From Embleya hyalina (GTDB taxonomy: Bacteria > Actinomycetota > Actinomycetes > Streptomycetales > Streptomycetaceae): a stretch of DNA of 52,593 nucleotides. The notes under the pieces were generated by a model. The model saw only the letters and a program-made list of their open reading frames with translations, made no database searches and was not told the origin of the DNA. The translations under genes and the position numbers were made by a program. Positions 1-52,593 of this stretch are shown here, piece after piece. How positions within the stretch are numbered: the first letter of the stretch is position 1; each line of letters starts with the position of its first letter. The DNA lies in contig NZ_BIFH01000021.1 of NCBI RefSeq assembly GCF_003967355.1, forward strand, positions 38,864 through 91,456. The letters run 5' to 3'.

Positions 1-230
1 CCCTTCGGCGAGGCCGAGACCAAACTCAGCCCGTCCGGCGTTTGAGGACAAGGGCCGCCGGCTGGCCCGGTGGCATCCGGCCCGAGCCCGCCCTTCGGCG
101 GGGCCGAGGCCAAACTCAGCCCGTCCGGCGTTTGAGGACAAGGGCCGCAGGCCGGCCCGGTGGCATCCGGCCCGAGCCCGGTCCTCGACGCAGCCGAGGC
201 CAAATCCAGCCCGTCCGGCGTTTGAGGACC
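1..230. repeat. 90-bp tandem repeat, about 2.5 copies
   Basis: Two near-identical 90-bp units (1-90 and 91-180) are followed by a diverged partial unit (181-230) that runs up to the stop codon of the aldolase gene. Each unit carries the core CCGTCCGGCGTTTGAGGAC at the same phase. Short repeats with this core are common between genes in Streptomyces. Translations through the repeat are just frame-open repeat sequence, so I call no gene here. The array continues off the left edge. Confidence 0.85.
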
Positions 231-232
231 CG

Positions 233-1018
233 CTAGCCGGCCCCGCCACCCCCGTGGACCGCCTCCCGAAGCCGCTCCACGAGCAACTGCGGCTTGGCCG
301 ACCCCCAGACGTTCCGACCGAAGGCGACCCCGGCCCCGCCGGCCGCGACCACGCCGCCCGCCAACGCGACGACGTCGTCCTCACTGTCCGACTTGGGCCC
401 ACCGAGCGCCACCACCGGAACCGGACACGCCTCGACCACGGCGGCGAACTCCTCGGGCCGCCCGGGGCAGACGGTCTTGACGATGTCCGCCCCCAGTTCC
501 GCGCCGATCCGCGCCGCGCGAGCCACGTTCTCCGTGGTCCACGGCACCGCCTTGCCCCAACCCCCCGGGATCATCTCCGCCATCACCGGCAGGCCGAGCT
601 GTTCACACTCCGAGGTCAGCCGGGCCAGCCGCCGCAGCGACAGATGCTCGTCCGGCGCACCGGGGAAGGCCAGCACCACCACGCAGTCCGCGCCCAACTT
701 CAGCGCCTGCTCCGGCAGATGCATGATGTCGTTGACGTCACCCGGCGCGAAGTCGCCCAACTCCGAGGCGCCACCGTCGATCCGCAACACCAGACCCGCA
801 TCGGCGAAGGTGTCGGCATAGGCCCGGGCCAGATGCCACGTGGCGAGCACCGCGTCCGGACCGCCCGCGGCGATCTGCGCCATCGGCTCACCCAGCGGCG
901 GCCCCTCGCCCATGTAGGCGGCGTGGTCGATGGCGACGAACACGGCCCGGCCGTCCGCGCCGAACATCCGACGCATCCGCCGCAGCTTGCCCGCCCCGGT
1001 AGCGGAATAGGTCTGCAC
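233..1018 (-). CDS. DeoC/LacD/FbaB-type class I aldolase
   Basis: A 261-residue TIM-barrel aldolase of the class I fructose-bisphosphate aldolase/DhnA group, which also contains LsrF and the DHNA-type aldolases. The probable Schiff-base lysine is in 'ADIVKTVCPG' in the second half, followed by the phosphate-binding glycine segment 'ALGGPKSDSE' and 'GVAFGRNVW'. The start is GTG at 1018 with AAGGGA just upstream. It is the last gene of a leftward operon (Rieske oxygenase, VOC, SnoaL-like, aldolase). A role in cleaving a ketose phosphate or aromatic-derived hydroxy-keto acid is inferred; an FGGY kinase lies 4.4 kb away. Its substrate cannot be read from the sequence. Confidence 0.85.
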   Translation of the reverse strand: MQTYSATGAGKLRRMRRMFGADGRAVFVAIDHAAYMGEGPPLGEPMAQIAAGGPDAVLATWHLARAYADTFADAGLVLRIDGGASELGDFAPGDVNDIMHLPEQALKLGADCVVVLAFPGAPDEHLSLRRLARLTSECEQLGLPVMAEMIPGGWGKAVPWTTENVARAARIGAELGADIVKTVCPGRPEEFAAVVEACPVPVVALGGPKSDSEDDVVALAGGVVAAGGAGVAFGRNVWGSAKPQLLVERLREAVHGGGGAG

Positions 1019-1070
1019 AGTCGTTCCCTTCGATCGTTCTCCACCCGAATCGGCGGAGCTGCCAGCACGT

Positions 1071-1520
1071 TCAGTCCAGCTCGACGGACGACCCCGGACG
1101 AGCCGCGTCGACGCCCCCGACCTGCCGCTCGAACTCGCTCCCGTCCCAGTAGTCCACGCGATGCGCGATCAACCCGCCCACCACCCGGAACCGGAACACC
1201 CCCCGGATCCGCACCGGTTCGGCGACCCGCGAGCCACGCGGCCGACACGTCATCGTGTAGGCGAGCGCGGCCCGATCGCCGTCCACCAGCAGGTCCTCCA
1301 CGACATAGCGCAACTCCTCGAACTCGGCCAGGAAGTGCGGCAACCGCTCGCGATAGGCGGCCCGCCCACGCAGACCGCGCCCCAGCGCGGAGGTGTGCTC
1401 GTTGTGGAAGTCGACACTCACCAGGTCCGCGATCGTGTCCGGATCACCCCCGTTGAGCGCCGCGAGATAGGCCTCGACCGCCGCCCGCGTCGCCGCCCGG
1501 TTCGCCGCCGCCTCACTCAC
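1071..1520 (-). CDS. SnoaL-like / NTF2-fold protein
   Basis: A 149-residue single-domain protein of the SnoaL/nuclear transport factor 2 fold (alpha+beta cone). It opens with the typical helix 'AAVEAYLAALNGGDPDTIADLVSVDFHNEHT' region and ends in 'RVDYWDGSEFERQ'. Members bind small hydrophobic molecules and act as isomerases, cyclases or hydrolases. The GTG start (1520) overlaps the TGA stop of the upstream VOC gene (GTGA), so the two are translationally coupled. Its company (Rieske oxygenase, VOC, aldolase) suggests catabolism rather than polyketide cyclisation. Exact function unknown. Confidence 0.75.
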   Translation of the reverse strand: MSEAAANRAATRAAVEAYLAALNGGDPDTIADLVSVDFHNEHTSALGRGLRGRAAYRERLPHFLAEFEELRYVVEDLLVDGDRAALAYTMTCRPRGSRVAEPVRIRGVFRFRVVGGLIAHRVDYWDGSEFERQVGGVDAARPGSSVELD

Positions 1521-2014
1521 GCGTCGGCCCGCACGTCCCGGCCGCCTCGGACGTCCCCGCCCTCCCGCTCACCCCACAGCTCACGAACCTCCGCGAACAC
1601 CTGCTGGTTGTGCGAGATCTCCACGACATTGCCGTCCGGGTCCTTCAGCGCGCAGATGTAGCCCACCGGCGGCGGCACATCCATCGGCTCCCAGTGCAGG
1701 CATCCGGCCGCACGCGCCCGGTCGGCGATCGTGTCCACGTCGTTCCGCGACGGCACCTCCATGCCCAGATGCGCGAATGGCGTCAGCTGCGGTTGCGGAT
1801 TGCCCCGATCCTTGTCGAAGGCGACCAGGACCAGCACGAACGGAGTCTGTACCTGGTTGGGGTTGGACAACCACGCGTTGGAGCCGGCGTCGTCGCTGTG
1901 CCGCGACACCACCACCAGCGGGGTGAACGAGGTGTAGAAGTCGATCGCCGCCTCCAGGTCGGACGACGGCAGCGCGATATGGGTCCAGCGGGCCTCGGTC
2001 AACGTCGGTTCCAT
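1517..2014 (-). CDS. VOC family (glyoxalase/dioxygenase fold) protein
   Basis: A 165-residue vicinal-oxygen-chelate protein with two beta-alpha-beta-beta-beta repeats: 'WTHIALPSSDLEAAIDFY' at the N-terminus and 'ALKDPDGNVVEISHN' at the end, the latter holding the usual metal-ligand Glu. The reading frame is open further upstream, but ATG 2014 has a GAGGAGCC ribosome binding site and begins exactly at the domain, so I chose it. It lies 56 bp downstream of the Rieske gene and overlaps the SnoaL-like gene by 4 nt. It may be a ring-cleavage dioxygenase, epimerase or glyoxalase-like enzyme. Confidence 0.8.
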   Translation of the reverse strand: MEPTLTEARWTHIALPSSDLEAAIDFYTSFTPLVVVSRHSDDAGSNAWLSNPNQVQTPFVLVLVAFDKDRGNPQPQLTPFAHLGMEVPSRNDVDTIADRARAAGCLHWEPMDVPPPVGYICALKDPDGNVVEISHNQQVFAEVRELWGEREGGDVRGGRDVRADA

Positions 2015-2070
2015 CGCGGTGGCTCCTCTCGGTCCGGTGTGCTGCGTGTGCTCGCGCCGCTCGACGGCAC

Positions 2071-3270
2071 TCAGTCGATCGGCCCGTCGAACTCGTCGGC
2101 CGCCAGCGGCGTCGCCACGTCCAGGCGGATCTGCCGCATCATGTGTTGGGCACGGCCCTCCCACGCGCTGGGCGGGCCCACCCGGTAGAACGGCGACCGC
2201 AGGTTCTCCATCAGCACGGTCACCATGTCGGTGTCCTCCTTGTTGGTCAGCTCGAGGTTGACCAACTCCCGCTCCTGCAGGTCGAGATCGTCGGTCAGCC
2301 CGTAGATCCGGGAGAACAGCCGGGTGCGATCGGGCGCGATGGGATCCGCCCGCACCATGATCAGCTGGGAGGCGTAGGGCAGCGGCGTCAGGTTCGGATA
2401 GACGAACTCCGCGTAGCTGCCCCGCAGATCCTCCTCACCCAGGTCGGTCCGACCCAGCGACATGTCGTACGCGTCGCTGTGCGGCTTGTAGCCGCTGGTG
2501 GTACGCCCCTCGAAGCGCACCACGGTGTCCATCTGCTTGCGCACCTTGTTCAACCGGCGGTGCACGAAACGCACGTGGTAGTCGTCGTTGGAGTTCTCGA
2601 CGAAGGCCTTCCAGTTGAACGGATACTCCTCGTCCAGCTCGCGGTGGTAGCGGTGGTAGTCACCGATCCGATACGCGGTGTAACGCGGCAGCAGCGGCGC
2701 GATCCACTCCTCGAACGACGGCGCCTTGTGCGACAGGCACGCGAAGACGAGCTTGTCGAAGGCCACGTGCACCCGGATGGGGACTAGGCCGTACCGGTGC
2801 ATCGGGAAGTCCGGACCGTACATCCGGTTCATGTCCGGGATCGACAACAGCGTGCCGTCGAGCCCGTAGGTCCACGCGTGGTAGGGGCAGGCGAACGCCT
2901 TGCCGCAGTTTCCCGCGGCGTCGAACGCGACGCCGGAGGCCCGGTGCCGGCAGTTGTTCAGGAAACCCTTGACCGAGCCGTCGCGCTGCTTGACCACCAG
3001 CACCGACTGGCCGCCGATCCGCCCGGTGATGAAGTCGCCGGGCCGGCGCAGATCCTCGGTGTCGCCCAGCCAGATCCACGAGCGGGCGAACACCCGGATC
3101 ATCTCCAGATCGAACAGATCCCGATCCCAGACCTCCCAAGGCTGCAACATCTCGCTCGGCAGGGGGGCGTCCACCAAACCGTCGCCCTCGCGAGCGGTCG
3201 CGGTACGGCGTTGTTCCGCCACCCGCTCGTCCAGGGCATGTTCCGCGGCCCCGATCCGGTCCGTCAGCAC
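2071..3270 (-). CDS. Rieske non-heme iron oxygenase, alpha subunit
   Basis: A 399-residue aromatic-ring-hydroxylating-dioxygenase-type alpha subunit. The Rieske [2Fe-2S] motif is complete: C-x-H ('NNCRHRA', about residue 106) and C-x2-H ('ACPYHAWTY', about residue 127). The catalytic domain has the mononuclear-iron motif 'ENSNDDYHVRFVH' near residue 226, with the bridging Asp and two His. It starts the leftward operon 3270-233 and is divergent from the aldo/keto reductase. No ferredoxin or reductase partner is visible in the window, so electrons must come from elsewhere. Likely oxidises an aromatic or quaternary-amine substrate; substrate unknown. Confidence 0.88.
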   Translation of the reverse strand: MLTDRIGAAEHALDERVAEQRRTATAREGDGLVDAPLPSEMLQPWEVWDRDLFDLEMIRVFARSWIWLGDTEDLRRPGDFITGRIGGQSVLVVKQRDGSVKGFLNNCRHRASGVAFDAAGNCGKAFACPYHAWTYGLDGTLLSIPDMNRMYGPDFPMHRYGLVPIRVHVAFDKLVFACLSHKAPSFEEWIAPLLPRYTAYRIGDYHRYHRELDEEYPFNWKAFVENSNDDYHVRFVHRRLNKVRKQMDTVVRFEGRTTSGYKPHSDAYDMSLGRTDLGEEDLRGSYAEFVYPNLTPLPYASQLIMVRADPIAPDRTRLFSRIYGLTDDLDLQERELVNLELTNKEDTDMVTVLMENLRSPFYRVGPPSAWEGRAQHMMRQIRLDVATPLAADEFDGPID

Positions 3271-3458
3271 AACGTCCTCCCCGTCACCTGGGATGTTTGC
3301 GATACAGCCGAAGGTAGGCGGCGGGAATCGGCCCCGATATGTGCTTCAGGCACGAACAAACGGCCCTCGCGCTGCGCCCGGACCACATCGGTGCACACGT
3401 ACCGGCGTGCCAGCCTCGGGGGAGCACGTCCGAAGCACGGCACCCTGGGAGGAAACCC

Positions 3459-4469
3459 GTGGAGTACACCCCGCTCGGTCGCACCGGCATCCGAGTCAGC
3501 AGGCTGTGCCTCGGCACGATGATGTTCGGCGCGTGGGGCAACACCGACCAGGACGCGTGCGTACGCATGGTGCGCCGCGCGCTCGACGCCGGGATCAACT
3601 TCGTGGACACCGCCGACGTGTACGCGTTCGGGGAGAGCGAACGGATCCTGGCTAAGGCGCTCAAGGGCCGCCGCGACGACGTGGTCCTCGCCACCAAGTT
3701 CGGCGAGGCGATGGACCCGGACGCGCCGCTGCGCCGCGGGGCGTCGCGGCGGTGGATCGTGCGCGCCGTGGAGGACAGCCTGCGCCGCCTGGAGACCGAC
3801 CACCTGGACCTGTACCAACTGCACCGCCCCGACCCCGACACCGACATGGACGAGACGCTGGGTGCGCTGACCGACCTGGTCCGCCAGGGCAAGGTACGCG
3901 CGATCGGCTCCTCCGCCCTGCCCGCGGAGGGCATCGTGGAGGCGCGCTGGACCGCCGAGCGACACGGGCACCAGCCGTTCGCGGCGGAACAACTGGCCTA
4001 CTCGGCCCTCGCCCGGCACGCGGAGCGCGCCGCGTTGCCCACGTGCGGTCGATACGGTCTGGGCGTGCTGGTGTTCAGCCCGCTCAACGGCGGCTGGCTG
4101 ACCGGCAAGTACCGGACCGGGGCGGCCGTTTCGCCCGATTCGCGCGCGGTTCGCAACGCCGAGCACTTCGACCACGCGGACGCCACGATCCGGGCGGCGA
4201 AGACGGCCCTGGTCGAGGAGTTCGCCACGATCGCCGACGAAGCCGGGTGCAGCCTGCCCGAGTTGGCCCTCGCCTTCGTCCTGGCCCACCCGCAGGTGAC
4301 CGCCGCCATCCTCGGCCCGCGCACCCCCGAACAACTCGAATCCCAACTCGGAGCCTGCGAGGTCCAGTTGAGCCGCGAGACGCTGGCCCGACTGGACGCC
4401 CTGGTCGCCCCCGGCACGGACGTCAACCCGGCGGACTGCCCCTATCCCCGCCCGGCCCCCCGCGCCTGA
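3459..4469 (+). CDS. Aldo/keto reductase
   Basis: A 336-residue AKR of the Tas/YhdN type. The start is GTG 3459, preceded by GGGAGGAAA; the frame is open for 40 more codons upstream but without family similarity. The catalytic tetrad is visible: Asp and Tyr in 'DTADVYAFGESE', Lys in 'LATKFGEA' and His in 'YQLHRPDPDTD'. The C-terminal NADP-binding segment 'AAILGPRTPEQLE' is present. It is a single-gene rightward unit between two leftward operons and ends at a strong hairpin. NADPH-dependent reduction of an aldehyde or ketone is expected. Confidence 0.88.
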   Translation: MEYTPLGRTGIRVSRLCLGTMMFGAWGNTDQDACVRMVRRALDAGINFVDTADVYAFGESERILAKALKGRRDDVVLATKFGEAMDPDAPLRRGASRRWIVRAVEDSLRRLETDHLDLYQLHRPDPDTDMDETLGALTDLVRQGKVRAIGSSALPAEGIVEARWTAERHGHQPFAAEQLAYSALARHAERAALPTCGRYGLGVLVFSPLNGGWLTGKYRTGAAVSPDSRAVRNAEHFDHADATIRAAKTALVEEFATIADEAGCSLPELALAFVLAHPQVTAAILGPRTPEQLESQLGACEVQLSRETLARLDALVAPGTDVNPADCPYPRPAPRA

Positions 4470-4498
4470 GCGCATCCGCTCACGCCGTCGTCACCGAC

Positions 4499-4547
4499 GA
4501 CCGCCCGTGCGCACGATCCCCATCCGGGATCGTGCGCACGGGCGGTC
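4499..4547. terminator. 22-bp perfect hairpin, convergent terminator
   Basis: Perfect inverted repeat with arms 4499-4520 and 4526-4547 and a 5-nt loop CATCC. It lies between the ends of the rightward aldo/keto reductase and the leftward VOC operon. There is no U-tract, which is usual for streptomycete terminators; it can serve both strands. Confidence 0.85.
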
Positions 4548-4596
4548 GGTGTTTCGGTGGTGCGGTGGTGCGGCGAGGCGACCCGTCGGGGCTACC

Positions 4597-4983
4597 TCAC
4601 TTCTCCCACATCACGATCTGGTTCCCCCACGGGTCCAGGAACGAGGCGTGGTGACCCCCGAATTCCTCCCAATAGCACTGCTCCCACAGCGCGGTCGCGC
4701 CGAGCAGTACCGCCTTGTTCAGATACTCGCTCGGAGCCGCGTCGACCAGGATGTACACCCGCGAGTGCAGTCCGGCGCGCGGCTGTTGGGGCAGCGGCGC
4801 CGGGTCCGGCACCTGGGCGGCCTCGTCGAACAGGCCCAGGTGCAGCCCCTCGCCGGGCACGATCTGGTGGAAGACGCCCTGCGGGCGCGGGTTGATCGTC
4901 CAGCCGAACAACTCGCGGTAGAACTCGGTGGTCGCCTGCACGTCGGGCGTGGGCATGTCGACGAAGACCAGGGTATTGGTCAC
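4597..4983 (-). CDS. VOC family protein (tandem copy 2)
   Basis: A 128-residue VOC protein with 'VFVDMPTPDVQATTEFYREL' at the N-terminus and 'SFLDPWGNQIVMWEK' at the C-terminus. It is a clear paralogue of the next gene upstream in the operon (5069-5458); both share the 'P.PDV.AT..FY..LFGW' opening and 'DPWGN..V.W' ending. The chosen start is GTG 4983 with GGAAAGGATC upstream; the longer frame adds 36 unrelated residues. It is the last gene of the operon running from 9331. Function unknown. Confidence 0.78.
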   Translation of the reverse strand: MTNTLVFVDMPTPDVQATTEFYRELFGWTINPRPQGVFHQIVPGEGLHLGLFDEAAQVPDPAPLPQQPRAGLHSRVYILVDAAPSEYLNKAVLLGATALWEQCYWEEFGGHHASFLDPWGNQIVMWEK

Positions 4984-5068
4984 GGGTGGATCCTTTCCGG
5001 GGCCGGGCTGTGTCCAAGGACGGTGAGCGGAGCGGAACGGGGTGAACCGCGGGTGGGATGACGAAGGA

Positions 5069-5458
5069 TCAGACCTGGTGGGCGTGACCATGCGTGAAGT
5101 AGGTGCCCTTGTCGCGCCAGAGCACGACCTCGTTGCCCCACGGGTCGCGGAACGCGGCGTAACGGGCCTCGAATTCGGCCCACGGCTTCTCCTCCCACAA
5201 CACGCTCGCCCCGGCCGCGACGGCCTTGTCGAGGTAGGCGGGCGGCTCGTCGACCATCACGTAGATGCGCGGCACCGGGCCGACCGCGGGGCGGGCCTCG
5301 CGGCGGATGCCCAGGTTGGGCTTCACCCCGGGCAGCACCTCGCTGAACTCGTCGGCCGGGCGCCGCTTGAACTCCCAGCCGAACAACGCCGCGTAGAAGG
5401 CGGATGTGGCCTCCACGTCGGGGGAGGGCAGGTCCATGAAGATCACCGGATTGGGCAC
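5069..5458 (-). CDS. VOC family protein (tandem copy 1)
   Basis: A 129-residue VOC protein: 'VIFMDLPSPDVEATSAFYAAL' to 'AFRDPWGNEVVLWRDKG', with a His-containing tail 'YFTHGHAHQV'. The chosen start is GTG 5458 with GAGGAG five nt upstream; it overlaps the 3' end of the FGGY kinase by 16 nt, indicating translational coupling. It is the tandem duplicate of 4597-4983 and probably acts in the same pathway as the kinase and dehydrogenase. Two-domain dimers are usual for this short form. Confidence 0.8.
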   Translation of the reverse strand: MPNPVIFMDLPSPDVEATSAFYAALFGWEFKRRPADEFSEVLPGVKPNLGIRREARPAVGPVPRIYVMVDEPPAYLDKAVAAGASVLWEEKPWAEFEARYAAFRDPWGNEVVLWRDKGTYFTHGHAHQV

Positions 5459-6855
5459 GTCGACTCCTCGGAGCGGGTGGGGGTATTGACGGCGGCGGCG
5501 GACGCGCGCCGCTGGGCGGCGTCGCCGAGGTCGAGGAAGCGGCGCAGTCCGGCCGCGTACTCGGGGTGGGGTTCGGGATCGAGCACGGTCATCGTCGGGC
5601 GCGGCCAGTCGCCCGCCCGACCGGCCCCGGGCGCGGGCCACCAGCGGGCGCCGGCACCGGCGGCCAGGGCCGCGCCGTACGCGGCCAGGTCCGTCTCGGC
5701 GGGCACCTCGACCGGAACGCCCAGTACCGAGGCCTTGATCGAGCACCACAGCGGGCTGCGCGCGGGCGACCCGGCGCACACCAGGGTGTCCAGGCGAACT
5801 CCTCGCGCGGCCAGGCCGGTCGCGATGTGCGCGAGGCCGTACGCGGTGCCCTCCAGGACGGCACGGGCGAGTTCGCCCGGACCGCTGCCCGAGGTCAGGC
5901 CGAAGACCTCGCCGCGCAACTCGCGGTTCCAGCGCGGCGCGCGCTCGCCCTCGAGGTAGGGCAGGACCAACACGCCCCGCGCGCCCGGCGGTACCTCCGC
6001 GGCCAGGGCCAACAGGTCGCGGACCTCCCGCCCGGTGAGGTCGCGCAGCCATTCCAGGATCAGCCCGTGCGCGGCGACCGGGCCGCCGACGATCTCGACC
6101 CCGGGCACCGCCGCCGGCAGCGCGTACGCGTCGGCGGCGGGCGATCCGGCGGCCACCGCCACGGCCAGCCCGCCGGTGCGCCCACCGGGGTCCAGGGCCC
6201 GCCCGGGACGATCCAACCCGCCCGCCCAGAAGGCCAGATAGGCATCCTGCGCACCGGCCACCAGCGGGGTGCCCGCCGCCAGATCGTGCCCCACGCCCAA
6301 CGCGCCGACCACGGACCCGGTGGCGACCACCGGCCCGTATCCGGTCAGCGCCGGATCACCCGGCCACCGCGCCTGCGCCCGATCCGCGCCGAACCGGGCG
6401 GCCAGCCAGTCGTACAGCTGCCAGGCCCGCACGTCGGGCCCGTGCTCGGCGCGCAACGCCGCGTGCTGGGCGTGGTGCTGCTCCACGGGCGAGCCGGTCG
6501 CCCCCGCCGGATGCCGACAGGTCAGCGCGGCGACCCCGGAGCGGACCTCCGCGCCGACCTGCGAGCCGGCTCCCGACGCCCCGATCCCGCCGACCACGGT
6601 CGTCGGGCTCTGCCCGCCCAGGCACAGCGCGGCGGGACGGGCCGCACCGGGCACCAGCGCGCGCAGTTCGGCGAGCGCCTGCGTGGTGGCGGCCAGCCAG
6701 GCGTACGGATCGGCCTGCCCGGGGGCCCAGTTCGCCGCCCCGGGGTAGCCGGCGGTGGTACCGCCCAGGACCGTGCCGTCGGGATCCAGGGCCAGTGCGC
6801 GGACCGAGTTGCTGCCGACGTCGACGCCGACCACGACGGAGGAGGTGCCGGGCAT
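5443..6855 (-). CDS. FGGY-family carbohydrate kinase
   Basis: A 470-residue kinase of the FGGY (xylulokinase/LsrK/gluconokinase) superfamily. The N-terminal ATPase domain opens with 'VVGVDVGSNSVRALALD' (phosphate 1 loop). The C-terminal domain has 'LPYLEGERAPRWN' and the adenosine-binding 'VCAGSPARSPLWCSIKASVLGVPVEV'. ATG 6855 lies 2 nt downstream of the dehydrogenase stop, so it is coupled to that gene. Phosphorylation of a ketose or related polyol is expected; the adjacent zinc dehydrogenase could supply the ketose. The long frame upstream of 6855 in this phase is a shadow of the dehydrogenase gene. Confidence 0.88.
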   Translation of the reverse strand: MPGTSSVVVGVDVGSNSVRALALDPDGTVLGGTTAGYPGAANWAPGQADPYAWLAATTQALAELRALVPGAARPAALCLGGQSPTTVVGGIGASGAGSQVGAEVRSGVAALTCRHPAGATGSPVEQHHAQHAALRAEHGPDVRAWQLYDWLAARFGADRAQARWPGDPALTGYGPVVATGSVVGALGVGHDLAAGTPLVAGAQDAYLAFWAGGLDRPGRALDPGGRTGGLAVAVAAGSPAADAYALPAAVPGVEIVGGPVAAHGLILEWLRDLTGREVRDLLALAAEVPPGARGVLVLPYLEGERAPRWNRELRGEVFGLTSGSGPGELARAVLEGTAYGLAHIATGLAARGVRLDTLVCAGSPARSPLWCSIKASVLGVPVEVPAETDLAAYGAALAAGAGARWWPAPGAGRAGDWPRPTMTVLDPEPHPEYAAGLRRFLDLGDAAQRRASAAAVNTPTRSEESTCPIR

Positions 6856-6857
6856 GC

Positions 6858-7877
6858 TCAGCCGCCCACGAGGACACGGTAGACGGGCGACTTCGCGGCC
6901 AGCCGGAAGGCCGCGTCCACGTCGGCGAGCGGATAGGTGGCGGTGACCAGCGCGTCCAGGTCGGCCGCCAGTCGGCCGGAGCCGATGATCGCGGCGGCCT
7001 CGGTCCAGTCCCGCGGTTCCTGGCTGTAGACGCCGACGACGCTCAGTTCGTGATGGTGGATCAGGTCCGGACCGACCTCGGCGAGCACCTCCTTGGGGAA
7101 GGCGCCGAACAGCACCACCGTGCCGCCGTCGTCGCACAGGGACAGCGCGCTCTCCAGGGCGCCCGGGGCGCCGGCGGTGACGAACACGACGTCCTGCCGG
7201 CCGCCGGTCTCGGCGGCCTGCTCCGGGGTGCTCGTCCAGTCCGCGCCCGCCGCGCGGGCCTCGGCCAGGCGTTCCTCGCTGATGTCGATCAGGCCGACCG
7301 AGGCGGCGCCCTTGAACCGGGCCAGGGCCAGGTGCAGGCGGCCCATGAACCCGGCTCCGATCACCGCGACCCGATCGCCCGCGCGCAGTCCGCCGAGCCG
7401 GGCCGAGTGCGCCACACAGGCCAGCGGTTCGCCCATCGCGGCGTGCGCGATCGGCGCCGAGCCGGTGCGGAACGCCTGGAGCGCCTTGACCTTGACGAAC
7501 TCGGCGAAGCCGGCGCCCATCGAGATGGTCCCGTCGGCGAGCGCGCCGCCCTGTGGCTGCTTGCACAGCGCGCTGCGCCCGCGCCGGCACGAGGTACAGG
7601 TGCCGCAGCGGGTGAGCAGGTCGACGGTGACCGTGTCGCCGACGGCCGCGACCCCGGGCAGCCCGGCCACGGCACGTCCCACGGCGACCACCTCGCCCGC
7701 CACCTCGTGGCCGGGGGCGACCGGGTAGATCGGCTTGGTGCCCAGGTAGAGCCGGCGCTCCATGGTGCACATGCCGGTGCGGCCGACGCGCACCAGCACG
7801 TCGTCCGGGCCGACCTCGGGGACCGGTTCCTCGCGCAGGTCGACCTGCTCGGGCGCGGTGACAACGGCAACTCGCAT
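6858..7877 (-). CDS. Zinc-binding MDR alcohol/polyol dehydrogenase
   Basis: A 339-residue medium-chain dehydrogenase. The catalytic zinc ligands are Cys in 'GRTGMCTMERR' and the His-Glu of 'APGHEVAGEV'; the structural zinc lobe has four Cys in 'RCGTCTSCRRGRSALCKQ'. The Rossmann motif is 'VAVIGAGFMGRLHL'. ATG 7877 has a GAGGAGCC ribosome binding site. It is the middle gene of the operon amidohydrolase-MDR-kinase-VOC-VOC. Oxidation of a polyol or hydroxylated intermediate before phosphorylation by the FGGY kinase is an inference from the gene order. Confidence 0.88.
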   Translation of the reverse strand: MRVAVVTAPEQVDLREEPVPEVGPDDVLVRVGRTGMCTMERRLYLGTKPIYPVAPGHEVAGEVVAVGRAVAGLPGVAAVGDTVTVDLLTRCGTCTSCRRGRSALCKQPQGGALADGTISMGAGFAEFVKVKALQAFRTGSAPIAHAAMGEPLACVAHSARLGGLRAGDRVAVIGAGFMGRLHLALARFKGAASVGLIDISEERLAEARAAGADWTSTPEQAAETGGRQDVVFVTAGAPGALESALSLCDDGGTVVLFGAFPKEVLAEVGPDLIHHHELSVVGVYSQEPRDWTEAAAIIGSGRLAADLDALVTATYPLADVDAAFRLAAKSPVYRVLVGG

Positions 7878-7933
7878 GGGGGCTCCTCGACTTCGCGGCA
7901 AGACTGCGGCGGAAAAACGGAAGGACGGGGTGT

Positions 7934-9331
7934 TCAGTACGCCCGCAGGGTCGGCCAGCGCGAACGCAGCGGTACGCCCGCCCGGGCGAGCAGCGCCTCG
8001 GCGGCGCGGGCGGCGGCGGTACGCAGCGCAGGCTCGTCCACCTCGACGCACGCGTGGTCGCGCACCACGATCCGGCCGCCGACCAGGACGTCGCGCACCG
8101 AACGCCCGTCGGCGGACCACACCAACTGCTGCGCGACATCGCCGCGCGGGGTCCACTGCGGGCCGGTGGCGTCGTGCACCACCAGGTCGGCGTACTTGCC
8201 GGGCTCCAGCGAGCCGATCCGGTCGGCCATGCCGATCGCCTCGGCCCCGCCGATGGTGGCCAACTCCAGCGCCTCGGCGGCGCCCGGGCCGGTGGGGTCG
8301 AGCGCCATGTCCTTGGCCAGCCCGACCGCGAGCGCGGCGGTACGCAGCAGGTCGGCCGAGTCGGCGGCGTTGGCCGCGTCCGTGCCGAGCGCGATCCGCC
8401 CGCCGCGGCGCAGCAGCTCGGCGTGCCGGCCGGCGCGGGTGACGCCCTGACCCAGGCGCAGATACGCCCACGGGCAGTAGGCGACCGCCGTGCGGGTGGC
8501 GAGCAGCGCCTCGACCTCGGCGTCGTCCAGCCACACGGCGTGTGCGAGCAGCAGGTGCGGGCCGAGCACGTCGAGCGAGGCCAGGTGCAGTGCGGGCCGG
8601 CGGCCGGTGCGGCGCAGGTAGTCCTCGGGGTCGGCGCCGGAGGGGGACAGGTGCATCGTCATCCGGGCGCCGCGGTCACGGGCCAACTCGGCCGCGCCGG
8701 CGAGCAGTTCGTCGGAGGCCAGACCGTGCCCGACCAGGGTGACCCAGCCCTCGACCCGGCTGCCGGGCGGATGGGCCGTGACCAGCGCGGCGAGCCGGTC
8801 CAGCACCTCGCCGGCGGGCCCGGCGAACGGCGCGCCGGGCACGTCCCACCCCCAGGCGCCGATCCCGCCCCGGATGCCGACCTCGTGCATCGCGGCGGCC
8901 ACCCGCTCCGGGTGCGCCACGGTGCCCGCCTCGATCACGGTGGTCACCCCGTTGCGCAGGCTCTCCACGCCGGCCAGCAGTGCGGACAGTTCGTCGTCGG
9001 CGGGCAGGTGCGCCGCGTGCAGCGGCACCGCCCAGGTGTCGACGGAGGCGCCCGGCGGCAGGTCGTCGGGGATGCGCGCGCGGGCCAGCGGGTCGCCGGT
9101 CTGGTGCAGGTGGGCGTTGACCAGGCCGGGGGTGACGACACAGTCGCTCGCGTCCAGTTCCGGGGTGCCCGGCCAGCGGGCGCGCAGCTCGGACGTGGCG
9201 CCGACGGCCAGGACGCGCTCTCCGGCGACGGCGACGGCGCCGCCGAGCAGCACCTCGCGGCGCGGGTTCATGGTGACCACGTCACCGCCCGCGACCAGCA
9301 GCTCCGGCCGGGTCGGCCCGGGGCCGTTCAC
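7934..9331 (-). CDS. Amidohydrolase (cytosine deaminase / chlorohydrolase type)
   Basis: A 465-residue metal-dependent hydrolase of the TrzN/AtzA/SAH-deaminase group. Metal ligands are visible: HxH in 'GLVNAHLHQTGD' (His74 and His76), a third His in 'RMTMHLSPSG', a His in 'LLLAHAVWLDD', and Asp in 'ALGTDAANAADS'. The C-terminal beta-sandwich returns in 'GSLEPGKYADLVVHDATG'. The GTG 9331 start follows AGGTGAGA. First gene of the leftward operon and divergent from the aldehyde dehydrogenase. It should hydrolyse an exocyclic amine or a ring C-N bond, in keeping with the nucleoside-type importer farther right. Confidence 0.85.
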   Translation of the reverse strand: MNGPGPTRPELLVAGGDVVTMNPRREVLLGGAVAVAGERVLAVGATSELRARWPGTPELDASDCVVTPGLVNAHLHQTGDPLARARIPDDLPPGASVDTWAVPLHAAHLPADDELSALLAGVESLRNGVTTVIEAGTVAHPERVAAAMHEVGIRGGIGAWGWDVPGAPFAGPAGEVLDRLAALVTAHPPGSRVEGWVTLVGHGLASDELLAGAAELARDRGARMTMHLSPSGADPEDYLRRTGRRPALHLASLDVLGPHLLLAHAVWLDDAEVEALLATRTAVAYCPWAYLRLGQGVTRAGRHAELLRRGGRIALGTDAANAADSADLLRTAALAVGLAKDMALDPTGPGAAEALELATIGGAEAIGMADRIGSLEPGKYADLVVHDATGPQWTPRGDVAQQLVWSADGRSVRDVLVGGRIVVRDHACVEVDEPALRTAAARAAEALLARAGVPLRSRWPTLRAY

Positions 9332-9481
9332 GTTGGTCTCACCTGCGCAGTCGCCATGTCCGGGGACACTAGGCCCGGCGCCGGCCGCCGGCATCGTGGC
9401 CCGGAGCACAATCAAGTGCGCCCAGTCCATGCCGGGAACACAATGCGAGCACAGGCCGACGGGGGAAAACCTGGCCCGGTG

Positions 9482-9565
9482 CCGTGTCGGGCGAGCTTCC
9501 AGGTTGCGGCGCCCGACACGGTTCGGGCCGGTCCGGCGGACCCACCGGGATCCGCCGGACCGGCC
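9482..9565. promoter_or_regulatory. Divergent promoter region with two perfect hairpins
   Basis: The 267-bp gap between the amidohydrolase (leftward) and aldehyde dehydrogenase (rightward) holds two inverted repeats. The first has 12-bp arms 9482-9493 and 9510-9521 (CCGTGTCGGGCG and its complement, loop 16 nt). The second has 15-bp arms 9526-9540 and 9551-9565 (loop 10 nt). They end 34 bp before the dehydrogenase start. They could be operators for a shared regulator, a leader attenuator, or a terminator of upstream transcription; the sequence alone does not decide. Confidence 0.5.
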
Positions 9566-9598
9566 GGGCCCGTCCACCGCGTCGAGGGAGTTGCCCAC

Positions 9599-11113
9599 AT
9601 GACCGACACCAGCACCAGCGGGCCGCGGATACGTGCGGACTGGCTGCGCTCGGATCCGTACCCGCAGTTGATCGGCGGCCGGGAGTCCTTCGACGGGGAG
9701 GCGCGGCCGGTGATCGACCCCTCCACGGGCGGCCGACCGGCATCCTGGCTGGCGGCGACCGACGCCGAGGTCGAGGCGGCGATCGTCGCGGCGCGGAGCA
9801 GTTTCGACGCCGGAGTGTGGCGGCGCATGCCGGGACCGCGCAAGGCGGAGGTGTTGGAGGCGGTGGCCGCGGCGATCCGCGCGGACGCGCCCCGACTGGC
9901 GGCCCTGGAGGCGATGGACACCGGCAAGGCGGTCTCCGGGGCGCTGACGAACGACGTCTACGAGGCGGCGAACGCGTTCTCGTACGCCGCGGCGATCTGT
10001 CGCACCGCGCACGGCGACGTGCGGCGCTCGTCCTTCCCGCCCGAGTTGTTGCCCGGCGGCGGCCCGGACCTGCTGACCCTGCGCCTCGGCGAGCCGGCCG
10101 GCGTGGTGGTCGAGTTGTTGCCGTGGAACGGCCCGTTGATGACGGGCAGTCAGCGGATCGCCTCGGCGCTGGCGGCCGGCTGCTCGATCGTGGCCAAACC
10201 GCCGGTCGACGCGGTGGTGACGCTGGTCGAGCTGGGCCGGACGCTGACTGCGGCGGGACTGCCGGCCGGGGTGTTGAACATCGTGCTCGGCCCCGGCGCC
10301 ACGGTCGGCGAGCGGCTGATCACCGACCCCAGGATCGACCTGATCAGCCTGACCGGCGGCACGGACACCGGCCGGCACGTACTGGCTGCCGCCGCGCGCA
10401 ACCTGACCCCGGTCCATCTGGAGCTGGGCGGCAAGTCGCCGGTGGTCGTGTTCGACGACGCCGACCTGGACCAGGCGGTGGGCTGGGCGATGATGGCCGC
10501 GTTCGTGAACATGGGCGAGGTGTGCGTCGCGGGCAGTCGGCTGCTCGTCCAGGAGTCGGTGTACGAGCGGGTGGTGGAGGCGGTGGCGGCGGCCGCGGCG
10601 TCGCTGCCGGTGGGCGACGCGCTGCATCCGGACACCTTCATCGGGCCCCTGATCAACCCGCGCCACGCCGACCGGGTCCGCGGCTTCGTGGACCGGGCCC
10701 TGGCCGCGGGGGACGCCTCCGCGGTCGGCAAGCCGGTGCTGCCCGACGGCCTGCCGGACACCTATGTCGCGCCGACCGTGCTCGGCCGGGTTCGACGCGG
10801 GTGCGAGGTGGAACAGGAAGAGGTGTTCGGGCCGGTGCTCGCCGCGATGCCGTTCGCCGACGAGGCGGAGGCGGTGGCGCTGGCCAATGGGACGCGGTAC
10901 GGCCTCAACGGCACCGTGTTCACCCGGGACATCGAACGCGCGTTCCGATTCGCGGACGCGCTGGACTGCGGTGAGGTCAACGTGAACTGTCACTTCGCGC
11001 CGGACATGAACGGCGGACGCGGCGAGCCGCGCCGGGCCAGCGGCTTCGCCAGGACCGGGGTGGACGCCTACACCCGCACCAAGGCGGTGAACGTCCAGGT
11101 GCACAGCGGGTGA
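9599..11113 (+). CDS. NAD(P)+-dependent aldehyde dehydrogenase
   Basis: A 504-residue class 1/2-type aldehyde dehydrogenase. Motifs: Asn in 'LLPWNGPLM', the general base Glu275 in 'HLELGGKSP', nucleophile Cys309 in 'NMGEVCVAGSRL', and 'EEVFGPVLAAMPF' with the cofactor-binding Glu. ATG 9599 begins 'MTDTSTSGPR'; the longer open frame upstream is a shadow of the amidohydrolase. The canonical G-Q-x-C is G-E-V-C here, a tolerated variation. Divergent from the amidohydrolase operon, so it probably completes oxidation of an aldehyde made by that pathway. Confidence 0.92.
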   Translation: MTDTSTSGPRIRADWLRSDPYPQLIGGRESFDGEARPVIDPSTGGRPASWLAATDAEVEAAIVAARSSFDAGVWRRMPGPRKAEVLEAVAAAIRADAPRLAALEAMDTGKAVSGALTNDVYEAANAFSYAAAICRTAHGDVRRSSFPPELLPGGGPDLLTLRLGEPAGVVVELLPWNGPLMTGSQRIASALAAGCSIVAKPPVDAVVTLVELGRTLTAAGLPAGVLNIVLGPGATVGERLITDPRIDLISLTGGTDTGRHVLAAAARNLTPVHLELGGKSPVVVFDDADLDQAVGWAMMAAFVNMGEVCVAGSRLLVQESVYERVVEAVAAAAASLPVGDALHPDTFIGPLINPRHADRVRGFVDRALAAGDASAVGKPVLPDGLPDTYVAPTVLGRVRRGCEVEQEEVFGPVLAAMPFADEAEAVALANGTRYGLNGTVFTRDIERAFRFADALDCGEVNVNCHFAPDMNGGRGEPRRASGFARTGVDAYTRTKAVNVQVHSG

Positions 11114-11172
11114 AGCGCCGGGTTGTGCTCGGGGACCAATGACCGCACCTGACCGAGCTTCATACCTTCTGA

Positions 11173-11183
11173 TTGTCAGACCA
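11173..11183 (+). promoter_or_regulatory. Candidate FadR/GntR operator
   Basis: TTGTCAGACCA fits the FadR-subfamily GntR consensus TNGTNNNACNA exactly. It lies 33 bp upstream of the VOC-gntR gene pair, so autoregulation by the GntR protein is a simple reading. A single match in a GC-rich genome is suggestive only. Confidence 0.45.
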
Positions 11184-11216
11184 ACAGCCTGACCCACACC
11201 CTGAGGAGGCCCGATC

Positions 11217-11702
11217 GTGGCCGTTACCGGGATGAACCACGCGGTGCTGTACGTGCGCGACGCGCACAAGACCGCCCGGTTCTACAACGAGGTGCTGGAT
11301 TTCGTCACCGTCATCGACGGCCCGCCCGGGAGCTACGTCTTCATGCGGGCCCCCGCGTCGAAGAACCACCACGACATCGCGTTCTTCACCGTCGGCGCGG
11401 AGGCGGGCGAGTCCCAGGCCGGTCGGCGCACCGTGGGGATGTACCACATCGCGTGGGAGGTCCCCACCCTCGACGACCTGGACGAGGCCCGGCAACGCCT
11501 GGCCACCGCAGGCGCGTTGATCGGCGCGAGCGACCACGGCGCCAACAAGAGCCTGTACGCCAAGGACCCCGACGGTCTCGAATTCGAGGTCATGTGGCTG
11601 GTCCCGCCCGAGTACTGGGGCGACGAGGAGCACGAGGCGATCATCCGCCCGCTCGACCTGGACGCCGAACGCGAGCGGTTCGCGCATCTGGCGGGCGCGT
11701 AG
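11217..11702 (+). CDS. VOC family protein / extradiol-dioxygenase-like
   Basis: A 161-residue VOC protein: 'MNHAVLYVRDAHKTARFY' with the first metal-ligand His, 'GMYHIAWEVPTLDDL' with the second, and 'KDPDGLEFEVMWLVP' with the Glu. That 2-His-1-carboxylate set is intact, so it may be a real metalloenzyme, for example a catechol dioxygenase-like or glyoxalase enzyme. GTG 11217 follows CTGAGGAGG. Its stop shares one base with the start of the gntR gene downstream, so the two are one transcript. Fourth VOC gene within 12 kb. Confidence 0.85.
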   Translation: MAVTGMNHAVLYVRDAHKTARFYNEVLDFVTVIDGPPGSYVFMRAPASKNHHDIAFFTVGAEAGESQAGRRTVGMYHIAWEVPTLDDLDEARQRLATAGALIGASDHGANKSLYAKDPDGLEFEVMWLVPPEYWGDEEHEAIIRPLDLDAERERFAHLAGA

Positions 11703-12433
11703 TGCCCTTGCGGGCACCGGGGGAGCGGATCCCGTTCGCCAAGGTCGCGCGCCGCACGATCTCCGAGGAGGTCCGCGACGCGCTCCTGGCGAGCGTGCGC
11801 GAGGGCGACCTGCGACCGGGCGCCCAACTGCCCCCGGAACGCACGCTGTGCGAGCAGTTCGGGGTGGCCCGCACCTCGGTGCGCGAGGCGATCCAGGGCC
11901 TGGTCTCGCTGGGCTGCCTGGTCAAGCGGGGCAACCGGTTCTACGTCGCCGAGCGGCTGCCCGGGGTGTCCTTCGACGCGGCCGACGGCCGCAAGCTGCG
12001 CGTGTCCGAGTTGTTCGAGGTACGCCAGGTGACCGAGGTCGCCATCGCCCGACTGGCCGCGCTGCGCGCCGAGCCCGACCAGCGGGCCGAGATCGGCGAA
12101 CTGGCGGCCGGATTCGACCCGTCGATGAGCCTGGAGGCGTTCCGCCGCCAGGACCGCCGCTTCCACGCGGCACTGGCCCGCGCGTGTGGCAACACCACGC
12201 TGCGCGAGTTGTACGCGAAGGTGCTCGACGCGGTATTCGCGTCCGGCGACTTCGCCTCGCTCCTGGCCGCCGAGGGCAACGCCGAGGCGGTCCGTCAGGT
12301 GATCGCCGAGTCCTGCCGCTCGCACCGCGGCATCGCCGAGGCGGTCGCCGCCGGCGCCCCCGACGCCGCCGCCCACGCCGCCGCCGAACACCTCGGCGAA
12401 GTGGAACGGCAGATGACCGCGCGGATGTTCTAG
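11702..12433 (+). CDS. FadR-subfamily GntR transcriptional regulator
   Basis: A 243-residue regulator. The N-terminal winged helix (about residues 15-85) has 'LRPGAQLPPERTLCEQFGVARTSVREAIQ', the typical GntR signature region. The C-terminal all-helical FCD ligand-binding domain (about 100-235) has 'RQDRRFHAALARACGN' and 'SHRGIAEAV', carrying the metal/carboxylate-binding His residues. GTG 11702 overlaps the VOC stop by one base. FCD regulators usually sense organic acids or sugar acids. A fitting operator lies just upstream of the pair at 11173-11183. Confidence 0.9.
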   Translation: MPLRAPGERIPFAKVARRTISEEVRDALLASVREGDLRPGAQLPPERTLCEQFGVARTSVREAIQGLVSLGCLVKRGNRFYVAERLPGVSFDAADGRKLRVSELFEVRQVTEVAIARLAALRAEPDQRAEIGELAAGFDPSMSLEAFRRQDRRFHAALARACGNTTLRELYAKVLDAVFASGDFASLLAAEGNAEAVRQVIAESCRSHRGIAEAVAAGAPDAAAHAAAEHLGEVERQMTARMF

Positions 12434-12626
12434 GTCCGCCGTTCCGGGTCCGGCGGATCGGGCCCGCCGCTCGGCGGCCGGCGATCCGGTACACCCTCCG
12501 GGCCCGCCGTCCCCGGTACCGGCCGGGGCGTGCCCGGCCGGCCGCGGCCCGGACCCGTGCGGGTCGGCCCGTCCACCCGCCAACCCCCAACGACCGTACG
12601 CACCTCTCGGAGAGGACCGCATCGAG

Positions 12627-12986
12627 ATGAGCGACACGCAACGCGTCTGGGCCTTCGACGACAGCGAGTTCGTCGAGGTCAAGCCGGGATTCCGGCGCCG
12701 GGTCTACACCGGCGACGAGTTGATGCTGACCCTGTGGCGGATCCGCGAGGGATGCGGCCCCACCCCCTACGACGACCATCCCGACCACGAGCAGTACGGC
12801 ATGGTGCTCAAGGGCAGGCTCGACTTCCGGATCGACTCGGACGAGCGGCGGGTGCTCGGGCCCGGCGACGTCTACTGGGCACCCAAGGGTTGCGACCACG
12901 GGGACAGCCTGTTCATCGGCGACCCCGAGCACGGCGAGACCTGGATCCTGGACATCTTCACCCCGCCGCGCGACGAATACCGCTGA
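12627..12986 (+). CDS. Small cupin-domain protein
   Basis: A 119-residue single-cupin protein. Motif 1 'DDHPDHEQYGMVLKGRLDF' carries the His-x-x-His...Gln/Glu metal ligands, and motif 2 is 'LGPGDVYWAPKGCDHGD'. ATG 12627 follows CGGAGAGGACC. It stands alone between the gntR gene and the BMP-type importer, 285 bp before the latter. Cupins of this size bind small molecules or isomerise sugars; role unknown. Confidence 0.8.
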   Translation: MSDTQRVWAFDDSEFVEVKPGFRRRVYTGDELMLTLWRIREGCGPTPYDDHPDHEQYGMVLKGRLDFRIDSDERRVLGPGDVYWAPKGCDHGDSLFIGDPEHGETWILDIFTPPRDEYR

Positions 12987-13271
12987 CGGCCGACCCGCAC
13001 CGACCCACCCGCACGACGTCCCCGCACCACCGCGACACCCCACGACTGTCGGACGGTTGCGCTCGCCGCAGGCACCGCGCACCGACCCCCACCCGCTTCC
13101 GGGCCGGATTCCCCCGCGCAACCGGAACGGGCTCCTCCGCCGGACCGACATCCCACCCCGGCCCGCGGCCGTACACCCGGCAACGGCACGCCCACCGTGC
13201 CCGCCCGGATCGCCGCGTACCCGTCGGTCCGTGTCGAACCAACGCGCCCTGATTCGTCTGGAGACCTTCCG

Positions 13272-14363
13272 ATGAAGAACATGGTTCGAGTCATCGCGGC
13301 CTCGGTCATCATACCGGGACTGCTCCTCACCGCCTGTGGCGGCGGTTCCTCCTCGTCCTCCACCACCGAGGCCGGGGCGCCCGCCTCGGCCGGCGCCCCC
13401 GGCGCCGGCACCCTCCCCGCCAACGAACCCGACGTCAACAAGGACAAGAAGGTCGTCATCGGGGTGATGAGCCCCGGCGACACCAAGGACAAGGGCTACT
13501 ACCAGAGCTTCGTCGACGAGGCGAACACCTATGCCACGGCCAATGGTTGGAAGCTGGTGGTGGTCGACAAGATCAACCCGGCCAACGCCGTGCAGCAGGC
13601 GCGCAACCTGTGTCGGCAGAAGGTCGACATGATCGCCATCGGCGCCAGCGAGCTCAAGGACGCGCTCAGCGCGGCCAAGGAACCCCAGTGCAAGGGCACC
13701 ACCTGGTACATCAGCGGCGGGCAGGGCGTCACCCAGACCGCCGAGTTCACCCAGTCGCTCGACTACATCAACGAGTCGCTGTACGTGGCCGGTTACGCCG
13801 CCGGACTGATCCTCAAGGAGAACGGCGGCAAGAAGGCCGGCTACATCACCGGCCCCGACCTCCAGTTCGCCCGCGACGTGGCGAAGGCGTTCGAGGCCGG
13901 CATCAGGAAGGTCGTGCCCGACGCCGAGATGGTGCAGACCTACACCGGCGACTTCAACGACTCCGGCAAGGCCAAGGAGGCCGCCCAGGCGCAGATCAGC
14001 CAGGGCGTCAAGGTGATCTACCCCTACCTCGGCGGCGCCACCGACGTGGTCACCCAACTCGCCAACGAGAAGGGCGTGCCGGCGCTGACCCCCGGTACCG
14101 ACCGCTGCGGCACGCCCGGCGCGCAATACGCGATCTCGGTGATCTTCAGCCCCGGCGCCTACTTCGCCGGCGCGCTGGAGGACTTCAAGAAGGGCACGCT
14201 GCGGATGGGTGTGGCCCGCGAGTGGCACCTGGGCAAGGACCCGGTGCCCACCGTCAAGCTCTGCAAGCCCACCGGCGACCAGGCGCAACAACTCCAGACG
14301 CTGATCCAGGACATCGGCAGCGGGAAGGTGAAGGTCGATGAGGCCGTCGCCGCAGGCAAGTGA
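13272..14363 (+). CDS. BMP-family ABC transporter substrate-binding lipoprotein
   Basis: A 363-residue lipoprotein. The signal peptide ends in the lipobox 'LLTAC' (Cys22), followed by a Ser/Thr/Gly-rich tether. The mature part is of the basic membrane protein (Med/PnrA) type, for example 'VVIGVMSPGDTKDKGYYQSF' and 'YPYLGGATDVV'. This family binds nucleosides or related heterocycles and riboflavin-like ligands. It starts at ATG 13272; upstream frame is non-coding. Next to an ATPase and two permeases of the matching type, it forms a complete importer. Confidence 0.9.
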   Translation: MKNMVRVIAASVIIPGLLLTACGGGSSSSSTTEAGAPASAGAPGAGTLPANEPDVNKDKKVVIGVMSPGDTKDKGYYQSFVDEANTYATANGWKLVVVDKINPANAVQQARNLCRQKVDMIAIGASELKDALSAAKEPQCKGTTWYISGGQGVTQTAEFTQSLDYINESLYVAGYAAGLILKENGGKKAGYITGPDLQFARDVAKAFEAGIRKVVPDAEMVQTYTGDFNDSGKAKEAAQAQISQGVKVIYPYLGGATDVVTQLANEKGVPALTPGTDRCGTPGAQYAISVIFSPGAYFAGALEDFKKGTLRMGVAREWHLGKDPVPTVKLCKPTGDQAQQLQTLIQDIGSGKVKVDEAVAAGK

Positions 14364-16068
14364 CACCGCCGTGACCGCCTCCCGACCGGCACCCGACACC
14401 GTCGGCGAGCCCGCCGGCGCCCCCCTCGACGGGCCCGCCGAACACACCGGCGCCGCCTCCGTTCTCACCGTCCCCGTGGTGCAACTGCTCGGCATCGGCA
14501 AGCGGTTCGGCGCGGTACGCGCCTGCGACGACGTCTCGCTGCGGGTTCGGGCCGGAGAGATCCACGGCCTGCTCGGCGAGAACGGCGCGGGCAAGAGCAC
14601 GTTGATGAAGATCCTGCTCGGCCTGGTCGTCCCGGACACCGGACGGATCGTGCTGCGCGGCAGCGAGACGACCATCGCCGACCCCTCGGCCGCGGCGGCG
14701 CACGGCATCTCGATGGTGCACCAGCACTTCAGCCTGGTGGACCGGCTCAGCGTGTGGGAGAACGTGGTGCTCGGCGACCGCGGCCGGGTCGACCGGGACC
14801 GGGCGCGCAAGTCGGTGCGCGAGGTCGGCGACCGCTACGGCCTGCGGGTGGACCCCGACGCGTGCGTCGAGGACCTGTCCACCGGCGAGCGCCAGCGGGT
14901 CGAGATCGTCAAGTGTCTGCGCCGCGACCCCGGGGTGCTGATCCTGGACGAGCCGACCTCGGTACTCACCCTGGAGGAATCGCGCGAACTGTTCACCGTG
15001 CTGCGCCGGGTGGTCGCCGACGAGGGTAAGGCGGTGATCCTGATCAGCCACAAGCTGGACGAGATCGTGCACGCCACCGACCGGGTCACCATCATGCGCC
15101 AGGGGCGTGTGGTGGCCAGGCGGGCCACCGCCGACACCGATGTACGGGCGCTGGCCCGGGAGATGGTCGGGCGCGAACTGTCCAAGTGGACCGCCGCGTC
15201 CGCGGTCGGCGCGCTCGACGCGCTGATCGAGCCCGGCACCGGCGAACCGACCGGTGGCACCGCCGTGTTGGACGTGCGGGAACCCGAGGCGGCCCCCGCC
15301 CCGAAACCGCGGCCGGCGGCCGGCGAGGTCCGGCTGCGGATCACCGACGCGCACGCCCGGGCCGCCGACCGGCGCCCGCTCCTGCGCGGGCTGAGCCTGG
15401 AGGTGCGCGCCGGGGAGATCCTGGGCATCGCGGGCGTCGAGGGCAACGGCCAGGCGGCGCTGGGTGATCTGCTCTCCAGCCTGCTGCCGCTGGACGCCGG
15501 CCGGGTGGAGGTGTGCGGCGGCGCCGTCGCCGCCGGCCGGCCCGGCGCGATGCACGCCGCCGGGGTCGGCGTGGTGCCCGAGGACCGACACGTGTCGGGC
15601 TGTGTGCTGGACATGTCGGTCGCGGAGAACCTGATGATGGCCGACCTGTCCTCGGTGACCAGTCGGGGACTGCTCAGTCGGCGCCGGATGGCCGAGCGGG
15701 CCCGGCGGTTGATCGAGGAGTTCGAGATCGCCACCCCCTCGCCGGACACCCCGATGCGGCAACTCTCCGGCGGCAACCAGCAAAAGGTGGTACTCGCCCG
15801 CGAACTCGCGGGCAGACCGCAGGTGTTGGTGGCCGCACAGCCCACCCGGGGCCTGGACATCGGTGCCATCGAGTACATGACCGAGCGGCTGCACGCCGCG
15901 GCCCGGGAGGGCATCGCGGTCCTGCTGCTGTCCACCGAACTGGGCGAGATCCTGACCCTCTCGCACCGCGTCGCGGTGATCCATCGCGGCGCCGTCGTCG
16001 GCGAGATGGACCGCGCCGACGTCGACACCGAGCGACTGGGCCTGATGATGGGAGGCCAGGCGGCATGA
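14338..16068 (+). CDS. Nucleoside-type ABC importer ATPase (two fused domains)
   Basis: A 576-residue duplicated ATPase like YufO/RbsA. Domain 1: Walker A 'GENGAGKST' (about residues 79-87), signature 'LSTGERQRVEI', Walker B 'VLILDEPTSV'. Domain 2 starts near residue 335 with a degenerate Walker A ('VEGNGQAAL'), signature 'LSGGNQQKVVL' and a Walker B in which the usual Asp-Glu is missing ('VLVAAQPTRGLD'). ATG 14338 overlaps the binding-protein gene by 26 nt; GTG 14371, just after its stop, is an alternative start. Domain 2 is probably non-hydrolytic, as is common in this family. Confidence 0.9.
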   Translation: MRPSPQASDTAVTASRPAPDTVGEPAGAPLDGPAEHTGAASVLTVPVVQLLGIGKRFGAVRACDDVSLRVRAGEIHGLLGENGAGKSTLMKILLGLVVPDTGRIVLRGSETTIADPSAAAAHGISMVHQHFSLVDRLSVWENVVLGDRGRVDRDRARKSVREVGDRYGLRVDPDACVEDLSTGERQRVEIVKCLRRDPGVLILDEPTSVLTLEESRELFTVLRRVVADEGKAVILISHKLDEIVHATDRVTIMRQGRVVARRATADTDVRALAREMVGRELSKWTAASAVGALDALIEPGTGEPTGGTAVLDVREPEAAPAPKPRPAAGEVRLRITDAHARAADRRPLLRGLSLEVRAGEILGIAGVEGNGQAALGDLLSSLLPLDAGRVEVCGGAVAAGRPGAMHAAGVGVVPEDRHVSGCVLDMSVAENLMMADLSSVTSRGLLSRRRMAERARRLIEEFEIATPSPDTPMRQLSGGNQQKVVLARELAGRPQVLVAAQPTRGLDIGAIEYMTERLHAAAREGIAVLLLSTELGEILTLSHRVAVIHRGAVVGEMDRADVDTERLGLMMGGQAA

Positions 16069-17201
16069 CTTCGACCTCCGGGACCCTGATCTCCGAACCC
16101 CCGCCCGCGGTCGCGGCGCCCGAGCCCGTCGAGCGCCGCCGACCCCGACTCGCCGACCTGGGCACCCCGCTGCTCTACCTGCTCTCGCTGTCCACCGCGC
16201 TGGCCCTGGCCGGCCTGCTGATCGCGCTGGTCGGCCAGTCCCCGTGGGACGCGGCGAACGCGATGTACGACGGGAGCCTGGCCGACGGCGCGGCCATCGG
16301 GCAGAGCATCGACCAGGCCGCGCCGCTGCTCCTGGTCGCCGTCGGCTCGGTGATCGCCGCCCGCGCGGGCATCTTCAACATCGGCCAGGAGGGCCAACTC
16401 CTGGTCGGCGCCGCGGTCGGCGCGGCGATCGCGCTGTTCACCCCGGGCCCGGGACCGCTGGTGCTGATCCTGGCCCTGCTCGGCGCGGCCGTCGGGGGCG
16501 CGTTGTGGGCCGGCATCGCCGCGCTCCTGTTCTACTGGCGCGGCGTCGCGGTGGTGATCAGCACGCTGCTGCTGATCTTCGTCGCGAACCAGGCCGTCTC
16601 GTACGCGGTCAACTCCCCGTCGCTGCTGCGCGAGAAGGCGGTGGCCGGCCAGGTCACCACGTCGCAGACCGACATGTTGGCCGAGTCGGTCTGGCTGCCC
16701 CGGATCGGCGAATACCCCGACTTCAACATCGGCGCGGGCATCTTCGTCGCGCTGGTGCTGGCCGTCGGCACCTCCCTGGTCCTGGTTCGGACCCGCCTCG
16801 GCTTCCGGCTGCGCATGCTCGGGCTCAACCCCAAGGCCGCGCACCGGGCGGGTGTGGGCGCGGTGCTGGTCGGCGGCGGTGCGCTGCTCGCCTCCGGCGC
16901 GTTCGCCGGGCTGGCCGGCGGCGTGATGCTCACCGGCAACGGCCATCGCATGCAGGACGGCTTCGCGGACAACGTGGGCTTCGACGGACTGCTCGTCGCG
17001 CTCGTCGCCCGGGACAAGCCGATGCTCGCCGTGCCCGTCGCGCTGTTCTTCGGCGCGCTGCGCGCGGGCGGCGGATTCCTGTCCGCCACCGGGGTTCCGC
17101 GCTACATCGTCGCCGTGGTCACCGCGCTGATGGTGCTGGCCACGGTGTTCCCCGCCGCCTACGCCGAGGTACGACGCCGTCGTACCGCCGGTGCGGCCTG
17201 A
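16065..17201 (+). CDS. ABC transporter permease 1 (BPD_transp_2 type)
   Basis: A 378-residue integral membrane protein with about nine to ten hydrophobic segments after a Pro-rich cytoplasmic N-terminus. 'ARAGIFNIGQEGQLLVGA' and the coupling loop 'LRMLGLNPKAAHRAGV' are typical of YufP-type permeases. The ATG start overlaps the ATPase stop (ATGA). It pairs with 17217-18125 to form the heterodimeric channel of the nucleoside-like importer. Confidence 0.9.
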   Translation: MTSTSGTLISEPPPAVAAPEPVERRRPRLADLGTPLLYLLSLSTALALAGLLIALVGQSPWDAANAMYDGSLADGAAIGQSIDQAAPLLLVAVGSVIAARAGIFNIGQEGQLLVGAAVGAAIALFTPGPGPLVLILALLGAAVGGALWAGIAALLFYWRGVAVVISTLLLIFVANQAVSYAVNSPSLLREKAVAGQVTTSQTDMLAESVWLPRIGEYPDFNIGAGIFVALVLAVGTSLVLVRTRLGFRLRMLGLNPKAAHRAGVGAVLVGGGALLASGAFAGLAGGVMLTGNGHRMQDGFADNVGFDGLLVALVARDKPMLAVPVALFFGALRAGGGFLSATGVPRYIVAVVTALMVLATVFPAAYAEVRRRRTAGAA

Positions 17202-17216
17202 GACCGGGAGGATGCC

Positions 17217-18125
17217 ATGATCGACGACCTCGCCATGGTCCTGGGCAGTTCGGTCCGGCTCACCGTGCCGCTGGCGTTCGCCGCCTGCGGCGAATACATC
17301 GCGGAGCGCGCCGGCACCATCAACATCTCGGTCGAGGCGATGATGCTCGGCGGCGCGTTCAACGCCGTGTGGGGCGCCTCGATGACCGGATCCGCGTCCT
17401 TCGGCCTGCTCTTCGGCATGCTGGCCGGCCTGGTCATCGGCTTCGTGCACGCCGAGTTCAGCCACCGCCTGTCGGTCAACACCTACGTGGTCGGGCTCGC
17501 CCTGAACGCGCTCGTGCTCGGCCTGACCAGCTTCCTGCTCGACTCGATCGACCTGACCGGGCACCAGGTGGACGCGCTGAACATCCCGGTCCTGTCCGAT
17601 CTGCCACTCCTCGGACCGGTGTTGTTCGCCCACCGATGGCCCGCCTATCTGCTGGTCGCACTGATCCCGCTGGTGTGGTGGCTGGTGCAACGCAGCCGCT
17701 TCGGCCTGGAGTTGCGCGCCGCCGGGGAGAATCCCCAGTCGGCCGACGTCACCGGGATCGACGTGCGCCGCCGGCGCCGGCAGAGCGTGCTGCTGTGCGG
17801 CGTGCTGGCCGGACTCGGCGGTGCCTACCTCGCGGTGGGCGAAGTGGGCGCGTTCAACCAGAACATGACCGCCGGTCGCGGCTTCGTGGTGATCGCGGCG
17901 GTGATCTTCGGCGGCTGGACGTTGCGCGGCACCATGGCCGGCTGCCTGGTCTTCGGCGCCGCCGACGCGATGCGGCTCGCGCTGCCCGCGCTCGGCGTAC
18001 ACCTCAACTCGCAACTGCTGATCGCCGCGCCGTACCTGCTGGCGCTGCTCGCGATGATGTTCCTGGCCAAGACGCATCGCCAACCGGCCGCGCTGGGCGC
18101 GCCGTTCGTGCGGGGGATCGTATGA
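17217..18125 (+). CDS. ABC transporter permease 2 (BPD_transp_2 type)
   Basis: A 302-residue YufQ-type permease. 'AERAGTINISVEAMMLGGA' is the family hallmark near the N-terminus and 'LRAAGENPQSADVTGIDV' is the coupling loop. It starts at ATG 17217 with CGGGAGGAT upstream, 15 nt after permease 1, and its stop overlaps the start of the next gene (ATGA). It completes the BMP-type importer. Confidence 0.9.
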   Translation: MIDDLAMVLGSSVRLTVPLAFAACGEYIAERAGTINISVEAMMLGGAFNAVWGASMTGSASFGLLFGMLAGLVIGFVHAEFSHRLSVNTYVVGLALNALVLGLTSFLLDSIDLTGHQVDALNIPVLSDLPLLGPVLFAHRWPAYLLVALIPLVWWLVQRSRFGLELRAAGENPQSADVTGIDVRRRRRQSVLLCGVLAGLGGAYLAVGEVGAFNQNMTAGRGFVVIAAVIFGGWTLRGTMAGCLVFGAADAMRLALPALGVHLNSQLLIAAPYLLALLAMMFLAKTHRQPAALGAPFVRGIV

Positions 18126-19165
18126 GGGCGGTACGGCACCGCGGCCACGGCGGCCCGGAGATCCTGGAGCAGGTGGTCCTGCCCGACCCCGAACCGGGCC
18201 CGGGCGAGGTGCTGGTCGCGGTGCGCGCCGCCGCGGTCAATCGCCTCGACCTGCTGCAACGGCGCGGTCCGGGCCTGCTGCCGGGCTTCACGCTGCCGCA
18301 CGTGCCCGGCATGGACGTCGCGGGGGACGTCCTGGCCGTCGGCGGCGGTGTGCGCGAGCGCCGGGTCGGCGACCGGGTTCTGGTCAACCCGGCGGTGCAC
18401 TGCGGGAGTTGCGCCGCCTGTGGGCGCGGCGACGAGGCGTGGTGCGGGGCGCTGCGCGTGGTCGGCGGGAACCGGCCCGGCGGCTATGCCGAGTCGATCG
18501 TGGTCCCGGCCGGGCGCACCCACGCGATCCCGGCACACGTGCCGCACGTGGCCGCGGCCGGGCTGCCCACGGCGTACGGGATGGCCTGGCAGGGCCTGGT
18601 CGTACGCGGCGGCCTGCGCGCGGGGGAGACGCTGATGGTGCACGGCGCGGGCAGCGGGGTGAGCATCGCCGCCGTACAACTGGCCCGCGCGCTCGGAGCG
18701 CGCGTCGTGGTCACGTCCGGTTCCCGGGCCAAGCTGGACCGGATGGCCGACCTCGGCGCCGACGTGCTGATCGACCACCGCGCCTCGGACCTGGTCGCCG
18801 GGGCCCGCGCGGCGACCGGCGGGGCCGGCGTCGACCTGGTGCTCGACCACGTCGGCCCGGCGCTGTTCCAGGCGTCGCTGCACGCACTGCGCCCGCGCGG
18901 CCGACTGGTCTTCTGCGGGGACACCACCGGCACCGAGGCCGGCTTCGACCTCCCGCACGCGTTCCACAGCGGACTGACCCTGCTCGGCGCGGGCTCGATC
19001 GGCGACGCGGACTTCGCGGCCATGGTCGAGTTCTGCCTGGATCGGGAGCTGACCCCGGTACAGGACGGCGCGTTCCCGCTCGCCGACGCGGCCGCGGCAC
19101 ACCGGCGCCTGGAGAGCGGTGCCGCCTTCGGCAAGGTCACCCTGCTCCCCGGCGGCGCCCGATGA
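18122..19165 (+). CDS. MDR-family oxidoreductase (quinone-reductase-like)
   Basis: A 347-residue medium-chain reductase. 'LPHVPGMDVAGDV' and a structural-zinc-like loop with Cys in 'HCGSCAACGRGDEAWC' are present. The cofactor-binding turn is 'LMVHGAGSGVSIAAVQLARALGA', the pattern of the quinone oxidoreductase/zeta-crystallin branch. Overlaps the permease upstream by 4 nt and the TSUP gene downstream by 4 nt. Encoded with an importer, so it probably acts on the imported compound. Substrate unknown. Confidence 0.85.
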   Translation: MRAVRHRGHGGPEILEQVVLPDPEPGPGEVLVAVRAAAVNRLDLLQRRGPGLLPGFTLPHVPGMDVAGDVLAVGGGVRERRVGDRVLVNPAVHCGSCAACGRGDEAWCGALRVVGGNRPGGYAESIVVPAGRTHAIPAHVPHVAAAGLPTAYGMAWQGLVVRGGLRAGETLMVHGAGSGVSIAAVQLARALGARVVVTSGSRAKLDRMADLGADVLIDHRASDLVAGARAATGGAGVDLVLDHVGPALFQASLHALRPRGRLVFCGDTTGTEAGFDLPHAFHSGLTLLGAGSIGDADFAAMVEFCLDRELTPVQDGAFPLADAAAAHRRLESGAAFGKVTLLPGGAR

Positions 19166-19992
19166 CCCCCGCCGAGGCCCTGCTCGTGCTGACGGCGGGC
19201 CTCGGCGCGGGCACGGTCAACACGGTCGTCGGCTCCGGCTCGCTGCTCACCTTCCCGGTCCTGCTCGCCCTCGGCCATCCGCCGGTGGTCGCCAACGTCT
19301 CCAACACGATCGGCCTCACCCCGGGCTCGATCGCCGGGACCCTGGGCTATCGCCGCGAACTGGCCGCCCAGTCGGCCCGGTTGCTCCCGCTGTCCGCCGC
19401 CGCCGTGCTCGGCGGGGCGACCGGCGGCCTGCTCCTGCTCGGCCTGCCACCGGGCGCGTTCCGGGCGGTGGTGCCCGTACTGGTCCTGCTCGCCGCGGCG
19501 CTGATGGGCGTACAGCCGTGGTTGTCCGCCCGCCTGCGCGCACGCCGTACCACGCGCGAGGCGGCGCGGGCGGTGGTCCCGGCGGTCGTGCCGGCATCCT
19601 CGGCCGAGTCGCCCGCCGCGTCCCGCGCGGCCGGTGCCGGCGTCGGCGTGGCGCTGCCGGCCGCGGTGTTCGCGGTGAGCGTGTACGGCGGCTACTTCGG
19701 CGCCGCGCAGGGCGTGTTGCTGCTCGCGCTGCTCGCGATCGTGCTGGACGAGGACCTGAACCGGCTCAACGGCCTGAAGAACCTCCTCCAGGCGCTGGTC
19801 AACCTGGTGGCCGCCGTGCTGTTCGCGCTCACCGCCGAAGTCGCCTGGCTCCCCGTCCTGTTGCTCGCCCTCGGCTCGGTGGTGGGCGGCCGGGTCGGCG
19901 CGCACGTCGGCCGTCGGGTCCCCGCCCCGATACTCCGCACCCTCGTCATCGTCGTCGGCACGGTGGTGGGGGTCGTCCTGCTGGTCACCTGA
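19162..19992 (+). CDS. TSUP (TauE/SafE) family membrane permease
   Basis: A 276-residue membrane protein with about eight hydrophobic segments and the family opening 'GAGTVNTVVGSGSLLTFPVLLALG' followed by 'ANVSNTIGLTPGSIAG'. An internal repeat appears after the Ala-rich loop ('GGYFGAAQGVLLLALLAI'). The family exports sulfite, sulfoacetate or other organic anions. ATG 19162 overlaps the MDR stop (ATGA). In this operon it may remove an anionic product such as a carboxylate or sulfonate. Confidence 0.88.
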   Translation: MTPAEALLVLTAGLGAGTVNTVVGSGSLLTFPVLLALGHPPVVANVSNTIGLTPGSIAGTLGYRRELAAQSARLLPLSAAAVLGGATGGLLLLGLPPGAFRAVVPVLVLLAAALMGVQPWLSARLRARRTTREAARAVVPAVVPASSAESPAASRAAGAGVGVALPAAVFAVSVYGGYFGAAQGVLLLALLAIVLDEDLNRLNGLKNLLQALVNLVAAVLFALTAEVAWLPVLLLALGSVVGGRVGAHVGRRVPAPILRTLVIVVGTVVGVVLLVT

Positions 19993-20040
19993 CCCCGCCC
20001 GGTCCCGTTCGACCGTCGCACTCGTGAAAGAAGGAATCCC

Positions 20041-21273
20041 ATGTTGCGTTGGCTCACCGCCGGGGAGTCGCACGGTCCCGCGCTCACCGCCGTACTGGAG
20101 GGGCTGCCGGCCGGAGTCGAGGTGTCCTCCGCCGAGTTGGCGCACGCGTTGGCCCGGCGGCGGCTGGGGAACGGCCGCGGGGCCCGGATGCGGTTCGAGC
20201 GGGACGAGGTGGAGTTCACCGGCGGCGTGCGGCACGGGGTCACCCTCGGCGGGCCCGTGGCATTGCGCGTGGCCAATACCGAATGGGCCAAGTGGGCCGA
20301 GGTGATGGCGCCGGATCCGGTCGACGCCGACGGGCGCCGCTACGACGAACCGGGTCGGCTCGCCGATCGGGGCCGGGCCGCGGCGCTGACCCGCCCCCGC
20401 CCCGGACACGCCGACCTGGCCGGGATGCAGAAGTACGGCTTCGACGACATCCGCCCGGTCCTGGAGCGGGCCAGCGCCCGGGAGACCGCGGCCCGCGTGG
20501 CGCTCGGCGAGGTCGCCCGCGCGTTCCTGGCCAAGACGCTGGACGTGGAGATCCTCAGCCACGTGGTCCGGATCGGCGCGGTCGCCCTGCCCGGCGCGCT
20601 GGTGCCCGAGCGCGGCAGCCTGGATTCGATCGACGCCGACCCGGTGCGCTGCGTCGACCCGGAGACCTCCGCCGCGATGAACGCCGAGATCGAGGCCGCG
20701 CAGAAGGACGCCGACACCCTCGGCGGCGTGGTCGAGGTGGTGGTGTACGGCCTGCCGCCGGGTCTGGGCAGCTACGTGCACTGGGACCGCCGGCTGGACG
20801 CGCGCCTGGCCGCCGCGCTGATGGGCATCCAGGCGATCAAGGGCGTCGAGGTCGGCGACGGCTTCACCACCGCGACCCGCCGCGGCTCGGTCGCGCACGA
20901 CGAGATCACCCCGGTCGCCCCGGGACACCCCGGCCCCACCCGGGTGCGCCGCGAGACCGGCCGCGCCGGCGGCATCGAGGGCGGCATGACCTCCGGCGAA
21001 CCGCTCCGCGTGCGCGCCGCGATGAAGCCGATCTCCACCCTGTCCCGGGCCCTGGCCACCTTCGACGTGCGCACCGGCGACCCGGCCAAGGCGATCGCCC
21101 AGCGCAGCGACGTGTGTTCGGTGCCCGCGACCGGCGTGGTCGCCGAGGCGATGGTGGCCCTCGTCCTGGCGGACGCGGTCCTGGAGAAGTTCGGCGGGGA
21201 CAGCGTGACCGAGACCCGGCGCAACGCGGAGGCCTACCTCGCGGCACTGCCGGTGACCGTCGCCGACGCGTGA
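20041..21273 (+). CDS. aroC: Chorismate synthase
   Basis: A 410-residue chorismate synthase: EPSP to chorismate with reduced FMN. Nearly all signatures are intact: 'GESHGPALT', '[12 protein letters not shown]', '[19 protein letters not shown]', '[13 protein letters not shown]', '[18 protein letters not shown]', 'AMKPISTL' and '[12 protein letters not shown]'. ATG 20041 follows GAAAGAAGGAAT, 48 bp after the TSUP gene. Unlike the usual streptomycete locus there is no aroK/aroB next to it. It reads like a second, diverged copy in a metabolic operon, but whether another copy exists cannot be seen here. Confidence 0.93.
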
Positions 21274-21299
21274 CCGTGCCCGCCGGGCCGAACACGGCG

Positions 21300-21333
21300 G
21301 ACGGGCTCCGGGGTGACCACCCCGGAGCCCGTC
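21300..21333. terminator. 15-bp hairpin, convergent terminator
   Basis: Perfect inverted repeat: arms 21300-21314 and 21319-21333, loop GACC. It sits between the convergent ends of aroC and the M20 amidohydrolase gene, so it can stop transcription from both sides. Confidence 0.88.
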
Positions 21334-21339
21334 GGCGGC

Positions 21340-22530
21340 TCAGCCCCCGGCCGTCGCCCCCGCGAGCAGCCGCGCGCGCAGGCCCTCGTCCAGTGCGGCG
21401 TCCACGCACGTCCACGCCATCGCCAGACCGCCGTCCAGCAGCGCCCGATCCGCGGCCGGCCGGGCGGCATAGGCGGCGAACTCGGCCTGGTGCAGCCCCA
21501 CATCACCGGAGTCGATGGAGATCAGCGGCTGGATGGACGGGATCGCCAGCGACACGTTGGCCATGTCGGTCGATCCGGCCTGCCGGTCGTCCTCGGCGGT
21601 CACCGGCGGGAACTCCCGCCCCACCACCAGCGCGTTGCGCTCATAAGCGGCCAACAGCCCCGGGTCGTGCCGGAATTCCGAGTACGCGGGCGAGGTCGAG
21701 GACAGCGTCAGCCGCGACCGGGTGGCCACCGCGCCCGCTTGGAAACACTCGCGCACCCGCGCCTCCAGGTCGGTCAACCCGGCCAACGTGGCGGCGCGTA
21801 CGTAGTAGTCGGCCTCGGTGTGCTCGGGGATCACGTTCGGCACCTGCCCGCCGGTGGTGGTGATCCCGTGCACCCGCTGATCCGGCGTCATGTGCTGGCG
21901 CAGCAGTCCGATCGCCACCTGCGCGACGGTCAGCGCGTCGGCCGCGTTGATCCCGTCCTCCGGGCAGGCCGACGCGTGCGCGGCGCGGCCGTCGTACTCG
22001 ACGTGCAGTTGCGCGCGGGCCAGGCAGGTGGGATCGAGCCGCTCCCGGGGCGAGGGGTGCACCATCATCGCCGCGTGCACCCCGGCGAACGCGCCGCGCT
22101 CCAGCATCAGCACCTTGCCCCCGCCGTTCTCCTCGGCGGGAGTGCCCAGCACCCGTACGGTCACGCCCAGGTCGTCGGCCACCGCGCCCAGCGCGAGCGC
22201 GGCGGTGATCGCGGCGGACGCGATCACGTTGTGTCCGCACGCGTGCCCGATCCCCGGCAGCGCGTCGTACTCCGCGCAGATCCCGAGCACCAGCGGTCCA
22301 TCGCCGCGCTCGGCGACGAAGGCGGTCGGCAACTCGCACACGCCGGGGGTGACGGTGAAGCCGTGTTCGGTCAGCTGCTCGCCCAACCATCCGCAGGCGC
22401 GCTCCTCGACGAAGCCGAGTTCGGGATGGGCGTGCAGACGGTGACTGAGTGCAACCAGCTCTGGTGCGGCGGCGTCCACCGCCGCCTGGGCGGCGGCCTT
22501 TGCGGGTGCCGCGAGGTCGAAGGCTCGCAT
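21340..22530 (-). CDS. M20-family amidohydrolase (PM20D2/AbgB type)
   Basis: A 396-residue M20 metallopeptidase-like protein. Metal-site signatures: 'AEYDALPGIGHACGHN' and 'LGTPAEENGGGK'; the lid domain has 'GRAAHASACPEDGINA'. The pattern resembles PM20D2/p-aminobenzoyl-glutamate hydrolase, enzymes that cleave amide-linked amino acids or dipeptides. I chose ATG 22530 (GGCAGGAT upstream) over GTG 22548. Divergent from a PucR-type regulator, which probably controls it. Confidence 0.88.
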   Translation of the reverse strand: MRAFDLAAPAKAAAQAAVDAAAPELVALSHRLHAHPELGFVEERACGWLGEQLTEHGFTVTPGVCELPTAFVAERGDGPLVLGICAEYDALPGIGHACGHNVIASAAITAALALGAVADDLGVTVRVLGTPAEENGGGKVLMLERGAFAGVHAAMMVHPSPRERLDPTCLARAQLHVEYDGRAAHASACPEDGINAADALTVAQVAIGLLRQHMTPDQRVHGITTTGGQVPNVIPEHTEADYYVRAATLAGLTDLEARVRECFQAGAVATRSRLTLSSTSPAYSEFRHDPGLLAAYERNALVVGREFPPVTAEDDRQAGSTDMANVSLAIPSIQPLISIDSGDVGLHQAEFAAYAARPAADRALLDGGLAMAWTCVDAALDEGLRARLLAGATAGG

Positions 22531-22610
22531 GGGCGCATCCTGCCCCACGACGGACGTAACGGGAAGTGACCGAACGAAGTATCTGTTCCGCGTAACAACG
22601 ACCGGCTAAG

Positions 22611-23783
22611 GTGCGGAAATCCATGATCGACAAGGCAGAAGTCACGGAAGACCGGACCCCGGTGCCGGACCGGGCCGAGGTGTTCGAGCGTGAGCTGAAC
22701 GTCCTCGCCCTCTCCGGCGACGGCTGGCTCGCGATCCTGCGAGCGCTGGCCCGACGCACCGGTCGCACCGCCCGACTGGTGGGTGTGCACGGTGGTGTGC
22801 TCGCCGCGACCGACGACGGCACCGAGTCGATGACCCCGGTCGCGGTGGCCCACGTGTTCGTCGAGGACCGCGTGGTCGAGGTCACCTGCGACGAGGGCTG
22901 GCGGGCCTCGGCGTTGCCCGTACGGGTGGCCCAACGCCGGGTCGGACTGCTGCTGTTGGGCGAGCCGGACGGCGCCGCCGACGACGAGCCGCTGCTGCGC
23001 GCCGCGGTGACGGCGGTGGCGATCGAGGCGATCCGGCGGGACGCGGTCGCCACCGCGACCGCCGAGACCGCGGGTCGGCTGATCGACGAACTGCGCTACG
23101 GCGCGCTGCGCAACCTTGGCGATGTCACCCGCACCGCCGCCCGGTTCGGCCTGCACCTCGACCGCCCGCACTCCGCCGTCGTGTTCGCCTACTCCGGACC
23201 CAACCAGCGCACCTGGACCACCGCGCTGTCCTGGCTGGAGATGCCGGTGCGCCAGGAGGGCGAACTGGGCCTCGCGGTGCTCTCGGGCAACGTCGAACGC
23301 GAGATCAGCCGGATCCGCATCCGGCTCCAGGGCATGGTCGGCGACGTCCCCGTACTGGCCGCGGCCGGCCCCACGGTCAGCGATCCACGCGGGACGGCCC
23401 GCTCCTTCCACGACGCGGAGACCGTGCTCGGCCTGCTGCGCCGCCGTCCGGGCGAGGTACAGCTGATGTTCTCCTCGCTCGGCCTGGCCCAACTGCTGTT
23501 CGGCGTGCCGCCGGCCCGGCTCCAGGCGTTCGTGGACCAGCACCTGGGCCCGATCCTGGAACGCGAGGAATGGGTGGCCACGCTCAGCGCGTGGCTGGCC
23601 ACCAACGGCAGCCGCGCCGCGGTCGCCGAGCTGCTGCACCTGCACCGCAACTCGGTCGGCTACCGGATCGGCCAGATCCGCGAGCTCCTCGGCGCCAACC
23701 CCCTCGACCCCGAGGTCACCCTCCAACTCCAGGCGGCCCTGACCGCCCGCGAACTCCTCCTGGCCCTCCGAGAGGTCCCCTGA
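22611..23783 (+). CDS. PucR-family transcriptional regulator
   Basis: A 390-residue protein with a C-terminal PucR-type helix-turn-helix (about residues 330-385: 'GSRAAVAELLHLHRNSVGYRIGQIRELLG') behind a GGDEF-like/CdaR-type middle domain and an N-terminal sensory region. PucR proteins often control purine and amino-acid use. The first codon could be GTG 22611 or ATG 22623; neither has a strong ribosome binding site. It is divergent from the M20 amidohydrolase across an 80-bp gap, the obvious target. Confidence 0.88.
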   Translation: MRKSMIDKAEVTEDRTPVPDRAEVFERELNVLALSGDGWLAILRALARRTGRTARLVGVHGGVLAATDDGTESMTPVAVAHVFVEDRVVEVTCDEGWRASALPVRVAQRRVGLLLLGEPDGAADDEPLLRAAVTAVAIEAIRRDAVATATAETAGRLIDELRYGALRNLGDVTRTAARFGLHLDRPHSAVVFAYSGPNQRTWTTALSWLEMPVRQEGELGLAVLSGNVEREISRIRIRLQGMVGDVPVLAAAGPTVSDPRGTARSFHDAETVLGLLRRRPGEVQLMFSSLGLAQLLFGVPPARLQAFVDQHLGPILEREEWVATLSAWLATNGSRAAVAELLHLHRNSVGYRIGQIRELLGANPLDPEVTLQLQAALTARELLLALREVP

Positions 23784-24021
23784 CACCCCCGCGAGCACGA
23801 CCGGCCCCCGTGCCGGCCGCCCGCAGGCGCCCGAGTGGGGCCATCCGGATGACTCCCGGGCGAGAGTTCGCGTCGATCGGCCGCGCCTCGGTGGGATGCC
23901 GCCGGGTGTGGGTCACAGTCGTTCCAGCCCCGGTGCGGACCGCCGGGACGTCGACGCGCGGGCCGATCCGGTCGAGCCCGCCGGTTGCTCGGGGTGTTCC
24001 AGCGGTCGAGAGGCGATCAGC

Positions 24022-25056
24022 ATGACCGAAACCGACGTGACCCGTACGCCGCAGGCGGCCACCCGGCTGCGCGAGCTGGCGTTCGGCGCGATGTCCGCCG
24101 GCGCGCTCCGCGCCGCGCTGCGCCTGGGCCTGCCCGACGCGCTGGGCGACACCTCGGCGACCGTCGAGGACCTGGCCCGCGAGGTGTCCGCGCACCCCGG
24201 GGCACTGCACCGCCTGCTGCGCGCGCTCGCCTGCCAGGGCGTCTTCGCCGAGGAGCCCGACGGGCGCTACACGCACACCGAGGCCTCCCGCCTGCTGCGC
24301 GCGGACGCGCCCCGCAGCATGCGCGACGTGGCGCTGTGGACCACCGAGCCGTGGACCTGGGAGGCCTGGCCGCACCTGGACCGCGCGGTGCGCTCCGGCG
24401 GCAGCGTCTTCCCCGAACTGCACGGCAAGCAGTTCTTCGACTACCTGCACGAGGACGCCCCCGAGTCGGCCGCCGCGCTCGACCGGGCGATGACCCAGTC
24501 CAGCCGGACCTCCGCCCAGGACGTCACCGCCGCGCTCGACCTGACCGGCGTGGACTCCGTCGCCGACATCGGCGGTGGTCAGGGCCTGGTCCTGGCCACC
24601 CTCCTGGAGCGCGACCCGACCCTGCGCGGCACCCTGCTCGACCTGCCCGGCGTGGTCGCCTCGGCGGATCGCCGACTGCGCGACGGCGGCGAACTCGCCG
24701 CCCGGGCGACCCTGGTGGGCGGGGACTGCCGGGTGGACATCGGAGTGCGGGCGGACCTGTACATCGTGAAGAACATCCTCGAATGGGACGACGACAGCAC
24801 CCTCCGCACGCTGCGCAACATCGTCGCCGCGGCCGCCCCCGGTGCCCGGGTCGCGGTGATCGAGAACCTGGTCGACGAGACCGCCTCGATGCGCTTCACC
24901 GCGGCGATGGACCTCCTGCTGCTGCTCAACGTCGGCGGCCGCAAGCACACCAAGGACAGCCTGCTGACCCTGATCGAACAGGCGGGCCTGCGCGGCCGGG
25001 ACGTGCGCGCGGTGAACCCCTCGCTGCACATGTTCGAGTGCACGGTCCCGGCCTGA
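24022..25056 (+). CDS. SAM-dependent O-methyltransferase (Methyltransf_2 type)
   Basis: A 344-residue small-molecule O-methyltransferase of the TcmO/DnrK/hydroxyneurosporene-methyltransferase group. The N-terminal dimerisation/winged-helix region ('AHPGALHRLLRALACQGVF') is followed by the SAM-binding motif 'VADIGGGQGLVLATLLE' and 'KNILEWDDDSTLRTLRNI'; the catalytic-His position of many relatives ('K.I.H.W') reads 'KNILEWDD' here, so the general base is Glu or absent. ATG 24022; the 238-bp gap upstream holds no clear gene. May methylate a phenol from the nearby pathway or the spore pigment. Confidence 0.85.
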   Translation: MTETDVTRTPQAATRLRELAFGAMSAGALRAALRLGLPDALGDTSATVEDLAREVSAHPGALHRLLRALACQGVFAEEPDGRYTHTEASRLLRADAPRSMRDVALWTTEPWTWEAWPHLDRAVRSGGSVFPELHGKQFFDYLHEDAPESAAALDRAMTQSSRTSAQDVTAALDLTGVDSVADIGGGQGLVLATLLERDPTLRGTLLDLPGVVASADRRLRDGGELAARATLVGGDCRVDIGVRADLYIVKNILEWDDDSTLRTLRNIVAAAAPGARVAVIENLVDETASMRFTAAMDLLLLLNVGGRKHTKDSLLTLIEQAGLRGRDVRAVNPSLHMFECTVPA

Positions 25057-25127
25057 TCGGCCGCACCCGACCCACCGGACCCGCCCGGCCCACTTCGGCC
25101 ACGGATAGTCATGGCCGACTACCGTGA

Positions 25128-25240
25128 GCTAAACATCCGACTGCTCCCCGGGGGTGAAGCCGGTCGGGATATCCGCCCGGGAGGCCCAGAGCGGGGCCCC
25201 GAATGCAGTCACGCGGGTCGCGGGGGCGCCGGCGCCGTTC
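25128..25240 (+). ncRNA. Probable c-di-AMP (ydaO-yuaA) riboswitch
   Basis: The leader before the secreted protein carries recognisable ydaO-type blocks in order: 'CCCCGGGGGTGAAGCC' (25146-25161), 'CCCGGGAGG' (25176-25184), and 'CCCCGAATGCAGTCACGCGG' (25197-25216). In Streptomyces this riboswitch class precedes secreted cell-wall proteins such as Rpf. The boundaries are approximate and the assignment is by eye; a covariance-model search with the Rfam ydaO-yuaA family would decide it. Confidence 0.6.
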
Positions 25241-25318
25241 GATGGTGATGAAGGCGCCTCGCCGATCCCCGTTGCCGATGCCCGTCGGCAGTTCGCGAGC
25301 GCCGGAAGGAATATCACG

Positions 25319-25723
25319 ATGCGTCGTGCACGCGCTCTCGTCGCCGGTTCCGCCCTCGGCTTCGCTGCCCTGACCCTGGCGGTTCCGGCCGCCTACGCCG
25401 ATGCCCCGGCGCCGGTGAAGCCGGACAGCGGCTCCTCGGCCCCCGGGAACGACGGGCAGGAGAAGTCCTGGTCCGGTGAAGGAAAGTGGACGCCCGACAA
25501 GGGCGGCGAGTCCAGCCAGGACAAGGGCGGCGAAGGCGGCTCGCACGAGAAGTCCTGGAAGGAGCACAAGAGTCCGCACGGTGGCGTGCACACCGGCATC
25601 GGCGGCTCCTTCCTCGACGACGGTGCCGCGCTCGGCACCGGTGCGGCCCTGATCGCGGGTGGTGTCGGCGTCGGCATCTACGCGCTGCGTCGTCGTCCGG
25701 CCGTCTCGGCGGCCCGGGCCTGA
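25319..25723 (+). CDS. Secreted small protein, probable class F sortase substrate
   Basis: A 134-residue protein: signal peptide 1-28 (cleavage after 'AAYA'), a mature Ser/Lys/Gly/Glu-rich segment with repeated 'EKSW' and 'DKGGE' units, then 'PHGGVHTGIGG' (residues 86-96), a hydrophobic stretch (103-122) and a basic end 'RRR' (124-126). That is the layout of a wall-sorting signal, with VHTG in place of LPxTG/LAxTG. ATG 25319 follows GGAAGGAATATC. The class F sortase gene follows. A c-di-AMP riboswitch candidate lies in its leader. Confidence 0.8.
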   Translation: MRRARALVAGSALGFAALTLAVPAAYADAPAPVKPDSGSSAPGNDGQEKSWSGEGKWTPDKGGESSQDKGGEGGSHEKSWKEHKSPHGGVHTGIGGSFLDDGAALGTGAALIAGGVGVGIYALRRRPAVSAARA

Positions 25724-25748
25724 CCCGTCCCGCCCCAGGCAACACACG

Positions 25749-25784
25749 CCGTGGCCACCGCCCTTCCCGGGGCGGTGGCCACGG
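25749..25784. terminator. 15-bp hairpin after the sortase substrate gene
   Basis: Perfect inverted repeat with arms 25749-25763 and 25770-25784, loop TTCCCG. It separates the small wall protein gene from the sortase gene and probably makes the former more abundant than the latter. Confidence 0.85.
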
Positions 25785-25894
25785 TGACGTCGTCGGCCGC
25801 CGGCTCACCCCCGAGCGCGGCCCCGACCCGCTCCGCCGGGCCCGCCGCGTGAACCCGGCCCGGGTACTCCTCCGGCCAGGAAAGAGGCATCGCC

Positions 25895-26593
25895 TTGCAC
25901 GACCCGGCATCGTCCACCGAGACGTCCGAGCCCGCCGCGCCGCGCCGCGTCAGCGCCGTCCGACTGATGGTGATCGCCGCGGTGGCGATCCTCCTGGGCG
26001 CCCTGATGATCAAGCACGACCTGAGCAGCGACTCGGGTCCGCCACCCCAACCCGTGCCCGCCGCCGCGCAGCCGAGCGCCGGGTCGAACACCGCCCCCTC
26101 GCCGACCCCGACCCCCGAGGGCGGGCCGGCGATGAAACGTTCGGAGCCGGTGCGGATCAAGATCCCCCGGATCAAGGTGGACGCCCCGTTCATCGGGCTC
26201 GGCCTGAACTCCTCCGGGGTCTTGGAGGTCCCGCCCGCGGGCGACCGCAATCTGGCCGGCTGGTACGAGGACGGCGTCGCCCCCGGCTCCCGGGGCAACG
26301 CGCTGGTGCTCGGGCACGTCGACACGATGATGGGCCCCGCCGTCTTCTGGGGACTCGGCAGCCTCAAGGCCGGTGACATCGTGGAGATCTCGCGCGCCGA
26401 CGGCAGCGTGGCCAAGTTCGCGGTCGACTCGGTCGAGGCGTTCCCGAAGGACGCCTTCCCCGACGAGCGGGTGTACGGGAAGACCCGCGATGCCCAGTTG
26501 CGGCTGATCACCTGCGGCGGCACATACGACCGCAAGGCCAAGGACTACAAGGACAACGTGGTCGTCTTCGCCCACCTGCTGCCCCCGGAGTAG
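25895..26593 (+). CDS. Class F sortase
   Basis: A 232-residue membrane-anchored transpeptidase. One N-terminal membrane segment (about 23-40), a Pro/Ala-rich spacer, then the sortase barrel. The catalytic triad is visible: His141 in 'LVLGHVDT', Cys207 in 'LRLITCGG', Arg213 in 'TYDRKAKDY'. The start is TTG 25895 with AGGAAAGAGG upstream; a TTG start is unusual but no better codon is available. It probably anchors the small protein encoded just before it to the wall. Confidence 0.9.
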   Translation: MHDPASSTETSEPAAPRRVSAVRLMVIAAVAILLGALMIKHDLSSDSGPPPQPVPAAAQPSAGSNTAPSPTPTPEGGPAMKRSEPVRIKIPRIKVDAPFIGLGLNSSGVLEVPPAGDRNLAGWYEDGVAPGSRGNALVLGHVDTMMGPAVFWGLGSLKAGDIVEISRADGSVAKFAVDSVEAFPKDAFPDERVYGKTRDAQLRLITCGGTYDRKAKDYKDNVVVFAHLLPPE

Positions 26594-26637
26594 CCGGCCC
26601 GCGCCCGCGCACCCCGTACATCCGCCCCGAACACACC

Positions 26638-26673
26638 GCGGCCGGCCCCGGACCTCCTCCCGGGGCCGGCCGC
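26638..26673. terminator. 14-bp hairpin, convergent terminator
   Basis: Inverted repeat with arms 26638-26651 and 26660-26673 and an 8-nt loop, between the ends of the sortase gene (rightward) and the pigment hydroxylase gene (leftward). Confidence 0.85.
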
Positions 26674-26684
26674 CGCGCGTCCCG

Positions 26685-28388
26685 CTACACCTGCGCGTCC
26701 CCGCCGACCTTCGCGGCCTCACCGCCCCGCTCGCCCCGCGCCGTCCGACACGCCACCGCGCCCAACACCGCCATCAGGGTGTCCTCCGGATCCGGCTCGG
26801 CGACCGGGACCCGCCAGGCGACGAACCCGTCCGGGCGGACCAACACCGCGCCCTCGTCGGTGACTCCGTGCACCTCGGCCCAGTCCACGTCCGGCGCGGT
26901 GACCAGGTCCACCACCGCGGTCTCCGCCTCGGTGCCCACCCGGTACACCGCGACCGGCACGCCCAGGCGCCGGCTCGCGCGCTGCGCCGACCGCTGCCAC
27001 GCGGCACCGGCCGGACCCGCGCCGACCAGCAACACCGGCGAGGTCTCGTACAGGTCCAGGGTGGACACCCGGGTGTCGTTGCGGCGCAGCCACAGGTGCG
27101 GCGCGCGGGTGCCCGGCTCGCCGTTCGGCGGCCGGAACCGCTCCGGCAGCACCGGCAGTTCGGGGTCCGCGCCGAGCACGGCGGCGGACGCGTAGCGGTA
27201 GCCCAGGACCACGCCGAGCACTCCCGGCTGCCTGCCGCCGCCGACCGTGGGCGCGGCATACCCCGGGTGGCTGTGTTCGGCCGAACGGGTGGACGCGCGC
27301 GCGGCCGTGGCCACCGCCACCGGCCGGCGCTCCGCCTCGTAGGTGTCCAGCAGGTCGGCGCCCGCGTGCCCGTTCAACACCGCGGCCAGCTTCCAGGCCA
27401 GGTTGTGCGCGTCCTGGATCCCGGTGTTGGACCCGAACGCGCCGGTGGGCGACATCTCGTGGGCCGAGTCGCCGGCCAGGAACACCCGCCCGCAGCGGTA
27501 GCGTTCGGCCACCCGCTCGGCGGCGTGCCACGGCGCCTTGCCGGTGATCGTCACATCCAGGTCCGGCACCCCGGCGGCGGCGCGGATGTGCGCCACGCAG
27601 CGCTCGTCGGAGAACGCCTCGATCGGCTCGTCCTCCTCCGGATGCCACGGCAGGTGGAAGACCCAGTGCTCCCGGTTGTCCACCGGCAGCAGCGCGCCCT
27701 CGCCCCGAGGGTTCGTCAGATAGCAGACGATGAACCGGCGTTCGCCGACGTGCGCGGCCAGGTCGCGCGAGGTGAACGTGACGCTCACGTTGTGGAACAG
27801 GTCGCCGGGCCCGGTCACCTCGATGCCGAGCGCTTCGCGCACCGGACTGCGCGGACCATCCGCCGCGACCACGTAGTCGGCGCGTACGGTGAGCCGTTGC
27901 CCGGTCTCCCGGGTCTCCACGATCGCCGTCACCCCGTCCTCGTCCGGTACGCAGGACCGGAGTTGGGTACCGAAGCGCACGTCGCCGCCGAGTTCGCGGG
28001 CGTAGTCGGCGAGTACCGGCTCCAGATCGTTCTGACTGCACAGGCACCACGACGACGGGCTGAACTTCGCCAATCCGCCGCCCGGATCGATCTCCTTGAA
28101 CAGCCACTCCTGGATGTCGCCGGCGATGGTGTCCGCCTGGAGGATGCCGTGGTTGTCGGCGAGCACGGCGGACGCGGCGCGGATTCGATCCTCGACCCCG
28201 GCGGTGCGGAACACCTCCATCGTGCGCACGTTGTTGCCGCGCCCGCGCGGATGCCGCGAGGTGTCGGCGTGCCGCTCCACCAGCATGTGCGGGACGCCGA
28301 GCCGGCCCAGGAAGACGGACGTGGACAGCCCGACCAGCGAGCCGCCCACGACCAGGACCGGCACCCGGTGTTGGATCTCGGGGTTCAT
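26685..28388 (-). CDS. whiE-VIII: Spore-pigment FAD-dependent hydroxylase (WhiE ORFVIII type)
   Basis: A 567-residue class A flavoprotein monooxygenase. FAD motifs: 'VLVVGGSLVGLSTSVFLGR', 'VAADGPRSPVREALG' (DG motif) and 'VFLAGDSAHEMSPTGAFGSN' (GD motif), followed by a thioredoxin-like C-terminal domain as in PheA/TfdB/PgaE relatives. ATG 28388 has GGAGTAGTG upstream. It is divergent from the seven-gene pigment operon, the arrangement of ORFVIII in Streptomyces whiE loci, where it is a late tailoring step. Hydroxylation of the aromatic polyketide is expected. Confidence 0.92.
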   Translation of the reverse strand: MNPEIQHRVPVLVVGGSLVGLSTSVFLGRLGVPHMLVERHADTSRHPRGRGNNVRTMEVFRTAGVEDRIRAASAVLADNHGILQADTIAGDIQEWLFKEIDPGGGLAKFSPSSWCLCSQNDLEPVLADYARELGGDVRFGTQLRSCVPDEDGVTAIVETRETGQRLTVRADYVVAADGPRSPVREALGIEVTGPGDLFHNVSVTFTSRDLAAHVGERRFIVCYLTNPRGEGALLPVDNREHWVFHLPWHPEEDEPIEAFSDERCVAHIRAAAGVPDLDVTITGKAPWHAAERVAERYRCGRVFLAGDSAHEMSPTGAFGSNTGIQDAHNLAWKLAAVLNGHAGADLLDTYEAERRPVAVATAARASTRSAEHSHPGYAAPTVGGGRQPGVLGVVLGYRYASAAVLGADPELPVLPERFRPPNGEPGTRAPHLWLRRNDTRVSTLDLYETSPVLLVGAGPAGAAWQRSAQRASRRLGVPVAVYRVGTEAETAVVDLVTAPDVDWAEVHGVTDEGAVLVRPDGFVAWRVPVAEPDPEDTLMAVLGAVACRTARGERGGEAAKVGGDAQV

Positions 28389-28744
28389 CACTACTCCTGC
28401 GTTGGTGAGGACTGCGGACCCGACCGCCGTCGCGAGCGGAGGAGGTCCGTCGGGCTCCTCCTGTTCCCGCTGATCGCGGCCGGCCGGTCGTCGTCGCCCA
28501 ATGTCACTCATATGCCCTCAAAAGATGCACAGGGTGATGATCGGCCGCCACGCTCGAAGTCGAAGCCGGGTCCCGACGGACGGATCGGGCGGGTATCCGG
28601 GTGTGATCGCGCGAGCGGCGCGACCGCCCGCGACCCGCTCGACCTCCCCGTGCCCCGGGCGGCGTCGGCGCGACCCGGTCCCCCGGGAGCGCCCTCGACG
28701 GGCGGGCACGACGTTCGGCCGAATCCCATGACCAAAGGACTGAC
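28389..28744. promoter_or_regulatory. Divergent promoter region of the pigment locus
   Basis: A 356-bp gene-free stretch between the divergent hydroxylase and the first pigment gene. It must hold both promoters; in S. coelicolor these are sporulation-specific, the ORFVIII one under sigma-F. I could not pick out a confident -10/-35 pair or regulator box. A short 7-bp inverted repeat (28438-28444 and 28455-28461) lies 50 bp upstream of the hydroxylase start. AAAGGA precedes the rightward ATG. Confidence 0.6.
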
Positions 28745-29947
28745 ATGGACACCCTCGTCCACTCCACGGCGAATCCCACCGCCGACACCACGTCCAAGCT
28801 CCGGGTGCTGCTCATGCTGGAGCTGCACGAAGGGTCGGAGCAACGTTTCCTCGAGGCCTACGAAGGCATCCGCCACCAGGTGGCCGCCGTTCCTGGGCAC
28901 CTGCGCGACCAGCTCTGCCAGTCCATCGAGGACCCCAGCCAGTGGCTGATCACCAGCGAGTGGGAGGGCACCTCCCAATACCTGGCGTGGGTGGACAGCC
29001 CCGAGCACCAGGTGATGGTCCAGCCGCTGCACGGCTGCGTGCGCGGCACCCGTTCGCTGCGCTTCTCGGTGGCCCGGGAGACCGACCTGCGCGCGCCCGA
29101 CGGACCGGTGATCACCACCGGCGCCCGCGCGCCGAAGGGCAAGGCGAAGGCCGGCGCCACGAGCAAGGCGAAGGCGGCCGACAAGGCCCGCGCCGCCGCG
29201 CCGGCCGCCCCCGGCGTGGTGCGCTGCGCGCTCACCTTCACCGTCAAGCCCGGCAGCGAGGCCGAGGTGGCCCGCATCCTCTCCGGCTACGAGTCGCCCG
29301 AGGCCCGGGTCAACCCGACCACCTCGCTGCGCCGCACCTCGGTGTTCATGCTCGGCAACCGCGTCGTACGGGCCATCGAGGTCGAGGGCGACCTGCGGGC
29401 CGCACTGCGCCACGTGGCCGAGCAGCCCCAGGTCCGCGCCGCCGAGGAGGCGCTGAACCCGCACCTGGAGGAGGCGCGCGACCTGAACGACTCCGAGGCC
29501 GCCCGCGCGTTCTTCATGCGCTCCTCGCTGGCCGAGGTCTACCACCTGAGCGCGCCGGCCAAGAAGTCGGCCAAGAAGGCGGCCACCACGAAGACCACCC
29601 GCCGCGCGTTCCTGTACCCGGTCCGGCACGGCTGCGGCGAATCCGCCGCGACGCTGCTGCGGCGGCACGACGAGCAGGCGATCGCCGTCGCCGGCGGGCC
29701 GATCGCGCACAGCCAGGTCTTCCTGCGCGGCGACACCCTGATCCGCGTGCTGGACCTGCGCGGCCCGGCGGACGAGGACCCGGCGCTGCTGCTCGGGGTG
29801 GACCGCCGCGAATCCGCCGCTCGCCTGAGCCGACTGCTCGAACTCGGCGAGGACGGCGAGTTGGACACCGACGAGGGGCTGCGCCGACTGCTGGCCGCGT
29901 GCGAGACGACCCCCGTCACCGACCGTCGCGCCGCGCGCGACGCCTGA
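28745..29947 (+). CDS. whiE-I: SchA/CurD-like protein with ABM domain (WhiE ORFI type)
   Basis: A 400-residue protein. Residues about 17-105 form an antibiotic-biosynthesis-monooxygenase (dimeric alpha+beta barrel) domain ('[17 protein letters not shown]'). Two further ferredoxin-like domains of the SchA/CurD kind follow, separated by Lys/Ala linkers at about 133-155 ('[18 protein letters not shown]') and 268-283 ('[14 protein letters not shown]'). ATG 28745 follows AAAGGACTGAC. It is first in the pigment operon exactly as WhiE ORFI/SchA/CurD. Molecular function unknown even in the family; a role in anchoring or maturing the pigment is inferred. Confidence 0.85.
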
Positions 29948-29952
29948 TCCCC

Positions 29953-29980
29953 CGGGGCGGCGCCCGACGGCGCCGCCCCG
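29953..29980 (+). terminator. 12-bp hairpin between pigment genes I and II
   Basis: Inverted repeat, arms 29953-29964 and 29969-29980, loop CGAC. Inside the operon it may attenuate or stabilise transcripts rather than end them. Confidence 0.65.
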
Positions 29981-29999
29981 CCACTTGGAGGTGGCACAG

Positions 30000-30416
30000 A
30001 TGACCACGCAGACCGTACGCATCGTCAACCTGGACGAGATCGAGCCGAACCGCCGCCGCGGCGGAGACCTCCGGGTCATGCTCGGCCCGGCGACCGTGGG
30101 CTCCACCAGCGGCTTCATGGGCCTGGCCCTGATCGAGCCCGGGGACATGATCGCCGAGCACTACCATCCGTACTCCGAGGAGTTCATCCACGTCGTGGTC
30201 GGCTCCATCGAGGTCGACCTGGACGGCGTCACCCACGAACTGCGGCCCGACCAGGGCCTGATGATCCCGAAGAACATGCGCCACCGCTTCCGCAACGTCG
30301 GCCGGGTCCAGGCGCGGATGGTCTTCCAACTCGCCCCGCTCGCGCCGCGGCCCGAACTCGGGCACGTCGACACGGAGGGGACCGAACCCGCCGAGACCGT
30401 GGGCGCCGACTCTTGA
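30000..30416 (+). CDS. whiE-II: Cupin protein of spore-pigment cluster (WhiE ORFII type)
   Basis: A 138-residue cupin. Motif 1: '[22 protein letters not shown]' region with the two His and Glu ligands; motif 2: '[13 protein letters not shown]'. The chosen ATG 30000 has GGAGG eight nt upstream; TTG 29985 would add five residues. Second gene of the operon as in whiE, schB and curC loci. Its stop overlaps the TTG start of the ketosynthase. Likely helps fold or oxidise the polyketide. Confidence 0.88.
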
Positions 30417-31681
30417 GGCGCCGGGTCGCGGTCACCGGCGTCGGGGTGGTGGCACCCGGTGGGGTGGGTGTCACCGCGTTCTGGGACCTGCTGATGGCGG
30501 GCCGCACGGCGACGCGCGGGATCACCTTCTTCGACCCCACCGGGTTCCGCTCCCGGATCGCCGCCGAATGCGACTTCGACCCGATCGCGTGCGGCGTCGA
30601 CCCCGACCGGGCCCGACGCGCGGACCGCTACGTGCAGTTCGCGCTCGCCGCGGCGGCCGAGGCGGTCCGCGGCAGCGGCCTGGACCACGACGTCGAGGAC
30701 CCCTGGCGGATCGGCGTCTCCCTCGGCACCGCCGTGGGCGGCACCACCCGGCTCGAACACGACTACATCGCGGTCAGCGGCCCCGGCAAGACCTGGGCCG
30801 TCGACCACCGCAGGGCCGACCCCTTCCTCCACCGGGCCTTCTCGCCGAGCACCCTGGCCGCCGAGGTGGCCGAGGAGTTCGCCGCCAAGGGCCCGGTGCA
30901 GACCGTCTCCACCGGCTGCACCTCCGGCCTCGACGCGATCGGCTACGCCGCGCACGCGATCGAGGAGGGCCGTGCCGACGTGTACATCGCCGGCGCCGCC
31001 GACTCGCCGATCTCGCCGATCACGGTCGCCTGCTTCGACGCGATCAAGGCCACCTCGACCCGCAACGACGACCCGGCGCACGCCTCCCGGCCGTTCGACG
31101 CGGACCGGGACGGGTTCGTCCTCGGCGAGGGCGCCGCGGTGCTGATCCTGGAGGAACTGGAGCACGCCCACCGGCGCGGCGCCCATGTGTACTGCGAGGT
31201 CGGCGGGTTCGCCACCCGCGGCAACGCACACCACATGACCGGCCTGACCCGCGAGGGCCTGGAGATGTCCGAGGCGATCGACCGCGCACTGGCGGACGCG
31301 GAGGTCGCCCCCGACGCCGTCGACTACGTCAACGCGCACGGCTCGGGCACCAAGCAGAACGACCGCCACGAGACCGCCGCCGTCAAGCGCTCGCTGGGCA
31401 CGCACGCGCACAAGGTCCCGATGAGCTCGATCAAGTCGATGGTCGGCCACTCGCTCGGCGCCATCGGCGCCATCGAACTCGCCGCGTGCGCCCTGGCGAT
31501 GGAGCACAAGGCGGTGCCGCCCACGGCCAACTACGAGACGCCGGACCCCGAGTGCGACCTCGACTACGTGCCGGGCACCGCCCGGCCGATGGGCCTGACG
31601 ACGGTGTTGTCGGTGGGCAGCGGGTTCGGCGGCTTCCAGTCCGCGGTGGTCCTGGACCGTCGGGAGAGGAGACCCCGATGA
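30413..31681 (+). CDS. whiE-III: Type II PKS ketosynthase alpha (WhiE ORFIII type)
   Basis: A 422-residue KS-alpha. The active-site Cys169 is in '[11 protein letters not shown]', with His in '[14 protein letters not shown]' and '[11 protein letters not shown]'. It makes the polyketide chain together with the chain length factor and ACP from malonyl units. The start is TTG 30413, overlapping the cupin stop (TTGA). The family N-terminus '[16 protein letters not shown]' begins right there, so no other start fits. Fully conserved in the active site. Confidence 0.95.
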
Positions 31682-32922
31682 ACGGCTCCGCAGCAAGGCG
31701 CACCGTGGTCACCGGCGTCGGCGTGGTCGCGCCCAACGGCATCGGCGCGGACGTGTTCTGGAAGGCGACCCGCGAGGGCCGCTTCGTGCTGGACCGGATC
31801 TCCCGCGAGGGCTGCGAGCACCTGCCGCTGACCGTCGCGGGCGAGGTCCGCGACTTCGACCCCGCCGCCGTGGTCGAGGAGCGCTACCTGGTCCAGACCG
31901 ACCGCTTCACCCACTTCGCGCTGGTCGCCGCCGACCAGGCGCTGGCCGACGCGGCACTGGGCCCGACGTCCACCTTCGGAGTCGGGGTGACCACCGCGAG
32001 CTGCTCCGGCGGCGGCGAGTTCGGCCAGCGCGAACTGCAGAACCTGTGGGGCAAGGGACCCGGCTTCGTCGGGCCGTACCAGTCCATCGCCTGGTTCTAC
32101 GCCGCCACCACCGGCCAGATCTCCATCCGCGGCGGCTTCAAGGGCCCGTGCGCGGTGCTGGCCAACGACGAGGCCGGCGGCCTGGACGCGCTCGCGCACG
32201 CCGTCCGGACCATCCGCCGAGGCACCGACGCCGTCGTGGTCGGCGCCGCCGAGGCCCCGCTCGCCCCCTACTCGATGGTCTGCCAACTCGGCTACGACGC
32301 GCTCAGCCTCGCCGCCGACCCCGCGCGGGCCTACCTCCCGTTCACCTCCGCCGCCCGCGGCTTCGCCCCCGCCGAGGGCGGCGCGATGTTCGTCGTCGAG
32401 GAGGCCGAGTCGGCCCACCGGCGCGGTGCCCGGGTCCGGGCCGAAGTACTCGGACACGGCGCGACGTTCACCGGAACCTCCGGCTGGGGACCCTCCCGGC
32501 ACGGACTGGCCCGGGCGATCCGCGACGCACTGGCCGAGGCCGAATGCGGACCCGCCGACATCGACGTGGTCTTCGCCGACGCGCTCGGCACCCCCGAAGC
32601 CGACCACGCCGAAGTGCTCGCCCTGTCCGACGCGCTGGGCGCCCGCGCCGCCCGGGTGCCGGTGACCGCGCCCAAGGCCGGTATCGGTCGGGCCTACTGC
32701 GGCGCGCCGATGCTCGACTGCGCCGCCGCGATCCTGGCCATGGAACACGGCGTACTGCCGCCCACCCCGGGCGTGTTCGACGTCTGCCACGACCTCGACC
32801 TGGTCACCGGCCGGGCCAGGGCCGCCGAAGTGCGCACCGCCCTGGTGCTCAGTCGCGGCCTGATGGGCGGCAACGCCGCGCTGGTGCTGCGCCGAGGCGA
32901 GGGCCGCACCGACACGCCGTAA
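31678..32922 (+). CDS. whiE-IV: Type II PKS chain length factor (KS beta, WhiE ORFIV type)
   Basis: A 414-residue KS-beta. The segment '[20 protein letters not shown]' is typical of chain length factors. The position equivalent to the KS-alpha active Cys is Glu165 ('[15 protein letters not shown]') where most chain length factors have Gln. ATG 31678 overlaps the KS-alpha stop (ATGA). Forms the heterodimer that sets the chain length and primes it by malonyl-ACP decarboxylation; spore-pigment systems make about C24 chains. Confidence 0.94.
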
Positions 32923-33000
32923 CCCGACCGGCGACTGCCGCGGCCGGTAGGACCCGTGCCCTCGTACGCATCATCCGACTCATCCGAAAGGAAGCCCGCG

Positions 33001-33739
<739 letters not shown>

Positions 33740-33777
33740 ATCCCTCGTCGTCGCCCGCCCCGGCGCGACGACGCCCC

Positions 33778-33812
33778 GCCGGCGGGGCCGCGCCTCTCGC
33801 GGCCCCGCCGGC
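33778..33812 (+). terminator. 15-bp hairpin between pigment genes VI and VII
   Basis: Perfect inverted repeat: arms 33778-33792 and 33798-33812, loop CCTCT, in the 99-bp gap after the aromatase gene. A partial terminator or attenuator inside the cluster is likely, since the next cyclase gene and the carboxylase genes follow on the same strand. Confidence 0.75.
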
Positions 33813-33838
33813 CCACCCCTCGACAAGGACGGCAAGCC

Positions 33839-34171
33839 ATGCACCGCACCCTGATCGTCGCCCGGATGAAGCCCGACTCGGCGACCCCGATCGCCGACAT
33901 CTTCGCCGCCTCCGACACCGGCGAACTCCCGCACCTGGTCGGCGTCACCGGCCGCAGCCTGTTCCAGTTCGGCGACCTGTACCTGCATCTGATCGAGGCC
34001 GACCGGCCCCCGGGCCCCGCGGTCGCGAAGGTGGCCGGACACCCGGAGTTCCGCGACATCAGCGAACGGCTCTCGGCGCATGTGAACGCGTACGACCCGC
34101 AGACCTGGCGCTCGCCGCAGGACGCGATGGCCCGCGAGTTCTACCGCTGGGAGCGCGACGCGCAGCGGTGA
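33839..34171 (+). CDS. whiE-VII: TcmI-family polyketide cyclase (WhiE ORFVII type)
   Basis: A 110-residue dimeric ferredoxin-fold cyclase of the TcmI group: 'TLIVARMKPDSATPIADIFAASD' at the N-terminus and 'RSPQDAMAREFYRWERD' at the end. It closes later rings of the aromatic polyketide. ATG 33839 follows AAGGACGGCAAGCC. It completes the I-VII order of whiE loci. The carboxylase genes begin 53 bp downstream. Confidence 0.93.
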   Translation: MHRTLIVARMKPDSATPIADIFAASDTGELPHLVGVTGRSLFQFGDLYLHLIEADRPPGPAVAKVAGHPEFRDISERLSAHVNAYDPQTWRSPQDAMAREFYRWERDAQR

Positions 34172-34224
34172 CGTCGCCACCCGTCCCCACCGTCCAAGGC
34201 TCGACCGTCCAAGGACCTGATGCC

Positions 34225-36696
34225 ATGATCGAGACCCATCCGGGGCTCACCGTCGACAGCCGACCCGACTGGGTCAAGTGCGGGCGCTGCGCCGAACTCG
34301 TGTACGGCAAACGTTTCACCCGAGACCTGCGGGTGTGTCCCGACTGCGGCGAGCACGCACGCCTGACGGCGCGTGAGCGCCTGGATCAACTCCTCGATCC
34401 CGGCTCGGAGACCGCGCTGCGTGCCGACCCCGCCCCGCACGACCCGCTCGGCTTCGTCGACTCCCGCCCCTACCCGGAACGGCTGGACCGGGCGCGTGCG
34501 GAGACCGGTATGGACGAGGCCGCGGTGTGCGCGCGAGGCACCATCCACGGGCTGCCGGTGGTGGTCGTCGCGATGGACTTCCGCTTCCTCGGCGGCAGTC
34601 TGGGGTGCGCGGTGGGCGCGCGGGTCACCGCCGCCGCCGACGAGAGCCTGCGGACGGGGATCCCGCTGCTGCTGATCACCGCCTCGGGCGGGGCACGCAT
34701 GCAGGAGGGCGTGCTCTCGCTGATGCAGATGGCCAGGACCGCGCACGCCCTGGCGGAACTGGACGAGGCCGGCGTGCCGGTGCTGTCGCTGATCACGGAT
34801 CCCACGTACGGCGGGGTGGCCGCCTCGTTCGCGACGCTCGCCGACGTGATCCTGATCGAGCCCGGCGCGCGGATGGGCTTCGCGGGGCCACGGGTGATCG
34901 AGCAGACCATCGGCGAGCGGTTGCCCGAGGGGTTCCAGACCGCCGAATTCCTGCTCGAACACGGGATGGTCGACACGATCGTCGCGCGACCGGCGCTGCG
35001 CGCGACGCTGCGGCACTTCCTTGCCGTGGGCGGGGCGAGGGCGGGGCGTATGGGCCTGAACGGAGTCGTGTCGGGTGGGGCGGGTTCGGACGGGGTGGGT
35101 TCGAACGGGGCGGCTTCGAACGGGGCGGCTTCGCACGGGAGCGGTGCGAAGGGCATCGGCGTGAACGGAGCCGCGGGGGAGGGGCCGGATGGGAACGAGT
35201 CCGGTGCGAACGGATCCGGCGCGAACGGATCCGGGGCGAATGGCTCGACGTCGTACGGGTCCGCCCCGATGGGTACTGCGCCGAACGGGGGCGCACGGAA
35301 TGGGTCCGGTCCGGATGGGGCTGCCGGGAACGGGTTTGCTTCCCATGGGTTCGGTCCGGACGGGGCTGCCGAGGACGGGTTCGTTCGGAACGGGTCCGGT
35401 CCGGATGGGTCCGCTTCGAACGGGGCGGCGTCGAACGGGTCCACCCCGAATGGGTCCGCCGTGCATGGCTCCGCGTCGAAGGGGGCCGGTCGGAGTGGAT
35501 CGGTTCCGAGTGGGGTTGTATCGGAAGGGTCCAGCACGCGTGGCACCACACCGAACGGGGCCGTGCGAGACGGGGTGGCGCCGAAGGGGTCGGTACGGAA
35601 CGGGTCCGCTTCGGGCGGGTCCGCCGGGAACGGGTCCGCCGCGCATGGGCGCGCGTCGTATGAGCCGGCCGTCGACGAGTTCGCGGGGGAGTCCGGGGAG
35701 CCCTGGGAGGCTGTTCGGCTGGCGCGGCATCCGGGTCGGCCGACGGCGCTCGACTACGCGCGTCGACTCCTGGAGGACTTCCACGAGTTGCACGGGGATC
35801 GCATCGGCGCCGACTGTCCCGCGATCGTGGGTGGCATCGGTCGACTCGATGGTCGGCCGGTGATGCTGATCGGGCATCAGAAGGGCGGCGACAACCTCGC
35901 CGAGCGGCAGCGGCGCAGGTTCGGCATGGCCACCCCGGCCGGCTTCCGCAAGGCGGCCCGGTTGATGCGGCTCGCCGGCAAACTCGGCCTGCCGGTGATC
36001 ACCCTGGTCGACACGCCCGGAGCCAACCCCGGACCGGACGCCGAACGCGACGGCCAGGCCGTCGCCATCGCGGAGAACCTGCGCCTGATGGCCCGACTGG
36101 CCACCCCCATCGTCACGGTGATCACCGGCGAGGGCGGCAGTGGCGGCGCGCTCGCGCTGGCCGTCGCCGACCGGGTGCTGATCGGCGAGCACGGCGTCTA
36201 CTCGGTGATCAGCCCCGAGGGCTGTGCCGCGATCCTGTGGAAGGATCCGTCGGCGGCCCCCGCCGCCGCGGCGGCGCTCCGTATGGGGCCGCGCGACCTG
36301 CTGCGCCTCGGCGTGGTCGACCGGATCGTCCCCGAGCCACCGGGCGGCGCCCACACCGATCCCGGCCGAGCCGCCACACTGCTGCGCGCGGCCCTGATCC
36401 CCGTCGTCGACGAACTCCTCGTCCTCAGCCGCACCCGCCTCCTACGCGAACGCGGGGAACGCTTCCGGCGGTTCGGCGCCCCCGAGGCCACCCACGCCGA
36501 GGCCTCCCACGCCGATGCCTCCCGTGTCGAGACCGTCCGTGTCGAGACCGTCCGCGCCGAGGGTGCTCGTGCCGACTCCGCTCGTGCTCACTCCGCCCGG
36601 GCCGAAGCCGCTCCGGGTGAGGTCGTGCGGGTCGAGACGGTCCGTGCGGAGGCCGTCCCCGTCGAAGTTGCTCCCGTCGAAGGAAGTGCCCGATGA
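34225..36696 (+). CDS. accDA: Fused acetyl-CoA carboxyltransferase (AccD-AccA) with repeat linker
   Basis: An 823-residue fusion. Residues 1-270: AccD-type beta subunit with zinc ribbon 'KCGRCAELV...RVCPDCGE' (CxxC...CxxC) and 'ASGGARMQEG'. Residues about 275-475: a low-complexity Gly/Ser/Asn/Ala linker coded by an imperfect 15-bp repeat. Residues about 490-750: AccA-type alpha subunit with 'GHQKGGDNLAERQRRRFGM' and 'TGEGGSGGALALAVADRV'. Residues about 755-823: a second low-complexity tail with repeated 'VETVRAE'-like units. It transfers the carboxyl group from biotin to acetyl-CoA to make malonyl-CoA, presumably for the pigment PKS just upstream. Overlaps the accB gene (ATGA). Confidence 0.92.
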   Translation: MIETHPGLTVDSRPDWVKCGRCAELVYGKRFTRDLRVCPDCGEHARLTARERLDQLLDPGSETALRADPAPHDPLGFVDSRPYPERLDRARAETGMDEAAVCARGTIHGLPVVVVAMDFRFLGGSLGCAVGARVTAAADESLRTGIPLLLITASGGARMQEGVLSLMQMARTAHALAELDEAGVPVLSLITDPTYGGVAASFATLADVILIEPGARMGFAGPRVIEQTIGERLPEGFQTAEFLLEHGMVDTIVARPALRATLRHFLAVGGARAGRMGLNGVVSGGAGSDGVGSNGAASNGAASHGSGAKGIGVNGAAGEGPDGNESGANGSGANGSGANGSTSYGSAPMGTAPNGGARNGSGPDGAAGNGFASHGFGPDGAAEDGFVRNGSGPDGSASNGAASNGSTPNGSAVHGSASKGAGRSGSVPSGVVSEGSSTRGTTPNGAVRDGVAPKGSVRNGSASGGSAGNGSAAHGRASYEPAVDEFAGESGEPWEAVRLARHPGRPTALDYARRLLEDFHELHGDRIGADCPAIVGGIGRLDGRPVMLIGHQKGGDNLAERQRRRFGMATPAGFRKAARLMRLAGKLGLPVITLVDTPGANPGPDAERDGQAVAIAENLRLMARLATPIVTVITGEGGSGGALALAVADRVLIGEHGVYSVISPEGCAAILWKDPSAAPAAAAALRMGPRDLLRLGVVDRIVPEPPGGAHTDPGRAATLLRAALIPVVDELLVLSRTRLLRERGERFRRFGAPEATHAEASHADASRVETVRVETVRAEGARADSARAHSARAEAAPGEVVRVETVRAEAVPVEVAPVEGSAR
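35045..35655 (+). repeat. Imperfect 15-bp tandem repeat array inside accDA
   Basis: About 610 bp made of some 40 diverged copies of a unit like 'CGAACGGGTCCGGCT' (five codons, about Asn/Asp-Gly-Ser/Ala-x-x). The frame is kept throughout, giving a flexible linker between the two carboxyltransferase domains. The array is T- and A-richer and more G-strand-biased than its neighbours. Units are strongest at 35205-35245 and 35390-35460. Confidence 0.88.
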
Positions 36697-37319
36697 GTTC
36701 GCCCCATGGACCCTCCCAGGCGCGCGACGCGCACGCCGACGAGCGACCCGACCGCCACCCCGCCGGCTACGCCGACGAGCGCTGGGTCAGGCCGTTCGAT
36801 CCCGCGCACGCGTCCGCGCATCCTCGGCAGGTCGCCACCGAGGCACCGGGCCCGGTGCGGCCGGCGCCGGTGCCGCCGCGCTGGATCCGGCTGCGCTGCG
36901 GCGACACCAGCATCGAGATCGAGTGGCCCGAGGCCGCCCCCTCCGGCGCCGCGCCCGCCGTCCCCGGTGCCACGCCCGCCGCCGTCCCCGGTGAGCGGCC
37001 GTCGGCCGAGCCCGACGGCGGACGCCGCTACGTGCCGGCCCCGATGGTCGGCACCTTCTACCACGCTCCCGAGGTGGGTGCGAAGCCGTTCGTCGGCGTC
37101 GGCGACACCGTCCGCCCCGGTCAGACGGTGGGCATCCTCGAGGTCATGAAGATGATGAACACCATCACCGCCGAGGTGTCCGGGCTGGTGGTGGAGGTGC
37201 TGGTGGCCGACGCCCAACCGGTCGAGTACCAGCAGCCCTTGTTCGTGATCGAAACCGGCGGCGCCGATCCGGACACGGGCGCCGACAACCGCCCCGGCGG
37301 CTCCCACGACCGGCACTGA
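36693..37319 (+). CDS. accB: Biotin carboxyl carrier protein
   Basis: A 208-residue BCCP. The N-terminal ~110 residues are Pro/Ala/Asp-rich and poorly ordered; the biotinyl domain (about 118-190) opens with 'PAPMVGTFYHAPEVGAKPFV' and carries the biotinylation site Lys153 in 'EVMKMMNTI' (usual EAMKM). ATG 36693 overlaps the accDA stop. Carries carboxybiotin between AccC and the fused carboxyltransferase. Confidence 0.93.
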   Translation: MSSPHGPSQARDAHADERPDRHPAGYADERWVRPFDPAHASAHPRQVATEAPGPVRPAPVPPRWIRLRCGDTSIEIEWPEAAPSGAAPAVPGATPAAVPGERPSAEPDGGRRYVPAPMVGTFYHAPEVGAKPFVGVGDTVRPGQTVGILEVMKMMNTITAEVSGLVVEVLVADAQPVEYQQPLFVIETGGADPDTGADNRPGGSHDRH

Positions 37320-37340
37320 CGACGACCCGAGGTGGTCCCC

Positions 37341-38729
37341 GTGTTCTCGACCGTGCTCATCGCCAACCGCGGCGAAATCGCCCTGCGGGTCGCCCGCACC
37401 TGCCGCGAAATGGGCATTCGCAGCGTGGCCGTGTACTCCACCGCGGACCGGGAGTCCGCGGTGGTGCGCTTCGCGGACGAGGCCGTGCACATCGGTCCGC
37501 CGCCGGCCAGGTCCAGCTATCTCAACATGCCCGCGATCATCGAGGCGGCCCGGAACACGGGGGCGGAGGCGATCCATCCCGGCTACGGATTCCTGTCCGA
37601 GGACCCCGACTTCGCCGAGATCTGCGAGGCGAACGGGATCACCTTCATCGGTCCGCCGCCGCACGTGATGCAGCGGCTCGGCGACAAGAGCGAGGCACGT
37701 GCGGTGATGGCCGCGGCCGGACTGCCGGTACTCCCGGGCAGCGACGGCGCGTTGGGCTCGCCGACGGAGGCCGCCGAGATCGCCGCGCGGGTCGGCTATC
37801 CGGTGATCCTCAAGGCCGTCGCGGGCGGCGGCGGTCGCGGGATGAGCGTGGTCCGCGACCCGGACGAACTGGCCTGGGCGTACCAGGACACCCGCGCCCG
37901 TGCGCGAGCCGTCTTCGGCGACGAACGGCTCTACCTGGAGCGCTACATCGACCGCGCGCGGCATGTCGAGGTGCAGGTGTTGTGCGATGGCCGCGGCGGC
38001 GCCGTGCACCTGGGCGAGCGGGACTGCTCCGCGCAGCGCAGGCACCAGAAGTTGGTCGAGGAGTCGCCCGCCCCGAACCTGCCGGCCGAGACGCGCGAGG
38101 CGATGTGCGCGGCGGCGCTGCGCGGGGCGACGGCGGTCGGCTACGTGGGGGCGGGCACCTTCGAGTTCGTGGTCACACCCGCGAACCGGTTCCACCTCCT
38201 GGAGATCAACTGCCGTATCCAGGTGGAGCATCCGGTCACCGAGATGGTCACCGGCGTGGACATCGTGCGCGAACAGCTCACCATCGCCGCCGGTGCGCCG
38301 CTGACGTTCGGTCAGGACGACGTGGTCCCGCGCGGGGTGGCGATCGAGTGCCGGATCAACGCCGAGGATCCGGCTCGGGCCTTCGCGCCCACGCCGGGCC
38401 GGTTGACCGAGTTCGTGCCGCCCGGCGGTCCGTGCGTGCGGATCGACACGCACGCCTATCCGGGCTGGACGGTCGGTCCGGACTACGACTCGCTGCTCGC
38501 CAAGGCGATCGTCTGGGCACCCGACCGGGAGCGGGCCATCGCGCGCGCCGAGCGGGCCCTGGGCGAATTCCGGGTGGCGGGCGGCGGGGTGCACACCACG
38601 CTGGGCTTCCTGCGGCGACTGCTGGCACACCCGCGCTTCCGGGCCGGCGAGCACACGACGGACCTGGTGGACACGATGACCTCGAACGTCGCCGAGCCCG
38701 CACCGGCCGAGCCCGCGCCGGTGCCCTGA
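37341..38729 (+). CDS. accC: Biotin carboxylase
   Basis: A 462-residue E. coli-type biotin carboxylase. 'VLIANRGEIALRVARTCREMG', 'HPGYGFLSEDPDFAE', the ATP-grasp loop 'KAVAGGGGRGMSVV', 'EINCRIQVEHPVTEM' and 'VAIECRINAEDP' are all present. GTG 37341 has GAGGTGG just upstream; GTG 37332 in the same frame overlaps that site and is less likely. Last of the carboxylase trio. Unlike housekeeping actinobacterial acyl-CoA carboxylases (alpha subunit with fused BCCP), this set has separate subunits, as in aromatic polyketide clusters. Confidence 0.93.
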   Translation: MFSTVLIANRGEIALRVARTCREMGIRSVAVYSTADRESAVVRFADEAVHIGPPPARSSYLNMPAIIEAARNTGAEAIHPGYGFLSEDPDFAEICEANGITFIGPPPHVMQRLGDKSEARAVMAAAGLPVLPGSDGALGSPTEAAEIAARVGYPVILKAVAGGGGRGMSVVRDPDELAWAYQDTRARARAVFGDERLYLERYIDRARHVEVQVLCDGRGGAVHLGERDCSAQRRHQKLVEESPAPNLPAETREAMCAAALRGATAVGYVGAGTFEFVVTPANRFHLLEINCRIQVEHPVTEMVTGVDIVREQLTIAAGAPLTFGQDDVVPRGVAIECRINAEDPARAFAPTPGRLTEFVPPGGPCVRIDTHAYPGWTVGPDYDSLLAKAIVWAPDRERAIARAERALGEFRVAGGGVHTTLGFLRRLLAHPRFRAGEHTTDLVDTMTSNVAEPAPAEPAPVP

Positions 38730-38844
38730 GGCCCGACCCGATCCCCGTTCCCGTATCCCGTACCTGTTCCCGTTCCCGTTACGGCTTTTCCCGGTTTCCC
38801 TCGGTTGTCCATCCCCGGTTTTCTGCGAAGGCGGATCATTTCCC

Positions 38845-39897
38845 ATGTACCCCATGCACGCACTGCCCGTACGGCGACTGCTTCCCCTCGGCTGTGTCAC
38901 CGCGCTCACGATGCTCGGCTCGGTGTCGGCGCCGACCGCACGGGCGGATACCCTGCACGTCGTCCATCCGGGCGAGTCGATCCAGGCGGCGGTGGACGCC
39001 GCCGCGCCCGGGGACACCATCCAGGTGGCGCCCGGTACGTACGCCGGCAGCGTCCTGGTCCGCACCGATCGGCTGACGATTCGCGGGGCGGGTGAGCGTA
39101 CGGTGCTCACCCCCGGCGAGGCGGACGCGACGAACGCGTGCGCGGCGGCCGGGAACGGGCTGTGCGTGGTCGGCACGGCCGAGCACCGGGTCGCGGACGT
39201 GCGGATCCAGTCGTTGACCGTCACCGGCTTCACGAAGACGGGCGTGATGGGCAGCGGCACCGAACGTATGCGGGTGCGCCGGGTGTTCGCGCATCACAAC
39301 GGTGAGCACGGGATCGGCCAGGAGAACTCCGTCCGGGGCGAACTCACCGACAACACCTCCGAGGACAACGGCCAGGCCGGACTGTTCCTGGCGGACACCG
39401 CCGACGCGATGGGCGCGAGCATCGCCCGCAACCACTCCGCCGGCAACCGGCTCGGCGTACTGATCCGGCGCGGGCGGGAGTTGGCGATCGAGCAGAACGA
39501 ACTGACCGGGAACTGCGCCGGCCTGTTCGTGGTGGGCGACGACAAGGAGCCCGCCGCCGGGCCGCTGGCGATCCGGGGCAATCGCATCGACGAGAACAAC
39601 AGGTATTGCCCGCCGAATCCGCGACTGGCCTTCATCCAGGGCTCCGGCATCGTGCTCACCGGCGCCCGGGAGACGCTGGTGACGGACAATCAGGTGCGGG
39701 ACAACCAGGGGGAGTCGCCGATGTCCGGCGGCATCGTGGTGATGCCCAGTCAGGCCGGGCGGCCGACCGTGGGCAATGTGATCCGGGGCAACGTGGTGAC
39801 GGGCAACGCGCCCTCCGACCTGGCGTATCGGGTCACCGAGATCAACACGTTCGAGGCGAACGTGTGTGAGCGGTCCGAGCCCGCCGGGCACTGCTGA
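38845..39897 (+). CDS. Secreted right-handed parallel beta-helix protein
   Basis: A 350-residue exported protein. Signal peptide of about 35 residues (cleavage after 'ARA'). The mature part starts 'HPGESIQAAVDAAAPGDTIQVAPGTYAGSV', the usual opening of pectate-lyase-like/DUF1565 beta-helices, followed by ten or more coils with recurrent N-x-x-x-G/N-x-G turns such as 'HHNGEHGIGQENSV' and 'IRGNRIDENN'. No clear lyase active site was recognised. ATG 38845 is chosen; ATG 38854 is a possible alternative. It may act on spore-surface polysaccharide. Confidence 0.82.
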   Translation: MYPMHALPVRRLLPLGCVTALTMLGSVSAPTARADTLHVVHPGESIQAAVDAAAPGDTIQVAPGTYAGSVLVRTDRLTIRGAGERTVLTPGEADATNACAAAGNGLCVVGTAEHRVADVRIQSLTVTGFTKTGVMGSGTERMRVRRVFAHHNGEHGIGQENSVRGELTDNTSEDNGQAGLFLADTADAMGASIARNHSAGNRLGVLIRRGRELAIEQNELTGNCAGLFVVGDDKEPAAGPLAIRGNRIDENNRYCPPNPRLAFIQGSGIVLTGARETLVTDNQVRDNQGESPMSGGIVVMPSQAGRPTVGNVIRGNVVTGNAPSDLAYRVTEINTFEANVCERSEPAGHC

Positions 39898-39924
39898 CGG
39901 GTTGTCGGGAGCAGGCGAACCCAC

Positions 39925-39959
39925 CCGGGCCGGCGACGCGTTGCGCGTCGTCGGCCCGG
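39925..39959. terminator. 16-bp hairpin, convergent terminator
   Basis: Inverted repeat with arms 39925-39940 and 39944-39959 (one G-T pair) and a 3-nt loop TTG. It lies exactly between the ends of the beta-helix gene (rightward) and the multicopper oxidase gene (leftward). Confidence 0.88.
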
Positions 39960-41450
39960 TCAGCGCTGTTCGGGGGCCATGTCGGACATGCTCGGGTCCG
40001 GCGGGTCGTCACCGTAGCCCAGGGTGGTCATCATGCCCTGCTCGCTGTGGTAGAGGTTGTGGCAGTGCAGCATCCACTCGCCGGGGTTGTCGGTGAACAC
40101 GTCGACGGCGACGGTCTCCCCGGGAAGCACCACCACGGTGTCCTTGCGCGGGCCGCCGCCCTCGGGTCGACGCACCTGGAAGGTGTGCCCGTGCAGGTGG
40201 ACGGGGTGCCACATCCGGGTCCGGTTGGTGAACGACAACCGCACCCGTTCGCCGGCGGCGACCGGTACCCGCGGCAACTTCTCGTCGGGTGTTTCGGCGG
40301 CGGCGATCCACGCCCTGCCCCGTGCGCCCGTCTTGTTGAGCACGAGGCCCACCTCGCGGGCGGCCCCGTCGCCCGGGTCGACCGACGGATCGGCGGTCAG
40401 GTCGGCGAGATCGAGTACTCGGCGATCCAGTTCCGGGACGTCGACCGAGGCCGGCGGAGCGTTGCCGGTCGAGGTCCGGACCACCGCGAAGGCCCGCGCG
40501 TCCTTCCCTTCCGCGGCGGCGACCAGCGGGAACACCCCGTCGTCGAGAGTGACCAGCACGTCGTAGCGCTCGCCCATCCCGATCAGCAGCGTGTCCACCC
40601 GCACCGGCACCACCGGGAAGCCGTCGGTGTGGGTGACGGTCAGCCGGTGGCCGCCCAGCGCGACCCGGAACGCCGTGTCCGCCCCGGCGTTGATCAGGCG
40701 CAGGCGAACCCGTCGGCCGGGTGCCTCCTCGAAGACCGTCGGGGCCTGCGCGGTGCGGCCGTTGATCAGGTAGTGCGGGTAGGCGATGTGGCCGGCGGGC
40801 CCGCCGAGCAGGGTGCTACGCAGGGGTTGTGCGGGCCGCCCGCCGGCGTTCAGGTCGGCGAGTACCGCGTCCGGGTCGGTGCCGGTGCCGTCGATCCAGT
40901 CGTCGAGCACGACGGTCCACTCCGCGTCGTAGGACAGCGGTTCGGCTGGGTCCTCGACCACCAGCGGGCCGTAGAGCGCGCGGTCGAGTTGGGTGCCCAC
41001 GTGCGAGTGGTAGAAGTACGTGCCCGGATCGGGCGCGACGAAGCGATAGTCGAAGCCGCCGGCGGCCGGAACCGGGGCCTGGCTGATCCCGGGAGCACCG
41101 TCCATGCCCTGATCGATCCGAACCCCGTGCCAGTGCACCGTGGTGTCCTGCGGCAGGTCGTTGCGCAGGTGCGCGGCCACGGTGCCGCCGGCCGCGACGC
41201 GGATCTCCGGGCCGGGGATCCGGTCGCCGAACCCCCAGGTCGCCACTTCGCGCCCGCCCAGGTCGACCGTGGTCGGCGCGGCCGTGAGCAGGACCGCGAC
41301 ATCGGCGGCCGAGCCGGCCCGGGAGACGGGCGCGAGGGTGGCGGGGGTGCCGGCGCCGAACCGGGTGCCGGTGCCGGCGGCGAGCAGCGCGGCGGTGCCG
41401 GCCGTACCGAGCAGCAGCGAGCGGCGGGTGGGGTGGGAGGGGACAGGCAA
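39960..41450 (-). CDS. Multicopper oxidase (laccase/CotA type), Tat-exported
   Basis: A 496-residue three-cupredoxin-domain oxidase. All copper motifs are present: 'VHWHGVRID' (about residue 106), 'YFYHSHVGTQ' (about 145), 'HPVHLHGHTF' (about 413) and 'LHCHNLYHSEQGMM' (about 466), with Met as axial ligand of the type 1 site. Tat signal 'PTRRSLLLGTAGTAALLAAG' at the N-terminus. I placed the start at TTG 41450, right before the Tat signal; the frame is open to GTG 41651, so the start is uncertain. Divergent from a chaplin gene. May oxidise phenols of the spore pigment. Confidence 0.9.
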   Translation of the reverse strand: MPVPSHPTRRSLLLGTAGTAALLAAGTGTRFGAGTPATLAPVSRAGSAADVAVLLTAAPTTVDLGGREVATWGFGDRIPGPEIRVAAGGTVAAHLRNDLPQDTTVHWHGVRIDQGMDGAPGISQAPVPAAGGFDYRFVAPDPGTYFYHSHVGTQLDRALYGPLVVEDPAEPLSYDAEWTVVLDDWIDGTGTDPDAVLADLNAGGRPAQPLRSTLLGGPAGHIAYPHYLINGRTAQAPTVFEEAPGRRVRLRLINAGADTAFRVALGGHRLTVTHTDGFPVVPVRVDTLLIGMGERYDVLVTLDDGVFPLVAAAEGKDARAFAVVRTSTGNAPPASVDVPELDRRVLDLADLTADPSVDPGDGAAREVGLVLNKTGARGRAWIAAAETPDEKLPRVPVAAGERVRLSFTNRTRMWHPVHLHGHTFQVRRPEGGGPRKDTVVVLPGETVAVDVFTDNPGEWMLHCHNLYHSEQGMMTTLGYGDDPPDPSMSDMAPEQR

Positions 41451-41695
41451 CGGTGCGGCCCTGCTTCCTGAGGTCGGCTCGCGATCGGGGCGTCGCCCGC
41501 CGGAAACGCCGGCGGGATCCGGCGCCAGTACCCCGCGCCGGTCCGGCGAACACGCCCTGGCGTCGGGCCACTCCGTCGGCCGCGATCCGTGCCGCCGGTC
41601 GGGTGAACGAGCGCGAACGACAGTTGCCTCCTGGGATTCCCCTCGTTGCACCGGTCGATCGCGCCACCCGCGGCGCCATCCGAAACGGAGATCAC
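41451..41695. promoter_or_regulatory. Divergent promoter region, oxidase / chaplin
   Basis: A 245-bp gap shared by the multicopper oxidase (leftward) and the chaplin (rightward). No confident operator or promoter was identified. If the oxidase starts farther upstream (GTG 41651) most of this gap is coding. CGGAGATCAC is the chaplin ribosome binding site. Confidence 0.5.
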
Positions 41696-42022
41696 ATGTA
41701 CACGTTCAAGAAGACGGCCTCCGTGGCCGCCGGTGTCGCAGCCCTCGTCATGGCCGGGGCCGGCGTCGCCAGCGCCGGGGCCGAGGCCCAGGGCGCGGCG
41801 GTCGGTTCGCCCGGCGTGCTGTCCGGCAACAACCTCCAGATCCCGATCCACGTGCCGATCAACGTCTGCGGCAACAGCATCAACATCATCGGGGTGCTCA
41901 ACCCGACGATCGGCAACGTCTGCGCGAACGTCGACGGCGGGCACGAGAAGGAGCACGGCGGGCACGAGGCGCCGCACCACGGTGAGCACCACGAGGCCCC
42001 GCACCACGGTCAGCACGGCTGA
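41696..42022 (+). CDS. Short chaplin with His-rich C-terminal tail
   Basis: A 108-residue secreted protein: signal peptide 1-28 ('VMAGAGVASAGAE'), one chaplin domain (about residues 36-79) opening 'GSPGVLSGNNLQIPIHVPI' and holding the two conserved Cys ('NVCGNS', 'GNVCAN'). Chaplins assemble into amyloid-like hydrophobic films on aerial hyphae and spores. The tail after the domain is about 28 residues and made of 'GGHE', 'APHHGEHHE' and 'APHHGQHG' units, about ten His. Such a tail is not part of the usual short chaplins and may bind copper. No sorting signal. Confidence 0.93.
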   Translation: MYTFKKTASVAAGVAALVMAGAGVASAGAEAQGAAVGSPGVLSGNNLQIPIHVPINVCGNSINIIGVLNPTIGNVCANVDGGHEKEHGGHEAPHHGEHHEAPHHGQHG

Positions 42023-42075
42023 TTCGAGGTTCGTGCCGTCCGTCCTCCGCTGACGGCGCGTGACACCGATGTACC

Positions 42076-42112
42076 GGCGGCCCCTCGATGCGGACGGATC
42101 CGAGGGGCCGCC
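42076..42112. terminator. 12-bp hairpin, convergent terminator
   Basis: Inverted repeat with arms 42076-42087 (GGCGGCCCCTCG) and 42101-42112 and a 13-nt loop. It is between the chaplin gene (rightward) and the DUF574 gene (leftward). Confidence 0.82.
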
Positions 42113-42177
42113 AACACGCGGCCGGTGGCGGCGCTCCCCCTGCGGCGCGGCCCCGGCTTCGTCGTGTGCGCGACGGG

Positions 42178-42999
42178 CTACGGTTTGCGGCCCACCGCTC
42201 CCCACATGGCCACCTCGGGAGCGCGAACCCCGGTGTCCGGCCGCCAGTGCGAACAGGTGACGACACCCGGTTCGAGCAGTTCCAGGCCGTCGAAGAAGCG
42301 GGCGATGCCCTCCGGTGAGCGCTGCTTGAGCTTGGGCGTGCCGTGCTCGTTCCAGAACGCCACCGCGTCGTCCACGTCCGGTGGCGCGGGCGGACTGGTC
42401 ACCGTGTGGGACAGCGCGAGATGGCTGCCGGACGGAAGCGCGTCCAGGAGGCGGCGTACCGTGCCGTAGGCCTCGTCGTCGTCGTTCACGAAGATGATCA
42501 CGCCGAGCAGGACCAGGGCGATGGGCTGGTCGAAGTCGAGGGTTTTCGACGCCCGGGCCAGGATCTCGTCGACGTCGCGCAGATCGGCGTCGATGTAGCG
42601 GGTGGCCCCCTCCGGACTGCTGGTCAGCAGCGCCCGGGCGTGCACCAGCACCAGGGGATCGTTGTCGACGTAGACGATGCGCGATTCCGGCGCCACGCCC
42701 TGCGCGATCTCGTGGGTGTTCCCGGCCGTCGGCAGTCCGGTGCCGATGTCGAGGAACTGCCGGATGCCGAGATCGGCGGCCAGGTATCGGATCGCCCGAC
42801 CGAGGAACTGCCGGTCGGCGAGGGCGTAATCCCGGGTGCCGGGGTGGATCGCGGCGATCTGATCGCCGGTCTCCCGGTCCACGGGGTAATTGTCCTTGCC
42901 GCCCAGCCAGTAGTTCCACACCCGGGCGGTATGGGCCACCTCGGTGTCGATCTTCCGCTCTGGTAAAGCCGATTCGGCGTCGGGTATGAACTCGGCCAC
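42178..42999 (-). CDS. DUF574-type SAM-dependent methyltransferase
   Basis: A 273-residue protein of the DUF574/Methyltransf_19 family, abundant as paralogues in Streptomyces. Hallmarks: 'ARVWNYWLGGKDNYPVDRETG' near the N-terminus, SAM motif 'QFLDIGTGLPTAGNTHEIAQ' and 'RIVYVDNDPLVLVHARAL'. ATG 42999 starts the protein. Single-gene unit; many relatives sit near regulatory genes. Methyl acceptor unknown. Confidence 0.9.
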   Translation of the reverse strand: MAEFIPDAESALPERKIDTEVAHTARVWNYWLGGKDNYPVDRETGDQIAAIHPGTRDYALADRQFLGRAIRYLAADLGIRQFLDIGTGLPTAGNTHEIAQGVAPESRIVYVDNDPLVLVHARALLTSSPEGATRYIDADLRDVDEILARASKTLDFDQPIALVLLGVIIFVNDDDEAYGTVRRLLDALPSGSHLALSHTVTSPPAPPDVDDAVAFWNEHGTPKLKQRSPEGIARFFDGLELLEPGVVTCSHWRPDTGVRAPEVAMWGAVGRKP

Positions 43000-43177
43000 G
43001 AACTCTCAACTCCGGATGCCGTGTGGGGTGGTCCAGGCCAATCTAAGGGTCCGTCGACCCGAGCCGGCAGGCGAGGCGGTGAATCTTCCGTCACGGGTGG
43101 CAAAGTTTTCCGGGCGGCGGCGGAACGCCCGGTTTCGGTACGGCTGTTCGGCGTTCTTCCCGGTGGGCGCGCGGAGT

Positions 43178-44050
43178 TCAGCCGCCGGCGCGGGTGCGGA
43201 TCAGCTCGGCGAGGTGGTGCAGGGCGGCGGGGTTGTCGGCGAGGAACAGGTTGGGCTCGACGAGTTCGAGTTCCATCAGCACCGGCGAGCCGTCGTCGGC
43301 CAGGGCCACGTCGACGCGGGCGTAGAGCAGCGGACATGCGCCCGGGACGACGGACAACGCCGCGGCGGCCAGGTCGAGTTCGGCGGTGGTCGGGGTGTGC
43401 CGGGCCAGGCCGGGATGCGGGTGGCGGTCGTTGTCGAGGACGCCGACCTCGGTCAGGACCGGTCCCTTGCGCATCGCGTGGCTGAACATGCCGCCGAGGA
43501 AGACCAGCGCCCGTTCGCCCTCGTCGATCCGGGACAGGTACGGCTGCACCATCGCGGTCTCGCCGCCGGCGTGCAGCGCGGCGATGTGGCGGGCGGCCGC
43601 GTCGTGGTGCTCCGGGGCGTAGCGGGCGCTGTCCCGGGCGCCGGAGGAGACGGCGGGCTTGATCACGAAGTGGCCGCGTTCGGGCAGGGTGGCCCGCTCG
43701 CCGGGGGCGACGAATCGGGTCGGCACCACCGGGACGCCGCGCGCGCAGAGTTCGCGCAGATACCGCTTGTCGGTGTCCCAGCGCACCGGCGCGGCCGGGT
43801 TGTCCAGCCGGGTCACCGCCTCGACCGCGTCCACCCAGGCCAGGTACGACGCCGGCCGCTCGCAGTAGCCCCACGTGGACCGGATCACCACGGCGTCGTA
43901 GGTCGACCAGTCCACGTCGGCGCGATCCCAGGACACCGCCTCGGCGTCGACGCCCCGCGAGCGCAGGGCGGCGACCAGCGGTGGCAGGTCCGCGTCCAGC
44001 CGGAGACCCAGGGCCGAGGTGGCCGCCGCCACGCGGATCGGGACCGACAT
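43178..44050 (-). CDS. ATP-grasp ligase-like protein (glutathione synthetase/DcsG fold)
   Basis: A 290-residue ATP-grasp protein. The N-terminal domain ends in 'VIRSTWGYCERPASYLAWVDAVE' and 'RWDTDKRYLRELCARGVPVVPT'; the grasp has 'GHFVIKPAVSSGARDSARY', and the magnesium-binding end is 'VLMELELVEPNLFL'. This family is common in Streptomyces and includes DcsG of cycloserine biosynthesis. ATG 44050 has GGAGGTACCG. Divergent from the arsM gene. Reaction unknown; forms an amide or ester from an acyl phosphate. Confidence 0.85.
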   Translation of the reverse strand: MSVPIRVAAATSALGLRLDADLPPLVAALRSRGVDAEAVSWDRADVDWSTYDAVVIRSTWGYCERPASYLAWVDAVEAVTRLDNPAAPVRWDTDKRYLRELCARGVPVVPTRFVAPGERATLPERGHFVIKPAVSSGARDSARYAPEHHDAAARHIAALHAGGETAMVQPYLSRIDEGERALVFLGGMFSHAMRKGPVLTEVGVLDNDRHPHPGLARHTPTTAELDLAAAALSVVPGACPLLYARVDVALADDGSPVLMELELVEPNLFLADNPAALHHLAELIRTRAGG

Positions 44051-44234
44051 CGGTACCTCCGGGGGAAGCGGAACGGCCGTGAACGGGTCGGGAAGGCCGA
44101 GTCGGCGGATCACCCGGGCCCGCCCGCGAGCGGGCCGCGTTTCGCGGTGGCCCGGGTTCGCGGACGTGGCTTGTTCGCGTGGGTCGACGGGTGTTGATGA
44201 CCTCCGGGCGAACGATAGCCGTCCATTGGCCGAC

Positions 44235-44253
44235 ATGGTGCGATTGCACCCAT
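44235..44253. promoter_or_regulatory. Imperfect palindrome before arsM (candidate operator)
   Basis: ATGGTGCGATTGCACCCAT is an imperfect inverted repeat (GGTGC-GATT-GCACC core) in the 274-bp divergent region between the ATP-grasp gene and arsM. Position and symmetry fit a regulator site, but no ArsR gene is nearby to bind it. Confidence 0.35.
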
Positions 44254-44324
44254 CGGATACCCCCAGACTGCCACCGCCGGCCGGTCGGGGTCGGGGGCCG
44301 GGACCGTGGATGAGCGAGGAAACC

Positions 44325-45107
44325 GTGGCAGACGAAACCATGGACGATGTGCGTGCCGGGGTGGACGCGACCTATGTGGCGGCGGCGAGCGCCGTGCTGG
44401 CCGGGGGCAGTGTGACCAGCGAATCCTGCTGTGACGGCAGTGGGGTCGGGGTCGGTCGGGGGTTCGGGGCCGGGCGGTATCGCGCGGAGGAACTGGGGTG
44501 GCTGCCCGGGGCGGCGTCGGCCGCGAGCCTGGGGTGTGGCAATCCGGCCGCCGCGGCCGATCTGGTCGAGGGCGAACGGGTGCTCGACCTCGGCTCGGGC
44601 GGCGGCATCGACGTCCTGCTTTCGGCCCGACTGGTGGGGCCCAAGGGGCGGGTGTACGGGCTCGACCTGCTGGACGAGATGCTGGAGTTGGCCGGGGCGA
44701 ACGCGCGGCGCGCCGGGGTGGACAACGTCGAGTTCCTGAAGGGTTCGATCGAGGCGGTGCCGTTGCCGTCCGCGACGGTCGACGTGGTGATCTCGAACTG
44801 TGTGATCAGTCTGGCGGCGGACAAGGGCGCGGTGTTCGCCGAGACGTTCCGGGTGCTGCGCCCCGGCGGCCGGTTCACGGTGTGTGACGTGGTGGCCGGT
44901 GAGGGGCTGACGATCGAGGAGCAGGCCGCGCGCGGGTCGTTCGCCGGATGTCTGGCCGGGGCGTTGGCGGCGAGCGAGTATCGGGCCGGGCTCCGGGCGG
45001 CCGGGTTCATCCGGATCACCGTCGAGCCCTCGCACCAGATCACCGACGGGATGCGGGCGGCGATCATTCGGGCCGACAAGCCGAAGGCGTGCTCCTGCGA
45101 CTGGTGA
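44325..45107 (+). CDS. arsM: Arsenite S-adenosylmethionine methyltransferase
   Basis: A 260-residue ArsM. SAM motif 'VLDLGSGGGIDVLLSAR'. The three arsenic-binding cysteines are in place: Cys71 ('SLGCGNP'), Cys159 ('VISNCVISL') and Cys209 ('SFAGCLAGA'), the last two 50 residues apart as in known ArsM. There is an additional 'SCCDG' pair (Cys35-Cys36) and a 'CSC' end. The start is GTG 44325 with GAGGA; ATG 44310 is an alternative. No arsR, arsB or arsC is in the window. It methylates As(III) to volatile or less retained species. Confidence 0.9.
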   Translation: MADETMDDVRAGVDATYVAAASAVLAGGSVTSESCCDGSGVGVGRGFGAGRYRAEELGWLPGAASAASLGCGNPAAAADLVEGERVLDLGSGGGIDVLLSARLVGPKGRVYGLDLLDEMLELAGANARRAGVDNVEFLKGSIEAVPLPSATVDVVISNCVISLAADKGAVFAETFRVLRPGGRFTVCDVVAGEGLTIEEQAARGSFAGCLAGALAASEYRAGLRAAGFIRITVEPSHQITDGMRAAIIRADKPKACSCDW

Positions 45108-45431
45108 TCCGAGGGTCGGCGGCGGGTGGCGCGCCGTCGACCCCGCCGCCGCCCGGATCGGGGCGGGGCTTCGGCCGTTCGGCGAGGAGGCCGTCGGCCG
45201 GTGGCGGGAGGCGCGGCCGAGGTCGGCGAATGCGGTGGGTGCGGACGCGTGTCGGCGTGGGTCGTCGGCGGCCCCGGCGGCGGCGTCGTCGGGTGGGTGG
45301 GCGCGGGGCGGGATCGTCGGTGGGTCGGCCTTCGGCCGGGACGGAAACCGCCGGCTCGACGTGGCCCCGATGGTGCCGAGGAAGGTTGTCGAGCCGGCGA
45401 TCGTCCGGAGAACCGGGCGGACCCGGGTGGT
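45108..45431. other. Intergenic stretch with a terminator hairpin
   Basis: A 324-bp gene-free stretch between the convergent arsM and the H1-like gene. Near its left end is a 10-bp hairpin (arms 45117-45126 and 45142-45151) placed 10 bp after the arsM stop, a likely terminator. The rest is G-rich and shows nothing recognisable; the frames open across it are GC-bias artefacts. Confidence 0.6.
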
Positions 45432-46289
45432 TCAGGCCGCGGGGCCGGTGAACAGCCCGCGACCGGTCTTGACCGCTCGTCCGGCCTTGACCAGACCCTC
45501 GGTCGAGGTGCGCACGCTCTCCATGCGGCTCTTGGTGGCGACCTCGCCCAGGGCCTCGGTGAGCTGACGCACGTTCATCGGCTCGCCGGTGCCCGCCAAC
45601 AGCGCGGCGATCTCGTCGCGCAGGTGGGAACGGACCGGACGGGCCGCCGGTGCCGCCGCGGGTGCGGGTGCGGGTGCGTCCGTGGCCTTGGCGACCGGGG
45701 TCGCCTTGGCGGCCTTGGTCGCGGTGCCCGCCTTGGCGCCGGCCCGCTTGGTGGCGCTCGGCTTGGTGGTGCTCGGCTTGGCGGTGGTCGCCTTCGCCGT
45801 GGCGCCGGCCTTGGTGCGGGTGGACTTCCTGGCCGCCGGCTTGCCGGCCGGAGCCTTGCGGGCGGAGGCGGACTGTATCCGCGTCTGCTCCGCCACCGCC
45901 GCGACCGCCTGCTTCTTGCGGCGCGGGGCCGGAACGGTCGCCGCCGGGGTCTCCGGAGCGGCCGGTTCGGGCGTTGCCTCGACGACCGGCTCGGGCGAGG
46001 CGGTGGCCTCGGCCTCGGGCGCGGCCTCCACGACGGGTTCGGCCTCGGGCGCGGGTTCGGACGCCGGGGCGACCTCGGCCTCGGCGACCGGCTCCGCCGC
46101 GGCCTCCTCGGCCGGGGCCGGCGCGGTCAGCGGGCGAATCAGCGCCAGCTGTTCCACCGCGCTCAGTCGAGCGGCCAACTGTGCCTCGACCAAGGCCAGT
46201 TCCTCTTGCAGCCGGTCTCGTCGCCCGGCCAGTTCGGTGGCCTCCCTTTCCAATGCAACTCTCAGTTCGTCAACCGACGATGCGACCAT
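45432..46289 (-). CDS. Coiled-coil, histone-H1-like putative nucleoid protein
   Basis: A 285-residue protein with three parts. Residues 1-55 form a coiled coil ('DELRVALEREATELAGRRDRL'). Residues about 60-125 are acidic Ala/Pro/Glu repeats; about 125-215 are Lys/Ala/Thr-rich 'AKATTAKPSTTKPSATK' H1-like repeats. Residues about 220-285 look like a winged helix ('RQLTEALGEVATKSRMESVRTSTEGLVKAGRAV'). Similar layouts recur in streptomycete predicted DNA-binding proteins. ATG 46289. DNA binding is inferred from composition and the C-terminal domain. Confidence 0.75.
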   Translation of the reverse strand: MVASSVDELRVALEREATELAGRRDRLQEELALVEAQLAARLSAVEQLALIRPLTAPAPAEEAAAEPVAEAEVAPASEPAPEAEPVVEAAPEAEATASPEPVVEATPEPAAPETPAATVPAPRRKKQAVAAVAEQTRIQSASARKAPAGKPAARKSTRTKAGATAKATTAKPSTTKPSATKRAGAKAGTATKAAKATPVAKATDAPAPAPAAAPAARPVRSHLRDEIAALLAGTGEPMNVRQLTEALGEVATKSRMESVRTSTEGLVKAGRAVKTGRGLFTGPAA

Positions 46290-46739
46290 CCGGCGACTCC
46301 TTTTCGTGGCTCGGCAATCGGTTCGGGGCAGTCGCGATCCGGCGGACCGGAGCACGTCGCTCCCCTTCGGCGGGCGGGGGCATCCCACCCGCGCCGAGTC
46401 CATGATCGCCCGTTCCGCGCGTGACATGCACCAAAACACGTTTCCGCGTGCGGAATTGCCCGAAGAAAGCTTGGATCGGCCGCTCTGCGTGCGGTGTTGC
46501 GGACGGGTTGTGACATGGGAAACGGGGTTCGGGGGTCCCGGAGCGCTGTCGAGGCCCGGATTCGGCAGTGCCGATGTGGTGTCGGGCCCGGTTTCGGGGT
46601 GGTTTCGGCCGGGCCGATGCGCTCCCCGGCGACGCCGGCTCTCGTCGATGTTGTATTGAAAATGAAAACCATTCCCGATACGGTCGCGGCGGATCGATGC
46701 TCTGCGAGAGAGCCGTCGCGCGGTCGGAGAGGGAGTTCG
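46290..46739. promoter_or_regulatory. Divergent upstream region of the H1-like and ligase genes
   Basis: A 450-bp gene-free stretch. It holds an unusually AT-rich island at 46650-46680 that contains the Zur-box-like element described separately. The leftward promoter of the H1-like gene must also be here, but I see no confident match. The frame open upstream of 46740 shows no family similarity. Confidence 0.6.
46656..46673. promoter_or_regulatory. Candidate Zur (zinc uptake regulator) box
   Basis: TTGAAAATGAAAACCATT matches 14 of 18 positions of an actinobacterial Zur-type box written TTGAAAATGATTTTCATT; the left half is perfect and the right half keeps CATT. It lies 66 bp upstream of the ligase start, in an AT-rich island standing out from GC-rich surroundings. 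The comparison consensus is from memory, and the right arm is degenerate, so this is a candidate only. Confidence 0.5.
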
Positions 46740-48029
46740 GTGGGTCATCTGTTGGTTGTCGAAAGCTGGGTCGGGGCGATGAGCGGATTGTTGCCCCGGG
46801 CCATCCACGAGGCCGGACACGAGTTCACGTTCCTCACCCGGGACCTGCACCACTACCTGCGCGCGACGCCCGGCGCCGCGCCGCATCCGCTGCTGTCCGC
46901 GCGCAACATCGTCACGACGGAGACCAACGACACGACGGAACTGCCGGCCGCGGTCGAACGACTGCACGAGGTGTTCGCGTTCGACGGGGTGTTGTCCGCG
47001 TGCGACTACTACCTGCCGGCCACCGCGCGGATCGCCGCCCGGCTCGGTCTGCCCGCCCCCGCGCCGGACGCGGTGGAGGCGGCCTGCCGCAAGGATCTGA
47101 CCCGACTGCGCCTGGCCGAGGCCGGCGTCCCCGGCCCGCGCTTCGCGCTGTGCGCGGACCGGGCGCAGGCGCGTGCCGCGGCGCGTGAGATCGGCTACCC
47201 CGTCGTGGTCAAGCCGGTGGACCTGTGCGCCGGGATGTTGGTCCGCGTCGTCCACGACGAGGTGGAACTGGCTCGCGCACAGCGGGCCATCACGGATCTC
47301 ACGGTGAACGCGCGCGGACAGCGCCGGGCCTCGGTGGTGCTGATCGAGGAATACCTCACCGGCCCCGAGGTCAGTGTCGAGACGGTCACCCGCGCGGGAC
47401 ACACCCACGTCGTCGGCGTGACCGACAAGAGCCTGGGCGCCGAGCCGACGTTCGTCGAGACCGGACACATGTTCCCGGCCGCCCTGGACCCGGACCGCAC
47501 GCGGGCCGCCGCGGACACCGCCGTACGCGCGGTCGAGGCGCTGGGCCTGGACCACGTCGTGGCGCACACCGAGATTCGACTCACCCCCGACGGGCCGCGA
47601 ACGATCGAGGTCAACCCCAGGCCGGCGGGCAATCGCATCACCGAACTGGTTCGGCACGTCACCGGCGTCGACCTGGTCGTGGCCTGCGTGGACGTCGCGC
47701 TGGGCCGGCGTCCCGACCTGGCCGTGCGCGAGACCGGCGTCCGCAGTGCGGCCATCGGCCTGCTGCTGCCCGACGAACGCGACCTGTCGGCGGACGGGAC
47801 GGGCACACTCGCCGGCATCGACGGCGCCGACGCGGTACGCGCCGAGCCGGGCGTGGTCGAGCTGACCCTGGCCGAACCGGGGCGGTCGGTACGGGCCGCG
47901 ACCAGCAACAACGAGTATCTGGGCCACGTGCTGACCGCCTCCCGGGGCGCCGGCGCGCGGGAGTCGGCCGAGCGCATGCTGGGCCGGCTGCGCCCCCGCT
48001 ACGCGGCCGTGTCGGCGGTGACCGGGTGA
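46740..48029 (+). CDS. ATP-grasp enzyme, L-amino acid ligase (BacD/LAL) type
   Basis: A 429-residue carboxylate-amine ligase. The opening 'HLLVVESWVGAMSGLLPRAI' is a Rossmann-like pre-grasp domain; the grasp contains 'YPVVVKPVDLCAGMLVRVV', 'EEYLTGPEVSVETVT' and the Mg-binding 'HTEIRLTPDGPRTIEVNPRPAGNRI'. 'TDKSLGAEPTFVETGHMFPA' resembles the block around the substrate site of L-amino acid alpha-ligases such as BacD. GTG 46740 follows GGAGAGGGAG. First gene of a five-plus-gene coupled operon. It probably joins two amino acids through an acyl phosphate. Confidence 0.85.
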   Translation: MGHLLVVESWVGAMSGLLPRAIHEAGHEFTFLTRDLHHYLRATPGAAPHPLLSARNIVTTETNDTTELPAAVERLHEVFAFDGVLSACDYYLPATARIAARLGLPAPAPDAVEAACRKDLTRLRLAEAGVPGPRFALCADRAQARAAAREIGYPVVVKPVDLCAGMLVRVVHDEVELARAQRAITDLTVNARGQRRASVVLIEEYLTGPEVSVETVTRAGHTHVVGVTDKSLGAEPTFVETGHMFPAALDPDRTRAAADTAVRAVEALGLDHVVAHTEIRLTPDGPRTIEVNPRPAGNRITELVRHVTGVDLVVACVDVALGRRPDLAVRETGVRSAAIGLLLPDERDLSADGTGTLAGIDGADAVRAEPGVVELTLAEPGRSVRAATSNNEYLGHVLTASRGAGARESAERMLGRLRPRYAAVSAVTG

Positions 48030-48940
48030 GCCGGCCGCGATTCGCACCCGAGGCCCCGGGCGCCCTCGACGAACTGCTCGTCCGGGTCCGCGCCGGGGAG
48101 TTCGGGGCCGACCCGAACCAGGAGCGGGTGAGCACCGCCTTCCGCACCGTGCAGGCCGTCCGGCACGCGGAACGCACCACCGGCTACCGCAACGAGGTGC
48201 TGAGCGTGCGGCTGGGCGCGGCGGTCGGCTCGTGCGCCGCCGAACCGGGCACGCTGCCCGCCGAGACCATCGACGACTGCGTCGGGGCCCGCGTCGCCGA
48301 CCTGCTGGCGCATCCGCTCGCGCCGGTCCGGATCGCCGCCCTGGACGCCTACCTGATGCGAGCCCGCCCGCACGGCCCCGAGCACGGTGCCAGGGCGTAC
48401 CCGTTGCCGGCGGGGAGTTCGCTGACCAAGTCCCGCGCCCGGGCCCGCGCCGTGATCGACCTGCTGCCGGCGGCGCGGATACGCACCGTGCTGGTCGTGG
48501 GCGTGGTCAACTCGCTGTTGGAGCGGCTGCACACGCTCGGGATCGGCTGCGTGCCGTGCGACTTCGCGGGTGGGCGCACCGAATGGGGCGAGCCGATCCG
48601 CCGCGACGCCGAGGCCGAACTGGACCGCTGCGACGCGATTCTGGCCTCCGGCATGACGCTGGGCAACGACACCTTCGAACCGCTGCGCGCACACGCCGCG
48701 AGCACCGGCAAGCCGCTGGTGATGTTCGCCCAGACCGGCAGCGCGATCCTGCCGCACTTCGTCGGCTCGGGGGTGAGCGCGGTATGCGCCGAGCCCTATC
48801 CGTTCTTCTGGCTGGACGGCGGACCCGGTGTGGTCCATCGCTACGGCGGGCCGAGTGCCGCGCACCGACCCGCAGACCCGGGCGCGGCGCGCCGATCCGA
48901 AGGCACGAGCGCGGCGCGCCGATCCGGAGGTGCCGCGTGA
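48026..48940 (+). CDS. DUF4213/DUF364 putative heavy-metal-chelation protein
   Basis: A 304-residue protein with an N-terminal DUF4213-like half ('ERTTGYRNEVLSVRLGAAVGS') and a C-terminal Rossmann-like DUF364 half ('RTVLVVGVVNSLLERLHTLG' and 'DAILASGMTLGNDTFEPL'). PF04016/DUF364 is annotated as putative heavy-metal chelation. GTG 48026 overlaps the ligase stop (GTGA), and its own stop overlaps the next gene, so all three are coupled. The last 25 residues are low-complexity ('SAARRSGG'). Biochemical role unproven. Confidence 0.75.
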   Translation: MSRPRFAPEAPGALDELLVRVRAGEFGADPNQERVSTAFRTVQAVRHAERTTGYRNEVLSVRLGAAVGSCAAEPGTLPAETIDDCVGARVADLLAHPLAPVRIAALDAYLMRARPHGPEHGARAYPLPAGSSLTKSRARARAVIDLLPAARIRTVLVVGVVNSLLERLHTLGIGCVPCDFAGGRTEWGEPIRRDAEAELDRCDAILASGMTLGNDTFEPLRAHAASTGKPLVMFAQTGSAILPHFVGSGVSAVCAEPYPFFWLDGGPGVVHRYGGPSAAHRPADPGAARRSEGTSAARRSGGAA

Positions 48941-50112
48941 GCACCGTCCCGCCGCCGCGTGCCGCCGACTCGACCGGTGCCAATCCCGACCTGCTGTCCC
49001 TGCTCGGCCGCACCCCCGTGGTCCGTGTCGGCACCGAACTGCCCTGCGCGCACCCGGGATTCTGGGCCAAGCTCGAATACCTGAGCGCGGGCGGCATGAA
49101 GGCCCGGGCCGCCGTATCGATGTTGCGCGGCGCCCGCCGACGCGGCGAACTGCGCCCCGGCGCGCTCGTGGTCGAGTCCACCTCGGGCACCCTGGGCATC
49201 GGTCTGGCCTTCGCCGGACAGGCCCTCGGTCATCCGGTCCGGCTCGTCGGCGACCGCGAACTCGAACCGTCCATGCGGCAGTTGTTGCGCGCGCACGGCG
49301 CCGAACTGGACCTGGTGGAACAGCCGGCGGCGGTCGGCGGCTGGCAGGCCGCCCGGCTCGCCCGGCTGCGCGAGATCCTGCGCGGCACCCCCGGCGCCTA
49401 TTGGCCGGATCAGTACAACAACCCCGACAACCCGGCGGGCTACGCGTCGATGGCGGCCGAACTCGCCGACCAGCTCGACCACGTGGACATCCTGGTGTGC
49501 AGCGTGGGAACCGGCGGGCACAGCGCCGGACTGATCGGGCCGCTGCGCCGGCGCTGGCCGGCGCTGACCGTGATCGGCGTCGACTCGGTCGGCTCGACCA
49601 TCTTCGGCCAGCCCGCCCGACCCCGCCTGATGCGCGGGCTCGGCAGCAGCATCCGGCCGCGCAACGTCGCCCACCACGCGTTCGACGAGGTGCACTGGGT
49701 CGGCCCGGCCGCCGCCGTCGACGCATGCCGTCGGCTGGCCCGGGGCAGCTTCGTCAGCGGCGGCTGGAGCACCGGCGCGGTGGCCCTGGTCGCCGCGTGG
49801 GCGGCCCGTGTCCACCCGGGCACCACCGTGGCCACCATCTTCCCGGACGGCCCGCACCGGTACCTGGGCACCGTCTACGACGACGCCTTCTGCGCCGCGC
49901 ACGGCCTGGCCGGCGCCCGCGTGCCCACCCACCCGGTGGAGATCCTGGACCCCGGGATCGTCGAGGTCGGCGGCTGGGCGCGCTGCCGGACGGCCGCGCG
50001 CCCGCCGGGCGTCCCGGGGCCTTCGGCGCGGGAACACGCGCCCGCGTGCGCCGCTGCGCCCGTGCCCCGCGTCGCCGGCGCGCCCGAGACCTCCATACCG
50101 GGGTCCGCATGA
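48937..50112 (+). CDS. PLP-dependent cysteine-synthase-like enzyme (SbnA group)
   Basis: A 391-residue fold-type II PLP enzyme. The Schiff-base lysine is Lys55 in 'LSAGGMKARAAV'; the phosphate/substrate loop is 'VESTSGTLGIGLAFAGQALG'; the PLP-phosphate turn is 'CSVGTGGHSAGLIGP'. It differs from true CysK in both loops (usual 'S-G-N-T-G'). Relatives make beta-substituted alanines such as 2,3-diaminopropionate precursors (SbnA). GTGA overlap with the upstream gene. The C-terminal ~55 residues are Pro/Ala-rich and probably disordered. Confidence 0.83.
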   Translation: MSTVPPPRAADSTGANPDLLSLLGRTPVVRVGTELPCAHPGFWAKLEYLSAGGMKARAAVSMLRGARRRGELRPGALVVESTSGTLGIGLAFAGQALGHPVRLVGDRELEPSMRQLLRAHGAELDLVEQPAAVGGWQAARLARLREILRGTPGAYWPDQYNNPDNPAGYASMAAELADQLDHVDILVCSVGTGGHSAGLIGPLRRRWPALTVIGVDSVGSTIFGQPARPRLMRGLGSSIRPRNVAHHAFDEVHWVGPAAAVDACRRLARGSFVSGGWSTGAVALVAAWAARVHPGTTVATIFPDGPHRYLGTVYDDAFCAAHGLAGARVPTHPVEILDPGIVEVGGWARCRTAARPPGVPGPSAREHAPACAAAPVPRVAGAPETSIPGSA

Positions 50113-51161
50113 GGCTCACGTGGCAGACGACCCGGCTCGAACTGGGTGAGCCGTTGCGCATTTCGCGGTCGGTGATGGCCGGGCGCGATGCCGTCTGGGT
50201 GTGTGTCGAGCACGAAGGGACGCGCGGGTGGGGTGAGGCGCTGGGCAGCGCTCGGCTGGGGCTGGCGGCCGATGACATCGGGGCGGCGCTGGCGCGGGCG
50301 GCTCGGCCGTGGCTGGGGCGGTTCGGCGAACCGGAGAGCGCTTCGGAGGAGTTGGCGGGCATCGGACCGAGCGGGCTGCCGCTCGGGGTGCGGGCCGCGC
50401 TCGACGCGGCGCTGCTCGACCTGGTGGGCAAACGCGCCGGACGGCCCGTACATCGGCTGCTGGGCGCCGAACGGGCGCCCGCCGCGGTGACCGCCCGGAC
50501 CATCGGGCTCGGCGGGATCGAGCACGCGGCCGATGCGGCGACGCGGCTGGCCGCACTCGGGTTCACCGTGCTCAAGGTGAAGGCCGGTGCGCCCGATCCG
50601 GCGCACGATCTGGCCAGGGTCGCGGCGGTGCGCGACGCGGCGCCGGACGCCCGGATGTTGCTCGATCCCAACGGCGCGTGGAGCGAGGCGCGGACCATGG
50701 AACTGCTGCCGCGATTCGCCCTGCTCGGGGTCGAGGCGGTGGAGCAGCCGATCGCCGCCGGGCGACCCGATGTGCTGGCTCGGATCGCTCGGCACGCGCC
50801 GATTCCGGTGATCGCCGACGAGGACGCGGTCACCCGCGAGGACGTACTGCGACTGGCGGGACGGATTCCCGGGGTCAACCTCAAACTCGCCGAATGTGGC
50901 GGTGCGCGTGCGGCGTCGCGGATCGTCGAGGATCTGCGCGGCAGCGGTACCGAGATCATGTTCGGCTGCCTGACCGGCAGTTCGCTCGGCATCGCGCCCG
51001 CCGTACACCTCGTCGACCGGGCCCGCTGGGTCGACCTGGACGGGCATCTGCTGCTCGCGCGCGATCCGTGGACCGGCATCGGCGGTACCGCCGGCACGGT
51101 GCGCGCCGCCGAACACACCCCCGGGCTGGGCGTACGGCGCACGATCGGGGCCGGCCGATGA
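50109..51161 (+). CDS. Dipeptide-epimerase-type enolase-superfamily enzyme
   Basis: A 350-residue muconate-lactonizing subgroup enzyme. Catalytic Lys are Lys158 in 'VLKVKAG' and Lys259 in 'NLKLAECGG'; Mg ligands are Asp186 ('LLDPNGAW'), Glu212 ('AVEQPI') and Asp237 ('IADEDAV'). This is the set found in L-Ala-D/L-Glu and other dipeptide epimerases. ATG 50109 overlaps the upstream stop. With a putative amino acid ligase in the same operon it probably epimerises one residue of the dipeptide product; o-succinylbenzoate synthase activity is the main alternative. Confidence 0.86.
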   Translation: MRLTWQTTRLELGEPLRISRSVMAGRDAVWVCVEHEGTRGWGEALGSARLGLAADDIGAALARAARPWLGRFGEPESASEELAGIGPSGLPLGVRAALDAALLDLVGKRAGRPVHRLLGAERAPAAVTARTIGLGGIEHAADAATRLAALGFTVLKVKAGAPDPAHDLARVAAVRDAAPDARMLLDPNGAWSEARTMELLPRFALLGVEAVEQPIAAGRPDVLARIARHAPIPVIADEDAVTREDVLRLAGRIPGVNLKLAECGGARAASRIVEDLRGSGTEIMFGCLTGSSLGIAPAVHLVDRARWVDLDGHLLLARDPWTGIGGTAGTVRAAEHTPGLGVRRTIGAGR

Positions 51162-52465
51162 GGACACTCCGCGCGGTGGCCGGATTCCCGCTCGCGGTGC
51201 GGCTGTTGCTGGTCAACCAGCTCGGCGTGAACACCGGCTTCTACCTGCTGATCCCGTATCTGGCCACCCATCTCACCGACGACCTGGGAATGTCCGCCGC
51301 CGTCGTCGGCATCGTCCTGGGCGTGCGCAACCTCGCGCAGCAGGGCCTGTTCATCCTCGGCGGATCCGCCGCCGACCGGCTCGGCGCGCGCGGCGTGATC
51401 ATTGCCGGATGCGCGCTGCGCACCGTGGGGTTCGGGCTGTTCGCGCTGGGCGACGGACTGCCGGTACTGCTCGCCGCCGCGCTGCTCAGCGGGCTGGCCG
51501 GCGCGCTGTTCAACCCCGCGGTGCGCACCTACCTCGCCCACGAGGCGGGGCCGCGCAGGGCCGAGGCGTTCGCCCTGTTCAACGTCTTCGCCACCACCGG
51601 TGCCCTGCTCGGTCCGCTGCTCGGCAGCCTGCTGCTCCTGGTCGACTTCACCGCCGCCGCGCTGACCGCGGCCGTGCTGTTCGCGGTGCTGACGATCGCC
51701 CAGGCGCTCGTCCTGCCGGCGCGTCCGGTGCCGGCGCCGGAGCGTTCGGTGGTGGCCGACTGGCGTGAAGTCCTGGGCAACCGCGCCTTCGTGGCGTTCT
51801 CGATCGCGATGGCCGGGCTGTACGGCCTGGAGACGCAGCTGTATCTGCTGCTCCCGGACGGCGTTCGGCACGCGACCGGCCAGGAGGCCGCCGTCGGAGT
51901 GCTGTTCCTCACCGGGACGGTCGCCAACCTGCTGCTGCAACTGCGGATCACCCGCCTCCTCCAGGCACGCGGCGACCGCACGCGGTGGATCACGATCGGA
52001 ACGGCCGTGACGGGACTGGCCTTTCTGCCCCCGATCGTGGTCGCCGGCGGCGCGGGCCCGGACGGGACCGGGGACGCGGTGGTGCGGATGGTGCCGTTGA
52101 TCGCCGCCGCCCTGTTGCTGCATGTGGGCGTGATGATCGCGCAGCCGTTCGTGCTCGAACTCGTCCCCGCCTTCGGCCCGGACCGATTGACCGGCACCTG
52201 CTTCGGGCTGTTCTACGCGGCCTCCGGCATCGCGGCGGCGGTCGGCAACGCCGGGATCGGCTGGGCGATGGACGCGGGCGCGGGCAGCGGCCGGGCGTGG
52301 TTGCCGTGGGCCTGCTGTGCGCTCCTCGGCCTGCTGTCGGCCTCGGCGATGGGGTGGCTGCGCCGGGGCGGGACGCTGCCCACCGTGCCCGGCGCCGGCG
52401 CCGTCGAGCCGGCCGCGGCGTCGCGTACGCCCGACCACCCCAGAGCCGAGAGCGAGCCCCGATGA
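51158..52465 (+). CDS. MFS transporter, probable product exporter
   Basis: A 435-residue major facilitator protein with about 12 membrane segments. The loop 2-3 motif is 'GGSAADRLGARGVI', and 'GALLGPLLGSLLLL' looks like the export-associated helix 5 motif. The C-terminal 35 residues are hydrophilic. ATG 51158 overlaps the epimerase stop and its own stop overlaps the next start. Position at the end of a biosynthetic operon suggests efflux of the product. Confidence 0.88.
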   Translation: MRTLRAVAGFPLAVRLLLVNQLGVNTGFYLLIPYLATHLTDDLGMSAAVVGIVLGVRNLAQQGLFILGGSAADRLGARGVIIAGCALRTVGFGLFALGDGLPVLLAAALLSGLAGALFNPAVRTYLAHEAGPRRAEAFALFNVFATTGALLGPLLGSLLLLVDFTAAALTAAVLFAVLTIAQALVLPARPVPAPERSVVADWREVLGNRAFVAFSIAMAGLYGLETQLYLLLPDGVRHATGQEAAVGVLFLTGTVANLLLQLRITRLLQARGDRTRWITIGTAVTGLAFLPPIVVAGGAGPDGTGDAVVRMVPLIAAALLLHVGVMIAQPFVLELVPAFGPDRLTGTCFGLFYAASGIAAAVGNAGIGWAMDAGAGSGRAWLPWACCALLGLLSASAMGWLRRGGTLPTVPGAGAVEPAAASRTPDHPRAESEPR

Positions 52466-52593
52466 GCACCCGTGCCGCCGCGCGACCGAGAAGCGCCCCG
52501 ATGGGCACCGATGACGGCCGCGCGGCCGAGCACCTGCCCGGAAGAGCACCCGTGCCGCCGCGCGGTCGAGAAGTGGCCGCGATGGGCGCTGTG
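52462..52593 (+). CDS. Start of an unidentified gene, cut by the window edge
   Basis: ATG 52462 overlaps the MFS stop (ATGA) and the frame stays open for 44 codons to the window end. The visible N-terminus ('[20 protein letters not shown]') is low-complexity Arg/Ala/Pro and matches no family. A true start farther right is also possible. The coupling to the MFS gene is the only support that it belongs to the operon. Confidence 0.4.
   Translation, partial: MSTRAAARPRSAPMGTDDGRAAEHLPGRAPVPPRGREVAAMGAV
52464..52587 (+). repeat. Direct repeat, two copies with 80-bp period
   Basis: A ~44-bp sequence beginning GAGCACCCGTGCCGCCGCGC at 52464 recurs at 52544 with a few changes. The 80-bp period is not a multiple of three, so the copies fall in different reading frames. 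Confidence 0.7.

Follow-up and report, generated by a model that had tools for sequence, protein, structure and literature searches.

The right-hand end of the 52,593-nucleotide stretch of Embleya hyalina DNA analysed here (the window) carries five genes that we read, at a probability of roughly 0.78, as the biosynthesis-and-export half of a zinc-metallophore operon repressed by Zur. Judged from sequence, the complete operon of ten genes very probably serves to make, export and re-import a small zinc-scavenging molecule, and many Streptomyces species share its gene order, with a zinc-repressor site in front. The window holds the following elements:

46657..46681, forward strand: Zur-type operator, TGAAAATGAAAACCATTCCCGATAC, 58 nt ahead of the first start codon, matrix score 36.6 bits
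46740..48029, forward strand: ATP-grasp amino-acid ligase gene, open and intact
48026..48940, forward strand: DUF364 protein gene, open and intact
48937..50112, forward strand: SbnA/cysteine-synthase-like PLP enzyme gene, open and intact
50109..51161, forward strand: enolase-superfamily epimerase gene (dipeptide-epimerase/DgcA type), open and intact
51158..52465, forward strand: MFS transporter gene, probable exporter, open and intact
52462..52593, forward strand: start of a 40-bp tandem repeat array that runs into an assembly gap

The five genes overlap by 4 nt at each junction, in GTGA or ATGA as read from the sequence, and all are intact, such that the set of overlapping genes behind a Zur-box-like element described in the initial annotation is real in both its overlaps and its operator. 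The five family assignments made there are upheld by the Pfam/NCBIfam profile scores. The proposed five-gene operon was right in its genes and their order, but the MFS gene is not the last: a 646-base N gap lies at the window's end, with tandem repeats on either side, and five further operon genes beyond it complete a ten-gene operon of which the window genes are the front half. These lie outside the window, in locus L009, with start codons chosen by eye:

8287-9078: methyltransferase gene, past the gap
9128-10726: family-5 binding protein gene
10723-11676: first permease gene
11673-12533: second permease gene
12520-14178: fused ABC ATPase gene

Extension to the right had been suggested as a way of finding importer genes and an SbnB-like dehydrogenase. 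An Opp/Nik-type ABC importer was found (families SBP_bac_5, two BPD_transp_1 and ABC_tran), with the methyltransferase ahead of it, and the dehydrogenase is absent among the ten operon genes. The statement that no NRPS is involved holds for the whole operon, since a Pfam scan detected none among the ten proteins.

The operator was scored with a matrix made from the distinct sites among 48 (92 sites in total), picked by a seed consensus and with the window excluded. With this matrix from other genomes' operons, the window operator reaches its 36.6 bits, whereas none of 3316 background windows exceeds 22.2, and a chance site was rejected on this ground. It is among the more divergent operators (18 of 20 seed positions), and a similar site is present in 92 of the 93 operon upstream regions, the window's included, the exception being L139. 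It overlaps a promoter-like pair, TTGAAA-N17-TACGGT, read by eye. Compared by eye with the 21-bp actinobacterial Zur palindrome as given in the available text of PMC5472717, the common operator agrees at 13 and the window's at 12 of the 15 specified positions. Reading six loci whose background peaks were highest showed that L074, L091 and L101 have a second Zur-like site no more than 1 kb from the operon's operator, with a COG0523 gene beside that second site in L074 and L101; the peak of L125 sits just ahead of a one-cysteine-type L28 gene.

The same matrix finds sites at nine of ten one-cysteine L28 paralogues drawn from eight genomes (scores 11.5-31.9; L182, at -4.4, has none), whereas it finds none at ten four-cysteine L28 genes, all of which score -4.7 or less. 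In S. coelicolor, according to passages of PMC6103462, one-cysteine L28 belongs to a class under Zur control. All L28 of the window's own genome is of the four-cysteine kind; this genome carries sites at three zinc-transporter places (15.8, 17.6 and 22.9), and one of its znuA matches is followed, at a distance of about 1.8 kb, by a Fur-family gene. Among ZnuA-family loci, 13 of 19 score 6.6-18.9 and the remaining six 3.7 or less, three of the six being short partial matches. In the genomes G119 and G071, COG0523, S14, L28, L31 and S18 genes lie within 8 kb of the operon. The regulator is very probably Zur, because the matrix likewise detects sites at the majority of full znuA loci; together with the matrix score and the L28 contrast, these sites argue for the Zur-type control that had been proposed. 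Iron control was considered and rejected, as the operator matrix matches zinc-starvation genes, and the operator does not resemble the DmdR/DtxR iron box.

The first enzyme combines an ATP-grasp_4 domain (PF13535, 1.6e-21) with the L-amino-acid-ligase C-terminal domain LAL_C2 (PF18603, 1.1e-14), both above cut-off, which is the architecture of an L-amino acid ligase; its nearest solved structure is the L-amino acid ligase BL00235 (9.4e-28). The PLP enzyme (PALP, 1e-52) is of the beta-replacement type. Its best PDB matches are SbnA structures, Lys55 is invariant in 17 aligned sequences, and its best NCBIfam model is SbnA, at 246.9 bits against the 349.95-bit cut-off of the equivalog TIGR03945. 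SbnA of staphyloferrin B is its closest characterised relative and differs in its SbnB partner, which the operon lacks, and in the score falling below that cut-off.

Dipeptide epimerases of the enolase superfamily carry a KxK motif, a second-face lysine, three acidic metal ligands and a DxD near the barrel end. All of these are found in the fourth protein (enolase superfamily C-domain, 1.9e-32), in which K156, K158, D186, E212, D237, K259, D309 and D311 are invariant in 12 aligned sequences and the DLDG segment aligns with 3iji and 4gfi. The best NCBIfam models, DgcA racemase (219.8 vs a cut-off of 400) and L-Ala-D/L-Glu epimerase (130.9 vs 343), stay below their equivalog cut-offs. An o-succinylbenzoate synthase, which the annotation had named as the finding that would overturn its reading, was rejected: the best such model gives 50.4 bits vs a 200.65-bit cut-off, and with none of the three models above cut-off it is the invariant catalytic and DxD residues and the order of the scores that speak for an epimerase. 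Like the SbnA-like enzyme and the epimerase, the ligase falls below the cut-offs of its closest curated NCBIfam models, so that any substrate named for the three is putative.

The DUF364 profile (PF04016) matches the second protein at 24.7 bits vs a gathering cut-off of 23. A fold model of high confidence (pLDDT 89.5) backs this weak call: it has the two-domain fold, enolase-N-like plus Rossmann-like, and its best match in the PDB is 3l5o, a DUF364 structure (E 3.1e-7, TM 0.51/0.61). C70, E73, R46, Y54, N56, D107, H116 and N162 are invariant in 19 aligned sequences. We know of no reaction for this family. Its profile was found in 7 of 396 sampled genomes of the phylum, six of them Streptomycetaceae and one with a distant partial match. 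Matches occur in 118 genomes, of which 52 form a weaker group represented here by five loci. In the sibling DUF364/PLP clusters L057-L061, the DUF364 protein is 35-41% identical and lies near a PLP enzyme 28-32% identical; they have MFS genes and Zur-like sites, four of them carry an importer of the Opp or FecCD type, and in some there is a GHMP kinase, PhyH dioxygenase or CobW/COG0523 gene. No ligase or dipeptide epimerase of the operon's kind was seen in them, and the enolase-superfamily gene of L061, 30% identical and on the other strand, resembles by eye a sugar-acid dehydratase.

All 15 genomes hand-picked from 66 share this order of the ten genes, with the ATPase gene of G173, G178 and G118 seen further along, and the MFS gene (MFS_1, 2.6e-33) comes after the epimerase gene in each of the 15 loci. 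Within a named set, the best 80 of at least 466 relatives, the full order is kept in 69 of the 73 loci with sufficient flank, the other 7 being too short for this count. The exceptions are L077, without the methyltransferase, binding protein and both permeases; L082, without the methyltransferase only; L088, in which the four-gene core alone was found; and L129, with an N gap in the importer region. The two sets overlap (G020, G173 and G226 are in both), and genes in the compared loci were called with a simple GC-frame script rather than a trained gene finder. A divergent GNAT gene, which we do not count as an operon member, stands beside the operon in 25 of the 80 named loci. Across the 293 genomes of the order, the ligase and DUF364 orthologues occur in an identical set of 66, and the importer binding protein in 65, of which 64 are shared. 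This genome-wide count covers three of the ten families, and the others were compared as neighbours within the loci; for the three, the co-occurrence offered as a check on the operon is borne out.

Reduced versions of the operon also exist. Genomes G111 and G138 keep the four biosynthetic genes only, open and behind the operator, and since two genomes do so the four-gene core is probably enough for a product; in G111 a different MFS gene lies about 1 kb past it. G203, a draft of about 860 contigs, keeps the MFS gene and the importer only, again behind the operator, which makes the role of the MFS protein as exporter of a self-made product uncertain. Both kinds of genome could be decaying remnants.

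These reduced versions bear on the idea that the product is an exported dipeptide antimetabolite made under zinc limitation in the style of bacilysin or dapdiamide. An ATP-grasp ligase, an SbnA-like enzyme and an exporter are indeed the plan of the dapdiamide-type antibiotics, but the BacD and DdaF family matches are far below cut-off and no resistance or target-duplicate gene was recognised among the ten genes. We consider this origin improbable, because 64 of 66 genomes have conserved the importer binding protein as well and one genome keeps the importer and MFS genes without the core.

For a zinc metallophore, the genes suggest the following course. When zinc is scarce, Zur would come off the operator. 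The SbnA-like enzyme would place the nitrogen of an amino acid on the beta-carbon of a derivative of serine, either O-phosphoserine or O-acetylserine, to give an N-(2-amino-2-carboxyethyl)amino acid, and as no SbnB-like dehydrogenase follows, this aminocarboxylate may be retained as the chelating unit. The ligase would form an amide between this unit and a second amino acid, an alpha-carbon beside that amide would be inverted by the enolase-type enzyme, and the DUF364 protein may carry out a further condensation or tailoring step, with the methyltransferase as optional tailoring. Export would fall to the MFS protein, and re-uptake of the zinc complex to the Opp/Nik-type ABC system. From these assignments we infer a beta-aminoalanyl, amide-linked, epimerised chelator. 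In the interpretation first given to these genes, the Zur-type operator, the epimerase, the absence of an NRPS and a metallophore rather than generic metabolism are all supported, and the dipeptide nature of the product, the amino acids that it would join and the sequence of the steps are putative.

The operon shares with the Cnt clusters (staphylopine, bacillopaline, pseudopaline, yersinopine) the usual set of an exporter plus an Opp- or FecCD-type ABC importer. According to the available text of PMC7438024, these clusters also make a small NRPS-free zinc chelator, encode the importer alongside and, in S. aureus and P. mucilaginosus, have an MFS exporter. The operon differs in having ATP-grasp, DUF364, SbnA-like and enolase-type enzymes instead; no Pfam family of histidine racemase, of the nicotianamine-synthase-like CntL or of the opine dehydrogenase CntM was found in the ten proteins. 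Coelibactin of S. coelicolor (SCO7676-92) is likewise described as a Zur-controlled streptomycete zincophore (PMC5472717, in part), but it is a non-ribosomal peptide (PMC3430247, in part) and the ten genes include no NRPS.

A further candidate is a variant aminopolycarboxylate cluster of the EDDS/EDHA type, for which an SbnA-like first step is plausible and would suit both compounds. To our knowledge, no DUF364, L-amino-acid ligase or dipeptide epimerase belongs to the EDDS and EDHA clusters. Both are actinomycete and NRPS-free systems, EDDS is zinc- and Zur-controlled in Amycolatopsis (passages of PMC6103462 and PMC9252823), and S. scabies and S. avermitilis are among the species for which EDHA is reported (PMC10702961, in part). 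However, EDHA comes from a four-gene operon, aesA-D, which in that same portion of PMC10702961 is iron-responsive and also present in Corynebacterium, Nocardia and Burkholderia, a wider host range than the DUF364 profile has in the sampled phylum; the gene set differs from ours, the points compared being gene number and taxonomic spread. A search for the EDHA locus of S. scabiei did not identify it. Such a variant is improbable too.

The importer is one of the Opp/Nik family, whose members also transport peptides and nickel, and its binding protein, of SBP family 5, matches nickel-binding proteins among others; the same ten genes might therefore serve a nickel or cobalt chelator system. We judge such a system very improbable, as the sites that the operator matches lie at genes typical of zinc starvation (one-cysteine L28, COG0523 and znuA), and the ribosomal genes beside the operon in G119 and G071 are of the zinc-starvation type. 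Most improbable of all is murein-peptide or dipeptide salvage, in which the importer, an L-Ala-D/L-Glu-type epimerase and the ligase would recycle cell-wall peptides: an Opp-type importer with a dipeptide-epimerase-like enzyme is typical of peptide salvage, and the DgcA and epimerase models are the best matches of the enolase-type enzyme, but the SbnA-like PLP enzyme, DUF364 and the exporter have no known salvage role, the core-only genomes lack this importer, and the operator is of the zinc type.

No published description of the operon was recognised in a literature search that was mostly without subscription papers and supplementary files. It is an even bet that the metallophore is a new class of zincophore, a beta-aminoalanine-derived, ligase-made and epimerised small peptide produced by four enzymes, which would give DUF364 its first assignable metabolic role and would be shared among producer-and-user, producer-only and importer-only streptomycetes. 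If the product is a zincophore, the operon would represent a common NRPS-free route of zinc scavenging in streptomycetes, one that would escape searches based on NRPS or opine dehydrogenase genes, and the importer-only and core-only genomes would be ready material for the study of public-goods sharing of a zinc chelator.

The initial annotation had described five genes joined by 4-base overlaps, and the sequence and translations bear this out: the genes are open and run from 46740 to 52465 in the window (contig C21:38864-91456 of a 12.05-Mb genome), and every junction is GTGA or ATGA. In order, the family matches give a ligase of the ATP-grasp type whose C-terminal domain is that of L-amino-acid ligases, then a DUF364 protein, a PLP enzyme resembling SbnA and CysK, a member of the enolase superfamily and an MFS transporter. 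Among solved structures the closest is BL00235, an L-amino acid ligase, for the ligase (9.4e-28), SbnA for the PLP enzyme (2.4e-42) and, for the enolase-superfamily enzyme, 3iji, an entry named muconate cycloisomerase (2.4e-36), with epimerase-type entries next. In 12 aligned homologues of this epimerase-like protein there is no variation in the KxK pair, in the three acidic residues that would bind the metal, in the second lysine or in the DxD close to the end of the barrel. An o-succinylbenzoate synthase, the identity that the annotation had set against a dipeptide epimerase, was rejected: the NCBIfam models of that enzyme score far under their cut-offs. In the PLP enzyme, the active-site lysine Lys55 is invariant in 17 aligned sequences, and the STSG and GTGG loops are kept in the 12 operon sequences; five sequences from the sibling loci described below deviate there. 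The structure-match alignment places a glycine at the loop holding SbnA Ser185; glycine at this place is a trait of O-acetylserine enzymes. The DUF364 family score barely exceeds its cut-off; an AlphaFold model of the protein (19 homologues, pLDDT 89.5) has the DUF364 structure 3l5o as its top match, and the residues invariant among homologues include C70, E73, R46, D107 and H116.

The window ends on the right at a run of 646 Ns with 40-bp tandem repeats on each side, which is probably a collapsed repeat array within the operon. The repeats and the flanking genes, the latter assigned by eye, are as follows (L009 and L010 are own-genome DNA downstream of the window).

Window 43178-44341 (-): second, unrelated ATP-grasp protein, upstream of the operon
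Window 44019-45107 (+): ArsM-like methyltransferase, upstream of the operon
Window 52462-52593; L009 7320-7437 and 8110-8252: 40-bp tandem repeats flanking the 646-N gap between the MFS and methyltransferase genes
L009 16132-18516 (-): CASCAM-type metal P-type ATPase, downstream of the operon
L010 205-486 (-): CsoR-like regulator, downstream of the operon

The last two apparently form a copper island. Past the gap, the next operon gene encodes a SAM methyltransferase. It is followed by genes for a binding protein of SBP family 5, which has peptide, agrocinopine and nickel binding proteins among its structural relatives, for a pair of permeases and for a fused double ABC ATPase, so that the cluster encodes its own importer. 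The annotation had proposed looking to the right for an SbnB-like dehydrogenase, zinc importer genes or a further ligase; Opp/Nik-type ABC importer genes lie there, and the family scan detected no SbnB-like dehydrogenase among the ten operon genes.

The DUF364 protein had a match in 118 of 293 genomes of the order, with at least 60% identity in 66 of them; the host and the matching genomes share the family and differ in genus. An orthologue of the ligase (E up to 1e-100) was present in the identical 66 genomes, confirming the genome-wide co-occurrence of the pair, and the binding protein (E up to 1e-150) in 65, 64 of them shared with that set. In each of 15 genomes picked by hand from the 66, the ten genes are all present and identically ordered; for 12 genomes a first stretch showed the whole set, and for three the final gene was read from a further stretch. 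Among the best 80 of at least 466 confirmed relatives in named genomes (79 Streptomyces, one Kitasatospora; three genomes common to the hand-picked 15), the set is complete in 71, or in 69 of the 73 where the flank sufficed. The DUF364 and PLP genes share 4 nt or 1 nt at their junction in 91 of 95 loci, and so do the PLP and epimerase genes in 91 of 93. Across the phylum, the DUF364 profile matches seven of 396 sampled genomes: six Streptomycetaceae, the own genome included, and one distant partial match.

The site CAATGAAAAYGATTRTCGATA or a variant (at least 15 of 20 seed positions) is present in 92 of 93 upstream regions, the window included; the seed search found no operator upstream of the remaining locus, L139. 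One variant has both arms altered together (GGAAAT..ATTTCC). With a matrix built from the distinct sites, window excluded, the window site scores 36.6; among background windows the 99th percentile is -2.9 and the highest score 22.2. As an independent control, we scored the one-cysteine and the four-cysteine kind of ribosomal L28 gene, taken from ten genomes. According to PMC6103462, rpmB2 of S. coelicolor represents a Zur-controlled class, and we equate the one-cysteine kind with this class. The one-cysteine genes carry a site in nine of ten loci from eight genomes (11.5-31.9; the miss, L182, scores -4.4), and the matrix scan found none in the ten four-cysteine loci (-4.7 or lower). Of 19 ZnuA-family loci, 13 reach 6.6-18.9 and another reaches 3.7; the other five have negative scores, and three of those five are short partial matches. 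In the own genome, three zinc-transporter places have sites (15.8, 17.6 and 22.9), a gene of the Fur family that is presumably zur is located some 1.8 kb beyond one znuA match, and eight other binding-protein loci score 1.9 or less in the same scan. Compared by eye with the 21-bp actinobacterial Zur palindrome as quoted in PMC5472717, the common site fits 13 and the window site 12 of 15 specified positions. S18, COG0523, L31, S14 and L28 genes, with Zur-like sites among them, follow the operon by about 2.3-8 kb in one sampled genome (G119), and a similar set, also with such sites, precedes it by about 3-8 kb in another (G071). From these sequence comparisons we predict with high confidence that Zur is the regulator of the operon. 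In five of the 80 named loci (L074, L084, L087, L101 and L114), a whole or partial COG0523 (CobW-type) gene is no more than about 10 kb away from the operon; in L074 and L101 this gene has its own Zur-like site.

In five sibling loci from a weaker DUF364 group (L057-L061), an MFS gene and the gene of a different PLP enzyme are close to the DUF364 gene, with an Opp- or FecCD-type importer in four of them. All five loci have one or more Zur-like sites, the top score per locus being 19.1-30.2; the top site of L057 is beside a COG0523 gene, and the site near its PLP gene scores 8.5. Some contain a GHMP kinase, a PhyH dioxygenase or a CobW/COG0523 gene, L059 has a gene that by eye looks like a methyltransferase, without a Pfam match, and no ligase or dipeptide epimerase of the operon's kind was seen in the five. 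The DUF364-plus-PLP pair thus recurs in zinc-type clusters whose finishing enzymes differ.

Beside the operon of G020, a second metallophore-like cluster (L201 2-10793) has an OCD/SbnB family gene; decarboxylase-like, SbnA-like and MATE-like genes and Opp/Nik-type ABC genes were assigned to it by eye. S. scabiei 87.22 has a stand-alone two-gene unit (L243 5589-8041) whose PLP enzyme and MFS protein are 54% and 45% identical to those of the operon; the 16 kb searched there gave no DUF364 match, ligase match or Zur-like site. By eye, a Zur-like site in G118 (L068, ~1500) immediately precedes the gene of a further binding protein of the Opp/NikA type, with an ispF-like gene nearby, and one lies between FecCD/FepC-type transporter genes and a thiazole/oxazole peptide maturation-like protein in G226 (L063, ~1501).

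Natural deletions separate a four-gene core from a transport module. Two genomes (G111 and G138) retain just the ligase, DUF364, PLP enzyme and epimerase genes downstream of the operator, as appears also in S. omiyaensis (L088); about 1 kb past its core, G111 carries an MFS gene other than that of the operon. A third genome, G203, retains just the MFS, binding protein, permease and ATPase genes behind the operator; searches of this draft of about 860 contigs found neither a DUF364 nor a ligase orthologue. This is the pattern to be expected if some strains only made a secreted chelator and others only imported it; the other possibility is that both kinds of locus are products of decay. The methyltransferase, missing from L082 and not found in G203, is dispensable. 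Seven of the genes were also compared by pairwise identity in 86 loci (drawn from L042-L056 and L073-L152; a few of the genes were fragments), and they form two blocks. Ligase, DUF364 and PLP enzyme correlate with one another at 0.83-0.87, and epimerase, methyltransferase and binding protein at 0.87-0.90; correlations across the two blocks are 0.56-0.68, and the MFS gene is intermediate (0.68-0.81). The epimerase therefore belongs to the core by gene content and to the second, transport block by divergence.

By eye, the operator overlaps a promoter-like TTGAAA-N17-TACGGT, and scarce zinc would take Zur off it. The steps downstream of the regulator we infer from protein families and genomic pattern: the PLP enzyme would make a beta-aminoalanine-type aminocarboxylate, to which the ligase would join an amino acid; the epimerase may invert one centre and DUF364 contribute a further step of unspecified chemistry; the MFS protein would export the product, and the ABC system would take its zinc complex back up. 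Full-text literature searches returned no paper that we recognised as describing the operon, and the defining families of the opine enzymes and the NRPS of coelibactin were not found among its proteins. In its predicted regulation it resembles both the EDDS and the coelibactin systems. With the opine-like zincophores, as outlined in PMC7438024, it appears to share a small NRPS-free chelator, an exporter and an Opp-type importer, together with a zinc repressor. The logic of this candidate zincophore operon is a known one, and the chemistry of its product may be new.
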